NCBI RefSeq assembly: GCF_017872975.1
Contig: NZ_JAGGJP010000002.1
Span: 186,001 to 250,000, forward strand
Source: Rubellimicrobium aerolatum
Lineage (GTDB): Bacteria > Pseudomonadota > Alphaproteobacteria > Rhodobacterales > Rhodobacteraceae
Length of the DNA stretch: 64,000 bases
Direction of reading: 5' to 3'
Position 1 is the stretch's first letter, and each line of letters begins with the position of its first letter. Under the pieces are notes generated by a model that saw nothing but the letters and a program-made list of their open reading frames with translations, ran no database searches and was not told the DNA's origin. Below are positions 1-64,000 of the stretch, piece after piece. A program made the translations under genes and the position numbers.

Positions 1-754
1 GGGTGTCGGGATCGAGGAAGGGGCTGGGCGCCTCCTCCACGACCTTCTGGTTGCGGCGCTGGATCGAGCATTCGCGTTCATGGAGATACACGGTGTTGCC
101 GTGCCTGTCGGCGAGGACTTGGATCTCGATGTGGCGGGGCTGGTCCACGAACTTCTCGATGAAGATGCGGTCGTCGCCGAAGCTGGCCTGCGCCTCGTTC
201 TTCGAGGCCTGGAAGCCCTCGCGCGCCTCGGCGTCGCTCCAGGCGATCCGCATCCCCTTGCCGCCGCCGCCCGCCGACGCCTTGATCATCACCGGATAGC
301 CGATGCCCTGGGCGATCCGCACCGCCTCCTCGGCGTCGGCGATCAGGTCCATGTGGCCGGGGACGGTGCTGACGCCGGCCTGCGCCGCGATGCGCTTGGA
401 GGTGATCTTGTCGCCCATCGCCTCCACGGCCGAGGCCGGGGGGCCGATGAAGGCCACGCCCTCGGCCGCCAGCGCGGCGGCGAAGCGGGGGTTCTCGCTG
501 AGGAACCCATAGCCGGGATGCACGGCCTCGGCCCCCGACGCGCGCACGGCGGCCATCACGCGGTCGATGTCGATGTAGCTTTGCGCCGCCGGGGCGGGGC
601 CGATCAGGTGCGCCTCGTCGGCCATGCGGACATGGAGCGCGCGGGCATCGGCCTCGGAATACACGGCGACCGTTCGGATCCCGAGCCGGCGGGCGGTCTT
701 GATGACGCGGCAGGCGATCTCGCCCCGGTTGGCGATCAGGATCTTGCGGAACAT
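1..754 (-). CDS. pccA: Propionyl-CoA carboxylase alpha subunit (biotin carboxylase), N-terminal part
   Basis: The reading frame starts at the ATG at 754 and runs off the left edge after about 251 codons. The start [16 protein letters not shown] is the classic biotin carboxylase N-terminus. It is followed by [10 protein letters not shown] near residue 86 and the ATP-grasp glycine-rich loop [12 protein letters not shown] near residue 165. The missing C-terminal part should hold the rest of the ATP-grasp fold and the biotinyl domain. The protein carboxylates biotin with ATP and bicarbonate and works with PccB (2124-3656) to turn propionyl-CoA into methylmalonyl-CoA. The locus order pccB - small genes - pccA supports propionyl-CoA rather than acetyl-CoA as substrate. 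The family call is sure; substrate specificity is inferred from context. Confidence 0.95.
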
Positions 755-787
755 GGGAGCCTTCGTGCGGACAGGGGGGACAAGACA

Positions 788-819
788 AAGGCCGCCGGAG
801 CGCGAACCCCGGCGGCCTT
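788..819 (-). terminator. Intrinsic terminator-like hairpin between small lipoprotein gene and pccA
   Basis: The arms AAGGCCGCCGG and CCGGCGGCCTT form a perfect 11-bp stem with a 10-base loop. On the minus strand the stem is followed by a moderately T-rich stretch (TTTGTCTTG). It lies 29 bases past the stop of the small lipoprotein gene, so it probably ends or attenuates that transcript before pccA. Confidence 0.6.
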
Positions 820-847
820 GCGAAGCGGGGGCGTCACGCCCCGAGGA

Positions 848-1063
848 TCAGCGGCAGTTCGGGGCGCCGGGCGCGACCGAGCAGGACACGGCGCCGGCCG
901 CGCCGCCGATGAGCGCGCCGTTGAGGGCGGATTCGCCGGTGACGGCCGCAATGCCCGCGCCGATCGTGGCGCCGGTCGCGGTGCGTTCGAGATCGGTGTC
1001 GCCGCAGGCGGACAGGGTCGCGGCGACGCCGAGGACGGCGAGCAGGCGAAGGGTGGTGGACAT
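848..1063 (-). CDS. Small glycine-zipper lipoprotein (71 aa)
   Basis: The 71-residue product starts at the ATG at 1063. A short hydrophobic segment (LRLLAVLGVAATLSAC) ends in a lipobox-like LSAC with Cys20, so it is predicted to be an outer- or inner-membrane lipoprotein. The remainder is a glycine/alanine zipper (TGATIGAGIAA, GALIGGAAGA), typical of small membrane-associated proteins, and two Cys near the C-terminus (CSVAPGAPNC) could form a disulfide. The longer reading frame reaching 1321 has no membrane signal at its start, so the internal ATG is preferred. It sits between pccA and the other small genes of the pcc locus; no link to carboxylase function can be read from the sequence. Confidence 0.75.
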   Translation of the reverse strand: MSTTLRLLAVLGVAATLSACGDTDLERTATGATIGAGIAAVTGESALNGALIGGAAGAVSCSVAPGAPNCR

Positions 1064-1199
1064 GTCGGTTCTCCAGATAATGTGGCCCCAGATGATCCCA
1101 GGGATGCCACTGTCAACGTAGGGGCGCAAGGCGGGGTTTCCCCGCCTCGGCGGGATGCCGTCACGACACGGGGAACCGGGCGACGACAGGCGGGCGCGC

Positions 1200-1604
1200 T
1201 CACTCGTCCTCCCCCTCGTCCCAGTCGTCGCCGTCGTCCGGCTCCGCCGCCGCGTCCTCGGCGAAGACCCGGGGGAAGGCCGCGCGGGCGCGGGCCACGT
1301 CGATCCGCAGGAGCGCGTCATAGCTCTTCGGGTCGAACGGCTCCTCGGCCGGGACGACCTCGCGGCCCAGAAGCCAGGACAGCCGCCCCGCGTCGAGGTT
1401 GCCGCGCACGAAGGGCTCCTCGCCGAAATGCTCCCAAAGGGCGCGCAGGAAGGCCTCGTCGGCGGCGCGGTCGATCGCCTTGCGGTCGCGGAACCTCTCG
1501 CGCGCGACCAGCGGCGTCGCGCCCTTCTTGCGGTTCTCGTGGCGGATGGTGAACTGAAGGTCCGAGCTGGGCAGGCGGCCAGGGAATCCCTTGTGCTTCT
1601 CCAT
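1200..1604 (-). CDS. Conserved hypothetical protein of the pcc locus (134 aa)
   Basis: This is a soluble, charged 134-residue protein with no signal peptide or membrane segment. It begins [28 protein letters not shown] and ends in a strongly acidic tail (EPDDGDDWDEGEDE). Its ATG shares one base with the TGA of the upstream gene (TGATG at 1606-1602), indicating translational coupling. I recognise no catalytic motif. Genes of this size commonly occupy this position between pccB and pccA in Rhodobacteraceae, from general knowledge. Function unknown. Confidence 0.75.
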   Translation of the reverse strand: MEKHKGFPGRLPSSDLQFTIRHENRKKGATPLVARERFRDRKAIDRAADEAFLRALWEHFGEEPFVRGNLDAGRLSWLLGREVVPAEEPFDPKSYDALLRIDVARARAAFPRVFAEDAAAEPDDGDDWDEGEDE

Positions 1605-2143
1605 CAGAAGGCCTGCGGGACGCAGGTCCCGTCCTCGATGCGGAAGCCCTCGAAGAACTGCACGGCCTCGGGATCGGCGGCTCCGAACGCCACCTCGCGA
1701 TCCGAGAGCGCGACCACCACCTCGGCGGGCGCCCAGCCGTTGGCGGCCAGCGCGGGCAGCGCCATCGCCTCGCAGAGCCAGCCGAAGTCGCCCGCCACGG
1801 CGTCATAGCCGGCCCCCTCCCCGCCCAGGCCCGGCACCACCAGCCGGAACCGCGCCAGCCCGCCCGGCGCGGCATCGGACAGCCCGCCGCTGGAGAGGGC
1901 CCCGGGTTCCGCGCGGGCGGGCGCGGCGTCGAGAGGCTCGGCCTCGTCCAGCGGTCCCTCGGGGAGCCCCTCGGGGTCGGTGCCCGCGTCGGGCGCGAGA
2001 AGGACGGCCGCGGTCTCCAGCACCACGTCGTAGAGCGTGGCGGCGCGGCCCGAGGGGAGCGTCACCTCCTGCGCGGCGACGGGCCCGGCCAGGGCCAGGG
2101 CCGCCGCAGCCGCCAGGCTCCGGTCAGAGCGGAATGTTGTCAT
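1604..2143 (-). CDS. Exported hypothetical protein, DUF6497-like
   Basis: The ATG at 2143 gives 179 residues. The N-terminus has a signal peptide (basic start, AAAAALALA core, cleavage near GPVAAQ), so the protein is probably periplasmic. The mature part opens with [17 protein letters not shown], is rich in Ala/Pro/Glu around residues 60-85, and has two Cys (in WLCEAM and DGTCVPQ) that could pair. The gene overlaps the 3' end of pccB by 20 bases and abuts the next gene at TGATG, so it is translated within the pcc operon. The match to the DUF6497 family found next to pccB in Rhodobacteraceae is from memory and tentative. No enzyme motif is visible. Confidence 0.7.
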
Positions 2144-3656
2144 GCTTCTTCCACGGGTTCTCGAGCACCTTGTTGCGGAGCATCGCGAAGGCACGGGCGA
2201 CGCGGCGGCGGGTCGATCGGGGCTGGATCACCTCGTCGATGAAGCCGCGCTCGGCGGCGACGAAGGGGTTGGCGAAGCGGTCCTCGTAGTCGCGGGTCCG
2301 CTGGGCCAGCGCCTCCGAATCGCCCCTCTCGGCGCGGTACAGGATCTCGACGGCCCCCTTGGCGCCCATCACCGCGATCTCGGCGGTGGGCCAGGCGTAG
2401 TTCACGTCGCCCCGCAGGTGCTTGGAGGCCATCACGTCATAGGCGCCGCCATAGGCCTTGCGGGTGATGAGCGTGACCTTGGGCACCGTCGCCTCGGCGT
2501 AGGCGAACAGCAGCTTGGCCCCGTGCTTGATGATGCCGCCGTATTCCTGCGCGGTCCCCGGCAGGAAGCCCGGCACGTCCACCAGCGTCAGGATCGGGAT
2601 GGAGAAGGCGTCGCAGAACCGCACGAAGCGCGCGGCCTTGCGCGAGGCGTCGATGTCGAGGCAGCCCGCCAGCACGGTCGGCTGGTTCGCCACCACGCCC
2701 ACGGTCGATCCTTCCAGCCGGATGAAGCCGGTCAGGATGTTCTTCGCGAACTCCCCCTGGATCTCGTAGAAATCGCCTTCGTCGGCGATCTTCGCGATCA
2801 GCTCCTTCATGTCGTAGGGGGTGTTCGCGCTCTCGGGGATCAGGGTGTCGAGGCTGGGCTCGACGCGCGCGGGGTCGTCGAAGAAGGGCCGCACCGGCAC
2901 GGGCGTCCGGTTCGACAGCGGCAGGAAGTCGATGAGCCGCCGCGCCTCGATGATCGCCTCCACGTCGTTCTCGAAGGCGGCGTCCGCGACCGAGGACTTG
3001 CGGGTATGGGTCAGCGCGCCGCCCAGCTCCTCGGCGGTGACGACCTCGTTCGTGACGGTCCGCACCACCTCGGGTCCGGTCACGAACATATACGATGTGT
3101 CCTTCACCATCAGGATGAAGTCGGTCATCGCCGGGGAATAGACCGCGCCGCCCGCGCAGGGGCCCATCACGAGGCTGATCTGCGGGATCACGCCCGAGGC
3201 CAGGACGTTGCGCTGGAACACCTCGGCGTAGCCCGCGAGCGAGGCCACCCCCTCCTGGATGCGCGCGCCGCCGGAATCGTTGATGCCCACCACCGGGGCG
3301 CCGTTGCGGATCGCCATGTCCATGATCTTGCAGATCTTCTGGGCATGGGTCTCCGACAGCGACCCGCCGAACACCGTGAAGTCCTGGCTGAACACATAGA
3401 CCAGCCGCCCGTTCACCGTGCCCCAGCCGGTCACCACGCCGTCGCCCGCCGGGCGGTCGCGGTCCATGCCGAAGTCGGTGGCGCGGTGCGTCACGAACAT
3501 GTCGAACTCCTCGAAGGAGCCCTCGTCGAGCAGCAGCTCGATCCGTTCCCGCGCCGTCAGCTTGCCGCGCGCGTGCTGCGACCGGATGCGCGCCTCGCCG
3601 CCGCCGAGGCGGGCCGCCGCCCGCCGGGCCTCCAGCTCGTTCAGGATGTCGTTCAC
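2124..3656 (-). CDS. pccB: Propionyl-CoA carboxylase beta subunit (carboxyltransferase)
   Basis: The GTG at 3656 is preceded by GGAGG at good spacing and gives 510 residues, the normal length. The frame extends further upstream, but those residues do not look like the family. Carboxyltransferase hallmarks are present: [25 protein letters not shown] (about residue 135), [13 protein letters not shown] and, in the C-terminal half, [22 protein letters not shown] and [13 protein letters not shown]. With PccA it transfers carboxylate from biotin to propionyl-CoA, feeding the methylmalonyl-CoA route from odd-chain fatty acids, branched amino acids or the ethylmalonyl-CoA pathway. It is the first gene of the minus-strand pcc operon. 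Confidence 0.96.
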
Positions 3657-3805
3657 GGGTTCCTCCACGTTCCGCCCCGTCGATGTCCGGGCGCGGCGTG
3701 ACCTGCACGAAAACCCAATCGCGCGCCATTGCCAATCCCCCCGGGACGCTGGTTGCGCTAACCCTTGGCCTGCGGCACCACGGGGCGCGTCCATCGAGGT
3801 CTCCC

Positions 3806-4159
3806 ATGCCCGCCCTGCCCATCCCCGTCGCCGCCATCGGCCTGCTCGTGCTGTCCAACGTCTTCATGACCTTCGCCTGGTATGGGCACCTGCGGTTCAA
3901 GGGGACGGCCCTCTGGGTCGTGATCCTCGTCTCCTGGGGGATCGCCTTCTTCGAGTATTGCCTTCAGGTGCCCGCGAACCGCATCGGCCATGCCGCCTTC
4001 TCGGCGGCGCAGCTCAAGACGATCCAGGAGGTGCTGACGCTCTCGGTCTTCGCGGTGTTCTCGGTGACCTACCTCAAGGAGCCGCTGACCTGGAACCACG
4101 CCCTCGGGTTTGCCTTCATCGCGCTGGGCGCGTTCTTCATCTTCCGGCCTGGAGCCTGA
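3806..4159 (+). CDS. DUF486 family small membrane protein (DMT-like)
   Basis: This 117-residue, highly hydrophobic protein starts at the ATG at 3806, preceded by GAGGT. It has four predicted membrane helices: around [52 protein letters not shown] and [16 protein letters not shown]. The motif [11 protein letters not shown] after helix 2 is characteristic of the DUF486 family, a short relative of drug/metabolite transporters. Substrate unknown. The gene is divergent from pccB and converges with the thermonuclease-like gene, whose stop lies 9 bases past this one. Confidence 0.88.
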
Positions 4160-4168
4160 ACCAGCCGC

Positions 4169-4861
4169 CTAGCGCGGCGCGCGCCAGCCCGCCGCCTCCG
4201 CCTCGGCCACCGAGCAGAACCACCGCTCGCCCTGCGCCGCGTCGATGACGGTCGCCTCGTAGCGGGCGCTGCCGGGCACGTGGTAGATGCGCCCCGACCC
4301 CGAGACGTTGCCCTTGATCGCGCAGCCCTCCTCCGGCGCGCTCAGCACCACCACGTTCGACAGGTCGGGCGACAGGCCGGGGTCGGGCGCGCGGCGGTAG
4401 TCCTGCGGGCGCTGGAACTCGCCCTGCCAGACGCCCAGCCGGGCGCGGCGGGCCAGCTCCTCCTGGGCCACGTAGTCCGTCGAATAGTCGCGGTAGGCCA
4501 ATGCGATCCCGCGCGCGACCAGCGTCCGGCCGATGTCCTCGCGCCCGACAGCGCAGCGTGACACGGCGCGGCCGTAGCGATCGGTGTCGAGCCGCTCGCA
4601 GCTCGCCTCCCGCCCGTCCCAGAGCATCCTCGCCTCGCCCACCGACCACGCGCCGCAGGCCCAGGGCTCGCCCTTGGCATCCTGGCAGACCTGCGCCTTC
4701 TCGGGCGCGTCCACGCCGTGCAGCCGGACGCGCGTCCCGCCCACGTCGAAGGTGTCGGCGTCGATCACCCGCAGCGCGCCGCGCGGGCCGTCCGAGGGCG
4801 GCTCGATGGTCAGGCCGAACAGCGCCGCGAGGCCGGCAAGGATCAGGGGACGGGACGCCAT
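4169..4861 (-). CDS. Thermonuclease-like (SNase fold) exported protein
   Basis: The 230-residue protein has an N-terminal hydrophobic segment (LILAGLAALFGLTI) that acts as a signal peptide or anchor. The SNase domain follows at about residues 28-150: VIDADTFDVGGTRVRLHGVDAPE carries the catalytic Arg and the Ca-binding Asp positions, and DRYGRAVSRC and ARLGVWQGEFQRP complete the signature. About 80 C-terminal residues are extra, with two Cys (EEGCAIKG, ERWFCSVAEAE). It is probably a secreted or periplasmic sugar-nonspecific nuclease, though many bacterial members have unproven activity. It stands alone between a convergent neighbour and the divergent 4862-4968 region. Confidence 0.88.
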   Translation of the reverse strand: MASRPLILAGLAALFGLTIEPPSDGPRGALRVIDADTFDVGGTRVRLHGVDAPEKAQVCQDAKGEPWACGAWSVGEARMLWDGREASCERLDTDRYGRAVSRCAVGREDIGRTLVARGIALAYRDYSTDYVAQEELARRARLGVWQGEFQRPQDYRRAPDPGLSPDLSNVVVLSAPEEGCAIKGNVSGSGRIYHVPGSARYEATVIDAAQGERWFCSVAEAEAAGWRAPR

Positions 4862-4917
4862 GCCCCAGATGTGATTCGGGACGGGCGCGCTGGCAAGGAA
4901 AAGTTAAGGATTGGTTA

Positions 4918-4944
4918 ACGGCCCGGGCACCGATCCCGGGCCGT
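4918..4944 (-). terminator. Terminator-like hairpin downstream of the SDR operon
   Basis: The arms ACGGCCCGGG and CCCGGGCCGT make a perfect 10-bp stem with a 7-base loop. On the minus strand it lies 25 bases past the SDR stop and is followed by TAACCAATCCTTAACTTTTCC, an AT-rich run unusual for this sequence. It most likely terminates the 7891-4969 operon. It also sits between that operon and the thermonuclease gene and so shields the latter. Confidence 0.65.
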
Positions 4945-4968
4945 GGCGCCAGGGGCGCGCGGGCCCCG

Positions 4969-5763
4969 TCAGGACGACTTGGCCTTGTCCTCGTCCGTCT
5001 CGGACATCCAGCGGTTCATCCGCGCCAGCACGGTGTCGGGGATCACCCCCGCGAAGCTGGTGATGAGCTTGTTCATCAGTCCCGGCGTCATGCCCGCCTT
5101 GCCGGCCTTCATCGCCTCGAAGCCCGCCCGCGCCGTGTGCTCGGGCGTGTCCTTCAGGGAGGTCTCGCCCATGACGCTGTCGCGCATCTCGCCCCGGTCG
5201 AAGATCGGCGTGTCCACCGGGCCGGGCATCAGGCAGGTGACGGTGACGCCATGCTCCTTCATCTCGTCGTTGAGCGCGTAGGCGAGGCTGTCCAGATACG
5301 CCTTCGACGCGTTGTAGACCGCCTGGTAGCTCCCCGGCATGAACCCGGCGATGGAGCCGGTGACCAGCACCCGCCCCTCGCCCCGCGCCTGCATCCGGGG
5401 CAGGGCCCGGTGCAGCAGCAGCGTCGTCCCGAGGACGTTCAACCCGATCATCTCGCGCACGCGCGGCCAGTCCTGATCGACGAAGGCGTGGCCGAGCGTC
5501 AGCCCGGCGTTCGCCATGAGGTAATCGACCTCGCGCGCGCCGACCTGATGCCAGAGCGTCAGGACCCCTTCCTCGGTGGACAGGTCGGCCTGCACCACCT
5601 CCACCTGCCCGCCGTGCTGGCGCAGGTCGCGCGCGGCGTCCTCGATGGCGGCCTCGTTGGCGCAGATGATGAGGTCGCAGCCATCCTCGGCGGCGCAGCG
5701 GGCCAGTTCCCGCCCGATGCCGGTGGACGCGCCCGTGACGATGGCGAGCTTGCGGTCAGGCAT
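4969..5763 (-). CDS. Short-chain dehydrogenase/reductase (SDR)
   Basis: The ATG at 5763 gives 264 residues. The Rossmann nucleotide site TGASTGIG lies at residues 10-17, NAG at about 92 (MANAGLT), and the catalytic Ser (VTGSIAGF) and YNASK follow in the usual spacing. Substrate unknown; the sequence resembles the DltE/FabG-like SDRs often seen in stress regulons. Its start overlaps the end of the upstream alcohol dehydrogenase by 8 bases, so it is the last gene of a three-gene operon with that enzyme and the SRPBCC protein. A hairpin terminator follows. Confidence 0.9.
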   Translation of the reverse strand: MPDRKLAIVTGASTGIGRELARCAAEDGCDLIICANEAAIEDAARDLRQHGGQVEVVQADLSTEEGVLTLWHQVGAREVDYLMANAGLTLGHAFVDQDWPRVREMIGLNVLGTTLLLHRALPRMQARGEGRVLVTGSIAGFMPGSYQAVYNASKAYLDSLAYALNDEMKEHGVTVTCLMPGPVDTPIFDRGEMRDSVMGETSLKDTPEHTARAGFEAMKAGKAGMTPGLMNKLITSFAGVIPDTVLARMNRWMSETDEDKAKSS

Positions 5764-7042
5764 GGAGCGCCTCCTCGGTGGACAGGGCGGCGGGACGCGG
5801 GCCGGCGGCGACGCCCGCCTCCATGTCCAGCTCGGTGCGGGCGCGGCCCTCCTCCTGCCGCCCCTTCTCCCATTTGGGCTTGAGCACGACCTTGGTCCAT
5901 TCGTTCTGGTTGTTGCGGAACTGGTCGTAGCCCCTGGGGGCGTCCTCCAGCGCCATGACGTGGCTGATGAGGAAGGTGGTGTCGATCTCCCCCCGCTCGA
6001 TCCGCTCCAGCAACTCGCGGTAGTAGCGCTGGACATGGGTCTGCCCGGTCCGCAGGGTCAGGCCCTTCTCCATCAGCGCCCCGGTGGGGAACTTGTCGGA
6101 CATGCCCCCGTAGGCGCCGGGCACCGACACCCGCCCGCCCTTGCGGACGGCGGTGATCGCCTCGCGCAGCGCGCCGATGCGGTCGGCGCCGATGCCGACC
6201 TTCTGCTTGATCGTGTCGGGCAGGTTGAAGTTGCCGAAGCCGTGGCTCTCCATGCCCACCGCGTCGATCACCGCGTCGGGCCCCTGCCCGCCGGTCATCT
6301 CCATCAGCGCCTCAAGGACGTTGGTCTGGCTACGATCGATGACCTTGGCCCCCATCTTGCGCGCCAGCGCCAGCCGGCGGGGATAGTGGTCGATCACGAT
6401 CACCTGCTCGGCCCCCATCACCTTCGCGGACTGGGCGGCAAAGAGGCCGACCGGCCCCGCGCCCCAGACGACGATGGTGTCGCCCGGCTCCACGGTCGCC
6501 TGGTCGGCGGCCATCCAGCCGGTCGGCAGGATGTCGGACAGGAACAGCGCCTGCTCGTCCGGGATGTGGTCGGGGATCACGATGGGCCCCACGTCCGAGA
6601 ACGGCACCCGCACGAACTCGGCCTGCCCGCCCGGATAGCCGCCCGTCAGGTGCGAATAGCCGAACAGCCCCGCCATCGAATGGCCATAGAGCGTCTCGCT
6701 CATGTCCTGCTTCTCGACGGGGTTGGAGTTGTCGCAATGCGAGAACTCCTGGTTGCGGCAATGGAAGCAGGCCCCGCAGGAGATGGTGAAGGGCACCACG
6801 ACCCGCTGCCCGACCTCCAGCGTGGACTTCGGGCCGACCTCCACCACCCGGCCCATGAACTCGTGGCCCAGGATGTCGCCCTTGAGGACGCCGGGGATCA
6901 CGCCGTCGAACAGGTGCAGGTCCGATCCGCAGATGGCGGTGCTCGTGACCTCGATGATGGCGTCGCGGGGGTTGACGATCTGCGGGTCGGGGTGGCTGTC
7001 CACCTGGACCTTCATCTTGCCGTGGTAGGTAAGGGCGCGCAT
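5756..7042 (-). CDS. Zinc-dependent alcohol dehydrogenase, glutathione-independent formaldehyde dehydrogenase-like subfamily
   Basis: The 428-residue protein is a full-length medium-chain dehydrogenase. Catalytic zinc ligands are seen in TAICGSDLH and GHEFMG, structural zinc cysteines in CGACFHCRNQEFSHCD (about residues 90-105), and the NAD(P) site in WGAGPVGLFAA. The insertion FGYSHLTGGYPGGQAE and the length match the formaldehyde-dismutase-like branch. The C-terminal 40 residues (EKGRQEEGRARTELDM onward) are low-complexity and poorly conserved. The natural substrate cannot be assigned. It lies 12 bases downstream of the SRPBCC gene and overlaps the SDR gene. Confidence 0.92.
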   Translation of the reverse strand: MRALTYHGKMKVQVDSHPDPQIVNPRDAIIEVTSTAICGSDLHLFDGVIPGVLKGDILGHEFMGRVVEVGPKSTLEVGQRVVVPFTISCGACFHCRNQEFSHCDNSNPVEKQDMSETLYGHSMAGLFGYSHLTGGYPGGQAEFVRVPFSDVGPIVIPDHIPDEQALFLSDILPTGWMAADQATVEPGDTIVVWGAGPVGLFAAQSAKVMGAEQVIVIDHYPRRLALARKMGAKVIDRSQTNVLEALMEMTGGQGPDAVIDAVGMESHGFGNFNLPDTIKQKVGIGADRIGALREAITAVRKGGRVSVPGAYGGMSDKFPTGALMEKGLTLRTGQTHVQRYYRELLERIERGEIDTTFLISHVMALEDAPRGYDQFRNNQNEWTKVVLKPKWEKGRQEEGRARTELDMEAGVAAGPRPAALSTEEALHA

Positions 7043-7054
7043 TCGGGGGCCTCC

Positions 7055-7891
7055 TCAGGCGGTCGCGGTCGGGATCGCGGTCGGGGTGGCGGACCGGGAC
7101 AGGTCGGCCTGGACGGATGGGCCGCCCTGCTGGGCCTTGTTCGCCTTGTCCCGGCGGTTGACGTTGGTGGCGATCTCGCCCGCCTCCAGCAGCATCTTGA
7201 GCCGCTTGAGGTCGCGCCGCGCCTGCACCGACGGCTCGGCCGAGAAGAGCTTGGCCACCGCCTGCCCCAGCGCGCCCATCGGCGGCTTGTAGGCGATGAC
7301 CGTCTCCACGATGGTCCCGCGCCCGCCCGGCGCGTCGCGGAACATCACCTTGCCCTCCGTCTCGATCTGGCTGTCGGGGGTGGACCGCCACGCGATCTGC
7401 TCGCCCGCGCGGTCGTTGACGATGCGCGAGCGGACCTTGACCGTCTGCCCCAGCGGCGCGCGGATCGTCCAGGTGGACAGGCCGGGCTCGGGCTCGCCGG
7501 CCTCGACGATGTTCTCCATGAACCGGGGCAGGTTCGCGAAGTCGCGCCAGAAGGCGTAGATCTCCTCGCGCGGGCGGTCGATCGTCACGCTGCGGCCCGT
7601 CACGGCGTAGTCGCCGAACCGCGCCTGCCGGGCGGTGCGGCCGGGGGCGTCGTCGGTCAGGCGCGGCGCGTCGGCGCGGCGCTTGGACTGGCTGGCCGAG
7701 GGGCCGAGATAGGCGTAGGCGGCCAGCCCCACCAGCGCGCCCAGCCCCAGGGTCGCGGCGGCGGCGACGACGCGGCGCTCGGTCAGCGGACCGGGGCGCG
7801 GGGCGGGGGCTCCGAAGTGATGGCCTTCAAGGGCGCCGTGCGGGGGCCAGGAAGGCCGCGGCTCGTCAAGCCAGGAATCGTCTCGGTCCAT
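7055..7891 (-). CDS. SRPBCC (polyketide cyclase/dehydrase-like) membrane-anchored protein
   Basis: The ATG at 7891 follows AGAGGAG and yields 278 residues. Residues 1-40 are hydrophilic. A membrane helix (VVAAAATLGLGALVGLAAYAYL) is followed by a START/SRPBCC-type domain: VTGRSVTIDRPREEIYAFW, FANLPRFMENI, WRSTPDSQIETEGKVMF, GGRGTIVETVIAYKPP. Such proteins bind hydrophobic ligands; this type is common beside alcohol dehydrogenases in alphaproteobacterial stress operons (general knowledge). The tail after residue 245 is rich in Ala/Thr/Ser. It is the first gene of the operon with the alcohol dehydrogenase and SDR. Upstream, GGACC-N17-CGTT (minus strand, 7989-7964) is one mismatch from the stress-type element described at 12295. 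Confidence 0.85.
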   Translation of the reverse strand: MDRDDSWLDEPRPSWPPHGALEGHHFGAPAPRPGPLTERRVVAAAATLGLGALVGLAAYAYLGPSASQSKRRADAPRLTDDAPGRTARQARFGDYAVTGRSVTIDRPREEIYAFWRDFANLPRFMENIVEAGEPEPGLSTWTIRAPLGQTVKVRSRIVNDRAGEQIAWRSTPDSQIETEGKVMFRDAPGGRGTIVETVIAYKPPMGALGQAVAKLFSAEPSVQARRDLKRLKMLLEAGEIATNVNRRDKANKAQQGGPSVQADLSRSATPTAIPTATA

Positions 7892-8020
7892 GCGAAGCTC
7901 CTCTGGGGGCGGGCCGGCCCGGCGCGGGCGGGCGGCGCGGGTCGGCCCGTGGATCGCGCCCTCAACGCGGGACGGGCCGGATCGGGTCCGAGGCAAGCGA
8001 ACCGATTCGCCGCCCCTGCG

Positions 8021-9577
8021 TCAGCCCGCCGCGCGCCGCCGCGCGGCCCCCGGCTCCTGCGCCTCCAGCACCGCCTGCGCGAGGGACCCGTGCACCGCCC
8101 GCCCGCGCGGCCCCGGATGCGCCCCCAAAAGGCCGTTCGGGCAGTCGCGGTCGTCGTCCCAGCCGGGATGGTTGGCGATGGGATACAGGCAGATCCCCTC
8201 GACCGGCACGCCCCGCGCCCGCGCCCGCCCGACCTCCGCCGCCACATGGCGGAACCACGCCGCGCGCCGGTCCCCCTCGACCCCCGTCTCGGCGATCAGC
8301 AGCGGGCGGCCGTAGCGGGCGTGCAGCCCGAACAGCAGGTCCGACAGCGGCACGTGGGACGGATGATCCACGTCGATCTCCTCGCCGGTCCAGAGCCGCT
8401 GGTTGTTCCAGTAGTAGTTGACCCCCAGCACGTCGAGGAACCCCTCGCGCCCGCCCAGCATCGGCCACAGCCGTCCGGCGATCAGGTCGAAGGCCTGGAA
8501 CTGGTAGCCCGTCTGCCGTTCGGCATCCGTCCGGCTGGCGGGGGTCGCGGGGTCGGGGTGCACCGCGATCAGCGGCTCGCAATGGACGAACCGCGCGCGC
8601 GGGTCCACGGCCCGCAGCTCGCGCATCGCCGCGATGGCGGCGGCGGCGAGCTGGCACTTCAGCTCGAACCCCCGCCCGCGCCCGAAGGGGTTGAGGTAGC
8701 CCACGTCGCCCCCCGCCCAGGCGTGGAACGACATCTCGTTGACCGGGCACCAGAACGGCGCCTCGTCCGCGACCGCCCGCCGGTGGAGCGCGGCCGCCCG
8801 CGCGAAGGCGGCGAAGCGCCCCACGAACTCCGGGCCCCAGATGTCCAGCCCCTCGGGCCAGCCGTAATGCAACAGGTCCCAGATCACCTGCGTCCCCGTC
8901 CGCCGCGCCGCCTCCAGCATCGGCGTCCAGCTTGCGAAGTCGTAGGTCTCCGGCGCGGTCTCGATCAGATGCCAGCGCAGCCCGTCCCGCTGCGTCCGCA
9001 GCCCCAGCGCCCCAAGCTGCCGATAATCCGCCTCGGCGTGGAGGTCGTGCCCCGTGGCCGCGATCACGTCGAGCCGCCGCCCGTCCCGCCGCACGTGGGT
9101 CGAGCACTCCCAGCCCCCCTGCATCACGCTCGCGAACAGCGACGGCGCGGGCGCGGGCGCGACCCCGGCCAGCGCCCGCGCGATCCGCCGCTCCCAGTCC
9201 CCCACGCCGGGAGCGCCGTCGATCACCGGCGGATGCAGCGCCATCCGCGCCAGCGCCATCGGCAGGTCCGGCGCCTCCCCCCAGGGCGCCACGGCATCCC
9301 AGCGCGGCAGCGCCCGGACCAGCAGCTCCACCGTGTCCTCCAGCGACAGGCCGAACGGCGCGTCGTCCACCTCCACGCCAAGGCCCCGCAGCCGGTCCAG
9401 CGTCGGCCCGGGGTCCCCCGCCCCCCGCGCGCAGGGGATCGCGCCCAGCCGATACCGCTCGCGCGGCAGGCTGCGGACGAACCTGAGGAGGTCGCGGTCC
9501 GCCGCCGCGTCGCCCAGACGCGCGGGGACGAGCAGCACGCGGGGCGTCGTCGCGTCGGAAGGAGGCTCGGGGACCAC
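8021..9577 (-). CDS. Intracellular clan GH-A glycosidase (GH1-like) with an N-terminal GT-B-like remnant
   Basis: The GTG at 9577 (preceded by AGGTG) is preferred because family-like sequence starts at once (PRVLLVPARLG); a GTG at 9742 would add a Pro/Arg-rich extension. About 518 residues. Residues 10-130 resemble the first Rossmann half of a GT-B glycosyltransferase. From about 150 a TIM-barrel glycosidase begins (SLFASVMQGGWECSTH), with the acid/base Glu in PVNEMS (about 281) and the nucleophile Glu in IAETG (about 427), the NE/ET pair of clan GH-A. There is no signal peptide, so action should be cytoplasmic. It follows the glycosyltransferase-Glf fusion gene on the same strand and may trim or remodel its product. 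The substrate is unknown. Confidence 0.8.
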   Translation of the reverse strand: MVPEPPSDATTPRVLLVPARLGDAAADRDLLRFVRSLPRERYRLGAIPCARGAGDPGPTLDRLRGLGVEVDDAPFGLSLEDTVELLVRALPRWDAVAPWGEAPDLPMALARMALHPPVIDGAPGVGDWERRIARALAGVAPAPAPSLFASVMQGGWECSTHVRRDGRRLDVIAATGHDLHAEADYRQLGALGLRTQRDGLRWHLIETAPETYDFASWTPMLEAARRTGTQVIWDLLHYGWPEGLDIWGPEFVGRFAAFARAAALHRRAVADEAPFWCPVNEMSFHAWAGGDVGYLNPFGRGRGFELKCQLAAAAIAAMRELRAVDPRARFVHCEPLIAVHPDPATPASRTDAERQTGYQFQAFDLIAGRLWPMLGGREGFLDVLGVNYYWNNQRLWTGEEIDVDHPSHVPLSDLLFGLHARYGRPLLIAETGVEGDRRAAWFRHVAAEVGRARARGVPVEGICLYPIANHPGWDDDRDCPNGLLGAHPGPRGRAVHGSLAQAVLEAQEPGAARRRAAG

Positions 9578-9752
9578 CGGGGCACCTGGACGGAAGGGAG
9601 AGGAATGGAGGCAGCAGGCCGCCGGGCGGGCCGGGACGCAAGCGGAGACCGGGACAGCGCGGCCCCGGTCCGCCACCTGCCCATTCCGCGGGCGGTCCCG
9701 GCACGGAACGGCCGGACCCGAAGGCCCGGCCGGGATCGTCACGGGGCGTGGA

Positions 9753-12092
9753 TCACTCCGCCGCCGTGGAGGAGGCGGCGGTCCGCGCCGCCATCCGCTC
9801 GGCCAGCCGCCGGTAGGTCGCCAGCGCCTGCCCGACCACCTGGTCCATGTTGTAGTAGCGGTAGGTGCCCAGCCGCCCGAGGAAGATCACGTCGTCCCGC
9901 TGCAGGGCCAGCGCCTCGTAGCGCTTGAACAGCGCGGCGTTCTCGGGGCGCGGGATGGGGTAATACGGGTCGCCGACCGCCGACGGGTATTCGTAGGTGA
10001 TCGAGGTCCGGTCGTGCACCTGCCCGGTCAGGTATTTATACTCCGTGACCCGCGTGAACGGCACCTCCTGCGCCGGGTAGTTGACCACCGCGACCTCCTG
10101 GAACCGCCGCTGGTCCAGCGTCTCGTGCCGGAACTGGAGGCTCCGATACGGGAGCGGCCCGAAGCGGTGCCCGAAGAAGGCGTCGATCGGCCCCGTGTAG
10201 ATGGTCAGCGGCGCGAGGTCGCCGGCCTTCAGGTCGTGGAAGTCGGTCCCGAGCGCGAGGTCGATGTTCGGATGGTCGAGCATCCTCTCGAACATCCGGG
10301 TGAAGCCCTCCTTGGGCATCGCCTGGAACGTGTCGGTGAAGTAGCGGTCATCGAGCGAGGTCCGCGTCGGCACCCGGCTCGTCACCGACTTGTCCAGCTC
10401 GGACGGGTCGAGCCCCCACTGCTTGCGGGTGTAACCCTGGAAGAAGGTCTCGTAGAGGTGCCGCCCGACGGCGTTCACCACCACGTCGCGCGAGGTCCGG
10501 ATGTCCTCCACCGGCTCGGCCTGCGCCGCCAGGAACGCCGCCGCGTCCTCGTCGGATTGCAGGTTCAGATTGTAGAGCCCGTTCAGCGTCGTCCGGTTGA
10601 TCGGCATGGGGAGCAGCTTCTCGCCCACCTTGGCCAGCACCCGGTGCTCGTAGGGCCGCCACGCCGTGAAGCGGCTCAGGTAGTCCACCACCTGCTCGGA
10701 GTTGGTGTGGAAGATGTGCGGCCCGTACTGGTGGATCAGCACGCCCGCCTTGTCGTGGAGGTCGTAGGCGTTGCCCGCGACATGGGGCCGCTTGTCCACC
10801 ACGAGGACGCGCTTGTTCGACCCCTCGGCCAGCCGCTCGGCCATGATGGAGCCCGCGAAGCCCGCCCCGGCGATCACCACGTCATAGGGCCTGGAGCCGC
10901 CGCGCCGGATGCCGGGGGCGGCGAAGCGGTCGGGCGCGCGCCGCGACCGGCGCATCTGCACGGCCTCGGCGAGGTGCCGGTCCATGCGCTTGAAGGTCGT
11001 GTCCCAGGACAGGTCCGCCAGCATCGCGTCCACGGCGGGCCGCCACGCCTCGGGCGTCCCGGCCAGCGCCAGCGCCGCCTCGCAGGCCGCGAGGAACGCC
11101 TCGGGCGTGTCGGCGATCCTCACGCCCTCCAGGTCGCCGTAATGCCGCACCACGTCGCGGATCGGCGTGGACACCACGGGCCGCCCGCCCGCCAGGTATT
11201 CCGGCGTCTTGGTGGGCGAGATGAAGCGCGTCGCCTCGTTGATGGCGAAGGGCATCAGCGCCGCGTCCCAGCCGGACAGGTAGGCGGGCAGCTCGGCGTA
11301 GGACTTGCCGCCGAGGTAGTGGATGTTCGCCCGGCGCGGCAGGTCGGCCTCGGCGATCTTCACCACCGGCCCGACCATCACCAGATGCCAATCCGGCCGC
11401 GACGCCGCCAGATGGTCGATGAGCGAAAGGTCGATCCGCTCGTCGATCACGCCGTAGAAGCCCAGGCGCGGATGCGGGATGCCGGCCAAGTCGGCGGGCT
11501 CGGCCATCCCCTGGCGGGCTTGGGCGAAGTGCCGCGCGTCCACCGAGGAGGGGAACGGGTGGATGTTGTCGTGCTGGAGCTTCTTGGCCTCCCAGATGCT
11601 CCAGCCGCCGGTGAACACCACGTCGGCGGCCCCGAGCAGCGCCGCCTCCCGCTCGCGCAGCTCCGGCGGCGCGAACTTGAAGTGCGACAGCTCGTCCATG
11701 CAGTCATAGACCACCGCGTCGGCCTCGACGTGCCGGGCGACCGGCCACATCATCGGCGTGTAGAACCAGAGCACCGGCTTGCCGCCGCCCTGGAGCGCCA
11801 GGAGGTCGTCGAGCATCGCGGCCAGCGCCTTCTCGGTTTCCTGCGCGGACCAGCCGCGCGGCACGCGCGGACGGATGGCCCGCACGTTGTCGTCCTCGAA
11901 GACGTGGATCTCGTAATAGGGCTTGTCGTGGTCGGTGGGGATGACCTCCTCCCAGTAGATCACCCGGCGGCCCTTGGCGAAGCGGCCCATCAGGTGCTGC
12001 GGCCGTTGCAGCACGAAGTCCCAGCGCAGATGAGAGAAGCAGATCAGGGGGCCGGATACGTCGTTCAGGGGGAAGGGGGTGGCGTCCGGCAT
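9753..12092 (-). CDS. glf: Fusion protein: glycosyltransferase + UDP-galactopyranose mutase
   Basis: The ATG at 12092 follows AGGAGA and gives 779 residues. Residues 1 to about 390 form a complete GT-B glycosyltransferase of the TuaH-like kind: ICFSHLRWDFVLQRPQHLM at the start, LWFYTPMMWPVA, YDCMDELS, and the donor-site region FISPTKTPEYLAGGRPVVST. From about residue 400 a full-length UDP-galactopyranose mutase begins: VVIAGAGFAGSIMAERLA (FAD site), HIFHTNSEQVVDYLSRF, GYTRKQWGLDPSEL, ending NMDQVVGQALA. The mutase makes UDP-galactofuranose from UDP-galactopyranose; the fused transferase may use it or act beside it. The frame is open without a stop across the junction, so this is a genuine fusion, not two genes. 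A stress-like element with a longer spacer (GGAAC-N18-CGTT, 12228-12202 minus) lies upstream. Confidence 0.93.
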   Translation of the reverse strand: MPDATPFPLNDVSGPLICFSHLRWDFVLQRPQHLMGRFAKGRRVIYWEEVIPTDHDKPYYEIHVFEDDNVRAIRPRVPRGWSAQETEKALAAMLDDLLALQGGGKPVLWFYTPMMWPVARHVEADAVVYDCMDELSHFKFAPPELREREAALLGAADVVFTGGWSIWEAKKLQHDNIHPFPSSVDARHFAQARQGMAEPADLAGIPHPRLGFYGVIDERIDLSLIDHLAASRPDWHLVMVGPVVKIAEADLPRRANIHYLGGKSYAELPAYLSGWDAALMPFAINEATRFISPTKTPEYLAGGRPVVSTPIRDVVRHYGDLEGVRIADTPEAFLAACEAALALAGTPEAWRPAVDAMLADLSWDTTFKRMDRHLAEAVQMRRSRRAPDRFAAPGIRRGGSRPYDVVIAGAGFAGSIMAERLAEGSNKRVLVVDKRPHVAGNAYDLHDKAGVLIHQYGPHIFHTNSEQVVDYLSRFTAWRPYEHRVLAKVGEKLLPMPINRTTLNGLYNLNLQSDEDAAAFLAAQAEPVEDIRTSRDVVVNAVGRHLYETFFQGYTRKQWGLDPSELDKSVTSRVPTRTSLDDRYFTDTFQAMPKEGFTRMFERMLDHPNIDLALGTDFHDLKAGDLAPLTIYTGPIDAFFGHRFGPLPYRSLQFRHETLDQRRFQEVAVVNYPAQEVPFTRVTEYKYLTGQVHDRTSITYEYPSAVGDPYYPIPRPENAALFKRYEALALQRDDVIFLGRLGTYRYYNMDQVVGQALATYRRLAERMAARTAASSTAAE

Positions 12093-12223
12093 CGTTTCTC
12101 CTGATCGTGTTGTTGTTGCCCCAGTCGCCGCGCCTCGGGGCCGGGATGGTCCTGCTCGCGAGGGCGGCTGAAGCGCGCCCAGGTCTGGCGCGCGGGGGTC
12201 TAACGCCATTGACCCACCTTCCG

Positions 12224-12242
12224 GTTCCCGCGGGACGGGAAC
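12224..12242. promoter_or_regulatory. Palindrome GTTCCCG-N5-CGGGAAC in the glf/mfd-like divergent region
   Basis: Perfect 7-bp inverted arms flank five bases in the 274-base region between the divergent fusion gene and Mfd-like gene. A closely similar palindrome (GTTCCCGG-AA-CCGGGAAC) lies at 29947-29964 in another divergent promoter region, so a shared operator is possible. Part of the similarity may come from embedded GGAAC promoter boxes. Confidence 0.35.
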
Positions 12243-12294
12243 TCTCGCCGCGGGCGCGAAGGGACTGGGCGGGTTCGCGCTGGACCGGAGGGCC

Positions 12295-12319
12295 GGAACC
12301 CGGCCCCGGCGGCGCGGTT
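12295..12319 (+). promoter_or_regulatory. EcfG-like promoter element upstream of the Mfd-like gene
   Basis: GGAAC (12295-12299), a 16-base spacer, then GGTT (12316-12319) followed by GAA. This matches the -35/-10 pattern recognised by the alphaproteobacterial general-stress sigma factor EcfG (GGAAC, N16-17, CGTT or GTT). The -10 box ends 47 bases before the GTG at 12367. Seven more copies of this layout occur in the window. Confidence 0.5.
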
Positions 12320-12366
12320 GAACCCGGCCCGGACAGGGGCGCACGGCACCGGACGAAGGGGACAGC

Positions 12367-15300
12367 GTGGCGGACGAACTTCCTTGGGGCCTGGAGGCCG
12401 CGCGGCTGCTCGCGCTCCATGAGGAGGGCCGCCCCCTCCTTCACGTCGCCGCCACCGAATCGCGCGCCGAGGCCATCGCCCGCTTCCTCGCCGCCGCCGC
12501 GCCCGCCACCCGCGCCACGGCCTTTCCGCCCTGGGACGTGCTCCCCTACGACTGGGCCTCGCCCTCGGCCGCCGCCATGGGCCGCCGCATGGCCGTCCTG
12601 CGCCGCCTCGCGGACCCGTCCGACGCCCCCGCCATCGTCGTCGTCCCCCCTGCCGCCCTCCTCCAGCGCCTCCCGCCCCTCGGCGCGGCCCGGGGCTTCC
12701 CCCTCCGCGTGGGCCAGCCGCTCGACCCCGACGCCCTGCGCGCCTTCTGCGAATCCGCTGGCTACCGGCTCGACGACCGTGTGGACGAGCCCGGCGAGGT
12801 CGCCCTGCGCGGCGGCGTCATCGACGTGTTCCTCGCCGCCTCCGACTGGCCCTTCCGCATCGAGTTCGCCGAGGCCGTCACCGCCATCCGCCGCTACGAC
12901 CCCGCCACCCAGCTTTCCGTGGAGGAGGTCGCCACCCTCGTCATCGACCCCGCCAGCGAACTCCCCGGCCCCCGCCCCGAGGACGAGGACCCCGGCGCCG
13001 AGCACCGCCTGTTCGACGCCTGGCCCGCGCTTGCCACCCTCCCCGACCACCTTCCCGGCGCACGGATCACCCTCGCCCCCGGTGCCCGCCGCGCCGCGAC
13101 GCAAGGACTCGCCCAGATCGCCGAGGCCCACCGCGAACGCGCCCGCGACGACACCCCGGCCCGCCGCACCCCCCCGCCCGAACGGCTCTACCTGACCGCC
13201 GACGACTGGTCCGCCCTCCCGACCGAGGACCTCGACGCCACCGACTGGGAGCCCGTCCCCGCCTTCGCCCTCGACCGTCGCCCCCGCGCCGCCATCGCCG
13301 CCTTCCTGGCCGAACAGGCTGAACAGAACCGCCGGGTCCTCCTCACCGGCCACGCCGGCCGCGACCGCGCCCGCCTGACCCGCCGCCTGCGCGAGGCCGG
13401 CCAGCCGCCCGAGCCCGCCGCCGACTGGCCCGCCGCCCTCGCCGCGCCCGACCCCCTCCCCGCCCTCGAACCGGCGCTGGACGAGGGTTTCATCGACCGC
13501 CGCGCCAACCTCGCCGTCCTCGCCGCCCGCGACATCCTCGGCAGCCGCGCCGGCCTCCCCGCCGCCGAAGCCCTCGCCGCCCCCTGGACGCTGGAGGCCG
13601 CCGAGCTGCACGAGGGCGATCTCGTCGTCCACATGGAGCACGGCGTCGCCTGCCTCGACGGCCTGGAGACCATCGCCACCGAGGGACTGGAGGGCGAGGC
13701 CATCCGCCTCGAATACGCCGAGGGCCAGCGCCTCCTCGTCCCCGCCACCGAGGCCGGAAAGATCTGGCGCTACGGCGCCGACGAGGGCGAGGTCGCGCTC
13801 GACAAGCTGGACACCGGCAGTTGGGACAGGCGCCGCGCCAAGGTGTCCGAGGGGCTGGCCGAGACCGCCCGCGCCCTCATCGCCGCAGCCGAGGCCCGGC
13901 AGGCGACCGAAGCGCCCAGGCTCGACCCCGACCGCGCGCCCTACGAGCGCCTCGCCGACCGCTTCCCCTTCGAGGAAACGCCCGATCAGGCCCGCGCCAT
14001 CGCCGCGACGCTCGCGGACATGGCCTCGGGCCGCCCCATGAACCGCCTCGTCATCGGCGACGTGGGCTTCGGCAAGACCGAGGTGGCGATCCGCGCCGCC
14101 GCCGCCTGCGCCTTCGCGGGGCGGCAGGTGGCGATCCTCGCCCCGACGACCGTGCTGGCCCGCCAGCATTTCACGAACGTCACCCGACGCTTCGAGGGCC
14201 TGGGCGTGGAGGTCGCCCAGCTCTCCCGCCTCGTCACCCCCGCCGAGGCCCGGCGCGTCAAGGCGGGCCTCGCGGACGGCTCCATCCGCGTCGTCGTCGG
14301 CACGCAGGCCCTCCTCGCCAAGGGCGTCGCCTTCGCCGACCTCGGCCTCGTCGTCATCGACGAGGAGCAGCGGCTCGGACAGGCCGACAAGCAGAAGGCC
14401 CGCGCGCTGGTCGGCAGCGCCCACCTCCTCACCATGACCGCCACCCCGATCCCCCGCACCCTGCAATCCGCGCTCGTCGGCCTCCAGGACCTGTCGGTGA
14501 TCGCCACGCCCCCCGCCCGCCGCCGCCCGATCCGCACCCTGCTCGGGGAGCGCACGGACGACACCCTCCGCCACGCCCTCACCCGCGAACGCCGTCGCGG
14601 CGGCCAGAGCTTCGTCGTCGTCCCCCGCGTGGAGGACATCGACGCCGTGGCCGCCACGATCGCCCGCCTCCTCCCCCGCCTGCGCCTGCGCGTGGCCCAC
14701 GGGCAGCTTCCCGCGCGCGAGATCGACGAGGTGATGGTCGGCTTCGCGGAGGGCGACGGCGACGTTCTGCTGGCGACCAGCATCATCGAATCCGGCCTCG
14801 ACGTGCCGCGCGCCAACACCATGGTCGTCTTGCGCCCCGACCTGTTCGGCTTGGCCCAGCTCCACCAGCTCCGGGGCCGCGTCGGGCGCGGCGGCGCGCA
14901 GGCCTTCTGCCACCTCCTGACCGAGCCCGGCGAGGACCTCCCCCCCGCCACCCTGAAACGCCTCGGCACGTTGCAGGCCCTCGACCGCCTCGGCGCGGGC
15001 ATGGCGATCAGCGCCCAGGACCTCGACCTGCGCGGCGGGGGCGAGCTGTTCGGGGACCGCCAGACCGGCCATGTCCGCCTGATCGGCCTCGGCCTGTATC
15101 AGGAGCTTCTGGCCGACGCGATCCGCGCCGCGCGCGGCGAATCCCCCCGCCACCGCGAGGTGGAGTTCCAGGCCGGCGCCACCGGCACCCTCCCCCCCGA
15201 CACCATCCCCGAGCCCGAGGTGCGCCTCAACCTCTACCACCGCCTCGCCCGCACCCAGGACGCGCAGGACGTGGAGCGCCTCGCCGACGAGATCGCCGAC

Positions 15301-15573
15301 CGCTTCGGCCCCCCGCCCCCCGAGGTCACGGACCTCCTCCGCGCCGCGCAGATCCGCGCCCTCGCCCGCACCCTCGGCGTCACCCGCATCTCCGCCGGCC
15401 CCGCCGCCGTCGCCCTCGACGTGGAGGGGTCCGAGGACCGCCTGTCCGAGGCCGTGGCGGCCTCCGGGGGCGCGCTCGAACGCATCGACGGCCGCCTCGT
15501 GCTCCGCCGGGAAAGCGAGGACGCGCGCGAGCGCATGACGCTGATCCTCGACCTGCTGGAGGAGCTGGCCTGA
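12367..15573 (+). CDS. Mfd-like transcription-repair coupling translocase (probable paralogue)
   Basis: The GTG at 12367 gives 1068 residues, somewhat short for Mfd (about 1150). All Mfd modules are visible: a UvrB-like N-terminus (FPPWDVLPYDWASPS, GEVALRGGVIDVF), a CarD-like RNA-polymerase-interacting domain (LHEGDLVVHMEHGVACLDGLE, about residue 415), the RecG-like motor with Walker A GDVGFGKTEVA (about 565), VIDEEQRLG (about 665), TMTATPIPRTL and QLHQLRGRVGRG, and the C-terminal TRCF domain (VRLNLYHRLA). The box-II motif is DEEQ rather than the usual DEEH, and the compact middle region also suggests a second Mfd-type protein rather than the canonical one. Canonical Mfd removes stalled RNA polymerase and recruits UvrA. 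The stress-type promoter upstream fits a stress role. Whether the genome has another mfd is unknown from here. Confidence 0.88.
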   Translation: MADELPWGLEAARLLALHEEGRPLLHVAATESRAEAIARFLAAAAPATRATAFPPWDVLPYDWASPSAAAMGRRMAVLRRLADPSDAPAIVVVPPAALLQRLPPLGAARGFPLRVGQPLDPDALRAFCESAGYRLDDRVDEPGEVALRGGVIDVFLAASDWPFRIEFAEAVTAIRRYDPATQLSVEEVATLVIDPASELPGPRPEDEDPGAEHRLFDAWPALATLPDHLPGARITLAPGARRAATQGLAQIAEAHRERARDDTPARRTPPPERLYLTADDWSALPTEDLDATDWEPVPAFALDRRPRAAIAAFLAEQAEQNRRVLLTGHAGRDRARLTRRLREAGQPPEPAADWPAALAAPDPLPALEPALDEGFIDRRANLAVLAARDILGSRAGLPAAEALAAPWTLEAAELHEGDLVVHMEHGVACLDGLETIATEGLEGEAIRLEYAEGQRLLVPATEAGKIWRYGADEGEVALDKLDTGSWDRRRAKVSEGLAETARALIAAAEARQATEAPRLDPDRAPYERLADRFPFEETPDQARAIAATLADMASGRPMNRLVIGDVGFGKTEVAIRAAAACAFAGRQVAILAPTTVLARQHFTNVTRRFEGLGVEVAQLSRLVTPAEARRVKAGLADGSIRVVVGTQALLAKGVAFADLGLVVIDEEQRLGQADKQKARALVGSAHLLTMTATPIPRTLQSALVGLQDLSVIATPPARRRPIRTLLGERTDDTLRHALTRERRRGGQSFVVVPRVEDIDAVAATIARLLPRLRLRVAHGQLPAREIDEVMVGFAEGDGDVLLATSIIESGLDVPRANTMVVLRPDLFGLAQLHQLRGRVGRGGAQAFCHLLTEPGEDLPPATLKRLGTLQALDRLGAGMAISAQDLDLRGGGELFGDRQTGHVRLIGLGLYQELLADAIRAARGESPRHREVEFQAGATGTLPPDTIPEPEVRLNLYHRLARTQDAQDVERLADEIADRFGPPPPEVTDLLRAAQIRALARTLGVTRISAGPAAVALDVEGSEDRLSEAVAASGGALERIDGRLVLRRESEDARERMTLILDLLEELA

Positions 15574-15681
15574 TTCGCGGCGCCCTCCCGGACGATCCGT
15601 TAACATCCGGTTCCCCCAGCGCCCGATGCCGTCACACGGCGTGAACCCTTCCCCTGTTACACCTCTCCCCAGGCCAGCGCC

Positions 15682-15706
15682 GGAACCACGCCCGGTTCCT
15701 GCGGTT
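15682..15706 (+). promoter_or_regulatory. EcfG-like promoter element upstream of the SDR-pcm-ere operon
   Basis: GGAAC (15682-15686), 16-base spacer, GGTT (15703-15706), then 26 bases to the ATG at 15733. Same architecture as at 12295. The spacer contains GGTTCC, so GGAACC-N6-GGTTCC also forms a short palindrome. Confidence 0.5.
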
Positions 15707-15732
15707 TGGCTGACAACTCGGGGAGGACCGCC

Positions 15733-16509
15733 ATGCTCGACCTGACCGGAAAGGTCGCCATCGTCACCGGCTCGGATTCCGGCATCGGCCGGGCCACGGC
15801 CCTGGCCTTCGCGCAGGCCGGGGCCGACGTGGCCGTGACCTTCCACGCCGACGCGCAAGGGGGCGAGGACACCGCCGCCCGCGTCCGCGCGGAGGGCCGC
15901 CGCGCCCTGCTCAAGCAGCTCGACGTGACGGACGAGGATGCGGTCCAGACCCTCTTCGACGCCGTGGAATCCGACCTGGGCCTCCCCGACATCCTGGTGA
16001 ACAACGCCGGTACCGGGGGCGACGCCGAGGTGGCGGACATGGACACCGCCACCTGGGACCGCGTGATCCGCACCGACCTTTACGGCCCCTTCTTCTGCTG
16101 CCGCGCCTTCATCCGCGCCCGCAAGCGCGCCGGGGCGCAGGGCGGCAAGATCGTCAACGTCACCTCCGTCCACGAGGCGATCCCCACCCCCGGCGGCGCG
16201 GCCTACGGCGCGGCCAAGGGCGGCCTCCTGACCTTCACCCGCTCCCTCGCGCTCGAACTCGCGCCGCTCCGGATCAACGTCAACGCCGTGGCCCCCGGCC
16301 TCATCCGCACCCCCATGACCGCCGAAAGGACCGAGGATCCCGAGGCCATGAAGGAGGAGCTGCCCCGCATCCCCTGGAACCGCCCCGGCGAGCCCGAGGA
16401 GGTCGCGCGCCTCGCGCTCTACCTCGCCGCGCCGGATTCGGACTACGTGACCGGCCAGAGCTTCACCATCGACGGTGGCCTGGAAATGAACTGGGGCCAG
16501 GGGGCGTGA
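15733..16509 (+). CDS. SDR family oxidoreductase (glucose 1-dehydrogenase / 3-oxoacyl reductase-like)
   Basis: The ATG at 15733 has an excellent ribosome site (GGGGAGGA); an in-frame TTG at 15706 falls inside the promoter element and is rejected. The 258-residue classical SDR shows TGSDSGIGRA (residues 11-20), NNAGTGG, the Ser in VTSVHEA, and YGAAKGG with catalytic Tyr/Lys. The C-terminal YVTGQSFTIDGGL is the usual oligomer motif. Short-chain enzymes of this type are frequent in alphaproteobacterial stress regulons; the substrate is not predictable. Its TGA overlaps the GTG of pcm by four bases. Confidence 0.92.
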   Translation: MLDLTGKVAIVTGSDSGIGRATALAFAQAGADVAVTFHADAQGGEDTAARVRAEGRRALLKQLDVTDEDAVQTLFDAVESDLGLPDILVNNAGTGGDAEVADMDTATWDRVIRTDLYGPFFCCRAFIRARKRAGAQGGKIVNVTSVHEAIPTPGGAAYGAAKGGLLTFTRSLALELAPLRINVNAVAPGLIRTPMTAERTEDPEAMKEELPRIPWNRPGEPEEVARLALYLAAPDSDYVTGQSFTIDGGLEMNWGQGA

Positions 16510-17174
16510 CCGGGATGGACTTCGCCCAGGCCCGCGACCGCATGGTGGACTCGCAGATCGCCCGGCGCGGCATCAGCGAGCCGCGCCTCCTGCGCGCCAT
16601 GCGCGAGGTCCCGCGCGAGGCCTTCGTGCGCCCCGGCGACGAGGGCCGCGCCCACGCCGACGAACCTCTCCCCCTCGCCGAGGGCCAGACCATCTCGCAG
16701 CCCTACATCGTCGCCCGCATGATCGCGGCGGCGGGGGTGGAGGCCGGCGACCGCGTGCTGGAGGTCGGCGCGGGCTCCGGCTACGCCGCCGCCATCCTCG
16801 GCCGCCTCGCCGCCCATGTCACCAGCATCGAGCGCCGCCCCGCCCTCGCCCGCGCGGCGCGCGAGCGGCTGGCCCGCCTCGGCTACGCGAACGTCGCCAT
16901 CCACGACGGCGACGGCACCCTCGGCTGGCCCGCCGACGCCCCCTTCGACGTCATCCTCGTCGCCGCCGGAGCCCCCTCGGTCCCCGAGGCGCTGAAGGCC
17001 CAGCTCGCCCCCGGCGGCCGTCTGGTCATCCCGGTCGAGCGCCAGGACGGTGCCCACGGCACGCAGGACCTCCGCCGCCTGACCCGCCTCGCCGACGGCT
17101 TCGAGGAAACCACGCTCGAACCCGTGCGCTTCGTGCCCCTGATCGGCGCGCAGGGCTGGAAGGAGACGCCGTGA
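16506..17174 (+). CDS. pcm: Protein-L-isoaspartate O-methyltransferase
   Basis: Start GTG 16506 overlaps the SDR stop (GTGA); an ATG nine bases further in is also possible. The 222-residue protein has the family signature: MVDSQIARRGI, VPREAFVRP, PLAEGQTISQPYIVARM, and the SAM-binding VLEVGAGSGYAAAIL (about residue 84), followed by VILVAAGAP and PGGRLVIPV. It repairs age-damaged isoaspartyl residues in proteins using S-adenosylmethionine. The family's C-terminal FVPLIG motif is present. It lies in a tight operon with an SDR, an erythromycin-esterase-like protein and an RNA ligase-like protein, consistent with stress maintenance. Confidence 0.94.
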   Translation: MTGMDFAQARDRMVDSQIARRGISEPRLLRAMREVPREAFVRPGDEGRAHADEPLPLAEGQTISQPYIVARMIAAAGVEAGDRVLEVGAGSGYAAAILGRLAAHVTSIERRPALARAARERLARLGYANVAIHDGDGTLGWPADAPFDVILVAAGAPSVPEALKAQLAPGGRLVIPVERQDGAHGTQDLRRLTRLADGFEETTLEPVRFVPLIGAQGWKETP

Positions 17175-18475
17175 CCGACCTTTCCGCCCGCATCCGCGAC
17201 GCGGCCGTGCCGCTCCCCGATCCCTCGGACCCTGCCTTCGGCGCGACCTTCGACCGCTACGCCTCGGCCCGCGTCGTCCTGCTGGGCGAGGCCAGCCACG
17301 GCACCTCCGAGTTCTACCGCGCCCGCGCCGCCATCACCCGCCGCCTGATCGAACGTCACGGCTTCGACGTGGTGGCGGTCGAGGCCGACTGGCCCGACGC
17401 CGCCGCGATCGACCGCCAGATCCGCGCCCTCCCGCCCCGCGACGGCGCCGAGCCGCCCTTCCAGCGCTTCCCCACCTGGATGTGGCGCAACGCCGACGTG
17501 GCGGCCTTCCTCCGCTGGCTGCGCGACTGGAACCGCGACCGCGCGCCCGAACGGCAGACCGGCTTCTTCGGCCTCGACATCTACAACATGAGCGGCTCCA
17601 TCGGCGCCGTCCTCGCCTATCTCGACGAGGTGGACCCCGAGGCGGCGGGCGTCGCCCGCGAGCGCTACGGCTGCCTGCACCCCTGGGCCGAGGAGCCCGC
17701 CCGCTACGGCCGCGCCGTCCTCACCGAGGGCTACCGCCGCTGCGAGAAGGCCGTCGTCCAGCAATGGCGCGACCTGCTGGAAAAGCGCCTCGCCTACGGT
17801 CCCGAGGACTTCCTCGACGCCGAGCGCAACGCCAGCCTCATCGCCTCGGCCGAGCGCTACTACCGCATCATGTATCACGGCGACGAGGAGTCCTGGAACC
17901 TCCGCGACACCCATATGTTCGAGACGCTGCAAAGCATCCTCGACGCCCGCGGCCCCCGGTCCCGCGCCGTCGTCTGGGCGCACAACTCCCACATCGGCGA
18001 CGCCCGCGCGACCGACATGGGCCAGCGCCGGGGCGAGCTGAACATCGGCCAGCTCTGCCGCGAATGGTGGGGCGAGGACGCCGCCCTGATCGGCTTCGGC
18101 ACGCACACGGGCACCGTGGCGGCGGCGACCGACTGGGACGGCGACATGGAGGTGAAGCGCGTCCGCCCCTCGCGCGAGGGGAGCCACGAGCGCCTGTCCC
18201 ACGACACCGGCCTCCCCCGCTTCCTCCTCGACCTCCGCGCCGACCCCGCCCTTTCCGCCGCCTTGGAGGAGCCCCGCCTCCAGCGCTTCATCGGCGTCAT
18301 CTACCGCCCCGAGAGCGAGCTGTCCTCCCACTACGCCCGCGCCTCGCTCCCGCGCCAGTTCGACGCCTGGGCCTGGTTCGACGAGACCACCGCCGTCTTC
18401 CCCCTCGGCCCGGAACCTCACGATCACGGGCCCCGCGACGGCGCGATCCCCGACACCTTTCCCTTCGGCCTCTGA
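17171..18475 (+). CDS. Erythromycin esterase (EreA/B-like) family hydrolase
   Basis: The GTG at 17171 overlaps the pcm stop by four bases; 434 residues. Family motifs are GEASHGTSEF (about 38-47, with the catalytic His), VAVEADWPDAAAIDRQI, FFGLDIYNM (catalytic-site Glu/Asp region), VWAHNSHIGDAR (about 277) and IGFGTHTGTV. Ere enzymes hydrolyse macrolide lactones, but most chromosomal members such as this one have unknown substrates. Coupling to pcm by overlap is a recurrent arrangement in this family and argues for a housekeeping or stress function rather than resistance. I would not predict macrolide resistance from it. Confidence 0.92.
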   Translation: MTDLSARIRDAAVPLPDPSDPAFGATFDRYASARVVLLGEASHGTSEFYRARAAITRRLIERHGFDVVAVEADWPDAAAIDRQIRALPPRDGAEPPFQRFPTWMWRNADVAAFLRWLRDWNRDRAPERQTGFFGLDIYNMSGSIGAVLAYLDEVDPEAAGVARERYGCLHPWAEEPARYGRAVLTEGYRRCEKAVVQQWRDLLEKRLAYGPEDFLDAERNASLIASAERYYRIMYHGDEESWNLRDTHMFETLQSILDARGPRSRAVVWAHNSHIGDARATDMGQRRGELNIGQLCREWWGEDAALIGFGTHTGTVAAATDWDGDMEVKRVRPSREGSHERLSHDTGLPRFLLDLRADPALSAALEEPRLQRFIGVIYRPESELSSHYARASLPRQFDAWAWFDETTAVFPLGPEPHDHGPRDGAIPDTFPFGL

Positions 18476-18492
18476 CCGCGCATCATCCGCCC

Positions 18493-19032
18493 ATGCGCGC
18501 CTTCCTTGCCATCCCGATCCCCGATCCCGTCCGCGACGCCCTCGAACGGGTGCAGGAGCAGCTCCCCTTCGGCCGACCCGCCGACCCCGAGCAGCTCCAT
18601 CTCACCCTCGCCTTCCTGGGCGAGCAACCCGACGACCTCATCCAGTCCGCCCACGAGGCGCTGGAGGACCTCCGCTTCCCCGCCTTCGTCCTGCAGCTCC
18701 AGGGCCTCGGCACCTTCGGCGACCGCTCGCCCACTGCGCTCTGGGCCGGGGTGCGCGACCCCGCGCCGGCCAAGGCCCTGCGCGACCGCATCCTCCCCGC
18801 GCTCCACGGCGCGGGGATCACGCTCGAACGCACCCGCTTCCGCCCCCACGTCACGCTCGCGCGCCTGGCCCGCACCGCGCCCGCCGACCACGAGCGCCTC
18901 GCGCGCTTCCTGTCGCGGTGGGAGGCCTTCCCGTCGCCCGCCTTCACGGTGGATTCCTTCGCGCTCTACCGCTCGACGCTCCGCCCTTCCGGCGCCATCC
19001 ACGAAGAGCTGGCGCGCTACCCGCTCACGTAG
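18493..19032 (+). CDS. thpR: RNA 2',3'-cyclic phosphodiesterase (2'-5' RNA ligase family)
   Basis: The ATG at 18493 gives 179 residues. The two HxTx motifs that define the 2H phosphoesterase family are present: HLTLAFLG (about residue 37) and HVTLARL (about 119), with the start MRAFLAIPIPD typical of ThpR. It hydrolyses 2',3'-cyclic phosphates on RNA ends or joins 2'-5' ends in vitro; the physiological role is unsettled. It is the last gene of the SDR-pcm-ere operon (17-base gap). A different gene converges from 19106. Confidence 0.93.
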   Translation: MRAFLAIPIPDPVRDALERVQEQLPFGRPADPEQLHLTLAFLGEQPDDLIQSAHEALEDLRFPAFVLQLQGLGTFGDRSPTALWAGVRDPAPAKALRDRILPALHGAGITLERTRFRPHVTLARLARTAPADHERLARFLSRWEAFPSPAFTVDSFALYRSTLRPSGAIHEELARYPLT

Positions 19033-19105
19033 GGCGCGCTCCGGCCCGCCATGTCGCGCCGGTGGCGGGGCGAACCCCGCCCCACGGTCTCCGCGCCGCT
19101 GCCTC

Positions 19106-20107
19106 CTACCCCGCCCGCGCCACGCGCCGAGGCTGCGCCGCGACCTCCTCGCGGAACTGCGCGATGGTCCGCTCCAGCCCCTCGCGCAGCGCCACGCGCG
19201 GCTCCCAGCCCAGCTCCGCCCTGGCGCGCGAGATGTCGGGCCGGCGCTGGCGGGGATCGTCCTGCGGCAGCGGCTCATAGGCCAGAGGCGAATCCGATCC
19301 CGTCATCGCCAGCACCAGCTCGGCCAGTTCGCGCACCATGAACTCGCCGGGGTTGCCGAGGTTGACCGGCCCCCGCGCCTCCGACCGCATCAGCCGCGCC
19401 AGCCCCTCGACCAGATCGTCCACGTAGCAGAAGGACCGCGTCTGCGTCCCCTTGCCGTAGAGCGTGATCGGCTCCCCCATCAGCGCCTGCCGCACGAAGT
19501 TCGACACCACGCGCCCGTCCTCCGGGCTCATGCGCGGCCCATAGGTGTTGAAGATGCGCGCCACGCGCACCTCGACCCCCTGCCGCTCGTATTCGTAGAA
19601 CAGCGTCTCCGCCGCCCGCTTCCCCTCGTCGTAGCAGGCGCGCGGCCCCCAGGTGTTCACGCAGCCCCGGTAGCCCTCGGCCTGGAGGCTCACCTCCGGG
19701 TCGCCATAGACCTCCGACGTGGAGGCCTGGAGGATGCGCGCGCCCTTCTCCTTCGCCAGTTCCAGCAGGTGCAGGCTCCCCTGCACGCAGGTCCGGAAGG
19801 TGTGCAGCGGGTCGCGCTGGTATTGCGGCGGCGAGGCGGCGCAGGCGAGGTTCCACACCTCGTCGAGCGGCCCCTCGACCGTCACCGGCTGGCCGATGTC
19901 GTGCCGCAGCAGGCTGAAGCGCGGCGCGCTCATCAGGTGCGCCACGTTCCCCAGCCGCCCGGTCTGGAGGTTGTCGAGGCAGATCACCTCGCACCCTTCC
20001 CCGATCAGCCGCTCGGCGAGGTGGGAGCCCAGGAACCCCGCGCCCCCGGCCAAAAGGATGCGGCGGGGGCGGGCGGCGGCGGGCTTGGAACGGCTCTTGC
20101 GGGGCAT
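19106..20107 (-). CDS. UDP-glucuronate decarboxylase-like NAD-dependent epimerase (UXS type)
   Basis: The ATG at 20107 gives 333 residues. After a basic N-terminus ([15 protein letters not shown]) comes the nucleotide site [17 protein letters not shown]. The UXS-type signature is clear: [48 protein letters not shown] (catalytic Tyr-x3-Lys) and [24 protein letters not shown] converts UDP-glucuronate to UDP-xylose, and this protein is likely to do so or to act on a related dTDP/UDP sugar. It is monocistronic on the minus strand between the thpR operon and the 20.4 kb dehydrogenase and supplies sugar donors to the surrounding glycosyltransferases. Confidence 0.88.
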
Positions 20108-20413
20108 GGGGGCACCTCGATTGTGCGCCAAGGAAGGCGCAATTCGACGGACGCGACCGGAGGCCGGAATTGCGGAGGCCCGGAACCGGGGCCGCCATTT
20201 CGCGAACCGGCCCGGTCACGAAAGCTTCATCAACAAACCTAGCGCAGCGGAGCGTCCGTCAAGCCCTTGAGGTTGCGCTCCCGGCCCTTGGAAATCCCCG
20301 ATCCATTCCGGCCCGATGAACCGCTCCATTCCGCCCCGGCCCGGAATGGAGCCCGCCGGGCCAGCCCTATTCCAGCCAAGAATCTTCGCACGAAAATTCT
20401 TGGCCCCCTCCCC
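20108..20413. other. 306-bp intergenic region with two hairpins
   Basis: No gene is supported here. Near the epimerase start are short inverted GCGCC/GGCGC arms. GCTCCATTCCG (20323-20333) pairs with CGGAATGGAGC (20342-20352), an 11-bp stem with an 8-base loop; CCATTCCG also occurs once more just upstream (20303-20310). CCAAGAAT (20376-20383) pairs with ATTCTTGG (20396-20403); this AT-richer hairpin lies directly past the stop of the minus-strand dehydrogenase gene and is a plausible terminator for it. The segment 20200-20260 is AT-richer than its surroundings and may hold the epimerase promoter. Confidence 0.5.
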
Positions 20414-21370
20414 CTAATCGCAGCTCACCCAGGCCTTCACGAAGCCCTCCGGCTTGTCCCGCGTGGCGTCCAGCGCCTCGCCCAGCCGCTCCAGCGGGTA
20501 ATGGTGCGTCACCAGCGGCCCGGGATCGAGCCGCCCCGCCGCCGCCGCCGCCACCGCCTCGCGCAGGCCCCGCAGGTTCACCGCCGGGTCGCGCTCGTGG
20601 GCGTTCACGATGTCCAGCCCCCGCCAGTTCCAGCCGCCCACGTTGATCGTCCGGGGCCCGTCCTGATGATACCCCGCGATCACCAGCCGCCCGCCCTCGG
20701 CCACGATGTCGCCGGCGAGGTTCAGCGGCCATTCCTTGCCCACCGCCTCGATCACCACGTCGCACATCCGCCCGCCCGTCAGGCGGCGGACCTCCTCGAC
20801 GATGGCCCAGTGGTCGTGCATCGGGATCGCCTCGGCCGCCCCCATCGCCCGCGCCAGCGCCAGCGACTCCTCGCGCCGCGACACCGCGACCACCCGCGCG
20901 CCCGCCTCGGCCGCCAGCCGCGTCACCGCCGCGCCGATGAAGCCGATGCCGATGACGGCCACCACCTGCCCGGCCTCGATCCGCGAGCGGCGGAAGATGT
21001 TCACCGCGCAGCCCAGCGCCTCGCCGGGGAACGGTTGCCCGTCCAGTTCCGGCGGCAGCGGCACGGCCTGCCCCGCCGCCACCACGTCGTGCGAGGCATA
21101 GCCGTGCTGGTTCAGCACCGCGACCCGGCTCCCGACCGCCAGTCCCTCGACCCCCTCGCCCAGGGCGTCCACCACGCCCCAGCCCTCGTGCCCCAGGCCG
21201 CCGGGCTCGGTCGGGAAGCTCACCCAGTCCGGCCCCGCCCAGGGCTCCAGGTTCGACGCGCAGACCCCGCAGCCCTCCAGCCGCACCCGCACCTGCCCCG
21301 GCCCCGGCACCGGGAGAGGCAGCGTCACCACCTCCACCCGCCCCGGCCCGGTCACGCGGGCGGCGCGCAT
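20414..21370 (-). CDS. Zinc-type alcohol/polyol dehydrogenase (MDR family)
   Basis: The start MRAARVTGPGRVEVV at 21370 is the family N-terminus and gives 318 residues. The catalytic zinc site is in GCGVCASNLEPW and GHEGWG, and the NAD(P) site in VIGIGFIGAAV (about residue 143). The structural-zinc cysteine loop of classical alcohol dehydrogenases is absent, as in several sugar or amino-alcohol dehydrogenase branches. The C-terminal FVKAWV resembles family ends. Substrate unknown; the neighbourhood suggests a sugar or sugar alcohol. The gene has a long leader, from a stress-like promoter at 21578-21603, containing a five-copy repeat that includes in-frame ATG codons, so a repeat-bearing N-terminal extension of up to 38 residues is possible. 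Confidence 0.85.
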   Translation of the reverse strand: MRAARVTGPGRVEVVTLPLPVPGPGQVRVRLEGCGVCASNLEPWAGPDWVSFPTEPGGLGHEGWGVVDALGEGVEGLAVGSRVAVLNQHGYASHDVVAAGQAVPLPPELDGQPFPGEALGCAVNIFRRSRIEAGQVVAVIGIGFIGAAVTRLAAEAGARVVAVSRREESLALARAMGAAEAIPMHDHWAIVEEVRRLTGGRMCDVVIEAVGKEWPLNLAGDIVAEGGRLVIAGYHQDGPRTINVGGWNWRGLDIVNAHERDPAVNLRGLREAVAAAAAGRLDPGPLVTHHYPLERLGEALDATRDKPEGFVKAWVSCD

Positions 21371-21382
21371 CGTCCCGCCGCT

Positions 21383-21491
21383 CATGTCCGGAGGAGCCTC
21401 GCCCATGTCCGAACGAGTCTGGATCAAGTCCGGACGATCGGACCCCATGTCCGGACTTGTGCGCGCCAACGTCTCCGCGCTCATGTCCGGA
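21383..21491 (-). repeat. Five-copy TCCGGACATG array with 21-bp phasing in the dehydrogenase leader
   Basis: Read on the minus strand, TCCGGACATG or a one-mismatch form occurs at 21491-21482, 21455-21446, 21434-21425 (TCCGGACTTG), 21413-21404 (TTCGGACATG) and 21392-21383. The last four are spaced exactly 21 bp apart; the first is 36 bp away. 21 bp is two helical turns and also seven codons, so the array could be a phased protein-binding site or encode a heptad repeat (PDM per unit). It ends 12 bases before the dehydrogenase ATG. Sequence between copies is not conserved. Confidence 0.8.
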
Positions 21492-21577
21492 CCTTCCGAT
21501 GCACAGGAAACAGGCGATCGGGTCTGTCGGTCATGGGCCTTGTCCTTCCGTAGCGTCGCGGCGGCCCATCGGTTTCC

Positions 21578-21603
21578 AACCGGGGCCACCCCTGTCCCGT
21601 TCC
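21578..21603 (-). promoter_or_regulatory. EcfG-like promoter element facing the 20.4 kb dehydrogenase
   Basis: On the minus strand: GGAAC (21603-21599), 17-base spacer, GGTT (21581-21578). A transcript starting about 8 bases downstream would carry a leader of roughly 200 bases that includes the TCCGGACATG array. Confidence 0.5.
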
Positions 21604-21737
21604 AGCCTAGGTCGCCACGGCCCCGCCGCAAGGGGCGTCCCCGCCCCCGCCCGATGCGTCCCCGATGCGCCCCCGATACTCCAAGGCCACGATCCGCGGC
21701 GGAAATCCGCCAGCCCGCCTCGCTGGTCACGACTTCG

Positions 21738-21762
21738 GGAACCTACTTAGAAGATGAGCGTT
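21738..21762 (+). promoter_or_regulatory. EcfG-like promoter element upstream of the epimerase-glycosyltransferase operon
   Basis: GGAAC (21738-21742), 16-base AT-rich spacer (CTACTTAGAAGATGAG), CGTT (21759-21762), an exact fit to the EcfG consensus. The ATG of the first operon gene lies 34 bases downstream. With the element at 21578-21603 it forms a divergent pair. Confidence 0.55.
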
Positions 21763-21796
21763 CCGGACCCACTGGCGCCAGAGCGCAGGGGGACCG

Positions 21797-22903
21797 ATGA
21801 CGAAAGTTCTGATCACGGGGGGATGCGGCTTCATCGGCCGCCACGTCGCCGAGGAGATGCTGGCCCAGGGCCACGAGGTGCGCCTTTACGACGCCCTGAT
21901 CGACCAGGTCCACGGCGTCGCCACCGCCGCCCTCCCCGAGGGAGCCGAGGTCGTGCGCGGCGACATGCGCGACGCCGACCGCCTCCGCCCGGCGCTCAAG
22001 GGCTGCGACGGCGTGATCCACCTCGCCGCCGAGGTGGGCGTGGGCCAAAGCATGTATGAGATCGCCCGCTACGTCGGCGCCAACGACCTCGGCACCGCCG
22101 TCCTGCTGGAGGCCATGCTCGATCATCCCGTGTCCCGCATCGTCGTCGCCTCCTCCATGAGCGTCTACGGCGAGGGCACTTACGCCAAGCCCGACGGCAC
22201 CCTCCTGGAGACGATCCGCCGCAAGCCCGCCGACATCCGCGCCGGCCAGTGGAACCCCACCGGCCCCGAGGGCGAGCCCCTCACCCCCGTCGCCACGGGC
22301 GAGGGCAAGCGCGTGGACCTCGCCTCCATCTACGCCCTCACGAAATACGCGCAGGAGCGCGCTGTCCTGATCTTCGGCGAGGCCTACGACGTCCCCGCCG
22401 TGGCGCTGCGCCTGTTCAACGTCTTCGGCGCGGGTCAGGCGCTGTCGAACCCCTACACCGGGGTCCTGGCCAACTTCGCCTCCCGCCTGGCCTCGGGCTC
22501 GGCCCCCACGATCTTCGAGGACGGCGAGCAGCGGCGCGACTTTGTCCATGTCCGCGACGTCGCCCGCGCCTTCCGCCTCGCCTACGAGAGCCCCCGCGCG
22601 GCGGGCGAGCTGTTCAACATCGGCTCCGGGCAGGCCTACACCATCTCCGGCGTCGCCCGCCTCCTCGCCGGCGCGATGAACCTCCCCCACCTCGCCCCGG
22701 AGATCCTCGGCAAGTCCCGCTCCGGCGACATCCGCAACTGCTTCGCCGACATTTCCAAGGCCCGCGACCTCCTCGGCTTCGAGCCCCGGCACCGGCTCGA
22801 GGACTCGCTCGACGAATTCGTGGACTGGGTGCGCGGCGAGGTCGTCGTGGACCGCGGCGCCGAGATGCGAAAGGAGCTCGAAGCCAAGGGGCTCGTCTCG
22901 TGA
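21797..22903 (+). CDS. NAD-dependent nucleotide-sugar epimerase/dehydratase (rhamnose 4-epimerase-like)
   Basis: 368 residues from the ATG at 21797. The extended-SDR pattern is complete: VLITGGCGFIGRHVAEEML (residues 4-22), HLAAEVGVGQSM, SSMSVYGEG, ASIYALTKYAQER (catalytic Tyr-x3-Lys, about residue 180), RLFNVFGAGQALSNPYTG, DFVHVRDVARAF. The insertion after SVYGEG and the GQALSNPYTG motif resemble dTDP-L-rhamnose 4-epimerase-type enzymes. It is the first gene of a six-gene operon and overlaps the next by four bases (GTGA), probably making the sugar donor used by the glycosyltransferases that follow. The exact sugar is uncertain. Confidence 0.9.
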   Translation: MTKVLITGGCGFIGRHVAEEMLAQGHEVRLYDALIDQVHGVATAALPEGAEVVRGDMRDADRLRPALKGCDGVIHLAAEVGVGQSMYEIARYVGANDLGTAVLLEAMLDHPVSRIVVASSMSVYGEGTYAKPDGTLLETIRRKPADIRAGQWNPTGPEGEPLTPVATGEGKRVDLASIYALTKYAQERAVLIFGEAYDVPAVALRLFNVFGAGQALSNPYTGVLANFASRLASGSAPTIFEDGEQRRDFVHVRDVARAFRLAYESPRAAGELFNIGSGQAYTISGVARLLAGAMNLPHLAPEILGKSRSGDIRNCFADISKARDLLGFEPRHRLEDSLDEFVDWVRGEVVVDRGAEMRKELEAKGLVS

Positions 22904-23976
22904 CGGGTCCGGTCCTCATCACCGGCGGCTCGGGCTTTATCGGCTCCAACCTCGCCGACAGCCTGCTGTCCGAGGGGCGCGAGGTGCTGGTCCTCGACAA
23001 CCTGAGCCGCCCCGGCGTCGGGCAGAACCTCGACTGGCTCCAGGCGAACCACGGCCCCCGTGTCCACGCGCTACGCGCCGACCTCCGCGACGAGGCCGCC
23101 CTGCGCGAGGCCACCCGCGACGCCTCGGCCGTCATCCACCTCGCCGCGCAGACGGCGGTGACGACCAGCCTCGCGGACCCGCTCGACGACTTCGAGGTGA
23201 ACGCGCGCGGCACGATCAACCTGCTGGAAGCCGTGCGCGCCACCGGCCGCCGCGTCCCCGTCCTCTTCGCCTCCACGAACAAGGTCTACGGCTGCCTCGA
23301 AGCCCTCCCCATGGCCGAGGCCGCCGACCGCCACCTTCCCGCCGACGAACGCCTCCGCGCCAACGGCATCGCCGAGGACCAGCCCCTCGACTTCCGCACC
23401 CCCTACGGCTGCTCCAAGGGCGTCGCCGACCAGTATGTGCTCGACTACGCCCGCTCCTACGGCCTCCCGGCGGCGGTCCTGCGGATGAGCTGCATCTACG
23501 GCCCCCGCCAGTTCGGGACCGAGGATCAGGGCTGGGTCGCCCATTTCCTCATCCGCGCCCTTCAGGGAGAGCCGATCTCCGTCTACGGCGACGGCAAGCA
23601 GGTGCGCGACGTCCTCCACGTCGCCGACGCCGTGGCCGCCTACCGCACGGTCCTCGCGAACATCGACGCCCTCTCCGGCCGCGCCTTCAACCTCGGCGGC
23701 GGTCCCCGCAACGCCGTGAGCCTCCTTTCCGTCCTGCGCGAGATCGAGCGGATCGTGGACCGCCGCCTTCCCGTGACCCACGGCGACTGGCGGCAGGGCG
23801 ACCAGCACTGGTTCGTGGCCGACACCGCCCGCCTCACCCAGGCGACCGGCTGGCAGGCCCGCATCGGCTGGCGCGAAGGGCTGGCCGACCTCGCCTCCTG
23901 GCTCCGCGCCCACCGCGTCCGCATATCCGAGCCGATGTCCGAGCCCGCACCCGTCCCGAAGCGCGTCCGCGCATGA
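22900..23976 (+). CDS. NAD-dependent epimerase (CDP-paratose/CDP-tyvelose 2-epimerase-like)
   Basis: The GTG at 22900 overlaps the previous stop; 358 residues. Motifs: VLITGGSGFIGSNLAD, HLAAQTAVTTSLADP, FASTNKVYG, the catalytic YGCSKGVADQYVLDY, SCIYGPRQFGTEDQGWVAHF, and ISVYGDGKQVRDVLHVADAV. The NKVYG and GWVAHF combination is characteristic of the CDP-paratose 2-epimerase branch, though many such proteins act on other nucleotide sugars. The C-terminus has SEPMSEPAPVPKRVRA, whose DNA (near 23927-23945) carries two TCCGAG copies reminiscent of the 21.4 kb repeat. The ATGA overlap with the next gene indicates coupling. Confidence 0.88.
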   Translation: MTGPVLITGGSGFIGSNLADSLLSEGREVLVLDNLSRPGVGQNLDWLQANHGPRVHALRADLRDEAALREATRDASAVIHLAAQTAVTTSLADPLDDFEVNARGTINLLEAVRATGRRVPVLFASTNKVYGCLEALPMAEAADRHLPADERLRANGIAEDQPLDFRTPYGCSKGVADQYVLDYARSYGLPAAVLRMSCIYGPRQFGTEDQGWVAHFLIRALQGEPISVYGDGKQVRDVLHVADAVAAYRTVLANIDALSGRAFNLGGGPRNAVSLLSVLREIERIVDRRLPVTHGDWRQGDQHWFVADTARLTQATGWQARIGWREGLADLASWLRAHRVRISEPMSEPAPVPKRVRA

Positions 23977-25061
23977 CAGAGGGCCTGCGCCTCCTCATGA
24001 CCCTCGACGCGGTGGGCGGCGTCTGGCGCTACGCGATGGACCTCGCCGGCGCGCTCCGCCCCGAGGGGGTGGAGACGGTGTTCCTCGGCTTCGGCCCCCG
24101 CCCCACCGACGCCCAGCAGGCCGAGGCCGCCCGCCTCGGGACGCTCGACTGGACCGACGCGCCGCTCGACTGGCTGGTGGGGGACGCCGGCGCGCTCTCC
24201 GAGGTGCCGACCCTCGTCGCCCAAGCCGCGCGCCGTCACGGGGCCGACCTCCTCCACCTCAACCTCCCCACCCACGCGGCGGGCCTGGACACCGACCGCC
24301 CCGTCCTCGTCGTCTCCCACTCCTGCGTCACCACTTGGTTCCGTGCCGTGCGCGGCACGGGCCTCCCCCCCGGCTGGGAATGGCAGGGCGACCTCAACGC
24401 CCAGGGCCTCGCCCGCGCCGATGCCATCGTCGCCCCCTCGCACGCCCACGCCGCCGCGCTCCATGCCTGCTACGGCCCTGTCCCTCGCCTGCGCGTCGTT
24501 CCCAACGCCACCGCCGCCCCTCTGGGCGAGACCAAGGGCGAGCCCTTCGTCATAGCTTCCGGCCGCTGGTGGGACGAGGGCAAGAACGGCGCGCTCCTCG
24601 ACGAGGCCGCCGAGAACACCAACCTCCCCATCCACCTCCTCGGCCCCACGCACGGCCCCAACGGCGCGACCTTCGCCGCCCGCCACGCCCTCCCGCGCGG
24701 CGAGCTGCCCCATGCCGAGGCCGTGGCCCTCATGCGCCGCGCCGGGATCTTCTGCTCCCCCTCGCTCTACGAGCCCTTCGGCCTCGCCGTGGCCGAGGCC
24801 GCGCGGATGGCCCTGCCCCTGGTCCTGTCCGACATCCCGACCTTCCGTGAGCTCTGGTCCGACGCCGCCGTCTTCGTCCCGCCCCGCGACCCCGAACGGC
24901 TCGCCGCCACTCTCGACGCCCTCGCCTGCGACCCGACCGAGCGCCGCCGCCTGGGCGAGGCCGCGCAAGCCCGCTCCCGCCGCTTCACGCCCGAGGCGCA
25001 GGCCGCCGCCATGCTCCGGCTCTACGCCGACCTCGTTCCCCAGCCCGTCACCCAGAGGTGA
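23973..25061 (+). CDS. Glycosyltransferase family 4 (GT-B)
   Basis: 362 residues, start overlapping the previous stop (ATGA). The N-terminus LLMTLDAVGGVWRYAMDLA is the GT4 acceptor-domain start with the GG loop. VPSHAHAAAL-type and VVPNA motifs precede the linker (RVVPNATA, about residue 174). The donor-site pattern SPSLYEPFGLAVAEAARMALPLV (about 263-285) contains the E-x7-E glutamates. It transfers a sugar from a nucleotide donor, probably onto a lipid- or glycan-linked acceptor at the cytoplasmic face. Donor and acceptor cannot be named. It follows the two epimerases that may make its donor and precedes three CgeB-like transferases. Confidence 0.9.
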   Translation: MTEGLRLLMTLDAVGGVWRYAMDLAGALRPEGVETVFLGFGPRPTDAQQAEAARLGTLDWTDAPLDWLVGDAGALSEVPTLVAQAARRHGADLLHLNLPTHAAGLDTDRPVLVVSHSCVTTWFRAVRGTGLPPGWEWQGDLNAQGLARADAIVAPSHAHAAALHACYGPVPRLRVVPNATAAPLGETKGEPFVIASGRWWDEGKNGALLDEAAENTNLPIHLLGPTHGPNGATFAARHALPRGELPHAEAVALMRRAGIFCSPSLYEPFGLAVAEAARMALPLVLSDIPTFRELWSDAAVFVPPRDPERLAATLDALACDPTERRRLGEAAQARSRRFTPEAQAAAMLRLYADLVPQPVTQR

Positions 25062-25062
25062 G

Positions 25063-26163
25063 ATGCGTTTCCTCTTCCACACCCATTCCCTGATCTCCGA
25101 CTGGAACCACGGCAACGCCCATTTCCTTCGCGGCGTGATGCGCGACCTGAACCGGCGCGGCCACGACACCCTCGCCCTCGAACCCGCGAACGCCTGGAGC
25201 CGCGAGAACCTGCTGGCCGAGCGTCCCGACGCCGTCGCCGCCTTCCACCGCGACTTCCCCAGCATCTCGACCACCATCCACGACGCCACGTTCGACCACG
25301 AAGCCGCCCTCGACGCCGCCGACGTGGTGATCGTCCACGAATGGAGCGATCCCGCCCTCGTCGCCCGCATCGGGCAGGCGCGCAAGCGCGGCGGCCGCTT
25401 CCTGCTCCTGTTCCACGACACCCACCACCGCGCCGTCTCCGCCTCCGGCGAGATCGGGGCGATGGACCTGTCCGGCTACGACGGCGTCCTGGCCTTCGGC
25501 GAGGCCCTGCGCGAGCGCTACCTCAAGGCCGGCTGGGGCCGTCAGGTCTTCACCTGGCACGAGGCCGCCGACGACGCCCTGTTCCACCCCCTGCCCGACG
25601 AGCCCGAGGAGGGCGACCTCGTCTGGATCGGCAACTGGGGCGACGACGAACGCACCGCCGAGCTGCACGAGTTCCTGATCCAACCCGCCCGCGACCTCCA
25701 CCTCCGCGCGACCGTCCACGGCGTCCGCTACCCCGACGACGCCCGCGCCGCCCTCGACGCCGCCGGGATCGCCTACAAGGGCTGGCTCCCCAACGCCGAG
25801 GTCCCCCGCGCCTTCGCCCATAACCGCGTCACCGTCCACGTCCCCCGCCGCCCCTACGTGGAGCAGCTTCCCGGCATCCCCACCATCCGCCCCTTCGAGG
25901 CCCTGGCCTGCGGCATCCCGCTCGTTTCCGCCCCCTGGGACGACGCCGAGGGCCTGTTCCGCCCCGGCGACTTCCTCTGGGCCAAGAACGGCGACGAGAT
26001 GCGTCAGCACCTCCGCTCCCTCGTCAACGACCCCGCGCTGCGGCACGAACAGGCCGCGCGCGGCCTCCAGACCATCCAGGCCCGCCACACCTGCCGCCAC
26101 CGCGTCGATGAACTGCTGACCATCCTCGACCAGCTCAAGGCCCCCGCAAGGAAGACCGCATGA
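25063..26163 (+). CDS. CgeB-like glycosyltransferase, copy 1
   Basis: 366 residues; the ATG at 25063 lies one base after the GT4 stop. The N-terminus (HTHSLISDWNHGNAHFLRGV) is homologous to the two following proteins. The C-terminal donor domain has LVWIGNWGDDERTAEL, LHLRATVHGVRYP, YKGWLPNAEVPRAFAHNRVTVHVPR and TIRPFEALACGIPLVSAPW, the pattern of CgeB/GT-B enzymes with a late Glu in RPFEAL. Named after a Bacillus spore-coat protein, this family is common in polysaccharide loci. Substrates unknown. It ends in an ATGA overlap with copy 2. Confidence 0.85.
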   Translation: MRFLFHTHSLISDWNHGNAHFLRGVMRDLNRRGHDTLALEPANAWSRENLLAERPDAVAAFHRDFPSISTTIHDATFDHEAALDAADVVIVHEWSDPALVARIGQARKRGGRFLLLFHDTHHRAVSASGEIGAMDLSGYDGVLAFGEALRERYLKAGWGRQVFTWHEAADDALFHPLPDEPEEGDLVWIGNWGDDERTAELHEFLIQPARDLHLRATVHGVRYPDDARAALDAAGIAYKGWLPNAEVPRAFAHNRVTVHVPRRPYVEQLPGIPTIRPFEALACGIPLVSAPWDDAEGLFRPGDFLWAKNGDEMRQHLRSLVNDPALRHEQAARGLQTIQARHTCRHRVDELLTILDQLKAPARKTA

Positions 26164-27254
26164 CCCGGACCATCGCCTTCTACGGCTCCTCGCTCCTGTC
26201 CGCCTACTGGAACGGCGCGGCGACCTACTACCGGGGGATCATCCGGGCGCTGGCCAAGCGCGGCTACCAGACGACCTTCTACGAGCCCGACGTCTGGGAC
26301 CGCCAGAAGAACCGCGACATCGACCCGCCCGACTGGGCGCGCGTCGTCGTCTACGACGGCACCCTCGAGGCGCTCCGCCGCGTCGCCGCCGAGGCCGCCA
26401 CCTACGACATCGTCGTCAAGACCTCCGGCGTCGGCTTCGAGGACGACCTCCTCCTCGCGCAGGTCATGTCCGCCGCCCGCCCCGGCGCGCTCCGGGTCTT
26501 CTGGGACGTGGACGCCCCCCACACGCTGGGCGAGATCGCCGCCGCCCCCGACCACGCGATCCGCCGCTGGCTCCCCGACCTCGACATGGTCCTCACCTAC
26601 GGCGGCGGCGACCCCGTGGTGGCCGCCTACCGGGCCCTGGGCGCGCGCCTCTGCGCCCCCGTCTACAACGCCCTCGACCCCGCCACCCATCACCCCGTCG
26701 CGCCCGAGCCGCGCTTCGCCAGCGACCTCGCCTTCCTCGGCAACCGCCTCCCCGACCGCGACGCCCGCGTGGCCGAGTTCTTCGCCCGCCCCGCCACCCT
26801 CCTCCCCGAGAACCGCTTCATCCTGGGCGGCAACGGCTGGCACGACGCCTCCTTCCCCTCGAACGTCCACAAGCTCGGCCACGTCCCCACCGCCGACCAC
26901 AACGCCCTCAACTGCACCCCCCGCATGGTCCTCAACGTCGCCCGCGACAGCATGGCCGCCAACGGCTTCTCCCCCGCCACCCGCGTCTTCGAGGCCGCCG
27001 GCGCCGGCGCCTGCCTAGTCACCGACGCCTGGGAGGGGATCGAGCTGTTCCTGACCCCGAACGAGGAGGTTCTGGTCGCCCGCGACGGCCAGGACGTCGC
27101 CGAGGCCGTCCGCACCATCGCCCCCGACCGCGCTCGCGCCATCGGGCAGGCGGCGCTGGCCCGCGTCCTCGCCCACCACACCTACGACCAGCGCGCCAAG
27201 CAGGCCGACGCCCTGTTCCAGGCCCACGCCGCCCGGCTGGAGGCTGCCCAGTGA
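26160..27254 (+). CDS. CgeB-like glycosyltransferase, copy 2
   Basis: 364 residues. The N-terminus IAFYGSSLLSAYWNGAATYYRGIIRALAKRGY aligns with copies 1 and 3. Further features are VFWDVDAPHTLGEIA, LVLTYGGGDPVV-type sequence (residues 140-152), DLAFLGNRLPDRDARVAEF, LGGNGWHDASFPSNVHKLGHV, and the donor-site TRVFEAAGAGACLVTDAWEGIELFL. Probably a cytoplasmic nucleotide-sugar-dependent transferase. Overlaps at both ends (ATGA upstream, GTGA downstream) place it firmly inside the operon. Specificity is not predictable. Confidence 0.87.
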   Translation: MTRTIAFYGSSLLSAYWNGAATYYRGIIRALAKRGYQTTFYEPDVWDRQKNRDIDPPDWARVVVYDGTLEALRRVAAEAATYDIVVKTSGVGFEDDLLLAQVMSAARPGALRVFWDVDAPHTLGEIAAAPDHAIRRWLPDLDMVLTYGGGDPVVAAYRALGARLCAPVYNALDPATHHPVAPEPRFASDLAFLGNRLPDRDARVAEFFARPATLLPENRFILGGNGWHDASFPSNVHKLGHVPTADHNALNCTPRMVLNVARDSMAANGFSPATRVFEAAGAGACLVTDAWEGIELFLTPNEEVLVARDGQDVAEAVRTIAPDRARAIGQAALARVLAHHTYDQRAKQADALFQAHAARLEAAQ

Positions 27255-28345
27255 CCCGCCCCCTCGACATCGTCATCCTCGGCCTGACGCTCTCCTCCTC
27301 CTGGGGCAACGGCCACGCCACCACCTACCGCGCCCTCCTCCGGGGCCTGCACGCCGAGGGCCACCGCACCCTGTTCCTCGAACGCGACAAGCCCTGGTAT
27401 GCGTCTCAACGCGACCTCCCCTCGCCCGACTTCTGCGACTTCGCCCTCTACGACGACGTGGACGCGATGCTCGCCCGCCACGCCCCGCGCCTCCGCGCCG
27501 CCGACGCGGTCATCGTCGGCTCCTACGTCCCCGAAGGCGTCCGCCTCATCGACCGACTCGCGGCGATGGACCTCCGCCAGCTCGCCTTCTACGACATCGA
27601 CACCCCCGTGACGCTGGCCGCCCTCGATCAGGGCCACGAGGACTACCTCGCCGCCCGCCAGATCCCGCTCTTCGACACCTACTTCTCCTTCTCGGGGGGC
27701 GAGGTGCTCCATCACCTCGAAGGCGCGCGCGGCGCCCGGCGCGCGGCGGCCCTCTACTGCTCCGTCGATCCCACGGCCTACCCCGCCGACCCGGACGCCT
27801 CCAAGCGGTGGGACCTGGGCTACCTCGGCACCTACAGCGACGACCGCCAGCCCACGCTCGACGCCCTCCTCCTCGAACCGGCCCGCCTGCGGCCCGACCT
27901 CCGCTTCGTCGTCGCCGGCCCGCAATACCCCGACACCATCGACTGGCCCGCCAATGTCGAACGGATCGAGCATCTCCCCCCCTCCGACCACGCCGCCTTC
28001 TACAACGCCCAGCGCTTCACCCTGAACGTGACGCGCGAGGCGATGCGCCGCATGGGCTGGTCCCCCTCCGTCCGCCTGTTCGAGGCCGCCGCCTGCGCCA
28101 CCCCCATCCTCTCCGACGACTGGCGCGGCCTGTCCGACCTCCTCCCCGAGGGCGAGGCCCTGCTCATCGCCCGCTCGCCCGACGACGTGCTCCGCGCCCT
28201 CGACCTCCCCGACGCCCGCCGCCGCGCCATCGGGGCCGCCGGCCGGGCGCGCGTCCTGTCCGCCCACACCGGCCGCGCCCGCGCGCGGGAACTGGCGGCG
28301 GCCCTCCGCGCGGGCATTCCGGCGGTGGCGGCGACAGGAACCTGA
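27251..28345 (+). CDS. CgeB-like glycosyltransferase, copy 3
   Basis: GTG start overlapping the copy-2 stop; 364 residues. The N-terminus IVILGLTLSSSWGNGHATTYRALLRGLHAEGH shares the S-x-W-G/N-N-G-x-A-x-x-Y-R pattern of its neighbours. The middle has YDIDTPVTLAAL and FSFSGGEVL, and the C-terminal domain has WDLGYLGTYSDDRQPTL, VAGPQYPDTIDWP and SVRLFEAAACATPILSDDW. It is the last gene of the operon; an inverted GCCCGC-CC-GCGGGC follows near 28352. Copies 2 and 3 are closer to each other than to copy 1 by eye, consistent with stepwise tandem duplication. Confidence 0.87.
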   Translation: MTRPLDIVILGLTLSSSWGNGHATTYRALLRGLHAEGHRTLFLERDKPWYASQRDLPSPDFCDFALYDDVDAMLARHAPRLRAADAVIVGSYVPEGVRLIDRLAAMDLRQLAFYDIDTPVTLAALDQGHEDYLAARQIPLFDTYFSFSGGEVLHHLEGARGARRAAALYCSVDPTAYPADPDASKRWDLGYLGTYSDDRQPTLDALLLEPARLRPDLRFVVAGPQYPDTIDWPANVERIEHLPPSDHAAFYNAQRFTLNVTREAMRRMGWSPSVRLFEAAACATPILSDDWRGLSDLLPEGEALLIARSPDDVLRALDLPDARRRAIGAAGRARVLSAHTGRARARELAAALRAGIPAVAATGT

Positions 28346-28377
28346 CAAGCGGCCCGCCCGCGGGCTACACTGCTCCG

Positions 28378-29136
28378 ATGATCCCCTTCCTGCGCGAGCT
28401 CTACGAAGGCCACAGCGACCGCGCGCACCGGTTCCGCACGGCGCTGCTCGCCTTCGACCTCCTCACGCTCGTCTTCATCATCGCGACCAGCTTCATCCCC
28501 CGCCCCCCCTGGGTAGAGGCGGTCGATGTGCTCCTCGGCATCCTCATCGCGGGCGACCTCGCCGCCCGCCTCGCCATCTGCCCCCGCAAGACGCGCGAGT
28601 TCCTGCGCCTGTCCACCTGGACCGACATCATCGCGATCCTGTCCTTCCTGGCGCCCCTGACCAGCGAGGGCGCGGGCTTCCTGCGGGTGCTCCGCACGCT
28701 CCGCATCCTCAAGACCTACACGACGCTGAACGCCGCCCGCGACCGGAACGGCCCGCTCACCCGCAACGAGGAGGTGATCCTCGCCATCGCCAACCTCGGC
28801 GTGTTCATCTTCATCATGACCGCCATCGTCTACGAGACGCAGCACCGGCGGAACGAGGAGATCGGCAACTACGCCGACGCCCTGTATTTCACGGTGACGG
28901 CGCTGACGACGACCGGCTTCGGCGACATCACCCTTCCGGGCACCACGGGCCGGATGCTGACCGTCATCATCATGATCTTCGGCGTCACGCTGTTCCTGCG
29001 CCTCGCGCAGGTCCTGTTCCGCCCGCACAAGGTCCGCTTCCCCTGCCCCGTCTGCGGCCTCCAGCGCCACGACCCCGACGCCGTCCACTGCAAGGCCTGC
29101 GGCACCCTCCTCAACATCCCCGACGAGGGGGACTAG
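28378..29136 (+). CDS. Voltage-sensor-type potassium channel with a C-terminal zinc ribbon
   Basis: The ATG at 28378 gives 252 residues with six membrane segments: S1 (TALLAFDLLTLVFIIATSF), S2 (VDVLLGILIAGDLAARLAI), a short S3 (DIIAILSFLAPL), an arginine-rich S4-like segment (FLRVLRTLRILKTY), S5 (AIANLGVFIFIMTAIVY) and S6 (LTVIIMIFGVTLFL). The pore loop carries TTTGFGDI, a K+ selectivity filter with Phe in place of Tyr. After S6 is a cytosolic zinc ribbon, CPVCG...CKACG (residues 223-246), which is unusual and may sense zinc or redox state or mediate assembly. Its stop shares CTAG with the convergent ZIP-like gene. Confidence 0.9.
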   Translation: MIPFLRELYEGHSDRAHRFRTALLAFDLLTLVFIIATSFIPRPPWVEAVDVLLGILIAGDLAARLAICPRKTREFLRLSTWTDIIAILSFLAPLTSEGAGFLRVLRTLRILKTYTTLNAARDRNGPLTRNEEVILAIANLGVFIFIMTAIVYETQHRRNEEIGNYADALYFTVTALTTTGFGDITLPGTTGRMLTVIIMIFGVTLFLRLAQVLFRPHKVRFPCPVCGLQRHDPDAVHCKACGTLLNIPDEGD

Positions 29137-29897
29137 CCCCCGAACCCCCGCGACAGCCCGAACGCCCCCAGCAGCCCCAGCACCACGAACAGCCCGGCCA
29201 GCCCCGGCTCGCCCTCCACCGCCTCCGGGATCATCGTGTCCGCCACCATCGTCAGCAGCGCCCCCGCCGCCAGCGCGCTCACGAAGGCCAGCACCCCCGG
29301 CGAGGCCCCGCCCATCAGCCCGGCCCCCGCCGCCGCCGCGAGCCCCGAGGCCGCCGCGATCCCGCCCCAGAGCCCGAAGACGTAAGCCGCGCTCCGCCCC
29401 GCCTTCCGCATCCCGACCGCGCTCGACAGCCCCTCGGGCAGGTTCGACAGCACGATGGCCGCCAGCACGGCAAGGCTCACCCCGCCCCCGTCCAGCAGCC
29501 CCACCCCCAGCACCACCGACTCCGGCACCCCGTCCAGCAGCGACCCCACCGCGATCGCCAGCCCCCCGCCCGCGCTCGCCGCCACCTGCTGCCCGCCCGA
29601 CCGCTTGCGGTGCCGCCCAGCGTGGGACAGCACCCCCTGCGACACCAGCCAGTTCGCCACCGTGTAGGCCACCGACCCGACCAGCGCCCCCAGCACGATC
29701 GGCCCCAGGCTCGACGTCTCGAACCCTTCCAGGATCAGGTCATAGGTCACCGCCGACACCAGCACCCCGCAGCCGAAGGCCATGACGCTCGCCGTCACCC
29801 GGCGCGGCAGGTCCACGAGGTAGGCCAGCGCCGCCCCCACCACCAGCGCCGCGCCGCCCAGCAGCCCCCAGAGCCCCGCCTGCACCCAGATTGCCAT
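29133..29897 (-). CDS. ZIP-like metal transporter / multipass membrane protein
   Basis: The ATG at 29897 gives 254 residues with about seven to eight membrane helices, beginning AGLWGLLGGAALVVGAALAYLV. The ZIP-type helices IV and V are recognisable as VGSLLDGVPESVVLGVGL and IVLSNLPEGLSSAVGMRKAG. The metal-binding His of the usual HNxPEG is Ser here, while Asn, Glu and the DGVPES acidic pair remain. This could alter metal choice (Zn, Fe or Mn) or abolish transport. A stress-like promoter lies 28 bases upstream. It is divergent from the DUF1003 gene and convergent with the channel gene. Confidence 0.8.
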   Translation of the reverse strand: MAIWVQAGLWGLLGGAALVVGAALAYLVDLPRRVTASVMAFGCGVLVSAVTYDLILEGFETSSLGPIVLGALVGSVAYTVANWLVSQGVLSHAGRHRKRSGGQQVAASAGGGLAIAVGSLLDGVPESVVLGVGLLDGGGVSLAVLAAIVLSNLPEGLSSAVGMRKAGRSAAYVFGLWGGIAAASGLAAAAGAGLMGGASPGVLAFVSALAAGALLTMVADTMIPEAVEGEPGLAGLFVVLGLLGAFGLSRGFGG

Positions 29898-29925
29898 CGC
29901 GCCGCCCTCCGTTCCGCACCGGGCC

Positions 29926-29951
29926 AACCCAGCGCGCGCATCCCGTGTTCC
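29926..29951 (-). promoter_or_regulatory. EcfG-like promoter element facing the ZIP-like gene
   Basis: Minus strand: GGAAC (29951-29947), 17-base spacer, GGTT (29929-29926), 28 bases before the ATG at 29897. It is divergent from the element at 29968-29993; the two -35 boxes are separated by 16 bases. The palindrome GTTCCCGG-AA-CCGGGAAC (29947-29964) overlaps this -35 box and could be an operator for both. Confidence 0.55.
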
Positions 29952-29967
29952 CGGAACCGGGAACCCC

Positions 29968-29993
29968 GGAACAGCCGCCCCGCCCTGGCGGTT
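29968..29993 (+). promoter_or_regulatory. EcfG-like promoter element facing the DUF1003 gene
   Basis: GGAAC (29968-29972), 17-base spacer, GGTT (29990-29993) followed by GAAGGAGG, which also provides a ribosome-site-like purine run. The ATG at 30024 is 30 bases downstream. Same layout as the divergent element for the ZIP-like gene. Confidence 0.55.
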
Positions 29994-30023
29994 GAAGGAG
30001 GCACCCCACGTCGAAGGCCCCCC

Positions 30024-30605
30024 ATGACCGCCTCCCCCGACCCCCGCCGCCGCAGCCCCACCAGCCCCCCGGCCTATCCCCCCGGCCTCGGCTCCGTCCT
30101 GGAGCGCAACATCCAGGCCCTCACCGACCGCCGCCGCCGCGAGGAATCCGAGGCCTCCCTCCAGGACCGCGTGGCCGAGGCGATCACCCGCTTCACCGGG
30201 TCCATGCTCTTCGTCTACCTCCACCTCGCGCTGTTCGGCTTCTGGATCGTGGCGAACCTCGGCTGGATCCCCGACGTCCCGCAATGGGACCCCACCTTCG
30301 TCGTCCTCGCCATGTGGGCCTCCGTCGAGGCGATCTTCCTTTCGACCTTCGTCCTCATCAGCCAGAACCGGATGCAGGCCGCCGCCGACAAGCGCGCCGA
30401 CCTCGACCTCCAGATCGGCCTCCTGGCCGAGCACGAGGTCACCCGCATCGCCGCCCTGGTCGCCGCCATCGCCGCCCGGCTCGACGTGCGGACCGAGGTG
30501 GACGGCGAGATGGCCGAGATCCGCCGGGACGTCTCGCCCGAGGCCGTCCTCGACGGAATCGAGGCCGCCGAGGAGGCCTCCGGCGCCCCCGCGAACGCAC
30601 CGTGA
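30024..30605 (+). CDS. DUF1003 family membrane protein
   Basis: 193 residues from the ATG at 30024. A Pro-rich N-terminus is followed by LGSVLERNIQALTDRRRREE and two membrane helices (MLFVYLHLALFGFWIVANLGW and FVVLAMWASVEAIFLSTFVLIS). The signature QNRMQAAADKRADLDLQIGLLAEHEVTRI then follows, typical of DUF1003, and an acidic C-terminus. Function unknown; members are often linked to envelope or stress conditions, which suits the stress-type promoter directly upstream. It stands alone. Confidence 0.9.
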   Translation: MTASPDPRRRSPTSPPAYPPGLGSVLERNIQALTDRRRREESEASLQDRVAEAITRFTGSMLFVYLHLALFGFWIVANLGWIPDVPQWDPTFVVLAMWASVEAIFLSTFVLISQNRMQAAADKRADLDLQIGLLAEHEVTRIAALVAAIAARLDVRTEVDGEMAEIRRDVSPEAVLDGIEAAEEASGAPANAP

Positions 30606-31039
30606 CGTGATCCGGTCCCCCTGCGCGGACGGCCCCTAACCTCTTATATTCCCGGCGTGGCCAGCCTGTCGGGCCACGGGTCGGGCCGGACCTCTCCGGC
30701 CCCGAAGCGAGCCGCCCATGACCGCGCCGAAGCTGCCCTGAAAACCGCCCACGACATCTTGAGCGCGCGGCCGCGCGACCTCTGCGAAAGTCCCTCGACA
30801 GACTTCCCGACCCATGCGAAACGCCGCCCGCCGCGATTGCTCCCGAACCGGGACTAATCCGCCGGACAGAGGAATCCTCCGGTCCATCCGCCTCTGATGC
30901 GGGCGGGCCACAGTGGCGAACGAAGGCGACTCCGGCAACAATCCGCCCAAAAATTCGTCATAATTTCGACTAACATTCCAGTCAGTCCGCCCGAAAGAAG
31001 CGGCACGGGGACAGCGGTCCCCCTCCAGTGAGGCGATCC
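30606..31039. other. 434-bp intergenic region, AT-richer near its right end
   Basis: I see no supported gene. TCTTATATTCC (30636-30646) and CGTCATAATTTCGACTAACATTCC (30956 onward) stand out as AT-rich in this GC-rich window and are the best candidates for promoter regions; CATAAT at 30959-30964 resembles a -10 box, but no good -35 partner is evident. No GGAAC-GTT element occurs here. A GCGCGCGGCCGCGCG run lies near 30761. The GH2 gene starts immediately downstream. Confidence 0.4.
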
Positions 31040-32920
31040 ATGAAGACCCAGGCCACCGACTTCGGTCTCAGCCCCCTGCCTGTCCTTTCGCGGGACACGG
31101 CCCCCAACCCCGCGCGGATGCGGCGCGAGACGTTGCCGCTCGACGGGGTCTGGACGCTCTCGGTGAACGATGAACCCGCCCAGCCCGTGGTGGTTCCCTT
31201 CGCGCCGCAGGCCAAGGTCAACCGGATCGCCGTCCCCGAAGGCGAGGTGCGCCTCCGCTACGCCACCACCTTCGAGCTGCCCTTCGACTGGGCCGGCGCC
31301 GTGCTCCACCTCGAAGGCGTGGACCACGAGGCCGAGGTCGCCGTGAACGGCATGACCCTCGGCCGCCATCGCGGCGCCTGGGACCCCTGCACCCTCTTCG
31401 TCTCCCGCCCCGTGCTGCGGATGGGCCTGACCGACGGCGCGACCACGCTCCACAAGCTCGAAGTCACCGTCACCGACTCCTCCCGCGCCCGCTCCATCCT
31501 GTCCGGCAAGCAGGAGCGCGAGTCCCGCGAAGGCGCGATCTTCTACCAGAACATGTCCGGCCTTTGGAAATCCGCCTGGATCGAGCACGCGGGCGAGGTG
31601 CGCCTCAGTGACCACTTCCTGACCGCCCGCGCCTCGGGCGACCTGTCGCTGTCGGTCGATGTCGCGGGCGAGGCCTACGCCCATTCCGTCGTCCTGACGC
31701 TGTCGCACGAGGACGGCGGCGGGCTCGAACTCCGCGCCCCCGTGCAGGACGGCCGCGCCACCCTCGCGGGCCGCATGGCCGACGTGCTGCGCTGGTCCCC
31801 CGCCTGCCCGCACCTCTACTTCGGCACGCTGACGCTCCTCGACCGCCGGGGCCAGGTCGTCGACTCCATCGAGACCTACGCCGGCTTCCGCGACTTCGCG
31901 ATGGACGGCGGCTACTACAAGCTGAACGGAGAGCCCTTCTACCTCCAGGGCCTGCTGAACCAGGCCATCTACCCCGACACCCTCTACACCCCCACCGACA
32001 AGCACACGCTGACGGACTACGAGCACACGCTCGCCCAGGGCTTCAACGGCGAACGTCGCCACCAGACCACGCCACGCCACCGCGACCTCTGGCTTGCGGA
32101 CAAGATGGGCTACTGGCTGTCCATCGAGATGCCCTCGGCCCGCAACCTCCTCGACCCCCTCCACCGGGCCGAGGCGCTGGACGAATGGCGCCGCATCGTG
32201 CGCGCCTACGCCTGGAACCACCCCTCCGTGTTCTTCCTGGTCCCCGGCAACGAGGACTGGGGCCTGCTCGAACACACCCACCACGAGGTCCCCGCCACCG
32301 ACGCCGACCGCGAGGCGTTCCAGTATGAACTCGGCGAGATGACCGAGGACATCGCCCCGCCGGGGATGCCCTACGCCGCCAACGACGGCTGGCGCTGCAT
32401 CACCACGCGCCGGAACGGCGCGACCCAGAACCGGCTCGACCCGTCGCGGCTGATGTTCAACGTCCACGACTACGCCGACAACGCGCTGATCCGGTCGATC
32501 TACGGCCGCATCCCGCAATGGCCCGAGCCCGGCACCTGGGGCAAGAACCCCCGCCACGTCTTCCACCCGGCGGGCTACAGCTACGACGGCCGCACGCCCT
32601 TCGTGCTGTCCGAGGTCGGGGGCCGCGCGCTGCTCAACCGCCCGTCCAAGGGCGTCTTCGCCTACGGCAAGATCCACCGCGACCCCGAGACCTGGGCGGC
32701 GGAACTCTCGGACCTCATCGACGCGATGGGGACGATGCCGGTCCTGCGCGGCGGCTACGTGCTGACGCAGACCCGCGACGCCGGCAACGACCCCGAGGAC
32801 GACACCTCGATGGGCGAGATCAACGGCGTCTTCGACGCCCACGGCCTGCCCAAGTATGAAGGTCTTGCCGTGCGCGAGGCCAACGAGAAGGCGCGGGAGG
32901 CCTGGGCGGGCCGTCTCTGA
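31040..32920 (+). CDS. Glycoside hydrolase family 2 enzyme
   Basis: The ATG at 31040 follows GAGG and gives 626 residues (a GTG at 31028 is less likely). The N-terminal sugar-binding jelly roll is visible (RRETLPLDGVWTLSVNDEP, LHLEGVDHEAEVAVNGMTLGRHRGAWDPC), then YQNMSGLWKSAWIEH and an Ig-like domain. The TIM barrel has FYLQGLLNQAIYPD, the acid/base Glu in VPGNEDWG (about residue 404), and the nucleophile Glu in VLSEVGG (about 523). GH2 covers beta-galactosidase, beta-glucuronidase and beta-mannosidase; I cannot choose. There is no signal peptide, so it is cytoplasmic, like the other glycosidases of this block. Confidence 0.9.
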   Translation: MKTQATDFGLSPLPVLSRDTAPNPARMRRETLPLDGVWTLSVNDEPAQPVVVPFAPQAKVNRIAVPEGEVRLRYATTFELPFDWAGAVLHLEGVDHEAEVAVNGMTLGRHRGAWDPCTLFVSRPVLRMGLTDGATTLHKLEVTVTDSSRARSILSGKQERESREGAIFYQNMSGLWKSAWIEHAGEVRLSDHFLTARASGDLSLSVDVAGEAYAHSVVLTLSHEDGGGLELRAPVQDGRATLAGRMADVLRWSPACPHLYFGTLTLLDRRGQVVDSIETYAGFRDFAMDGGYYKLNGEPFYLQGLLNQAIYPDTLYTPTDKHTLTDYEHTLAQGFNGERRHQTTPRHRDLWLADKMGYWLSIEMPSARNLLDPLHRAEALDEWRRIVRAYAWNHPSVFFLVPGNEDWGLLEHTHHEVPATDADREAFQYELGEMTEDIAPPGMPYAANDGWRCITTRRNGATQNRLDPSRLMFNVHDYADNALIRSIYGRIPQWPEPGTWGKNPRHVFHPAGYSYDGRTPFVLSEVGGRALLNRPSKGVFAYGKIHRDPETWAAELSDLIDAMGTMPVLRGGYVLTQTRDAGNDPEDDTSMGEINGVFDAHGLPKYEGLAVREANEKAREAWAGRL

Positions 32921-32939
32921 CCGCCAGCGGCCCTCGTAA

Positions 32940-32957
32940 GGCGGGCTTCAGCCCGCC
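32940..32957. repeat. REP-like hairpin, copy 1 (GGCGGGC-TTCA-GCCCGCC)
   Basis: Seven-base arms around a TTCA loop, in the context CTCGTAAGG..CCACC. The second copy at 33013-33030 has the same frame and loop but with two compensating base-pair changes. It follows the GH2 gene and may also act as its terminator. Confidence 0.6.
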
Positions 32958-33012
32958 ACCCGGCCCGGACCCCGGCGGGCGGACCACCGCCCGCCGCCTC
33001 TCTGCTCCGTAG

Positions 33013-33030
33013 GGTGCGCTTCAGCGCACC
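33013..33030. repeat. REP-like hairpin, copy 2 (GGTGCGC-TTCA-GCGCACC)
   Basis: Preceded by CTCCGTA and followed by ATC, it aligns base for base with copy 1 except for paired changes in the stem. The GTAGGGTGCGC half recurs inverted as GGCGCACCCTAC at 33679-33690, on the far side of the glyoxalase gene, and a degenerate GATGCGCTTGCGCGCACC lies near 33627. Such GTAGGGTGCGC-type hairpins are common dispersed repeats in proteobacteria (general knowledge). Confidence 0.6.
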
Positions 33031-33068
33031 ATCCCGCCCCGCCCGTCAAACGCCCGGCCCGCGCCCCC

Positions 33069-33467
33069 TCACCGATACCGCCCCGCCTTCTGGAGCACCT
33101 CGATCTGGTAGCCGTCCGGGTCGGCCACGAAGAAGAACGTGGCCACCGGCTCGCCCCCGTCCGGCGCGAAGGCCACGATCTTCCGGGGCTCCAGCCCCGC
33201 CGCCGTCATCCGCGCGTGCTCGGCCGCCAGGTCCTCCACCACCACGGCAAGGTGCCCGTAGCCGTCACCCAGGTCGTAGGGCTCCGTGCGATCCTTGTTG
33301 ACCGTCAGCTCCACCTCGAAGTCGGCCTCCGCGTTCCGCAGGTAGACCAGCGTGAAGCCCGCGAAGTCGAGCCGCGTGTCCACCTCCAGCCCGAAGGCCG
33401 TCCGGTAGAACGCCACCGAGCGCGCCTCGTCCCGCACGCGGATCATGGAATGGATCGCCTTGGCCAT
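33069..33467 (-). CDS. Lactoylglutathione lyase-like protein (glyoxalase I family)
   Basis: The ATG at 33467 follows GGAGG; 132 residues. The vicinal-oxygen-chelate fold is plain: AIHSMIRVRDEARSVAFYRTAFG, LRNAEADFEVELTVN, DGYGHLAVVVEDL and FVADPDGYQIEVLQK. Metal ligands expected at His6 (MAKAIHSM), the Glu in ADFEVEL, His in GYGHLA and Glu in YQIEVL are all present, so it should be active. It isomerises the methylglyoxal-glutathione adduct in glyoxal detoxification. It is single-gene, bracketed by REP-like repeats. Confidence 0.92.
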   Translation of the reverse strand: MAKAIHSMIRVRDEARSVAFYRTAFGLEVDTRLDFAGFTLVYLRNAEADFEVELTVNKDRTEPYDLGDGYGHLAVVVEDLAAEHARMTAAGLEPRKIVAFAPDGGEPVATFFFVADPDGYQIEVLQKAGRYR

Positions 33468-33971
33468 GGGCCTCCTCCGTCTCTGCCGCCCCCGTGATCG
33501 CCCGCCGCTCCCCGCGCCGCAACCCCGGCGCCGTCCGCCGCCCCGACCCGCCCCCGCCGTCCACCCCACCACGCGCTCTTGACGCCGAGGGCCAGCGTGG
33601 CGCCCCCACCCCCCGATCACCGTCGGATGCGCTTGCGCGCACCGCGCCACGCCGGTCCTCGCGCTCCGGTGGGCGGACGGCGCACCCTACGACACCCCCG
33701 CGTCCGATCCCTAAAGTCCCACGCAACACGCAACGCCCGTTGCTGTCGGAGCTTGTTAACACCGTCCTGCGATCCTCCTCGCACAGGCCCAAAGGACCGG
33801 GCGCCCGCCGGGACTCCCCGTCGCGCGTCCGGAACCATCCTCGCCGCTGGGCCATACGCTGTTTGACAGGACGCCGTGCGGCCGGCGCCCGACCGGGAGG
33901 ACCCACCCCCGCGCAGGACTGCGCCGGGACGGGGCCGCAAAGACCCGCCCGCCACGCGTCGAATACGCGCC
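33468..33971. other. 504-bp region without a supported gene
   Basis: Long overlapping frames occur on both strands but none resembles a protein family, so I treat this as non-coding or decayed. It contains the REP-like remnants near 33627 and 33679-33690. Around 33711-33760 the base composition drops (GTCCCACGCAACACGCAACG, then CTTGTTAACACC), where ACGCAAC is directly repeated. The right end adjoins the stop of the small zinc-finger gene. Confidence 0.4.
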
Positions 33972-34130
33972 CTACGCGCCGCCGATCGGCGTCGTCACCA
34001 CTCCGGTGCCGCCGCAATCGGGGCAATCCTTGCCGTCCACCTTCCCCGTGCCCTCGCACTTGCGGCAGGCATTCTCGCCCGAGCCCACCGTGCCCGGCGG
34101 AACCTCCTCGGGGGTCTCGTCGCTGGCCAT
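33972..34130 (-). CDS. Small CxxCxGxG zinc-binding protein (52 aa)
   Basis: The ATG at 34130 follows GAGGA; 52 residues. After an acidic/Pro N-terminus (ASDETPEEVPPGTVGSGE), two CxxCxGxG-type motifs occur: CRKCEGTGKVDG and CPDCGGTGVVTT, the zinc-binding repeat of DnaJ. Isolated small proteins of this type are widespread and of unknown role, possibly redox or chaperone-related. A stress-like promoter (34160-34185) lies 29 bases upstream, and the hairpin TGTCCGG-N5-CCGGACA (34142-34160) sits between promoter and ribosome site. Too small for usual annotation cut-offs but well supported. Confidence 0.82.
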   Translation of the reverse strand: MASDETPEEVPPGTVGSGENACRKCEGTGKVDGKDCPDCGGTGVVTTPIGGA

Positions 34131-34159
34131 GCGCGTCCTCCTGTCCGGCTTCCCCGGAC

Positions 34160-34185
34160 AACCGCGCCCCCCGCGCGATTGTTCC
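34160..34185 (-). promoter_or_regulatory. EcfG-like promoter element upstream of the small zinc-binding protein
   Basis: Minus strand: GGAAC (34185-34181), 17-base spacer, GGTT (34163-34160). The -35 box begins two bases after the stop of the aldo/keto reductase gene. The hairpin at 34142-34160 would lie at the start of the transcript. Confidence 0.5.
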
Positions 34186-34187
34186 AC

Positions 34188-35012
34188 TCAGGAGAAGGTG
34201 GCCGGGTTCGGCCCCGTCCGGTGCCCCGTCTCCAGCGTGGCGATGGACGCCAACTCCTCCGGGTCGAGCTGGACCCTCGCCGCCTCCAGATTCTCCCGCA
34301 GACGCCCCGGATTCGTGGATCGCGGGATGACCGAGCAGCCCAGCGCCAGATGCCACGCTAGGACTACCTGCGCCGGGCTCGCCCCCGTCCGCTCCGCCGC
34401 CCGCCGCACCGGGGCCGAATCGAAGCTCCGCGCCTGCCCCAGCGGCGTCCAGCTCTGCGTCACGATCCCCATCTCCGCGTGCTTCCGCCGCAGCTCCGCC
34501 TGCGGCAGCTCCGGGTGCAGCTCGATCTGGTTCACGGCCGGCACCACGCCCGTCGCGTCCACGATCCGGTCCAGATGCTCGGGCAGGAAGTTCGACACCC
34601 CGATGGACGACACCCGCCCCTCCTCGCGCAGCCGGATCAGCGCCTTCCAGGTCTCCACGTAGCGGTCGCGCGCCGGGGCGGGCCAATGGATCAGCAGCAG
34701 GTCGATCCGCTCCAGCCCCAGCCGGCCAAAGCCCTCGTCCGCCGCCCGCAGCGCCTCGTCGAACCCGTGCCGGTCGTTCCAGATCTTCGTGGTGACGAAC
34801 AGCTCCCCGCGCGGCACCCCGCAGGTCCGCACGCCCTCGCCCAGGCCCTCCTCGTTGCCATAGAGCGCCGCGCCGTCGAACTGCCGGTAGCCCAGCCGCG
34901 CCGCCTCGCCGATCAGGTCGGCGGTCCGGTCGGCCGGGACCTGCCACAGGCCGAAGCCGATCGCCGGCATGGTCCGTCCGTCGTTGAGGGTCAGGAAGGG
35001 AACGTCAGGCAT
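34188..35012 (-). CDS. Aldo/keto reductase (2,5-diketo-D-gluconate reductase-like)
   Basis: The ATG at 35012 gives 274 residues, the usual length. The AKR tetrad is present: Asp and Tyr in FDGAALYGNE (residues about 45-54), Lys in VTTKIWND and His in LLIHWPAP. GVSNFLPEHL, NQIELHP and VIPRSTNPGRLREN (the NADPH-binding Arg) complete the family. It reduces aldehydes or keto-sugars with NADPH; substrate unknown. It precedes the small zinc-binding gene on the same strand, with a promoter-like element between them. Confidence 0.93.
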   Translation of the reverse strand: MPDVPFLTLNDGRTMPAIGFGLWQVPADRTADLIGEAARLGYRQFDGAALYGNEEGLGEGVRTCGVPRGELFVTTKIWNDRHGFDEALRAADEGFGRLGLERIDLLLIHWPAPARDRYVETWKALIRLREEGRVSSIGVSNFLPEHLDRIVDATGVVPAVNQIELHPELPQAELRRKHAEMGIVTQSWTPLGQARSFDSAPVRRAAERTGASPAQVVLAWHLALGCSVIPRSTNPGRLRENLEAARVQLDPEELASIATLETGHRTGPNPATFS

Positions 35013-35078
35013 CTCGGGCTCCGTGGTGGTCGCGCGCCCAGATGGTAGCAGCAACGCGCGAAGGGCAAGCGCCCCGCG

Positions 35079-36485
35079 TCACGCCACGCTCGGCACGCCG
35101 TCCCTCCAGTCCCAGTGCGCCATGTGCGGCAGGTATTTCCCCACCCGCCGCCCCACCAGCACCGGCTCCTCGAAGCGGTAGGCCGGCAGCTCCGCCGACC
35201 CGATCTCGCCGCGCGCCAGCGCCGCATAAAGGTGCGACAGCTCCGACCGCTGCCGGTTGAAGCGCCCGCAGAGATAATAGATCCCCTGCGGGTCGATGCT
35301 CCGGTTCGGCTGCCGGACGAGCGAGCACCAGTCGGTCGAATCGATGTAGGGATACCAGCAGAACCCCTCGAACCGCCCGCCCCTCTCGGCCAGCTCCGGC
35401 ACCAGCGCCTCGCATTCGCCGACCATGTACTTCAACCACGAGATGCGGTCCTCGATGCGCCCGCGCACGTTGGTCTCGGTCAGCATCAGCGGGAACGGAT
35501 ACCGCTCGTGATACTCCAGCGCCACCTCCCGGAACCCGACGGGCACGAAGTCGTCGCTCTGCCCCTGCACGGTCCAGCCCAGCTCGCTGTGCGCGTAGTA
35601 GTCGAGCCCCAGCACGTCGATCCGCGCCGGGTTGTCGCGGAACCAGGCGGCGTCCTCCGGGCTCAGCCCATGCGCGGTCAGCGTCCCCCAGAGCGGGTGC
35701 CGCTCATCGACCCGCCCCAGGATCAGGTCGAGGATGACGAAGCGCAGGTCGTTGCCGAAGTCGGTGTGATACTGCGATTGCGGGTCCAGCGCGTGGTGCC
35801 TCTCGCAGGTGTCCACGTGGACGACGCGCAGCCCCGGCACCATCCGCTCCAGCATCGGCGTGACGAGGGAGATCGCCTTGGCCTTGCCCAGGATGATCGG
35901 CACCACCCCCGCGCGGTCGCGCCAATGCGGATACCACTCGCCCATGAACCCCGCGAGGATCGCGGTCGCGAGCGGCTCGTTGATGATCGTGTAGTCGGTG
36001 ATCCACGGGTAGCGCCGCGCGAAGGCCTTCACGAAGTCGCGGTAGACCTGCGGGAACTCCGGGTTGGCGAATCCGTGCTCCAGCCATTGCGGAAAGCTCG
36101 TGTGGTGCAGCGGGTCCGCGATGGGCTTCAGCCCCAGCCGCCGGACGCAGGACAGGTAGCGGTCGGTCCAGGACCAGTCGTAGACGCCCCGGACCCGCTC
36201 GATCTTGTGCCAGGGGATGCAGCAGCGGAACGTCGTGATCCCGTCCGCGACCAGCAGCTTCAGGTCCTCCCGGTAGCGGACCGTGTGCTCGGTGGTGTCG
36301 AGCACATCGACCGCGTGGCCGAACATCTGCGTGCCCTCGAATCCGGTCAGGTAGCTCAACCGGGGCACCGCCGGGGACAGGGCGGGCGGCGGCTCGGGCC
36401 GGATTTCGGGCCAGGACTCGATGAGATCGACCGGGACCTCCAATCCCGGTTCGGCGGAAAGAGGGCTGGCCAAATGTCGTTTCAT
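35079..36485 (-). CDS. Intracellular clan GH-A glycosidase (GH1-like)
   Basis: The start MKRHLASPLS at 36485 is the most likely ATG and gives 468 residues. After about 45 poorly conserved residues the barrel begins (LSYLTGFEGTQMFGHAVDVLDTT). The acid/base Glu is in TIINEPLAT (about residue 170) and the nucleophile in LTETNVRG (about 338). VRYREDLKLLVADGITTFRCCIPWHKIE matches the GH1 beta-1 region. It is similar in plan to the proteins at 8021 and 37933. No signal peptide, so cytosolic; the substrate could be a lipid-linked or stored glycan rather than imported disaccharide. It is transcribed alone. Confidence 0.82.
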   Translation of the reverse strand: MKRHLASPLSAEPGLEVPVDLIESWPEIRPEPPPALSPAVPRLSYLTGFEGTQMFGHAVDVLDTTEHTVRYREDLKLLVADGITTFRCCIPWHKIERVRGVYDWSWTDRYLSCVRRLGLKPIADPLHHTSFPQWLEHGFANPEFPQVYRDFVKAFARRYPWITDYTIINEPLATAILAGFMGEWYPHWRDRAGVVPIILGKAKAISLVTPMLERMVPGLRVVHVDTCERHHALDPQSQYHTDFGNDLRFVILDLILGRVDERHPLWGTLTAHGLSPEDAAWFRDNPARIDVLGLDYYAHSELGWTVQGQSDDFVPVGFREVALEYHERYPFPLMLTETNVRGRIEDRISWLKYMVGECEALVPELAERGGRFEGFCWYPYIDSTDWCSLVRQPNRSIDPQGIYYLCGRFNRQRSELSHLYAALARGEIGSAELPAYRFEEPVLVGRRVGKYLPHMAHWDWRDGVPSVA

Positions 36486-36826
36486 GTCGGTTCTGACTTC
36501 AATTGTTTCCGGGGGCGGGGTCGTGAACCTCGTCACAAGGCGCCGGCTATGCGGCAGGCACCCCAGGGACGCCCCCATGCGGGGACGACGGATCGGCCCC
36601 GCGTCACGCGGCACGGGTCCTCGGCCTTGGGTTCTAGCCCATCCCGGCACCTCATCAACGCCCCGCGCCCTCGGTCGGGTTCCCGACTCCGGCGGCTTTC
36701 CGCACCCTTTTCCCAAAGTCTTAGCGAGGTGTCGCCCGCGCCGACCGTCGCGCTCGACCCCGGCCCACTGGCCGGACGCGCGCCCGCCCTATGTTCCGGC
36801 CGAAGACGATCCGAACAGGGGACGGG
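36486..36826. other. 341-bp divergent intergenic region
   Basis: It separates the minus-strand glycosidase from the plus-strand aldo/keto reductase. The 40 bases next to the glycosidase ATG include CTTCAATTG, an AT-rich patch that may be its promoter. I found no GGAAC-GTT element, convincing hairpin or small gene. Confidence 0.35.
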
Positions 36827-37858
36827 ATGCAATTCAGACCGATGGGCCACAGCGGGACGGCCGTCTCCGCGCTCTGCTTGGGCACGATGACCTTCGGGGC
36901 CGAATCGACCGAGGCGCAGTCGTTCCAGATGATGGACGACTACGCCGCGGCGGGCGGCAACTTTCTCGACACCGCCGACGTCTACACGGCGGGGACCTCC
37001 GAGGAGATCGTCGGCCGCTGGCTCAAGGCCCGCCCGACCGAGGCCCGCCGGATGGTCCTGGCCACCAAGGGCCGCTTCCCCACGGGTCCCGACGCCAACG
37101 ACCTCGGCCTGTCCCGCCGCCACCTGCGCCAAGCGCTCGACGCCTCGCTCCACCGCCTCGGCGTCGATCACGTCGATCTCTACCAGGTCCACGCCTGGGA
37201 CGCCCTGACACCCCTGGAGGAAACGCTCCGCTTCCTCGACGACGCCATCTCGCAGGGCAAGATCGCCTATTACGGCGTCTCCAACTACCTCGGCTGGCAG
37301 ATCACCAAGGCCGTCCATCTGGCGAAGGCCCACCACTGGGCCCCGCCCGTGACGCTCCAGCCGCAATACAACCTGCTCGCCCGCGACATCGAGCACGAGG
37401 TCGTCCCCGCCTGCCTCGACGCCGGCATCGGCCTCCTGCCCTGGTCGCCCCTGGGAGGCGGCTGGCTCACCGGGAAATACAAGCGCGACCAGACGCCCAC
37501 CGGCGCGACCCGCCTAGGCGAAGACCCTGAGCGCGGCGTCGAGGCCTACGGCCCCCGCGCCCGCGACGCCCGCACCTGGGCCATCATCGACGCCGTGCAG
37601 GCGGTGGCCGAAGGACGCGGCACCGGCATGGCCGAGGTCGCGCTCGCCTGGGTCCGGGACCGCCCCGCCGTGACCTCGGTGATCCTCGGCGCGCGGACGC
37701 CCGAGCAGCTCGCCCAGAACCTCCGCGCCGCCGACCTCACCCTCTCCCCCGAGGAGACGGCCCGGCTCGACGCCGCCAGCGCACCCCTCGTCGGCGATTA
37801 CCCCTACGGGGCCAAGGGCATCGCCCAGCGCCACCGCCGCATCGAGGGGGGCCGCTAG
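36827..37858 (+). CDS. Aldo/keto reductase (YajO/Tas-like)
   Basis: The ATG at 36827 follows GGGGA; 343 residues (an upstream ATG at 36791 adds residues outside the family). Tetrad: FLDTADVYTAGTSE (Asp, Tyr), VLATKGRFP (Lys), LYQVHAWD (His). GVSNYLGWQ, QPQYNLLARDIE, PWSPLGGGWLTGKY and SVILGARTPEQLAQNL are typical of the voltage-channel-beta-like AKR branch. It reduces aldehydes or ketones with NADPH; substrate unknown. A stress-type promoter and a GH1-like gene follow in the same orientation. Confidence 0.93.
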   Translation: MQFRPMGHSGTAVSALCLGTMTFGAESTEAQSFQMMDDYAAAGGNFLDTADVYTAGTSEEIVGRWLKARPTEARRMVLATKGRFPTGPDANDLGLSRRHLRQALDASLHRLGVDHVDLYQVHAWDALTPLEETLRFLDDAISQGKIAYYGVSNYLGWQITKAVHLAKAHHWAPPVTLQPQYNLLARDIEHEVVPACLDAGIGLLPWSPLGGGWLTGKYKRDQTPTGATRLGEDPERGVEAYGPRARDARTWAIIDAVQAVAEGRGTGMAEVALAWVRDRPAVTSVILGARTPEQLAQNLRAADLTLSPEETARLDAASAPLVGDYPYGAKGIAQRHRRIEGGR

Positions 37859-37869
37859 CCCAGCGCGCC

Positions 37870-37894
37870 GGAACCCGCCCCCCGGGCGGACGTT
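37870..37894 (+). promoter_or_regulatory. EcfG-like promoter element upstream of the 37.9 kb glycosidase
   Basis: GGAAC (37870-37874), 16-base spacer, CGTT (37891-37894), then 38 bases to the ATG at 37933. It is an exact consensus match lying just past the stop of the aldo/keto reductase gene, so the glycosidase probably has its own promoter. The spacer contains CCGCCC/GGGCGG, a self-complementary pair. Confidence 0.55.
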
Positions 37895-37932
37895 GCGGCC
37901 GGACCATCGGGCGGGCAGCAGGGGAGGGCGTC

Positions 37933-39273
37933 ATGGCCGCAGGCTTCATGTTCGCGACTGGGATCGAGAACAGCTATCCGACCATCAAGAACGGCACGCA
38001 CCGCGTGGACGAGATGGAGAAATGCGGCCACTACACCCACTGGAAGCGCGACTTCGAATGCGTGACCGAGCTCGGCATCCAGTTCCTCCGCTACGGCCCG
38101 CCGATCCACCGGACCTGGCTCGCTCCCGGCCGCTACGACTGGGAGTTCGCGGACCAGACCTTCGCCGAGCTGAAGCGGCTCAAGATCATGCCCATCGTGG
38201 ACCTGTGCCACTTCGGCGTGCCCGACTGGATCGGCAACTTCCAGAACGGCGATTTCCCGGCGCTGTTCGGCACCTACGCCCGCGACTTCGCCGCCCGCTT
38301 CCCATGGGTCCAGCTCTACACGCCGGTGAACGAGATGTTCATCTGCGCCACCTTCTCGGGGCGGAACGGCTGGTGGAACGAGCAGGGGACGACCGACCGG
38401 ACCTTCGTCACCGCGCTCAAGCACCTCGTGAAGGCCAATGTCCTCGCCATGCGGGCGATCCTGGAGGTCCGGCCCGACGCGCTGTTCATCCAATCCGAGT
38501 CGTCGGAATACTTCCACGCCTCCTCGCCCGCCGCCATCGGGCTGGCCGAGACCTACAACCAGCAGCGCTTCCTGACGCTGGATCTCAACTACGGCCACCG
38601 CGTCAACAGCGACATGTACGAGTTCCTGATGGACAACGGCATGACGCGGGACGAATATCACTTCTTCCTCGGCCAGGGCCTCCGCCGGCACTGCATCATG
38701 GGGACCGACTACTACTTCACCAACGAGCATCGGGTCTACGCCGACGGCCGCGTGACCGCCTCCGGCGAGATCTTCGGCTACGACGAGATCACGCGCCAGT
38801 ATCACGACCGCTACCAGCTCCCCGTGATGCACACCGAGACGAACCTCTGGGAGGGGCCGACAGGCCAGGAGGCGGTGGACTGGCTCTGGAAGGAATGGGC
38901 CAACGTCCTGCGGATCCGCAACGTCGGCATCCCGATCCTGGGCTTCACCTGGTATTCCCTCACCGACCAGGTGGACTGGGACAGCGCGCTGCGCGAGGAC
39001 AACGGCACCGTGAACCCGCTCGGCCTTTATGACCTCGACCGCAACATCCGCAAGGTCGGCGAATGCTACCGGACGCTCATCCAGGACTGGTCCAGCGTGC
39101 TCCCCGCCCAGAGCCACTGCCTCGTGCTCCCCCTCGACATGCCCGACGGCGAGGAAGAGCCCGACACCGCCGAGCGCCTGCGCCGCCACGCGGTCCGCAA
39201 CCTCGACCGCGGCGGCATCGCCCGCAGGGGTCCCGGTCCCTCGCGCGCGCCGGGCCCGCCCGGCGGCTGGTGA
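37933..39273 (+). CDS. Intracellular clan GH-A glycosidase (GH1 family)
   Basis: 446 residues from the ATG at 37933. GH1-like features: FMFATGIENSYPTI at the start, HYTHWKRDFECVTELGIQFLRYG, the acid/base Glu in TPVNEMFIC (about residue 132) and the nucleophile in MHTETNLWEG (about 301). GIPILGFTWYSLTDQVDWDSALRED is close to the GH1 substrate-pocket region. The last 35 residues are Arg/Gly/Pro-rich and dispensable-looking. There is no signal peptide. It is the third GH-A member of this plan (with 8021 and 35079), suggesting a shared intracellular glycan-processing role linked to the nearby polysaccharide genes. Confidence 0.87.
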   Translation: MAAGFMFATGIENSYPTIKNGTHRVDEMEKCGHYTHWKRDFECVTELGIQFLRYGPPIHRTWLAPGRYDWEFADQTFAELKRLKIMPIVDLCHFGVPDWIGNFQNGDFPALFGTYARDFAARFPWVQLYTPVNEMFICATFSGRNGWWNEQGTTDRTFVTALKHLVKANVLAMRAILEVRPDALFIQSESSEYFHASSPAAIGLAETYNQQRFLTLDLNYGHRVNSDMYEFLMDNGMTRDEYHFFLGQGLRRHCIMGTDYYFTNEHRVYADGRVTASGEIFGYDEITRQYHDRYQLPVMHTETNLWEGPTGQEAVDWLWKEWANVLRIRNVGIPILGFTWYSLTDQVDWDSALREDNGTVNPLGLYDLDRNIRKVGECYRTLIQDWSSVLPAQSHCLVLPLDMPDGEEEPDTAERLRRHAVRNLDRGGIARRGPGPSRAPGPPGGW

Positions 39274-39438
39274 CCCCAAGGCGGGACCGGGCGCGGACGC
39301 AGCAGGCTGGTCACACTCCGCCCGGCCCGCACGCCGCGCGGGCCGGCCCGTCTGGCCATGGCGGGCGCCGTCGTGCTCTGCTCGCTGCGCCGGCCCGCCC
39401 CCTTGCGGCGGCCAACCCGCCCGCCTTAGAGGACACGG

Positions 39439-40800
39439 ATGCAGATCGCCCATTCCACCCGCAGGGCCCTCCTGGCCTCCACCCTCGCCCTCGGCCTCGG
39501 CGGCTGCGGGGTGAGCTATGTCAGCCCGCTCGTGAGAGATACCGCCTCCGACAACGTCGATGTCGTGGAGATCACGGGCCAGAGCATCGCCTTCGCCAAC
39601 AGCGCGCCCTACACGCCGCGCGGCCTGCCCGAGGTCTTCTCGCGCACCGCCGGCTCCGGCGGCGGCCTCCGCGGCGCGGGCGCGCTGCCCGAGGCCCCGG
39701 CCGTGCCGCAGGCGCAGCCCGGCCCTCTCGACCTGCGGCCCCCGCCGGAGACGACGCCCCCGACCTACCGGATCGGCGTGGGCGACGTGGTCCAGCTCGC
39801 CACCCGCGTCGCGCGCCCGACGGGCGAGGCGGCCCTGGGCGAGGCCCCGGCCGGAGAGTTGCGCCAGACCTACACCGTCCGCGACGACGGGGCCATCGCG
39901 ATCCCCGACGTGGGCGCCGTGGAGATCGGCGGCCTGACCATCGAGGAGGCCGAGCAGCGAGTGTTCGAGCGGTTCATCGAGACGGGGGCCGACCCCGACT
40001 TCAGCCTGGAGATCGCCGGGTTCAACTCGCAGGGGATCACGGTCGGCGGCGACGTGGCCGCGCCGACCCGGGTTCCCGTGACCCTGAACGTCCCCACGCT
40101 GGACGAGGCGCTGACGGCGGCGGGCGGCCTTCAGGTCACCACGCCCGAGTTCGCGTCGATCCGCGTCTATCGCGACGGCACGCTCTACCAGATCCCGCTG
40201 GCCGACTACGACCGCGACGGCCGGCTCCGCTCCATCCAGCTCCTTCCGGGCGATTCGGTGTTCGTGGACACCGCCTACGACCTCGACCGGGCGCTCGCCT
40301 ACTACACGCAGCAGATCAACGCCGCGAGCCTGCGCCGCACCGAGCGGACGGCCGCGCTGGAGGAGCTCCAGGCCGAGGTCGGGCTCCGCCGCGACGCCCT
40401 GGACGAGGAGCGCGCCCTGTTCCGGGCCCGCGACGAGCTGGGCGCTGTGCCCCGCGACTACGTGTATCTGACCGGCGAGGTGACGCAGCAGCGCCGCTAT
40501 GCGCTCCCCTTCGGGCAGCAGGCGACGCTGGCGGACGCGCTCTTCGACCAGGGCGGCTTCGAGACCGAGACGGGCAACCCGTCGCAGATCTACGTCCTGC
40601 GCGCCACGCCGGGCGAGGAGGACGTGACGGCCTGGCATCTCGACGCCCGCAGCGCCGCCAACCTGACGCTCGCCACCCGCTTCGAGCTGCGCCCGAACGA
40701 CATCGTCTTCATCGAGGAACAGCCGATCACCCGGTGGAACCGCGCCTTCCAGCAGTTCTTCCCAAGCCTGGTTACCACCGCCAGCAGCGCCGTGGACTGA
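39439..40800 (+). CDS. Polysaccharide export outer-membrane lipoprotein (Wza/OPX family)
   Basis: 453 residues. The N-terminus is a lipoprotein signal (STRRALLASTLALGLGGC, Cys23). A Pro/Gly-rich linker (residues 60-105) precedes the polysaccharide-export domain: YRIGVGDVVQLATRV, YTVRDDGAIAIPDVGAVEIGGLTIEEAEQ, then SLBB-like repeats (ITVGGDVAAPTRVPV, DYVYLTGEVTQQRRYAL). A coiled-coil-prone segment lies near 295-330. It forms the outer-membrane exit channel for the polysaccharide, working with the Wzc-like kinase encoded convergently at 40909. Confidence 0.93.
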   Translation: MQIAHSTRRALLASTLALGLGGCGVSYVSPLVRDTASDNVDVVEITGQSIAFANSAPYTPRGLPEVFSRTAGSGGGLRGAGALPEAPAVPQAQPGPLDLRPPPETTPPTYRIGVGDVVQLATRVARPTGEAALGEAPAGELRQTYTVRDDGAIAIPDVGAVEIGGLTIEEAEQRVFERFIETGADPDFSLEIAGFNSQGITVGGDVAAPTRVPVTLNVPTLDEALTAAGGLQVTTPEFASIRVYRDGTLYQIPLADYDRDGRLRSIQLLPGDSVFVDTAYDLDRALAYYTQQINAASLRRTERTAALEELQAEVGLRRDALDEERALFRARDELGAVPRDYVYLTGEVTQQRRYALPFGQQATLADALFDQGGFETETGNPSQIYVLRATPGEEDVTAWHLDARSAANLTLATRFELRPNDIVFIEEQPITRWNRAFQQFFPSLVTTASSAVD

Positions 40801-40809
40801 CCTGGACCA

Positions 40810-40851
40810 GGGGACGCGCGGGCGGGCCTCCCGGCCCGGCCGCGCGTCCCC
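40810..40851. terminator. Bidirectional terminator between wza-like and wzc-like genes
   Basis: GGGGACGCGCGG (40810-40821) pairs perfectly with CCGCGCGTCCCC (40840-40851), a 12-bp stem; the 18-base loop can form a further small GGGCC/GGCCC pairing. It lies 9 bases past the export-protein stop and 57 bases past the kinase stop, so it can serve both convergent genes. No T-run follows, as is common in GC-rich genomes. Confidence 0.6.
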
Positions 40852-40908
40852 GACCCGCCAGATCCGACCGGACGGTCCCCTCGGGGACCGCCCCGCCGCC
40901 GGGGGCCG

Positions 40909-43134
40909 TCAGGCCTCGTAGTAGTCCCGCCCGTAATGGACCAGCGCGCCGTAGCGGTCGCCATAGCCGTAGCGCCGCATCCCCTTGGGATCGACCCGCG
41001 ACAGGACCAGCCCCGTCACCGGCACGTTGACCGAGCGGAACTGCCGCATCCCGTCCTCCACAAGCCCGCGCCCCGTGAAGTCCCAGCGGACCACGTAGAG
41101 CACTGCGTCGGCGGCCTGCCCGATCACGCGGGCGTCCGGCACGACCAGCACCGGCGGCGTGTCGATCACGACGTGGTCGTAGCGGTCGCGGGCCTCGTTC
41201 AGCATCCTCTGGAAGCCGTCGGACGAGAAGAAATCCGCCGCGTTCACCTCTGCGCGGCGCTCGCCCAGCAGCACGTCGATCCCGGCACCCTCGGGCCGCA
41301 GAACGGCGTCGGCGAGCCGTTCCCGCCCCGCCACGGCGGCGACGAGGCCGCCCCGGGCGAGATCCTGCCGGAAATAGGCCTGGAGCGTGCAGCGGCGGAT
41401 GTCGCCCTCCACCAGCAGCACGCGCTTGCCCAGGCCGCCCAGGTTCTGCGCCAGCGCGATGGCGAGCGTGGTCTTTCCTTCGTTGGGAACGGACGAGGTG
41501 ACCATGATCACCTGCGGCGGGCTGTCGATCCGCGACAGCAGCAGCGAGGTCCGCAGGTTGCGGATCGCCTCGGCGGCGGCCGAGGTCGGCTTGCTGGCCA
41601 GATAGGCGATGGTGTCCACCCGCGCCCGCGCGGGGATGCGCGGCACCTGCCCCAGGACCGTCCGCCCGGTGTGGCGTTCCAGCTCCTCGGCGCTGCGGAA
41701 CGTCTTCTGGAGCAGCTCGCGCCCGATGACGACCGCCGCCCCCAGGAGGAGCCCTATCATCAGCGACAACGCCAAGGCGCGGGCCGGGCGCGGCGCGATC
41801 TGCTCGCCCGGGATGGCCTCGGTCAGGATGCGGCTGTCGGCCTGATAGATGTCCTCCTGCACCGACGCCTCCTTGAGGCGGCTCAGGAAGGTCTCGTAGA
41901 GGACGCGCGTCGCCTCGGCCTCCTGCTGGAGCTGGAGCAGAGCCTGAAAATCGGCGGACTGGCCCTGGAACTGCGCGGACAGGTCGTCGGACTGCTGCTG
42001 CAGCTCCTCCGCCTGCTCCTGCCCCCGCTCGATCTCGGCTTCCGCCTGAAGGACCACCTGCGCGAATCGCCGGTCGAACCGCTCCCGCGCCTCGGGATCG
42101 GCGGGCGTGGCAGCCAGCGCCGCGGCGGCGGCGTCGAGCTGACCATCCTCGGCCGCCTCGGCCTTCGCCGCCACGTCGCCCGAAGACTCGGCCGCGCGCA
42201 GCGCCACCAGCCGCTCGCCCACCCGCTCGAGCCGCCCCCTCACCTCCTGGAGCTCGGCCCCGAGCTCGATCGACTGGATGTTGAGCGCCTCCAGGCTCTC
42301 GGCGCTGACCAGCGCGCTGCGGGCCCGAAGGTCGGCGATCTCGTTCTGGCGGCTGTCCAGCTCGGCCCGAAGGTCGCCCACGCGGCCCGAAAGCCAGGTC
42401 GCGGCGCGCTCGGTGGCCTCCACCTTGAGGCGGATCTGGTCGTCCCGGTAGAGCCGGGCGAGGCCGTTGGCCAGGAGCGCCGCCTTCTCGGGGTCCTCGC
42501 TGGTGGCCGAGATGGTGAAGACATAGGTGTCGTAGCTGCTCTCGGTCTCGATAGCGCCGCGCACCGCGTCGATCACGTCGCGCCGCTCCTCCTCGGGAGA
42601 GAGGGCCTCCTCCTCGGGATCGGCCCCGCCGGGCAGCCAGGACCGCACCAGCCCCCCGAGCCCGGCCAGGAGACCCGGCCGCGCCTCGGGGTCGGGCAGC
42701 GCGCCGTTGAACTCGGGGTCCCGCATCAGGCCTAGCCCGTCCACGAGCCGGCCGATCAGGTCGCCCGAGGTGATGATCGACATCTCGGTATTGATGCTGG
42801 CCTCGTCGCCCGTCAGGCCGCTGACCACCGCCTGAAGGTTCATCATGTCGGGCATGTCGATCTGCAAGGCCATCTCGGCCTCGGCGCGATAGACCGGGGT
42901 CACGCTCGCCACGAGTCTGTAGTAGCCCAACGCCGCGACCAGCGCAGCGCAAGCAAAGACGCTCAACTTGTTCCGCCAGACGGTCCCGGCAAGGGCGAGG
43001 ATGTCGATCTCCTCGTCATCCCCGGTCCGGGATGGCGCGGCATGGAGGTCTTGGGGCTGCACGGGCTTCTGCATCTGGGCGGTGTCTCGCGGCGCTGAGG
43101 TCCGGGCCCTCTTAGACCAGGATGGAAAGGCCAT
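40909..43134 (-). CDS. Polysaccharide chain-length determinant / tyrosine autokinase (Wzc-like BY-kinase)
   Basis: The start is uncertain between the ATG at 43134 (741 residues, used here) and the one at 43074 (721); neither has a strong ribosome site. A Wzz domain has the first membrane helix at LSVFACAALVAALGYY, a long periplasmic coiled coil (residues about 250-440, Gln/Glu/Ala-rich), and a second helix (ALALSLMIGLLLGAAVVI). The cytosolic BY-kinase has Walker A VPNEGKTTLA (about 545), VEGDIRR and Walker B VVIDTPPVL (about 655). The C-terminal cluster YGYGDRYGALVHYGRDYY holds six Tyr, the usual autophosphorylation sites. It controls polymer length and export together with the Wza-like protein. 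Confidence 0.93.
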   Translation of the reverse strand: MAFPSWSKRARTSAPRDTAQMQKPVQPQDLHAAPSRTGDDEEIDILALAGTVWRNKLSVFACAALVAALGYYRLVASVTPVYRAEAEMALQIDMPDMMNLQAVVSGLTGDEASINTEMSIITSGDLIGRLVDGLGLMRDPEFNGALPDPEARPGLLAGLGGLVRSWLPGGADPEEEALSPEEERRDVIDAVRGAIETESSYDTYVFTISATSEDPEKAALLANGLARLYRDDQIRLKVEATERAATWLSGRVGDLRAELDSRQNEIADLRARSALVSAESLEALNIQSIELGAELQEVRGRLERVGERLVALRAAESSGDVAAKAEAAEDGQLDAAAAALAATPADPEARERFDRRFAQVVLQAEAEIERGQEQAEELQQQSDDLSAQFQGQSADFQALLQLQQEAEATRVLYETFLSRLKEASVQEDIYQADSRILTEAIPGEQIAPRPARALALSLMIGLLLGAAVVIGRELLQKTFRSAEELERHTGRTVLGQVPRIPARARVDTIAYLASKPTSAAAEAIRNLRTSLLLSRIDSPPQVIMVTSSVPNEGKTTLAIALAQNLGGLGKRVLLVEGDIRRCTLQAYFRQDLARGGLVAAVAGRERLADAVLRPEGAGIDVLLGERRAEVNAADFFSSDGFQRMLNEARDRYDHVVIDTPPVLVVPDARVIGQAADAVLYVVRWDFTGRGLVEDGMRQFRSVNVPVTGLVLSRVDPKGMRRYGYGDRYGALVHYGRDYYEA

Positions 43135-43444
43135 CAAAGCGTTAACTTCGCTCGCGCCCAGGTCCGGGCAGGCCGTGCGTCGTCCGCACCCGGACGCGGG
43201 GCGGCCGTCCACCACGCGATGTCTCGGACCGACCTGACGATGCGTCACCTTGTCGCATCTTGGGACGACCTGGGTCCGGCGCTCGCGACAAGGGTCCAGT
43301 GGACAGGCTGACTGACCTATGGCAAGCGCGCGTCGCGACGGTCGGACAGGCCGCCGGCGGTGACGTTGAACGGTGCGGCATGACTCCTCGAAGCGGACCG
43401 GCGGCCCCCGCCGGACATCCCGGTCCCGACGCGGCGGACGGCTG
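43135..43444. other. 310-bp divergent region between the wzc-like gene and the lasso cluster
   Basis: It presumably carries promoters for both directions. GATGCG (43239-43244) and CGCATC (43254-43259) form a small inverted repeat. GTTAAC lies next to the kinase start. On the plus strand GGACA-N15-CGTT (43344-43367) is a weak resemblance to the GGAAC-type element. The frame of the nucleotidyltransferase is open back to 43373 but looks non-coding before 43445. No small peptide with a lasso-type leader was found here. Confidence 0.4.
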
Positions 43445-44584
43445 ATGGCGTCCGGCGACGCCCTGGCCGACGACCTGCTGGCCGCCGGCCTGCGAGGACC
43501 GTGCTGCTGGCCGCCCGAGGCCGACCCCGGCCGCGTCGTGAGCCGCGCGCTCTTCCACGGCGTCGCGGGCCTCCTGGCGGGCCGGCTGTCCGGCTGGCCG
43601 CCCGAGGCCACCGCCGCCCTGCGCCGCACCGCGCTCGCGCAATCCATGTGGGAGATGCGCCACGGCCGGGTGCTCGCGGACCTGCTCGCCGCCTTGGACG
43701 CGGCGGGCGTGCGAGTCCTGCTCCTCAAGGGGACCGCGCTCGCCTACGACCTCTACGACCCGCCCGCCCAGCGGCCCCGGGGCGACAGCGACCTGCTCGT
43801 TCCGCCCGAGAACCTGGACGCGGCCCGGGCCGTGCTGGAGGCCCAGGGCTTCGCGCACTACTACGACGACCCCTCGGCCGAGGACGGGACCCGCCTCCAG
43901 GAAGCCTGGCGGCGGACCACTCCCGACGGGCTCCCGCACGAGATCGACCTCCACTGGCGGACCCTGAACGCCCGCGCCCTGATGCACCTGTTCCCCTTCG
44001 ACGCCGCCTGGGCGCGGGCGCGGCCGCTGCCCCGACTCGCGCCCCAGGCCCGGGGCCTGCCGCTTGACCTCGCGCTGCTCCTGGCCTGCGCGCATCGGGC
44101 GCAGCACCTGGTGAACCCCTATTTCGCGAACGGCCGGGCCTACCACGAAGGCGACCGGCTGATCTGGCTGCGGAACATCGACCTGATCGCCCGCGCCCTG
44201 GACGCCGAGGGCTGGGCGGCCTTCGAGGCGGCGACCTTGGAGGGTGGGCTCGCCCCGGTGGCGCTGGAGGGGCTCCGTTCCGCCGCCGCGCGGCTCGGGA
44301 CGCCGTTGCCCGAGGCCACGACGGCCCGGCTCGCGACCGCGCCGCGCGATACCCCGGCGGCACGTTATCTCCTCGGCGCGGCGCAGGCGGGGCGGGCGCT
44401 CCGGGACCTTCGGGCGGTGCCCGGCCTGGGCGGCAAGGCACGCTACCTCTGGCGCCGGGTGCTGCCGCCGGCGTCGTTCCTGCGGATGAAGTATCCCGAA
44501 CTGGCCGGGCGCCCGGTGCCGCTCCTGCATATGAAGCGGATCATGGACTTCCCGAAGCCGCGCCGGACCAGGGGCGCGGAGTGA
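43445..44584 (+). CDS. Lasso-cluster nucleotidyltransferase family protein (NTP_transf_5-like)
   Basis: The ATG at 43445 gives 379 residues. The domain resembles PF14907 nucleotidyltransferases: VRVLLLKGTALAYDLYDPP followed by RPRGDSDLLVPP with the Asp-x-Asp metal site (about residues 113-118), then EIDLHWRTLN. The C-terminal 200 residues are helical without clear motifs. This family recurs in lasso-peptide clusters of sphingomonads and relatives, where its role (possibly nucleotidyl transfer to the peptide) is unproven. The TGA overlaps the GTG of the ABC transporter by four bases, so it belongs to the operon. Confidence 0.85.
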   Translation: MASGDALADDLLAAGLRGPCCWPPEADPGRVVSRALFHGVAGLLAGRLSGWPPEATAALRRTALAQSMWEMRHGRVLADLLAALDAAGVRVLLLKGTALAYDLYDPPAQRPRGDSDLLVPPENLDAARAVLEAQGFAHYYDDPSAEDGTRLQEAWRRTTPDGLPHEIDLHWRTLNARALMHLFPFDAAWARARPLPRLAPQARGLPLDLALLLACAHRAQHLVNPYFANGRAYHEGDRLIWLRNIDLIARALDAEGWAAFEAATLEGGLAPVALEGLRSAAARLGTPLPEATTARLATAPRDTPAARYLLGAAQAGRALRDLRAVPGLGGKARYLWRRVLPPASFLRMKYPELAGRPVPLLHMKRIMDFPKPRRTRGAE

Positions 44585-46236
44585 CGCTCGCGCACCTTCT
44601 CGACCTTGCCCGGCCCCATCGCGCCGCGCTCCTGCTCATGGTCCTCCTGGGCACCGCCGAGACGGGGGCGCTGCTCGCGCTGCCGGCCCTGGGCGGCCGG
44701 CTCGCCGGGCATGTGCTCGACGCAGCAGGGGCCTCGCCCTTGCCGGCGGCGCTGCTCCTCGGGTTGGCCCTTGCCGGAGCGGCGGCGCTGCGGGCGCTGT
44801 CGGCGGTGGTCTCGGGCCGGACGGCGGCGGCGATCCTCGCGGGGCTCAGGACGCGGGTGCACGACCACCTCCAGAGCCTGCCGCTCGCCGTGCACCAGCG
44901 GCACGCCCAAGGCGATCTCCTAGCACTCGCCACCTTCGAGATCGCCCGGCTCGGCGACTTCCTGGCCGTGACCCTGGTCGGCCTGCCGGCGCAGCTCCTC
45001 ACCGCGCTCGGGGCCGTCGTCCTGATGGCCCGCATCGACCCGGGCCTCGCGCTGGCCGTGCCCTTGGCGGTGCCCGTGTTCTTCCTTGCGCTCCGGGTCG
45101 CGGGCCGCCGCCTGCGTGCCCTCGCCCAGCGGACCCAGGAGGCCGAGGCCGATCTCGTGGCCGCCGCCGCCGAGGACCTGGCCCTTCTCCCCGCGATCCG
45201 CTCCTTCGTCCGGGAGGACGCCGCCTCGGCGCGGTTCGCGCGGCGGGCCGAGCGGGTGCGCGAGCTGGAGGCGAGGGAGAACGACATCCAGGCCACCCTG
45301 TCGCCGCTGACGGGCCTTGTCGCCGGATTGGGCGCCGTCGCCCTCCTGGCGCTGTCGGGCCGGGGCCTGCGCGCCGGCACCACCTCGCCCGCCGAGATGG
45401 TGAGCCTGTTCCTCTACGCCGCGCTGCTCACCCGGCCGGTGGCCGACCTCGCGCTGGTCTACGGGCGCGTGCAGGCCGCGCGGGGGATCCTGGCCCGGCT
45501 CGGCGCCCTCCTCGACGAGGCGCCCGAGCCCGGCCACGACGCGCCCCTGCGGATGGCGCGCGCCCAAGGCGACATCGCCTTCGAGGATCTCCGCTTCGCC
45601 CATCCGGACCGCGAGGAGGCGCTGCGCGGCGTCGCCCTGTCGGTGCGGGCAGGCGAGACGCTGGCCCTGACCGGACCGAACGGCGCCGGCAAGAGCACGA
45701 TGATCGCGCTCCTGCTCCGCTTCATGGATCCCTCGGGCGGCGCCGTGCGCCTGGACGGGACCGACATCCGCGACATCCGGCTCGCAGACCTGCGGCGGCA
45801 GATCGGCTGGGTGCCGCAGTGCCCGCTTCTCCTCGACGCCAGCGTGCGCGACAACATCGCCTTCGGCCTGGAGGGCGCGACCGACGCGCAGGTCGAGCGG
45901 GCGGCCCGGCTGGCGCAGGCCCACGACATGATCCTGTCGCTGCCCCAGGGCTACGCCACCCGCATCGGCGAGAACGGCGTGCGCCTGTCAGGGGGCCAGG
46001 GCCAGCGGATCGCCCTCGCCCGCGCGCTGATCGCCGACCCGCCCGTGCTCGTGCTCGACGAGGCCACCTCGATGTTCGACCTAGACGCCGAAGCCGCCTT
46101 CGTCGCCGCCGCCGCCGCCGCCCTGCGGGACCGCACGGTGATCCTGGTCACCCACCGCCCGGCCATGCTGGCGCTGGCGGATCGGATCGTCACGCTGGAG
46201 GACGGCCGCATCGTGGCGCAGCGCGCGGCGGCATGA
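44581..46236 (+). CDS. Lasso-peptide ABC exporter (permease-ATPase fusion)
   Basis: GTG start overlapping the upstream stop; 551 residues. Six membrane helices occupy residues 15-300 (for example LLLMVLLGTAETGALLALPAL, ALLLGLALAGAAALRAL, LPAQLLTALGAVVLMA). The nucleotide-binding domain has Walker A GPNGAGKST (about 365), LSGGQGQR (about 470), Walker B VLVLDEATSMFD (about 489) and the switch His in VTHRPAM. It is a type-I exporter half-transporter that should act as a homodimer, exporting the mature lasso peptide and often giving self-immunity (D protein). The ATGA overlap joins it to the cyclase gene. Confidence 0.92.
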   Translation: MTLAHLLDLARPHRAALLLMVLLGTAETGALLALPALGGRLAGHVLDAAGASPLPAALLLGLALAGAAALRALSAVVSGRTAAAILAGLRTRVHDHLQSLPLAVHQRHAQGDLLALATFEIARLGDFLAVTLVGLPAQLLTALGAVVLMARIDPGLALAVPLAVPVFFLALRVAGRRLRALAQRTQEAEADLVAAAAEDLALLPAIRSFVREDAASARFARRAERVRELEARENDIQATLSPLTGLVAGLGAVALLALSGRGLRAGTTSPAEMVSLFLYAALLTRPVADLALVYGRVQAARGILARLGALLDEAPEPGHDAPLRMARAQGDIAFEDLRFAHPDREEALRGVALSVRAGETLALTGPNGAGKSTMIALLLRFMDPSGGAVRLDGTDIRDIRLADLRRQIGWVPQCPLLLDASVRDNIAFGLEGATDAQVERAARLAQAHDMILSLPQGYATRIGENGVRLSGGQGQRIALARALIADPPVLVLDEATSMFDLDAEAAFVAAAAAALRDRTVILVTHRPAMLALADRIVTLEDGRIVAQRAAA

Positions 46237-48128
46237 GCGGGATCTGCGGGCTCATGCGGCTCGACGGCGGGCCTGCCGAGGCGATCGGCGCGATGGCCGC
46301 CCCCTTGGAGCGGCGCGGCCCCGACGGCACCCGCCTCTGGGCCGACGGCTCCGTTGCCCTGGGCCAGACCCTGCTCGCGACCACGCCCGAGGCCTTGGTC
46401 GAGGCGCTGCCGCTGACCCATGCGGAGTCCGGCTGGACCATCACCGCCGACGCCCGTCTCGACAACCGCGAGGAGCTTCTGGCCGCGTTCGGGCTCGCCG
46501 GGCCGGGCCGGGTCATCGGCGACGGCGAGTTGATCCTGCGCGCATGGCTCGCCTGGGGCGAGGGATGCCTCCACCGCCTACTGGGCGATTTCGCCTTCCT
46601 CCTTTGGGATTCGCGCCAACGGCGGCTCTGGGCGGCGCGGGACCCGCTGGGGATGCGCGCCCTGGCCTACGCCCACGCGCCCGGCCGACTCCTCGCGCTC
46701 GCGACCGAGCCCCGGGCCGTCCTGGCCGCCCCCGGCGCGGCGCGCGGCATCGATTGGGCGCGGGTGGCGGACGTCCTCGACGGCCATCTGGAGGCCATCG
46801 ACCACGAGACGACGATCTTTCAGGGCGTCCAAAGGCTGCCCCCGGGCCATTGGCTCCGCGCCGACGCGGGTGGCGTGACGATCCGGCGCTACTGGACGCC
46901 GACGCCCGGTCCCCTCCTGCGCCTGCGCGGCCCCGATGACTACGCCGAAGCTTTCCGCGAGGTCTTCACCGAAGCCGTGCGCTGCCGCCTGCGCGCGGCG
47001 GGCCCGGTGGGCTCGATGCTGTCGGGCGGAATGGATTCGGGCTCCGTGGTGGCGGTCGCCTCGCGGCTCCTGGCGGCCGAGGGACGCGGGCCGCTCCCCA
47101 CCTTCTCCGTCGCTGGCCCCGACCCAGCGACCTGCGCCGAGAGCCGGGCCCTCCGCGCCAGCCTGACCTTGCCGAATCTCGACCCCCATGTCGTGGATCT
47201 CGGCGACCTGTCGGTCTGGGAGGACGACCTCCTTGCCGCCCTGGCCGGAATCGCCGACCCGTTCGACGGCCACATGAACCTGCCGCGCGCCGCCTATCTC
47301 GCCGCGCGGCGGGCCGGGGTGCGCGTCGTGCTCGACGGCGTGGCGGGCGACGTGGCGCTCCACTGCGGGCAGCGCATCGGGCACCTGATTCGCGGCGGTC
47401 GGCTCCTCGCGGCCTGGCGCGAGGTCCGGGGGACCGAACGGTTCTGGGGGGGCGAGATCCCGCGCCGGACCATCTTGGGCGACGCCCTCCGGCAGGCCGC
47501 CCCGGAGTCCGCGAGGGCGCTCGGCCGGCGGTGGCGGGGCGCCACGGCGCGGCGCCCGCGCTCCCCGATCCTGTCGGAGGCCCTGGCGCGCGAGGTGGAC
47601 ATCGACGCGCGAGTGGAACGCGACAGGCGGAACAACCGCCTGCCCACCGGCTCCGAGGCCCAGCAACGCGCGGCCCTTCTGGCCGGCCCCGCCCTCGCCA
47701 TCGGCCGCGAGCGCTACGACCACGTCGCCGGCGCCTTCGGGATCGAGCCGCGCGACCCGTTCATGGACCTCCGCGTGGTGGACTTCGCCCTGCGCTGCCC
47801 CGGCGAGCAGCTCATGTCGGACGGCTGGCCCAAGACGTTGCTGCGCCGCGCCATGGAAGGGCTCCTGCCCCCGGAGGTGATCTGGCGGCCCGGGCGGACC
47901 CATCTTGGAATGGACCTGAGCGGGGCCATCGTGGCCCGCCTGGGGCCATTGTCCACCATCCGAAACAGTCTGTCCCCGGACGCAGCGGAACTGCTGGCCG
48001 ACTGGACGGGGCTCCGGAATGGACAGCCCTTGCCCGACACATTAGGGGAAGAAACGTGTTTAGATTTTGTTAACCTTGTGCTCTGGCTTGGACAACCAAG
48101 CCTCGGGCCGATCCTTCAACCATCCTGA
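46233..48128 (+). CDS. Lasso-peptide cyclase, asparagine-synthase-like (C protein)
   Basis: 631 residues, ATG overlapping the transporter stop. The N-terminal glutaminase-like domain opens MSGICGLMRLDGG: the catalytic Cys2 of AsnB is Ser here, consistent with loss of glutaminase activity. LERRGPDG and ARDPLGMRAL are conserved. The synthetase domain carries the ATP pyrophosphatase loop LSGGMDSGSV (about 263) and LDGVAGDVALHCG. In lasso biosynthesis this protein adenylates the Asp/Glu side chain and closes the macrolactam. The last 30 codons (TTA, GAT, TTT, GTT, CTT) are AT-rich compared with the rest, just before the precursor gene. Context with B1, B2 and precursor makes a role in asparagine synthesis unlikely. 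Confidence 0.92.
   Translation: MSGICGLMRLDGGPAEAIGAMAAPLERRGPDGTRLWADGSVALGQTLLATTPEALVEALPLTHAESGWTITADARLDNREELLAAFGLAGPGRVIGDGELILRAWLAWGEGCLHRLLGDFAFLLWDSRQRRLWAARDPLGMRALAYAHAPGRLLALATEPRAVLAAPGAARGIDWARVADVLDGHLEAIDHETTIFQGVQRLPPGHWLRADAGGVTIRRYWTPTPGPLLRLRGPDDYAEAFREVFTEAVRCRLRAAGPVGSMLSGGMDSGSVVAVASRLLAAEGRGPLPTFSVAGPDPATCAESRALRASLTLPNLDPHVVDLGDLSVWEDDLLAALAGIADPFDGHMNLPRAAYLAARRAGVRVVLDGVAGDVALHCGQRIGHLIRGGRLLAAWREVRGTERFWGGEIPRRTILGDALRQAAPESARALGRRWRGATARRPRSPILSEALAREVDIDARVERDRRNNRLPTGSEAQQRAALLAGPALAIGRERYDHVAGAFGIEPRDPFMDLRVVDFALRCPGEQLMSDGWPKTLLRRAMEGLLPPEVIWRPGRTHLGMDLSGAIVARLGPLSTIRNSLSPDAAELLADWTGLRNGQPLPDTLGEETCLDFVNLVLWLGQPSLGPILQPS
48040..48100 (+). promoter_or_regulatory. 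AT-rich patch upstream of the lasso precursor, possible internal promoter
   Basis: Within the 3' end of the cyclase gene the sequence becomes AT-rich (ATTAGGGG, then AACGTGTTTAGATTTTGTTAACC) in an otherwise roughly 70% GC region. It ends about 45 bases before the precursor ATG. A dedicated promoter for a highly expressed precursor is plausible, but I cannot define -35 and -10 boxes; codon drift at the gene end is the alternative. Confidence 0.3.
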
Positions 48129-48142
48129 CCCAAGTGAGCCGA

Positions 48143-48295
48143 ATGAATACCCAAGACAAACCGCAAGCCTCCGCCCCGGCCGCCTACAGCGCCCCCAAGC
48201 TCACCGTCCACGGTAGCGTGGCCGAACTGACCGCCGCCGGCAGCAGCGGCCGGCCCGAAGCCGGCAGCCGGCGTCAGTCCCGCATCCGGGCCTGA
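48143..48295 (+). CDS. Lasso peptide precursor (A protein, 50 aa)
   Basis: The ATG at 48143 follows AAGTGAG and starts 14 bases after the cyclase stop. The leader contains the complete B1-recognition motif YxxPxLxxxGxxxxxT: Y15, P18, L20, G24, T30 (YSAPKLTVHGSVAELT). Lasso leaders keep Thr at the second-last position, so cleavage is expected after A31, leaving the core AGSSGRPEAGSRRQSRIRA (residues 32-50). Glu39 would be core position 8, giving an Ala1-Glu8 ring; paeninodin likewise starts with Ala-Gly. Cleavage one residue later would give a Gly1-Glu7 ring. The tail carries five Arg and no aromatic residue. The flanking cyclase, kinase, B1 and B2 genes support the call strongly; the core boundary is inference. 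Confidence 0.9.
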   Translation: MNTQDKPQASAPAAYSAPKLTVHGSVAELTAAGSSGRPEAGSRRQSRIRA

Positions 48296-48368
48296 TCCGG
48301 ACATGGCGGGGACATGCGCGCGCTCGCGCGCTCCCTGCCCTCCCATGGCCCGAGGTCCGCGCGCCTCG

Positions 48369-48391
48369 CGGGCCGGGCGCTGACCGGCCCG
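48369..48391 (+). terminator. Stem-loop between precursor and kinase genes
   Basis: CGGGCCGG (48369-48376) pairs with CCGGCCCG (48384-48391), an 8-bp perfect stem with a 7-base loop and no T-run. It is positioned like the partial terminators that follow many RiPP precursor genes and raise precursor mRNA over downstream enzymes. GCGCGC-GCTC-GCGCGC upstream (near 48314) is a second possible stem. Confidence 0.45.
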
Positions 48392-48411
48392 CAGGCGATG
48401 GCTCGTCGCTC

Positions 48412-49326
48412 TTGAACGGACCATGCTCACGTCCCGCCGGGACCCCCCTCGACGCCTTCGGCCTCGGCGGCTGGACCTTCGCAGTGGAGCCCGACGAGCT
48501 CATGCCGTCGGTGACCTGGACCTGGCGCGACCGGATCGGCACCGCCGCCGGCCGGCCCGACGGGATGCCCGGGCACCATGCGCTGCACGGCGAGGGAATC
48601 GGCTGCGCGCTGATCTCGATGGATGACCGCTCCGTGCGCCTCCGCGAACCGGAAGGCGCCGACGAGGCCACGGTCGCGCAATGGATCGCCGATCAGGCGG
48701 TGCCGCGTATCCTGGCGCACCTGGGCGAGTTCGTGGTCCATGCCGGCGCGGTGCAGGCCGGCGATGGACGTGTGGCGCTGTTCCTGGGCCCCACGGGTCG
48801 CGGCAAGTCCACCCTTACCGGCTTCCTCCACCGCGAGGGCTGGACGCTCCTCGGCGACGACGCGGCCCGGCTTTCCCTCCAGGACGGCCAAGCGGTCGCC
48901 GGCGCGCTATATCGGCGGCTCAAGCTTCTCCCGGACAGCTGGAACCGGCTCTTTCCCGAGCCCGGCACGCCCCCAATCCTGACGGGGCGCAAGGTCAGCG
49001 TGGACCTCGACGCGGTGCTCGATCCCGTTGCGCCGCGCCCCGTGGCCGCCATCTTCCGCATCGACATGCCGGGCGACACGCGGGAGCCGGTCGCGCACCG
49101 CCTGTCCGGAGCCGAGACCTGCATGGAACTGGTCCGGGAGAGTTTCGCCCTCGATCCCACCGACCGGGGGCGGGCCGCCCATCGCCTGCCCCTCGCCGCC
49201 GCCGTCGCTGCCGCCGCGCCAGGCTTCGCGCTCTCCTACCCGCGCGACTTCGCGCAACTCGGCCGGGTGCGCGATCTCGTCGCGGCGACGCTGGACCGGA
49301 CCGCACACGCGCGGCTTGGGCCCTAG
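48412..49326 (+). CDS. HPr kinase-like lasso-peptide kinase
   Basis: The best start is the TTG at 48412 (304 residues), which keeps the family-like LDAFGLGGWTFAVEPDELMPS; an in-frame GTG at 48484 would cut into it. The kinase core shows VVHAGAVQAGDGRVALFLGPTGRGKSTLT with the P-loop GPTGRGKS (about residues 126-133), then GWTLLGDDAARL, RRLKLLPDSW and RPVAAIFRIDMPG. HPrK-like proteins in lasso clusters such as paeninodin phosphorylate the precursor at its C-terminal Ser. Here the precursor ends in Ala, with Ser42 and Ser46 inside the core, so the target site is unclear. A 116-base gap with a hairpin separates it from the precursor. Confidence 0.85.
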   Translation: MNGPCSRPAGTPLDAFGLGGWTFAVEPDELMPSVTWTWRDRIGTAAGRPDGMPGHHALHGEGIGCALISMDDRSVRLREPEGADEATVAQWIADQAVPRILAHLGEFVVHAGAVQAGDGRVALFLGPTGRGKSTLTGFLHREGWTLLGDDAARLSLQDGQAVAGALYRRLKLLPDSWNRLFPEPGTPPILTGRKVSVDLDAVLDPVAPRPVAAIFRIDMPGDTREPVAHRLSGAETCMELVRESFALDPTDRGRAAHRLPLAAAVAAAAPGFALSYPRDFAQLGRVRDLVAATLDRTAHARLGP

Positions 49327-49378
49327 CAGGACCCAGGCCGCGCGCCGCCGCCCTCGATTACAGGACAAGCCCACGCCC

Positions 49379-49657
49379 ATGCTCGACCGGTTTCCCTCCG
49401 ACATCGCCCCCTCGCCCGAGGCCCTGGAAAGCCGCGTCGGCGAGGAGATGGTGCTCCTGCACCTGGGCAACGATACCTATTACGGCCTGGACGCCATGGG
49501 CACCCGGATCTGGACGCAGCTCAAGGCCGGCACGCCCCTTCCGGCGATCCGCGACCGCATCGCGGCCGAGCATGGATTGGACGCCCGAACCGTCGAAGCG
49601 GACATGGCGCCCTTCCTCGACGACCTGCTGAAGAACGAGCTGCTGGTCCATGGGTGA
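49379..49657 (+). CDS. Lasso-peptide leader-binding protein, PqqD-like (B1)
   Basis: 92 residues from the ATG at 49379. PqqD-fold features: VGEEMVLLHLGNDTYYGLDAMGTRIWTQL, with the Leu-Asn/Asp-x-Tyr-Gly-Leu-Asp strand pair typical of RiPP recognition elements, then the helical part with GTPLPAIRDRIAAEHGLD and FLDDLLKNELL. It binds the YxxPxLxxxGxxxxxT motif of the leader and presents it to the B2 protease. The gene lies 52 bases after the kinase and overlaps B2 by eight bases, indicating 1:1 coupled synthesis. Confidence 0.92.
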   Translation: MLDRFPSDIAPSPEALESRVGEEMVLLHLGNDTYYGLDAMGTRIWTQLKAGTPLPAIRDRIAAEHGLDARTVEADMAPFLDDLLKNELLVHG

Positions 49658-50084
49658 GGGAACCATCCGTCGCCTCGGCCCGCTTGCCTGGGCCGACCTC
49701 CTGCGGGCCGCGCTGGAGCTTGGGGCGGCCCGGATGCTCCTGCGGCGGCGCTCATGCCGCGACCTGATCCGGATGACCCGTGCCCGGACCCCGGCCCAGC
49801 CCATTCCCGAGACCCGCGCCACGCGGGTCGTCGAGAGGGTGGCCTTCGCCGTGCCCCGCGTCGCCGCCCGCGTGCCCTGGCGGGCCGACTGCCTCGTGCA
49901 GGCCCTCGCGGCCCAGTCCTGGCTGACCCGCGCCGGGGTGGAAAGCGAGCTTCGCATCGGCGCCCGGCAGGAGGATGCGACGGGGTTCGAGGCTCATGCC
50001 TGGCTGACCTGCGGTCCGCGCGTCGTGACCGGCGGCGGCGCTGGCGCCTTCGCTGTCCTTGTCGGGCCGGACACGCCCGTCTGA
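49650..50084 (+). CDS. Lasso-peptide leader protease, transglutaminase-like (B2)
   Basis: 144 residues. The family motif is present: VPWRADCLVQALAAQSWLTRAGVESELRIG, with catalytic Cys81, followed by FEAHAWLTCG with catalytic His116. The usual third residue, an Asp about a dozen residues later, is not obvious (RVVTGGGAGAF), as in some other proteobacterial B2 proteins I recall; this deserves a check. It cleaves the leader after the residue following the conserved Thr, in complex with B1. It is the last gene of the lasso operon; an exopolysaccharide sugar transferase gene follows after 185 bases. Confidence 0.9.
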   Translation: MGEGTIRRLGPLAWADLLRAALELGAARMLLRRRSCRDLIRMTRARTPAQPIPETRATRVVERVAFAVPRVAARVPWRADCLVQALAAQSWLTRAGVESELRIGARQEDATGFEAHAWLTCGPRVVTGGGAGAFAVLVGPDTPV

Positions 50085-50269
50085 ACCGACGCCGCGCCAC
50101 CTGCGGCATTGTCGTCACACATCGACGCGAGTTGGTGAATAGGGCTCTTTGACGGCCCCGCGCCTCGGTTTTTTCCCGATCCCGCCATCTTCTTGTCGCA
50201 AGTCGGCGCTGTTAAGGCGCCACGAAGTCCCGAGCAGCGGGACGAACAAGGGGCAAGGGTGCTGGTTTC

Positions 50270-50932
50270 ATGAGGGATGTCCCGACAAGCGCAGGGGCGG
50301 CCATGACAAGTCATGTCTTCGCGGTCGGAACGGGCGGCGCGTCCGCGATGGTCTACCGGGCGACGAAACGCCTGATCGACGTGGCGATCTCCCTGCTGCT
50401 CCTGCCGCCCCTCGCGGGCGTGGCGCTGGTGGCGCTCGCCCTGAATCCCCTGTTCAACCGGGGCAGCCTCTTCTTCGTGCAGGAGCGCATGGGCCTGAAC
50501 GGCCAGGGCTTCCGCGTCTACAAGTTCCGCACCATGGGGCCCGCCACGACGATCGCCCGCGGCCCCTTCGACGCGATCGACAGCGACCGGATCACGCCTC
50601 TGGGCCGGATCCTGCGCGAGAGCCGCCTAGACGAGCTGCCGCAGATCGTGAACGTCCTCAAGGGCGAGATGACCCTGGTCGGGCCCCGGCCGGACAACAT
50701 AGAGCACGCCCGGGTCTACGCCGAGAAGGTTCCCGGCTACCGGGAGCGTCATGCCGTCCGCCCCGGCATCAGCGGCTACGCCCAGACCGAGATCGGCTAC
50801 GTGGACAGCCTGGATGGCGTGCAGGCCAAGGTGGAGGCCGATCTCCATTACCTCCGCCACGCCTCGCTCCGCTTCGATCTCTGGATCGTCTGGCGGACCA
50901 TCGGGATCATGCTGGGGCGCAAGGGAAGCTGA
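50270..50932 (+). CDS. Undecaprenyl-phosphate sugar-phosphate transferase (initiating glycosyltransferase)
   Basis: 220 residues from the ATG at 50270; the internal ATG at 50303 has a better spaced GGGG and may be the real start. One membrane hairpin ([24 protein letters not shown]) is followed by the polyprenyl-P phosphotransferase signature: [57 protein letters not shown], and RPGISGYAQ. It lacks the long N-terminal multi-helix domain of WbaP/WcaJ, so it is the short, PglC-like form. It loads the first sugar phosphate onto undecaprenyl phosphate and starts the repeat unit for the polysaccharide. Confidence 0.92.
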
Positions 50933-51173
50933 GGCTCCTCCGATCGGTCGATGAGGGCCGGCCGACACTGGCCGTCAGGGCGCATGGACAGGCGTTCCGC
51001 ACCATGCGACAGGCGTTGGGGCGGCGACCGCCCGGAACCCGGAACCATGAGGGACCTCTCGCGACGACCTTGCCTGCCGCCATCGCCTTCCGTGTCCCGA
51101 AGCCGGGCCCGGCCCGAACGCCCGCCGGGTAGTCCCGTCCTTTCGTCCATCCGCGTCTCAGGAGCCTCCAAGC

Positions 51174-52292
51174 GTGACCAAGCGAGCTCTCATCACCGGC
51201 ATCACCGGCCAGGACGGCTCGTATCTGGCCGAGTTCCTCCTGGCCAAGGGCTACGAGGTGCACGGCCTCAAGCGCCGCGCCTCGCTGTTCAACACCCAGC
51301 GCGTCGACCACATCTACGAGGACCCGCACGAGAATGGCCGCTTCCGGCTCCACTACGGCGACCTGACCGACACCTCGAACCTGACCCGCATCCTCTCGGA
51401 GATCCAGCCGGACGAGGTTTACAACCTCGGCGCGCAGTCCCACGTCGCGGTGAGCTTCGAGGCCCCGGAGTATACCGCCGACGTGGATGCCGTGGGCACG
51501 CTGCGCCTCCTGGAGGCGATCCGCTTCCTGGGGCTTGAGAAGAAGACCCGCTTCTACCAGGCCTCCACCTCCGAGCTCTACGGCCTCGTGCAGGAGACGC
51601 CGCAGACCGAGACCACGCCGTTCCACCCGCGCAGCCCCTACGCGGTGGCCAAGATGTACGCTTACTGGATCACGGTGAACTACCGCGAGGCCTATGGAAT
51701 CTACGCCTGCAACGGCATCCTCTTCAACCACGAGAGCCCGCGCCGGGGCGAGACCTTCGTGACCCGCAAGATCACGCGCGGCCTGTCGAACATCGGCATG
51801 GGCCTGGAGAAGTGCCTCTACATGGGCAACATCGATTCCCTGCGCGACTGGGGCCACGCCAAGGACTACGTCCGGATGCAGTGGATGATGCTCCAGCAGG
51901 ACGAGCCCGAGGACTACGTGATCGCCACGGGCGTCCAGTATTCGGTGCGCGAGTTCATCACCTGGGCCGCCGAGGACCTGGGCATCACCCTGCGCTTCGA
52001 GGGCACGGGGCTGGACGAGGTGGCGGTCGTGGATGCCGTCCACGGAAACGCGGCCCCCCTGGTGAAGGCCGGGCAGGTCGTCATGCGGATCGACCCGCGC
52101 TACTTCCGGCCCGCCGAGGTGGACACTCTCCTTGGCAACCCCGCCAAGGCCAAGCAGAAGCTCGGCTGGACGCCCGAGATAACCGCGCGCGAGATGTGCC
52201 GCGAGATGGTGGCCTCGGACCACCTCGCCGCGCGGCGGCAGGCGCTGCTCAAGTCGCACGGGCTCGATCTGCCCCTCAGCGTCGAGACCTGA
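51174..52292 (+). CDS. gmd: GDP-mannose 4,6-dehydratase
   Basis: The GTG at 51174, with AGGAG about ten bases upstream, gives 372 residues. Signature segments: [69 protein letters not shown] and the catalytic [19 protein letters not shown], then [16 protein letters not shown]. It converts GDP-D-mannose to GDP-4-keto-6-deoxymannose, first step to GDP-L-fucose. The next genes, fcl and manC, complete the GDP-fucose supply. Confidence 0.97.
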
Positions 52293-52307
52293 AGGGGGGC
52301 GACCGAC

Positions 52308-53267
52308 ATGGCGCGCATCTACGTGGCGGGACACCGGGGCATGGTCGGGGGCGCGATCCTGCGCCGCCTCCTGGCCGGTGGCCGGGACGTGATCCTCACC
52401 CGCACCCATGCCGAGCTGGACCTGACCGATCAGGCCGCCGTGCGGGACTTCATGGCGGCCGAACGGCCCGACGCCGTGATCCTCGCGGCGGCGCGCGTGG
52501 GCGGCATCCACGCGAACAACACCTACCCGGCCGATTTCATCTACGACAACCTGCTGATCCAGGCGAACGTCATCGGGCAGGCCCACGCGGCGGGAGTGCA
52601 GCGGCTCCTGTTCCTCGGCTCCTCCTGCATCTACCCGCGCGAGGCGCCGCAGCCCATGGCCGAGGACGCCCTGCTGACCGGCGTGCTGGAGCCCACGAAC
52701 GAGCCCTACGCCATCGCCAAGATCGCCGGGATCAAGCTCTGCGAAAGCTTCGCCCGCCAGCACGGGCGCGATTACCGCTCGGTCATGCCGACCAACCTTT
52801 ACGGGCCGGGCGACAACTTCCACCCCGAGAACTCCCACGTCCTGCCCGCCTTGATCCGCCGCTTCCACGAGGCGGTGCGCGGCGGCCGCGGCGAAGTGGT
52901 GATCTGGGGCACCGGCACCCCGCGTCGCGAGTTCCTGCACGTGGACGACATGGCCGAGGCCTCGCTCTTCGTGATGGACCTCGACCGCGCGACCTACGAG
53001 GCGAACACCCGGCCGATGCTGTCCCACATCAACGTCGGCACCGGCGAGGACATCTCCATCGCCGACCTCGCCCGCCTGGTGGCCGAGGTGACGGGCTACC
53101 GGGGACGGATCAGGTTCGACACCTCCAGGCCCGACGGGACGCCGCGCAAGCTCATGGACGTGAGCCGCCTGGCCGCCATGGGCTGGCGCGCGCGCACCGC
53201 GCTCCGCCCCGGCTTGGAGGAGACCTACCAGTGGTTCCTGCGCGAGGCCGCCAGCCTCCGGCAGTGA
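52308..53267 (+). CDS. fcl: GDP-L-fucose synthase
   Basis: 319 residues. Motifs: [53 protein letters not shown], the catalytic [17 protein letters not shown], and [30 protein letters not shown]. It epimerises and reduces GDP-4-keto-6-deoxymannose to GDP-L-fucose with NADPH. It lies 15 bases after gmd, with a GGGG(C)GA ribosome site. This makes fucose (or a derivative) a likely component of the exported polysaccharide. Confidence 0.97.
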
Positions 53268-53348
53268 CCACCCGCCGCGTTCCCGCCCGGCCAGCCCCGC
53301 CCCATGGCGGGGCTCTCGGCGACCTCCCTTCAGGACCCTAAGATTCCC

Positions 53349-54779
53349 ATGGCAGCGATCCATCCCGTCCTCCTCTGCGGTGGCTCCGGCACCCGGCTCT
53401 GGCCGCTCTCGCGCAAGAGCTACCCCAAGCAGTTCGCCGCCCTCCTCGGCGGGGAAAGCCTGTTCCAGGCCTCGGCCAAGCGCCTGTCGGGGCCGATCTT
53501 CTCCGCGCCGGTCGTGGTCACCGCCGACGCCTTCCGCTTCATCGCCGCCGAGCAACTCGCGGAGGCGGGCATCGCCCCCGCCGCCCTCCTGATCGAGCCC
53601 GAGGGCCGAGACACCGCCGCCGCGATCCTTGCCGCCACGCTCCATGTCGCCGCCGGGGACCCGGAGGCCCTCCTCCTCGTTGCGCCCTCCGACCACGTGA
53701 TCCCCGAGGCCCCGCGCTTCCGCGATGCCGTAGCGGCGGCGGTCCCGGCAGCCCAGGCCGGCCGCATCGTCACCTTCGGCATCGCCCCCGACCGGCCCGA
53801 GACGGGCTACGGCTACCTCGAACTTCAGGCGCCGTCGGAGGCCGAGGTCGCCGCGCCCCTGCCCCTCGTGGCCTTCGTGGAGAAGCCGGACGCCGACCGC
53901 GCCGCCGCCATGGTGGCCGGCGGGCGGCACCTGTGGAACGGCGGGATCTTCCTGTTCCGCGCCGACACGATGGTCGCCGCCGCGCGCGAGCACGCGCCCG
54001 ACCTCCTCGCCGCCGTGGAGGCCGCGCTGGCCGGGGCCAGGCGCGACCTGGGCTTCTGCCGCCTCGACCCCGTGGCCTGGGCCAAGGCCCCGTCCATCTC
54101 CATCGACTACGCGGTGATGGAGAAGGCCGGCAACCTGTCCGTCATGCCCTACGCCGGCCGCTGGTCGGACCTGGGCGACTGGGCCTCCGTCTGGCGCGAG
54201 ACCGAGGACGAGGGCGCCGGGGGCAACGCCCTCTCCGGCCCCGCCACCGCCATTGCCTGCGAGGGCACTCTCCTGCGAGCCGAGTCGCCCGGCCAGCGCG
54301 TGGTGGGCCTCGGCCTCACCGACATCGTGGCCGTCGCCATGCCCGATGCCGTGCTGGTCGCCCACAAGGACCGCGCGCAGGATGTCAAGGCCGCCGTCGC
54401 CGCTCTCAAGGCCCAGGGGGCGCGGCAGGCCGAGACCTTCCCCCGCGACCACCGCCCCTGGGGCTGGTTCGAGAGCCTCGCCATGGGCGACCGCTTCCAG
54501 GTCAAGCGCATCGTCGTGCATCCCGGCGCGGCGCTGTCGCTGCAAAGCCACCACCACCGCTCCGAGCACTGGATCGTCGTGGAGGGCACGGCGCGGGTGA
54601 CCGTGGGCGACGAGGTGCGCCTCGTGACCGAGAACCAGTCGATCTACATCCCGCTCGGCGCCCGGCACCGGATGGAGAACCCGGGCAAGCTGCCCATGGT
54701 CCTGATCGAGGTGCAGACCGGCCCCTACCTTGGCGAGGACGACATCGTCCGCTATGAGGACGTCTACGCGCGGCAGTGA
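53349..54779 (+). CDS. manC: Mannose-1-phosphate guanylyltransferase / mannose-6-phosphate isomerase
   Basis: The start MAAIHPVLLCGGSGTRLWPLSRKSYPKQF at 53349 is the family N-terminus; 476 residues, normal for the bifunctional type II enzyme. The guanylyltransferase half has IEPEGRDTAAAI, APSDHVIP, FVEKPDADRAA, WNGGIFLFRAD and GRWSDLGDWASVW. The C-terminal cupin isomerase half has PWGWFESLAMGDRFQVKRIVVHPGAALSLQSHHHRSEHWIVV and NQSIYIPLGARHRMENPG. It makes GDP-mannose, the substrate of Gmd. No phosphomannomutase gene is in the window, so mannose-1-phosphate must be supplied from elsewhere. Confidence 0.96.
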   Translation: MAAIHPVLLCGGSGTRLWPLSRKSYPKQFAALLGGESLFQASAKRLSGPIFSAPVVVTADAFRFIAAEQLAEAGIAPAALLIEPEGRDTAAAILAATLHVAAGDPEALLLVAPSDHVIPEAPRFRDAVAAAVPAAQAGRIVTFGIAPDRPETGYGYLELQAPSEAEVAAPLPLVAFVEKPDADRAAAMVAGGRHLWNGGIFLFRADTMVAAAREHAPDLLAAVEAALAGARRDLGFCRLDPVAWAKAPSISIDYAVMEKAGNLSVMPYAGRWSDLGDWASVWRETEDEGAGGNALSGPATAIACEGTLLRAESPGQRVVGLGLTDIVAVAMPDAVLVAHKDRAQDVKAAVAALKAQGARQAETFPRDHRPWGWFESLAMGDRFQVKRIVVHPGAALSLQSHHHRSEHWIVVEGTARVTVGDEVRLVTENQSIYIPLGARHRMENPGKLPMVLIEVQTGPYLGEDDIVRYEDVYARQ

Positions 54780-54860
54780 TCCGGCGCGGCCGCGCATCCG
54801 GTCCGGTCGATCCCGCCCGGACGGTGCACGGTCTCCTCTCGCGACAATGACAGGCCAGCC

Positions 54861-56342
54861 GTGACCGCCAACGTAGCGACCGACGGGACCACCGCCCTCA
54901 GGGGCATCGCCTGGCTTTCGCTCGCCGCCATCGGCACCAAGGTCCTGTCGGTGGCGAACCAGGTCCTGCTCGGACACATCGCCTCGCCCGAGACCTACGC
55001 CGTCTTCGCGATCGGCGCGGCGGCGCTGGCGCTGGCCTCGGGCTTCTACAGCCCGGCCATCGGCAAGTCGCTGATCCAGAGCCAGGAGCGGTTCCACGCG
55101 CTGTCGCGGGACTACTCGGCCTTCGCGATCATGCTCAGCCTGATCGGGGTGGCGCTGATGGGCGTGGCGAGCGTGGTCCTCGCCCGCCTCTACGACATGC
55201 CGGCCCTGACGGCAGTCATCCTCGTCACCGCCCTCAGCCTGCCGCTCACCGCCCTCAAGAACATCTACCTGAGCGCGCTGTCGCTGGACCTGCGGTTCCG
55301 CACCATGTCGCTCACCGGCATAGCGCAGGCGGCGATCTACTACGTCGCCATCCTGGCCATCGCGCTGGCCGGGGCCGAGACCCTCAGCATCGCCGCCGCC
55401 CTCTCGCTGTCGGTGCTGGCGCAGGTCTGGCTCCTGCGCCGCGAATCCCCGTCCACCGCCATCGGCTTCCTCATCGGCCTGCGCCGCTTCCGCGAGATCC
55501 TCTGGAGCCTGCGCTGGATCATCGGCACCGGCCTCGCGTTCGGGCTGACGCAGAACGGCGACTACCTCGTGCTGGGGGCCGTCCTGCCCGAGGAGGAGTT
55601 CGGGCAATACTACTTCGGCTTCCTGCTGACGGCGAACCTCGGCGTGCTGCTCACCTCCAGCGTGGGCGAGGCGGCCCTGCCGATCTTCGCCAAGTTGCAA
55701 AGGAGCCCGGCCGAGCTGCGCGAGCGGTTCCACTCCCTTTGCGGCGGGATGGCCTTCGTCAGCTCCCTCCTAGCCCTGGGCCTGATGGGGCTCCTGCCGC
55801 TCGTGGCCCATGCCGTCTGGGGCGGCAAGTGGGACGAGGCCGCCCTGGCCGGGACCGCCATCGCCATGACGCTGCCGCTGCGCCTCAACGAGGCCATCGG
55901 CGCGGCGGTGCTGGAATCGCAGGGCCGCTGGCGGCTCCGGGCGGTGCTGATGATCGCCGACGCGGGCGCGCTCATGCTCGCGGCGGCGGTGGGGGGCCTG
56001 CTCTGGGGCCTGCCGGGCGCCGCCTTCTGCGTCGCGGCCGAGCAGGGGCTCGTGGGACTCCTGAGCTACGCCGTGGCCGCGCGCCGGATCGGACTCGCCC
56101 TCCCGGAGCAGGCGGCGCGACTCCTCCGCATCGTCCTGCCGCTGGCCGTGGGGATTGCGGCGCTTGGCTTCGCCTCGGCCCAGGGTCATGCCTTCTGGGC
56201 CATGCCCGTCGCGACGGCCTCGGCCCTGCCCGCGACCGCCCTCGCGCTGGCCGCGACGATCGCGGCGAGCGGACTGTGCAACCGCGAGGGCATGGCCTTC
56301 CTGGCCGGCGCCCTCGCCCGCCGGCGCGCCCGCGCGGCGTGA
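54861..56342 (+). CDS. Polysaccharide flippase (Wzx-like, MOP superfamily)
   Basis: The GTG at 54861 gives 493 residues with 12-14 membrane helices. TALRGIAWLSLAAIGTKVLSVANQVLLGHI opens the protein, and GTGLAFGLTQNGDYLVLGAVLPEEEFGQYYFGF resembles the lipopolysaccharide-flippase branch. Others in the series include ALSLPLTALKNIYLSALSLDLRFRTMSLTGIAQA. It should move lipid-linked repeat units across the inner membrane. It follows manC and precedes a glycosyltransferase, an acetyltransferase and the Wzy-like gene, as in Wzx/Wzy loci. Confidence 0.9.
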   Translation: MTANVATDGTTALRGIAWLSLAAIGTKVLSVANQVLLGHIASPETYAVFAIGAAALALASGFYSPAIGKSLIQSQERFHALSRDYSAFAIMLSLIGVALMGVASVVLARLYDMPALTAVILVTALSLPLTALKNIYLSALSLDLRFRTMSLTGIAQAAIYYVAILAIALAGAETLSIAAALSLSVLAQVWLLRRESPSTAIGFLIGLRRFREILWSLRWIIGTGLAFGLTQNGDYLVLGAVLPEEEFGQYYFGFLLTANLGVLLTSSVGEAALPIFAKLQRSPAELRERFHSLCGGMAFVSSLLALGLMGLLPLVAHAVWGGKWDEAALAGTAIAMTLPLRLNEAIGAAVLESQGRWRLRAVLMIADAGALMLAAAVGGLLWGLPGAAFCVAAEQGLVGLLSYAVAARRIGLALPEQAARLLRIVLPLAVGIAALGFASAQGHAFWAMPVATASALPATALALAATIAASGLCNREGMAFLAGALARRRARAA

Positions 56343-56450
56343 GGGGAAGGGCGGCCCGATGACGACACGGCCGGACGACGCCGCGAGGTCGGGGCGGCCC
56401 CGCAGCCCGATGCGCTCCCCCGCCCCGAGGACCGCCCCGAGGACCGCGCC

Positions 56451-57647
56451 ATGAAGGCCGCGATGCTCCTCGCCAGCATGTCGAGGGCCGGCGGCGGCCT
56501 CTTCACGGCGGCGAGCGCCCTGTCGCGGCACCTCGCCGAGGCCGGCGTCGCGGTCGAGGTCCTTGCCGGCGAGGACGAGTTCTCGCAGGCGGATCGCCCG
56601 GCCTGGGAGCCCGTGCCCGTCCGGACCTTCCGCCCCTCGGGACCGCGCGCCTTCGGCTACCTGCCCGGCCTTGCCGCCTGTCTCGACGCCGGGCCTCCCG
56701 ATCTGGTCCACCTCCATGGCCTCTGGACCTACCCTTCGGCGGCGGCGCTGCGCTGGTCGCGCGGCCGCCGCCGCCGGGTCGTCTCGCCCCACGGGATGCT
56801 CGACCCCTGGGCCTTGCGGAACTCGGCCTGGAAGAAGCGCGTCGCCGGGTTCCTCTACGAGGGTGCCAACCTCCGGGGCGCGGCCTGCCTCCATGCGCTC
56901 TGCCAGCCCGAGCTGGAGGCGTTCCGGGCCCATGGCCTGACGGGACCGGCCGCGATCATCCCCAACGGCGTGGACCTGTCCCGCGCGGACGGGACCCATC
57001 CGCCGCCGCCCTGGGCGTCGCGGGTGCCGGACGGGGCGAAGCGCCTGCTCTACCTGGGGCGGCTGCATCCCAAGAAGGGGCTCCTGCCCCTCGTCCAGGG
57101 CTTCGGCCGCGCCGCCGCCCCGGCGCGGTCGGACTGGCATCTGGTGATCGCCGGCTGGGACCAGGGCGGCCACGCGGCCGAGCTGCGGGCCCAGGCCGCC
57201 GACCTCGGGCTGCAAGGGCGGGTGCACCTCGTCGGGCCGCAGTTCGGCGCGGACCAGAGGGCCACGCTGGCCGCCGCCGATGCCTTCGTGCTGCCCTCCC
57301 TCAGCGAGGGCCTGCCGATGGCCGTGCTGGAGGCCTGGGCCTTCGGGCGTCCGGTCGTCATGACGCCGGAGTGCAACCTGCCGGTCGGCTTCTCGGCCGG
57401 GGCCGCCCTGGAGACGCGCGCCGACGCGCGATCCCTGGCCGCCAGCCTCGATGCGCTCTTCTCCCTGTCCGACGCGGAGCGCGCAGCCATCGGCCGCCGG
57501 GGCCGCGCCCTGGTGGAGGAGCGATTCGACTGGCGAAGGGTGGCAGCGGACATGGCCGCCCTCTACGGCTGGGTCCTCGGCGGCGGCCCGGCCCCGGATT
57601 TCGTCGAACTCATCGGCAGGCAACGCGGTCCCTCCCATGCGGCTTGA
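56451..57647 (+). CDS. Glycosyltransferase family 4 (exopolysaccharide)
   Basis: 398 residues. MLLASMSRAGGGLFTAASALSRHLAEAG is the GT-B acceptor start, DLVHLHGLWTYPSAAALRW and SPHGMLDPWALRNSAWKKR are typical of colanic-acid-type transferases, IPNGVDLS marks the linker, and LYLGRLHPKKGLLPLVQGF with the donor site PSLSEGLPMAVLEAWAFGRPVVMTPECN gives the E-x7-E pattern. The position before a WcaF-type acetyltransferase mirrors colanic acid loci. The gene ends with an 11-base overlap with that acetyltransferase. Confidence 0.92.
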   Translation: MKAAMLLASMSRAGGGLFTAASALSRHLAEAGVAVEVLAGEDEFSQADRPAWEPVPVRTFRPSGPRAFGYLPGLAACLDAGPPDLVHLHGLWTYPSAAALRWSRGRRRRVVSPHGMLDPWALRNSAWKKRVAGFLYEGANLRGAACLHALCQPELEAFRAHGLTGPAAIIPNGVDLSRADGTHPPPPWASRVPDGAKRLLYLGRLHPKKGLLPLVQGFGRAAAPARSDWHLVIAGWDQGGHAAELRAQAADLGLQGRVHLVGPQFGADQRATLAAADAFVLPSLSEGLPMAVLEAWAFGRPVVMTPECNLPVGFSAGAALETRADARSLAASLDALFSLSDAERAAIGRRGRALVEERFDWRRVAADMAALYGWVLGGGPAPDFVELIGRQRGPSHAA

Positions 57648-58197
57648 TCTTTACGACGCGAGCGGATTCCAGCGCGGCGCGCCCCGCTGGAAGGAGGCGC
57701 TCTGGCTCGTGCTCGACGGGGCGCTGGTGTCGTCCTGGCTGCCCGGCTCGGGCTGGCGGACGCGCCTCCTGCGGCTCTTCGGCGCCCGCATCGGCGCGGG
57801 CGTCGTCATCAAGCCGGGCGTCCACGTCAAGTTTCCCTGGCGGCTGGCCATCGGCGCGCATTGCTGGATCGGTGAACGGGTCTGGATCGACAACCTCGCG
57901 CCCGTCATCATCGGCGACCACGCCTGCCTTTCGCAGGGGGCCTATCTCTGCACCGGCAGCCACGACTGGTCGCGCGAACGGTTCGACCTCGTGACGACGC
58001 CCATCGCCATCGGCGACCACGCCTGGATCTGCGCCGGGGCGAGCCTCGCGCCCGGCGCGGTCCTGGAGGAAGGCGCCGTCCTCGGCATGGCGAGCCTCGG
58101 GCGCGGCCGGCTTCCCGCCTGGACCCTGTCCGCCGGCGTCCCGGCCCGGCCGGTGTCGCCGCGCGTCCGTCCGTCCGCGCGGCAGGCCGGCCCCTAG
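57637..58197 (+). CDS. WcaF-type colanic acid acetyltransferase family
   Basis: The ATG at 57637 gives 186 residues. The N-terminus YDASGFQRGAPRWKEALWLVLDGALVSSWLPGSGWR is typical of WcaF-like proteins. The left-handed beta-helix hexapeptide repeats follow (IGAGVVIKPGVHVKFPWRLAIGAHCWIGERVWI, VIIGDHACLSQGAYLCTGSHDW), with the catalytic His in CTGSHDW. It probably O-acetylates a sugar of the polysaccharide repeat unit from acetyl-CoA. Its TAG lies in the CTAG shared with the convergent Wzy-like gene. Confidence 0.92.
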   Translation: MRLDLYDASGFQRGAPRWKEALWLVLDGALVSSWLPGSGWRTRLLRLFGARIGAGVVIKPGVHVKFPWRLAIGAHCWIGERVWIDNLAPVIIGDHACLSQGAYLCTGSHDWSRERFDLVTTPIAIGDHAWICAGASLAPGAVLEEGAVLGMASLGRGRLPAWTLSAGVPARPVSPRVRPSARQAGP

Positions 58198-59408
58198 GCC
58201 GCGCTGGCTCCCAGGACGGCCGGAGGTGGGGCGGTCGCGGACGGGACGGCCGCCGCCGCGCGCCGCGCCGAGGCCGCGAAGACCAGCGAGGGATAGATCA
58301 TCCACTCGCCCGCGCGCAGCCCGTACTGGAACAGCGAGATGAAGCCGAACAGGAACAGCATCAGCCCGATGAACTTGCGGAACAGGTTCGGCGTGGCGTC
58401 GTGGTAGCGGGCCATCGCGCCGAAGGCCACGTGGAACGCCCCGAAGACCACCGGGCCGAAGCCCAGCAGCTCCCCCATCCCGCCATAGGGCCGATACAGG
58501 TCCAGCCGCCACAGCATCGGGTCCACCGCGATGGGGTGCAGCGCGCCGGGGATCGGCGTGATGCTGTAGATCAGGTCCGCGAGGCCGAAGTCGAGCGGGA
58601 TCTGCTCGTAGACGGTGAACAGGTGCAGGTAGGAGAACTCGAACAGGTAGGACAGGTTGATCTCCCGCCACTGCGAGGCGATGAGCGTCGCCGTGGTCAG
58701 GAAGGCGTCGAGCGACTTGTCGGCCTCGCCCCGCCCGGTCATGGTCAGCACGAAGAAGAACACCGCCACCGCCAGGAACAGCGCCGCCGGGCCGACGCGC
58801 CGGCGCGCGACGAAGTGGATGGCGATGACCGCCGGCGGCAGCACGCCCGACCGCGAGGCGTCCACCCAGGCGAACAGGAGCCCGATGGCCAGCGCGACCG
58901 CCGCGCTCGCCACGCCCAGGCGGCGCACCGAGAGGTTGTAGGCCGTCAGCAGCGCGGCGGCGAGCACCAGGAACTGCGACGCCTTGGAGGCCAGGATGCG
59001 CGCGATGTAGCCCGGCCGGTTCTCCTGCAGGACCTCCCAGTCGAGGGCCACCTTGACGATGCAGTAGGCGAGGATGCCCACCAGCACGAGGAAGGCCAGC
59101 TCGGACTTGCCGCGCAGCCGGACGCGGGCCCCGCCCAGCACGATCCGCCGCCGCCGGAGGCGCAGGCGGCCGGTCGAGGCCAGGGCGGCCAGCGCGTAGC
59201 CCGCCCAGAGCGTCAGGAGCTGCAACGCGGGAATCCACCAGTAGGACCAGACCGTGCCGCAGTCGAAGGCGGTGGCGTAGTTGAAGTCCACGTTGTCCAG
59301 CTTCTCGCAGACCGCGCGGACCGCGCGCAGGTAGCTCACGGCGATGTAGCCGCCGATGGCCCAGAACACGAGCTTCAGGTCCGCCCTCGATCCCACCCCT
59401 GCCCGCAT
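58194..59408 (-). CDS. Multipass membrane protein, probable polysaccharide polymerase (Wzy-like)
   Basis: 404 residues with about ten membrane helices, beginning LKLVFWAIGGYIAVSYLRAV. A periplasmic loop with FNYATAFDCGTVWSYWW follows helix 1. The C-terminal half has a large loop (SQWREINLSYLFEFSYLHLFTVYEQIPLDFG) and PYGGMGELLGFGPVVFGAFHVAFGAMA, resembling oligosaccharide repeat-unit polymerases. Sequence conservation in Wzy is low, so the call rests on topology and position. It would polymerise flipped repeat units in the periplasm. It is transcribed opposite to the rest of the cluster, in line with the tailspike-like gene. Confidence 0.7.
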   Translation of the reverse strand: MRAGVGSRADLKLVFWAIGGYIAVSYLRAVRAVCEKLDNVDFNYATAFDCGTVWSYWWIPALQLLTLWAGYALAALASTGRLRLRRRRIVLGGARVRLRGKSELAFLVLVGILAYCIVKVALDWEVLQENRPGYIARILASKASQFLVLAAALLTAYNLSVRRLGVASAAVALAIGLLFAWVDASRSGVLPPAVIAIHFVARRRVGPAALFLAVAVFFFVLTMTGRGEADKSLDAFLTTATLIASQWREINLSYLFEFSYLHLFTVYEQIPLDFGLADLIYSITPIPGALHPIAVDPMLWRLDLYRPYGGMGELLGFGPVVFGAFHVAFGAMARYHDATPNLFRKFIGLMLFLFGFISLFQYGLRAGEWMIYPSLVFAASARRAAAAVPSATAPPPAVLGASAA

Positions 59409-59551
59409 CGTCCGTCCCCTGCCGACCGCAGGCCCTTAGCATGGGACAACCCCCCTGGCCACCGGTCCTCGCGGGTCTCCGGTCGGCCTGGGGCGCGCCG
59501 CCGCAGCCCGGATCGGGGGCGCGGCGGCGGCCGGGCGCGGCGGAGGTGCCG

Positions 59552-61435
59552 TCAGCGCGGCGCATCGCCGTAGCGCGGGTTGCGCTGGCTCAGGGGCACG
59601 ATCCGGGCGAGGCCGTGGTCGAGGCCGTTCCCCCAGGTGAAGGTGAGCGTCAGCTCGGCGGCGTTCTCGGCCTGGGTCGCGCCGGTGTCGGCTGTGCCCC
59701 AGTGCGCCGACACGAGGTCGGCGTTGACCGTCTCCAGCGCGCCGAAGGGCCCGCCATGCAGCTTGGTCCAGGCGACGCGGTTGCGCTTGACCCCGCCGCC
59801 GTCGATGTAGCCGTTGACCGTCACCGCGTAGACCGAGGAGCCGGCCCCGTCGTAGCCCGAGGAGGTCCCCTGCAACTGGAGCAGGAAGCTGACCGGCGTG
59901 GAGAAGGTCAGGTCGAGCCGCCCCGTCCGCAACCGGAAGCTCGCCTTCTTGCGGCCCGCCGTGGCGGTGTCGCCGGTGTCGAGGAACCCGTCCTCCAGCA
60001 GCCCCCGGAAGGTCCAGGGGTCGGGGTTGCGGATGGCGCCGCGCAGGGACTCGGAGGCGATGCGGTAGCTCGACACCTCCCCGGCGAGGAACTGGGCGGC
60101 GCGGTAGGTGGCGTCGTCCATGTCGATCACGAAGCCCAGGGGCGGCTCGGCCGAGAGGGAGGGGGCGCGGCTCACCAGCCGGGAATCGGGGTTGCCCAGC
60201 GCGTGGATGGAGTTGCCGGCGAAGCGGATCAGGCCCGGATACTGGAGGAGGTGGACGATGCCCGCCTCGCCGCCGGCCTCGAAGGGCGACGGGTGGTAGC
60301 CGACGATGTGGTTGTCCACGATCGAGATCGCCGGGGCGGTGCTGAACGCGGCGAGGTCGCGCGGGTAGTCGCAGACCACCAGCGGCGGGTTCGATCCCTC
60401 GTTGCTCACGCGGTTGCCGGACAGGACGACGCCGCGCGCGCTGTCGAGCACGGTGCCGCCCGCGCCGTTGTCGGTGGTCAGATACACGTAGGCCCGGCCC
60501 GTGCCGCCGTCGCCCGCCGGGATGAACATGGAATCGCGGATCGAGATGAGCGAGTTGGCGTGGATGAGCCGGGTCGTCTCGGTCATGATGCCGAGCCAGC
60601 ACCTCTCGATGTTGAGCTTGTCGGCGTAGCACCGCAGCAGTTGCCGGACGTGGTAGCGGAAGTCGCAGTCGAGCAGGCTGACCGTGGTCGAGCGGGAGTT
60701 GTCGTAGGTGCCGGTGTCGAGCCAGAGGTTCACCTCCTGCGCGCCGCAGCGCTCGAAGGTCCAGAGCGAGGAATCCTGGTTCGAGGTGGACAGCGCCAGC
60801 GCCGTCGCGAAGTTCTGCCACCAGATGCCCCGGCAGATGAGCCGGCGCACCTTGGTCCCCACCGCGAAGCCGTTGGCCCGCGTGCCCGCCCCGAAGAAGA
60901 TCGCCCGGTCGTCGCAGACGAGCGCCAGCGTGCGGACCTCCACGAGGTTGAGGTCGATGGGGGCGTCGATCAGGTAGCGGCCGGGCGCGACCTCGATGGC
61001 CGGGTAGCCCTCCACGAGGTCGCCCGAGCCGGGGGTGGCGTGGCTGGTGCCCATCGACACGGCGGCCACCACCGCCTTCTGGAGCGCCGCGGCGGCCGAG
61101 GCCGTCCCGGTCGGGTCGGCCCCGAAGGCGAGGAGCGGCAGGTTGCCCCGCGCGTTGCGCTGGACGTAGAGCCGGACCCCGCCGGCGGTGGCGAGGTGGT
61201 GGTCGGTCGCCCCGGCGGGGGCCACGGCGTAGGCGAGGCCCTGGCGGGCCACGCGGATCGTGTCGCCCGCCGCCACGGCGCGCGGGCCCGCGCCATAGGC
61301 CAGGGTCGCGTCGGCGAGGAGCGCGGCGAGCGAGGGCAGCGTGCGCGCGGCCCGCAGCTCGGCCAGGGCGGCGTTGACGCGGGCCGAGAGGTCGGCGCCG
61401 GTGAAGGTGGGAAGCGGCAGGTCGGCGAGGGTCAT
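59552..61435 (-). CDS. Tailspike-like parallel beta-helix protein (pectate-lyase-3-like)
   Basis: 627 residues, ATG at 61435. Residues 1-95 form a small N-terminal domain (TLADLPLPTFTGADLSARVNAALAEL...). The pectate-lyase-3 entry motif LLAFGADPTGTASAAAALQKAV follows at about 100. A long right-handed beta-helix comes next (for example CRGIWWQNFATALALSTSNQDSSLWTFERC, LLDCDFRYHV, VLSGNRVSNEG, ISIVDNHIVGYHPSPF). A C-terminal beta-rich domain ends FTWGNGLDHGLARIVPLSQRNPRYGD. No signal peptide is visible. Such proteins include phage tailspikes and polysaccharide lyases or depolymerases. Located inside the polysaccharide locus, it may trim or release the polymer; a domesticated phage depolymerase is plausible. 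The catalytic residues cannot be assigned. Confidence 0.78.
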   Translation of the reverse strand: MTLADLPLPTFTGADLSARVNAALAELRAARTLPSLAALLADATLAYGAGPRAVAAGDTIRVARQGLAYAVAPAGATDHHLATAGGVRLYVQRNARGNLPLLAFGADPTGTASAAAALQKAVVAAVSMGTSHATPGSGDLVEGYPAIEVAPGRYLIDAPIDLNLVEVRTLALVCDDRAIFFGAGTRANGFAVGTKVRRLICRGIWWQNFATALALSTSNQDSSLWTFERCGAQEVNLWLDTGTYDNSRSTTVSLLDCDFRYHVRQLLRCYADKLNIERCWLGIMTETTRLIHANSLISIRDSMFIPAGDGGTGRAYVYLTTDNGAGGTVLDSARGVVLSGNRVSNEGSNPPLVVCDYPRDLAAFSTAPAISIVDNHIVGYHPSPFEAGGEAGIVHLLQYPGLIRFAGNSIHALGNPDSRLVSRAPSLSAEPPLGFVIDMDDATYRAAQFLAGEVSSYRIASESLRGAIRNPDPWTFRGLLEDGFLDTGDTATAGRKKASFRLRTGRLDLTFSTPVSFLLQLQGTSSGYDGAGSSVYAVTVNGYIDGGGVKRNRVAWTKLHGGPFGALETVNADLVSAHWGTADTGATQAENAAELTLTFTWGNGLDHGLARIVPLSQRNPRYGDAPR

Positions 61436-61763
61436 GGTGCGTGTCGTCCTTTCGTCTGGCGGGTGGCGCGGTCCCGGCGGGCGGGGGTTCGCGATGTGGC
61501 CTCCAGGATGCCGGACGGGCGTTAACGGGGCCTGAGAGCAACGGGCGTTGCGTGACCCCCCCTTGGCGGGGCCGGGCCGGGGGCGGGCGGCGGGGGTGTC
61601 GCGCCCGCGCCGCGCCCAAGGATCGTTGGGCCTCGCGGCCTTTTCCTTCCCCCGGAAAGTTCCTACTGCGGCGTTAACCAGCCGCCCGCGCGGGGTGGCG
61701 AATCATCCGGCCCGCGCGGGGCGAACCGGCGGGCCGGGCCGTGACCCATGAAGGACCGTCCCG
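61436..61763. other. 328-bp divergent intergenic region
   Basis: It separates the tailspike-like gene from the GT2 gene. CCCGCGCGGGG occurs twice with similar surroundings (near 61685 and 61712), a short direct repeat. ACGGGCGTTAACGGGGC and ACGGGCGTTGCG near 61513-61550 are similar to each other. AAAGTTCCTACTGCGGCGTTAACC (61658 onward) is AT-richer and may contain a promoter. No gene is supported. Confidence 0.35.
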
Positions 61764-62504
61764 ATGCTGATCTCCGTCGTCACCGCCGTCCTCGACCGCG
61801 CCGGCACGGTGGGCGACGCGGTGGAGAGCCTGCGCGCCCAGACCTGGGAGGACTGGGAGCACGTGGTGCAGGACGGCGGCTCGCGGGATGGGACGCTCGG
61901 GGTGATCGGGCGGCTGGCCGATCCCCGCACCCGGCTGGAGAGCCGCAGGGACGGCGGCATCTACCCGGCGCTGAACCGCGCCTTCGCCCGCGCCACGGGC
62001 GAGGTGGTGGGGCTCCTGCACTCGGACGATCTCTTCGCCGCGCCCGACGTGCTGGAGACGGTGGCCGCGGCCTTCGCCGACCCGGCGGTGGACGCGGTGT
62101 ATGGCGACCTGCTGTATGTCGTCAGGGACGACCCGTCGCGGGTGGTCCGCACCTGGACCTCGCGCCCCTTCCACCGGAGGCTGCTGCGGCGGGGCTGGAT
62201 GCCGGCGCATCCCACGCTGTTCCTGCGCCGCCGGGTGATCGAGGCGCACGGGGCCTTCGACACCAGCTTCCGCATCGCCGCCGACTACGACGCGGTGCTG
62301 CGCTGGTTCGGGCAGCCGGGGTTCCGGGCGGTCCACGTGCCGAAGGTGCTGGTGCGGATGCGCCTGGGCGGCGAGAGCAACCGGTCGGTGGAGCGGGTGC
62401 TGACCAAGAGCCGCGAGGACCTGCGGGCGCTGCGGCGCAACGGCGTGGGCGGCCTGGGGGCGCTGGCGCTGAAGAACGCGAGCAAGGTCGGGCAGTTCTT
62501 CTAG
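61764..62504 (+). CDS. Glycosyltransferase family 2
   Basis: 246 residues. GT-A features: LISVVTAVLDRAGTVGDAVESLRAQTWEDWEHVVQDGGSRDGT at the N-terminus, the metal-binding LLHSDDLF (about residue 92), VYGDLLYV, and HPTLFLRRRVIEAHGAFDTSFRIAADYDAVLRW with the catalytic-base Asp region. It resembles colanic-acid WcaA/PssE-type transferases. It probably adds one sugar to the repeat unit. The TAG stop is shared through CTAG with the convergent metallophosphoesterase gene. Confidence 0.93.
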   Translation: MLISVVTAVLDRAGTVGDAVESLRAQTWEDWEHVVQDGGSRDGTLGVIGRLADPRTRLESRRDGGIYPALNRAFARATGEVVGLLHSDDLFAAPDVLETVAAAFADPAVDAVYGDLLYVVRDDPSRVVRTWTSRPFHRRLLRRGWMPAHPTLFLRRRVIEAHGAFDTSFRIAADYDAVLRWFGQPGFRAVHVPKVLVRMRLGGESNRSVERVLTKSREDLRALRRNGVGGLGALALKNASKVGQFF

Positions 62505-63250
62505 GCCGACAGGAAGCGCACCCCGCCCGGGTCCACCAGCGCGGCCGTCAGGCGGCCGGTGGCGTAGGCCCCGGTGTCGATGGCGATGCGGCCCGGCGCG
62601 ACCTGCGGCTCGGGCACGACCTTGTGGCCGTGGACGATCCAGAGCCCGTCGCCGCGCGGCCGGTCGTAGCGGGGATGGCCCCAGACCAGCTCGTCGGACT
62701 GGTCCTCGGGCGGGAGGGCGGGGTCGGCCCCGGCGTGGGTGACGACGACGTTGCCGCTGCGCCAGAGGAGCGGGCGGTCGCGGAGCCAGGCGAGCGCCGC
62801 CTCACCCATGGCGGCGCGGAGCGCGTCGCGGGCGCGGGCCAGCGCGGCGGGGCCGGCGGTCGTCGGGGTGATGCCGCCGATCCCGTAGCTCGCGAGCATC
62901 TGGAGGCCGCCGTGGCGGAGCCAGCGGCCGGGCTTGCGCTCCTCGTCGTCGAGGAAGGCGAGCAGCATCGCCTCGTGGTTGCCGAGGAGGACCGTGATCT
63001 CGGGGCGCTGGCGCAGGCGGGCGATCACCCCCGCGCTGTCCTCCCCCCGGTCGATGAGGTCGCCGACGAGGATCACGGGGCGGCCGGGGTGGTCGCGGTC
63101 GAGGCGGTCGAAGAGACGGGCGAGGAGGTCGTCGCGGCCGTGCACGTCGCCGATGGCGGCGAAGGGCGCGTCGGGCGCGAGGGCGGCGTCGAAGGCGGCG
63201 GCGGGCGCCGGGCGGCGTCGCCCCGTCAGGAGGTCGAGAAGCCGTCGCAT
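62501..63250 (-). CDS. Metallophosphoesterase (bis(5'-nucleosyl)-tetraphosphatase / PP1-like)
   Basis: The ATG at 63250 follows GGGG; 249 residues. All calcineurin-like motifs are present: FAAIGDVHGRDDLL, VGDLIDRGEDS, LLGNHEAML, VVTHAGADP and IVHGHKVV. This places it with diadenosine tetraphosphatase/serine-threonine phosphatase-like proteins common in alphaproteobacteria. The substrate (phosphoprotein or Ap4A) is uncertain. It is single-gene and divergent from the SDR at 63388. Confidence 0.92.
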   Translation of the reverse strand: MRRLLDLLTGRRRPAPAAAFDAALAPDAPFAAIGDVHGRDDLLARLFDRLDRDHPGRPVILVGDLIDRGEDSAGVIARLRQRPEITVLLGNHEAMLLAFLDDEERKPGRWLRHGGLQMLASYGIGGITPTTAGPAALARARDALRAAMGEAALAWLRDRPLLWRSGNVVVTHAGADPALPPEDQSDELVWGHPRYDRPRGDGLWIVHGHKVVPEPQVAPGRIAIDTGAYATGRLTAALVDPGGVRFLSA

Positions 63251-63387
63251 CGGGGTGTCCCCTGTCCGTGGTCGCGGGTGGCCTAGCACCGCCGCGCGCG
63301 GGGCCGCAAGGCGGGGCGCCATGGCCTTGCGGTTGACAGGCGCGGCGCGGGGGCGACCTTTGACGCCTGGGCGACGGGAGGAACGGG

Positions 63388-64000
63388 ATGAGCGTGTTCG
63401 AGGGTGGCCGGTCGGCGGTGGTGACGGGGGCGGCCGGGGGCATCGGCCTCGCGGTGGCGCGGGCCTGCCTGGGGCGGGGGATGCGGGTGACGCTCGCCGA
63501 CCGCGACGGGGAGCGGCTGGAGGCCGTGGCGGTGGCGCTGGCGTCCGAGGCGCCGGACCGGGTGGCGCAGGCGGTCTGCGACGTGGCCGACCCCGCGTCG
63601 GTGGAGCATCTGCGCGAGGTGGCGCTGGCGGCGCATGGGCCGGTGGACCTGCTGGTGAACAACGCAGGCATCGGGCGGGCGAGCAAGCCCTGGGGCGACC
63701 GCGCGGCCTGGGAGGCGACGCTGGGCGTGAACCTGTGGGGCGTGCTGAACGGGCTGGCGGTGTTCGTGCCGGGGATGATGGCCGGGGGGCGCGAGGGGGC
63801 GGTGGTCAACCTCGGCTCCAAGCAGGGGATCACCAACCCGCCGGGGAACGCCGCCTACAACGTGTCCAAGGCGGGCGTGAAGGCGGTGACGGAGCAGCTC
63901 GCCTGGGAGTTCCGGCAGGTGCCGGGCGGGCGGCTCTCGGCGCACCTGCTGGTGCCGGGGTTCACCTGGACGGGGATGACGGGGACCGGGGACCGGCCCG
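63388..64000 (+). CDS. SDR family oxidoreductase, truncated by the window end
   Basis: The ATG at 63388 follows GGGAGGAA. About 204 residues are visible. The Rossmann motif is VVTGAAGGIGLAVARACLG (residues 11-29), with NNAGIGR, the Ser in VNLGSKQGI and the catalytic YNVSKAGVKAVTE. The first 15 kb of the window uses similar SDRs, but no operon link is visible. The substrate cannot be inferred, and the C-terminus lies beyond the window. Confidence 0.93.
   Translation, partial: MSVFEGGRSAVVTGAAGGIGLAVARACLGRGMRVTLADRDGERLEAVAVALASEAPDRVAQAVCDVADPASVEHLREVALAAHGPVDLLVNNAGIGRASKPWGDRAAWEATLGVNLWGVLNGLAVFVPGMMAGGREGAVVNLGSKQGITNPPGNAAYNVSKAGVKAVTEQLAWEFRQVPGGRLSAHLLVPGFTWTGMTGTGDRP

Follow-up and report, generated by a model that had tools for sequence, protein, structure and literature searches.

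Kinase-linked lasso peptide clusters are already known, and the version found in Rubellimicrobium aerolatum departs from the best-described ones. The bsf cluster of Bradymonas sediminis (BsfA/BsfK), in the account given in PMC10368454, resembles our locus in having genes A, B1, B2, C, D, K and N, a predicted eight-residue ring and a Ser at core position 3 without a C-terminal Ser, but it carries Ile(-2), Gly1 and Asp8 where our precursor has Thr(-2), Ala1-Gly2 and Glu8. The pseudomycoidin (psm) cluster likewise pairs a kinase and a nucleotidyltransferase (NTase) with lasso genes, and PsmN attaches hexoses to the phosphorylated lasso peptide; phosphate and hexoses are described there on a C-terminal Ser, which our core lacks (PMC8498205, PMC9266682). 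Clusters for linear polyphosphorylated peptides (LPP) in Bacilli share with our locus an RRE, an HprK-like kinase acting on Ser3, an N gene and a capsule-locus setting but, as portrayed in PMC13381572, yield a linear product by signal-peptidase-like leader cleavage and have no cyclase. LPP membership was rejected because both a cyclase and B2 are present in our cassette. The paeninodin-like group, including the Ser-ending proteobacterial loci L050, L051, L052, L056, L061, L062, L063, L087, L088 and L092, likewise has the YxxPxL leader and Thr(-2), with an HPrK-like kinase in those Ser-ending loci examined and an exopolysaccharide (EPS) neighbourhood in several; unlike ours, 10/10 of these precursors terminate in Phe-Ser and have Gly1 and Asp9.

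The locus studied here lies in a 64,000-nucleotide stretch of R. aerolatum contig NZ_JAGGJP010000002.1 (the window). All seven cassette ORFs, in the order N-D-C-A-K-B1-B2, occupy the plus strand between 43445 and 50084, at the positions given in an earlier sequence-only reading, and are separated by -4, -4, 14, 116, 53 and -8 nt. N (43445..44584) is an NTase-like candidate tailoring enzyme (PF14907, 114 bits; cut-off 31.2), and D (44581..46236) is an ABC exporter with membrane and ATPase domains (PF00664, PF00005). C (46233..48128), an asparagine-synthase-like lasso cyclase, matches PF00733 at 138 bits and NF033535 at 431 bits, short of the latter model's cut-off of 525; a sequence search against solved structures placed a hydroxyamidotransferase at the top and asparagine synthetases next. 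B1 (49379..49657), a predicted PqqD-like leader-binding protein, exceeds the PF05402 cut-off (50.6 bits; cut-off 23.4) and misses that of NF033536 (43.7; cut-off 80), and B2 (49650..50084), a predicted transglutaminase-like leader peptidase, exceeds both NF033537 (75 bits; cut-off 33) and PF13471 (84.8 bits; cut-off 26). The components that a lasso peptide requires, B1 (RRE), B2 (peptidase) and C, are each above cut-off, with PF05402, NF033537 and PF00733, respectively. These profile matches uphold the earlier claim of a complete lasso cluster made up of NTase, exporter, cyclase, precursor, kinase, B1 and B2, as well as that of two tailoring candidates, N by PF14907 and K by its HPrK-like fold. 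We conclude that the cassette very probably comprises lasso peptide biosynthesis genes.

The 50-residue precursor A (48143..48295) scores above cut-off with NF033528 (34.2; cut-off 33) and with the leader model NF033521 (28.1; cut-off 19). The former, lasso_cyano, was compared by model name only and was presumably drawn up for cyanobacterial lasso peptides; it matches 8 of the 14 relatives at E 0.01. NF033521 matches the 3.76-Mb genome once, at the window precursor, and none of 14 control genomes, so the match exceeds chance. An in-frame GTG at 48134 offers an alternative start. The leader ends at Ala(-1), and the predicted core is AGSSGRPEAGSRRQSRIRA.

The precursor proved to be conserved in relatives that keep the enzymes, its type occurring at 12 of the 15 related cyclase loci. 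Of the other three, L048 and L013 are truncated where the contig stops next to the cyclase, and at L047 the cyclase has neither a precursor nor a kinase, B1 or B2 as neighbour. Duplicate rows had been removed: L014 repeats the precursor and the cyclase match of L007, and L074, L089 and L091 occupy the positions of L051, L050 and L052. The 12 loci hold 14 precursors that have the leader in common, with Tyr, Pro, Leu, Gly and Thr invariant in all aligned sequences, and diverge in their tails. Core position 2 is Gly in 14/14, and position 3 is Ser (10) or Thr (4), the only one of the first 12 core positions at which every core has Ser or Thr. Glu8 is found in 12 cores, including that of the window, and Glu9 in the remaining two, both inside the span of positions 7-9 where a lasso core is expected to carry Asp or Glu. 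None of the precursors ends in Ser, the window core ending in Ala. Both elements of the bsf-type pattern, Ser/Thr3 and the missing C-terminal Ser, are present in 14/14. None of 20000 within-core shuffles reached the counts for Gly2, Ser/Thr3, Glu8 and no terminal Ser, in a test that ignores shared ancestry.

The kinase gene (48412..49326) most likely starts at TTG 48412, because the N-terminus predicted from it aligns with that of R. rubrum (Rubellimicrobium). Its sequence matches are weak (TIGR04352, 36.7 against a cut-off of 200; no Pfam family above cut-off; one marginal PEPCK match among solved structures). Structurally, its predicted model (pLDDT 82, from 8 sequences) resembles both PEPCK (E 5e-8) and an HPr kinase, 3tqf (E 1e-5), and H110, K132, D149 and D150 are invariant in 8/8; a His, Lys, Asp, Asp set is described for lasso kinases in PMC9266682. 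In a tree of 20 grouped kinases, from which the PadeK, ThcoK and SyanK sequences are absent, the kinases of these loci together with that of L049 lie on one side of a supported branch (95/89) and eight kinases found beside Ser-ending precursors lie opposite; the two groups share the HPrK fold but form separate clades. BsfK belongs to neither, sitting by itself on a long branch. Among these 20 grouped kinases, clade went with whether the precursor ends in Ser, which may help to predict the kinase site. L049, whose kinase falls in the same clade as that of the cassette, has Met at core position 3 and no C-terminal Ser, which counts against Ser3 as the general target of this clade.

The sequence-only reading had proposed a member of the paeninodin-like group. 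This placement fails because 0/14 precursors end in Ser and the kinases form a clade apart (95/89), and we reject it. Phosphorylation of a C-terminal Ser would agree with the presence of a kinase gene and with the occurrence of N in the pseudomycoidin cluster as described in PMC8498205 and PMC9266682, but with a core ending in Ala, no relative ending in Ser and a kinase clade different from that beside Ser-ending precursors, it is extremely improbable. The Ser3-acting kinases BsfK and LppK, the latter described in PMC13381572 as phosphorylating Ser3 of a linear peptide, fit the cassette better than paeninodin-like kinases do. Core Ser3 is, on balance, the favoured phosphosite, although with BsfK outside the clade this assignment is carried over by analogy from its reported activity on core Ser3 and Thr3, aided by B1 (PMC10368454). 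Ser/Thr3 alone is not diagnostic because 6 of 10 Ser-ending precursors share it (L050, L052, L056, L087, L088 and L092). Speaking against Ser3, a Thr3 variant was not used by LppK in the experiments described in PMC13381572, yet 4/14 cores have Thr3.

For N, residues K95, G96, R112, G113, D114 and D116 are invariant in 6/6 aligned relatives; the gene was not found near L008. Its fold is NTase-type by weak matches only, with MenT1 (E 4e-4) and ANT(2'') at the top and FKRP weak (E 0.05), and a sequence search against solved structures gave no match. Since the fold matches are mixed, the fold does not reveal the transferred group.

In the scheme we propose, B1 would bind the leader via Y(-17)xxP(-14)xL(-12) and K, aided by B1, would phosphorylate core Ser3. 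B2, whose catalytic Cys and His are retained in 11/11 proteins of the group, would cleave between leader residue -1 and core residue 1, with Thr at position -2, and C, with its SGGxDS motif present in 15/15 cyclases, would link Ala1 to Glu8, producing an eight-residue ring around a basic tail, with ring closure and threading both predicted. N may modify the Ser3 phosphate, perhaps with a sugar or nucleotide part, a tentative assignment, and D would export the finished peptide. We give this whole reading, an accessory cassette producing one lasso peptide, a probability of roughly 0.55.

Several other products were weighed against it. If the leader were cut one residue later, with Thr at -3, Gly would become residue 1 and Glu residue 7, forming a seven-residue ring. 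The invariance of this Gly, preceded by a residue that varies (A/S/N/G) across the 14 cores, favours such a cut. Rings of this size are reportedly found in xanthomonins, but other, non-Gly first residues are likewise said to occur in lasso peptides, namely the caulonodins. Because the later cut would also violate the Tyr(-17) to Thr(-2) spacing, which is fixed in lasso leaders according to PMC10368454, we regard the smaller ring as unlikely. As 12/14 cores lack any aromatic residue (F, W or Y), they are without the bulky plug usual in lasso peptides, which would suit an unthreaded phosphopeptide, branched-cyclic or linear, comparable to the LPP peptides made by Bacilli; kinase, uncharacterised NTase, RRE and capsule-locus setting are shared with the LPP clusters that PMC13381572 describes. 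Those clusters, however, are described as missing a cyclase, whereas all 12 precursor-bearing loci encode one with intact SGGxDS and all 14 cores have Glu at position 8 or 9, which makes such a product distinctly unlikely. Decay of the cluster, with the product no longer made, is suggested by scattering or loss in one relative (L047), but here 7/7 frames are open, spacing is tight or overlapping and catalytic motifs are retained in the cassette enzymes, so that we consider it highly improbable.

The cassette looks like a separable block within EPS genes. Upstream lie genes for a Wza-like polysaccharide export protein (39439..40800, plus strand; PF02563) and a Wzz/Wzc-like chain-length protein with an ATPase domain (40909..43074, minus strand; PF02706, PF13807, PF13614), and downstream one for an initiating bacterial sugar transferase (50270..50932, plus strand; PF02397, 178 bits); ManC, a PF13440 flippase, a GT4 glycosyltransferase and a hexapeptide transferase were also identified by profile. 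The previously noted placement between the Wzc-like gene and the sugar transferase holds, with the correction that the Wzc-like gene is divergent, on the opposite strand. The Wzx/Wzy assignment stands in part: flippase, Wza, Wzz/Wzc and PF02397 are present, while for Wzy the ORFs tested at 58401-63286 (plus) and 58197-59408 (minus) had no Pfam match. Recent transfer was rejected as a reading of base composition, with a cassette GC of 0.745 versus 0.725 for the window and no signal. A hairpin 3' of the precursor (48290-48420) gave z = -1.38, with 20/200 shuffles folding equally well, and we make no claim for it.

In the host family, an EPS hallmark gene accompanies 9 of 14 regions with B2 plus cyclase (6.3-20 kb) versus 1 of 36 control regions (each 20 kb long, placed at round coordinates on large contigs from 10 genomes without genome-by-genome matching); 25 of 28 B2 places were taken in, G154, G191 and G372 being left out (G191 and G372 below the model cut-off). 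A tie between kinase-bearing clusters and capsule loci is described for Bacilli in PMC13381572. Both observations argue against a passive setting, in which cassettes gather in polysaccharide loci because these are hot spots of turnover, the peptide itself being unrelated to EPS, yet both are compatible with a hot spot too. For the passive setting speak a congener (G001) with Wza, Wzc, sugar transferase and GMD but no cassette, a related cassette that is plasmid-borne, and the lack of EPS markers within the flanking sequence covered for L007, L008 and L009. We give the passive setting close to an even chance and hold a functional tie between peptide and EPS to be doubtful. LicD-type enzymes are phosphosugar transferases, and a FKRP/LicD-like N could place an EPS-derived sugar-phosphate or glycan on the Ser3 phosphate, giving a lasso-glycan conjugate that caps or is anchored to EPS; this is very unlikely.

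Why kinase-bearing lasso clusters occupy polysaccharide loci is a question raised for Bacilli in PMC13381572. The same EPS pattern is now seen in an alphaproteobacterial family, here with the cassette intact, with a phosphosite that is probably a different one and with a congener that has the EPS core but lacks the cassette, a set that opens direct tests of kinase action on Ser3, of transfer by the NTase and of EPS change upon cassette loss. In open-access literature, with most subscription papers outside it and absence correspondingly weak, the polysaccharide link was found stated for Bacilli only; open-access full texts, with the same weakness, yielded no report of a lasso peptide with Rubellimicrobium.

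Distribution searches for the cyclase scored the first few candidates per genome. At E 1e-80, matches were found in at least 1 of 385 genomes of the class, this being the host's own, and in at least 4 of 398 genomes of the phylum, comprising the host's own and three at 38% identity. At E 1e-60, at least 2 of 298 genomes of the Sphingomonas alba family matched, one of them the Sphingomonas alba genome itself. Among plasmids, the B2 query gave no match, and the cyclase query matched one record, Antarctobacter pSMS3-2.

The cassette consists of seven plus-strand genes (43445-50084) in the order N (nucleotidyltransferase), D (ABC exporter), C (lasso cyclase), A (precursor), K (HPrK-like kinase), B1 (leader-binding) and B2 (leader peptidase); some neighbours overlap, and the gaps between the others stay under 120 nt. 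It is flanked by a minus-strand Wzc-like gene on one side and a PF02397 sugar transferase gene on the other. Only the window precursor matched the NF033521 leader model in the source genome; 14 control genomes yielded no match. The sequence-only reading had proposed a complete lasso-peptide cluster, and every lasso feature that could be tested was found; judged by its sequence, the cluster is real and complete.

Related cyclases were found at nine named loci (Rubellimicrobium rubrum, Pseudomonas sp. N040, two Sphingomonas, Tateyamaria, and MAGs comprising two Rhodobacteraceae and two near-identical Lysobacterales), and a further one lies on an Antarctobacter plasmid. The closest named relative found was R. 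rubrum, whose cyclase is 61% identical. Counting the source genome, matches occurred in 4 of 8 genomes of the genus; across the family, 78 of 394 genomes matched at E 0.001, four of them, own included, below 1e-100. To see whether relatives that keep the enzymes also keep the precursor, 15 related cyclase loci were compared: 12 carry the precursor, and in two (L048 and L013) a contig end adjoins the cyclase. The remaining locus, L047, has N, D and C, with A, K, B1 and B2 absent nearby; the sole B2 match in that genome is on a separate contig that lacks a cyclase. One precursor type accounts for 14 precursors over 12 loci: the window, L006 (R. rubrum), L007, L008 (two), L009, L010, L011, L012, L044 (two), L045, L046 and L060 (the Antarctobacter plasmid). 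K accompanies all 12, and N, D, B1 and B2 accompany 11 each, N being absent from L008 and D from L009; L007 has a B1-like stretch of only 42 residues, and its whole genome gave no B2 match. The paired precursors are at 10439 and 10628 in L044, where they follow the kinase and not the cyclase, and at 10082 and 11335 in L008. On plasmid pSMS3-2 (L060) this cassette type is plasmid-borne with glycosyltransferase genes around it; the plasmid's gene table, which is incomplete, lists nothing annotated at the precursor's position.

The predicted window core is AGSSGRPEAGSRRQSRIRA, its boundary set by the usual spacing of Tyr-17, Pro-14, Leu-12 and Thr-2, as set out in PMC10368454. Mean pairwise identity of the 14 precursors is 51% over 17 leader residues and 37% over core residues 1-8. 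Position 1 holds A, S, N or G and position 2 holds Gly throughout; Ser (10) or Thr (4) occupies position 3, and residue 8 is Glu in 12, the remaining two carrying Glu9. These counts at positions 2, 3 and 8 were reached in none of 20000 within-core shuffles, which ignore shared ancestry (maxima: Gly 10, Ser/Thr 10, Asp/Glu 7). Arg, Lys or His occupies the penultimate position in 13 of 14 cores, and 12 have no aromatic residue. Exactly two tail cysteines occur in five, so that a tail disulfide would be possible there. In L008 (11572-12795) and L009 (11003-12172) the kinase and B1 are separated by a methyltransferase-like gene whose product shows PRMT-type similarity at its C-terminus; it may act as an additional tailoring enzyme on the basic tail.

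Placement in the kinase-associated, paeninodin-like group, as had been suggested, is not borne out at the C-terminus: that group has a C-terminal Ser, whereas none of the 14 cores ends in Ser. At 10 other loci the precursor carries Gly1 and Asp9 and ends in Phe-Ser. Ser/Thr3 occurs in 6 of these 10 as well, so that residue alone cannot separate the types; it is the C-terminus that separates them. When 28 kinases were placed in a tree, the 12 window-type kinases and that of L049 fell on one side of a branch (95/89) and the eight beside Ser-ending precursors on the other, and the Ser/non-Ser label requires one change in 200 of 200 bootstrap trees. L049 is an exception, with a window-clade kinase yet a precursor with Met3 and no C-terminal Ser; in its genome (L075/L049, G224) the core beside this kinase begins GTMGTASD. 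BsfK, the kinase of the Bradymonas sediminis bsf cluster, forms a long branch outside both groups.

With help from B1, BsfK phosphorylates Ser3 of the lasso core, and it also accepts Thr3 (PMC10368454); LppK phosphorylates Ser3 of a linear peptide and not a Thr3 variant (PMC13381572); and PsmN, according to reviews, attaches one or two hexoses, directly or indirectly, to a lasso peptide that carries a phosphate (PMC9266682, PMC8498205). The predicted structure of K is a PEPCK/HPrK fold, and that of N a nucleotidyltransferase fold, nothing more specific. The window peptide would be phosphorylated on the ring and the phosphate then modified further, which fits Ser3, the lack of a C-terminal Ser and the N gene. 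We consider a lasso peptide predicted to be phosphorylated on Ser3 somewhat favoured (probability about 0.55, lowered from 0.6 because Ser/Thr3 is common in Ser-ending precursors too). Among described systems, bsf comes closest in kind. The novelty lies in finding Thr(-2) and X1-Gly2-Ser/Thr3-Glu8 together with a separate kinase clade, N and repeated occurrence in EPS loci of Rhodobacteraceae-type genomes.

As for the proposed Wzx/Wzy exopolysaccharide setting, EPS genes were confirmed around the cassette, but Wzy was not. The B2 model NF033537 matched in 27 of 394 family genomes (25 over cut-off; 28 places). Among 25 B2 places examined, in fetched windows of up to about 10 kb per side, 12 had a Wza-, Wzc- or PF02397-like gene nearby. 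Where a cyclase was also present, an EPS marker occurred in 9 of 14 places, the window itself included, versus 1 of 36 control windows (one-sided Fisher p = 7e-6). Such a marker accompanies five of the 12 window-type loci (window, L006, L044, L045, L046); two (L010, L060) lie among glycosyltransferase or sugar-nucleotide genes, none was found in the available flanks of three (L007, L008, L009), and the contigs of L011 and L012 are too short to judge. Only one of four cyclase-less congeners, G001, has a Wzc-like gene at E 1e-40; its Wza, Wzc, sugar transferase and GMD genes are grouped, uninterrupted by a cassette. R. rubrum has an intact sugar transferase gene (4399-5016 of L006) to the left of N and a truncated remnant of one (12245-12454) to the right of B2. 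From these two arrangements we conclude that the cassette can be separated from the EPS locus. For Bacilli, co-localisation with capsule loci has already been published (PMC13381572). At L086 (G123:C24), an EPS locus with Wza-, Wzc- and sugar-transferase-like genes contains a B2-like gene and gave no cyclase match. In another EPS locus (L079, genome G127), near B2 and cyclase homologues, a small ORF at 10681 encodes a YxxPxL-like leader and ends in a Lys/Met-rich stretch; it is possibly another kind of precursor.
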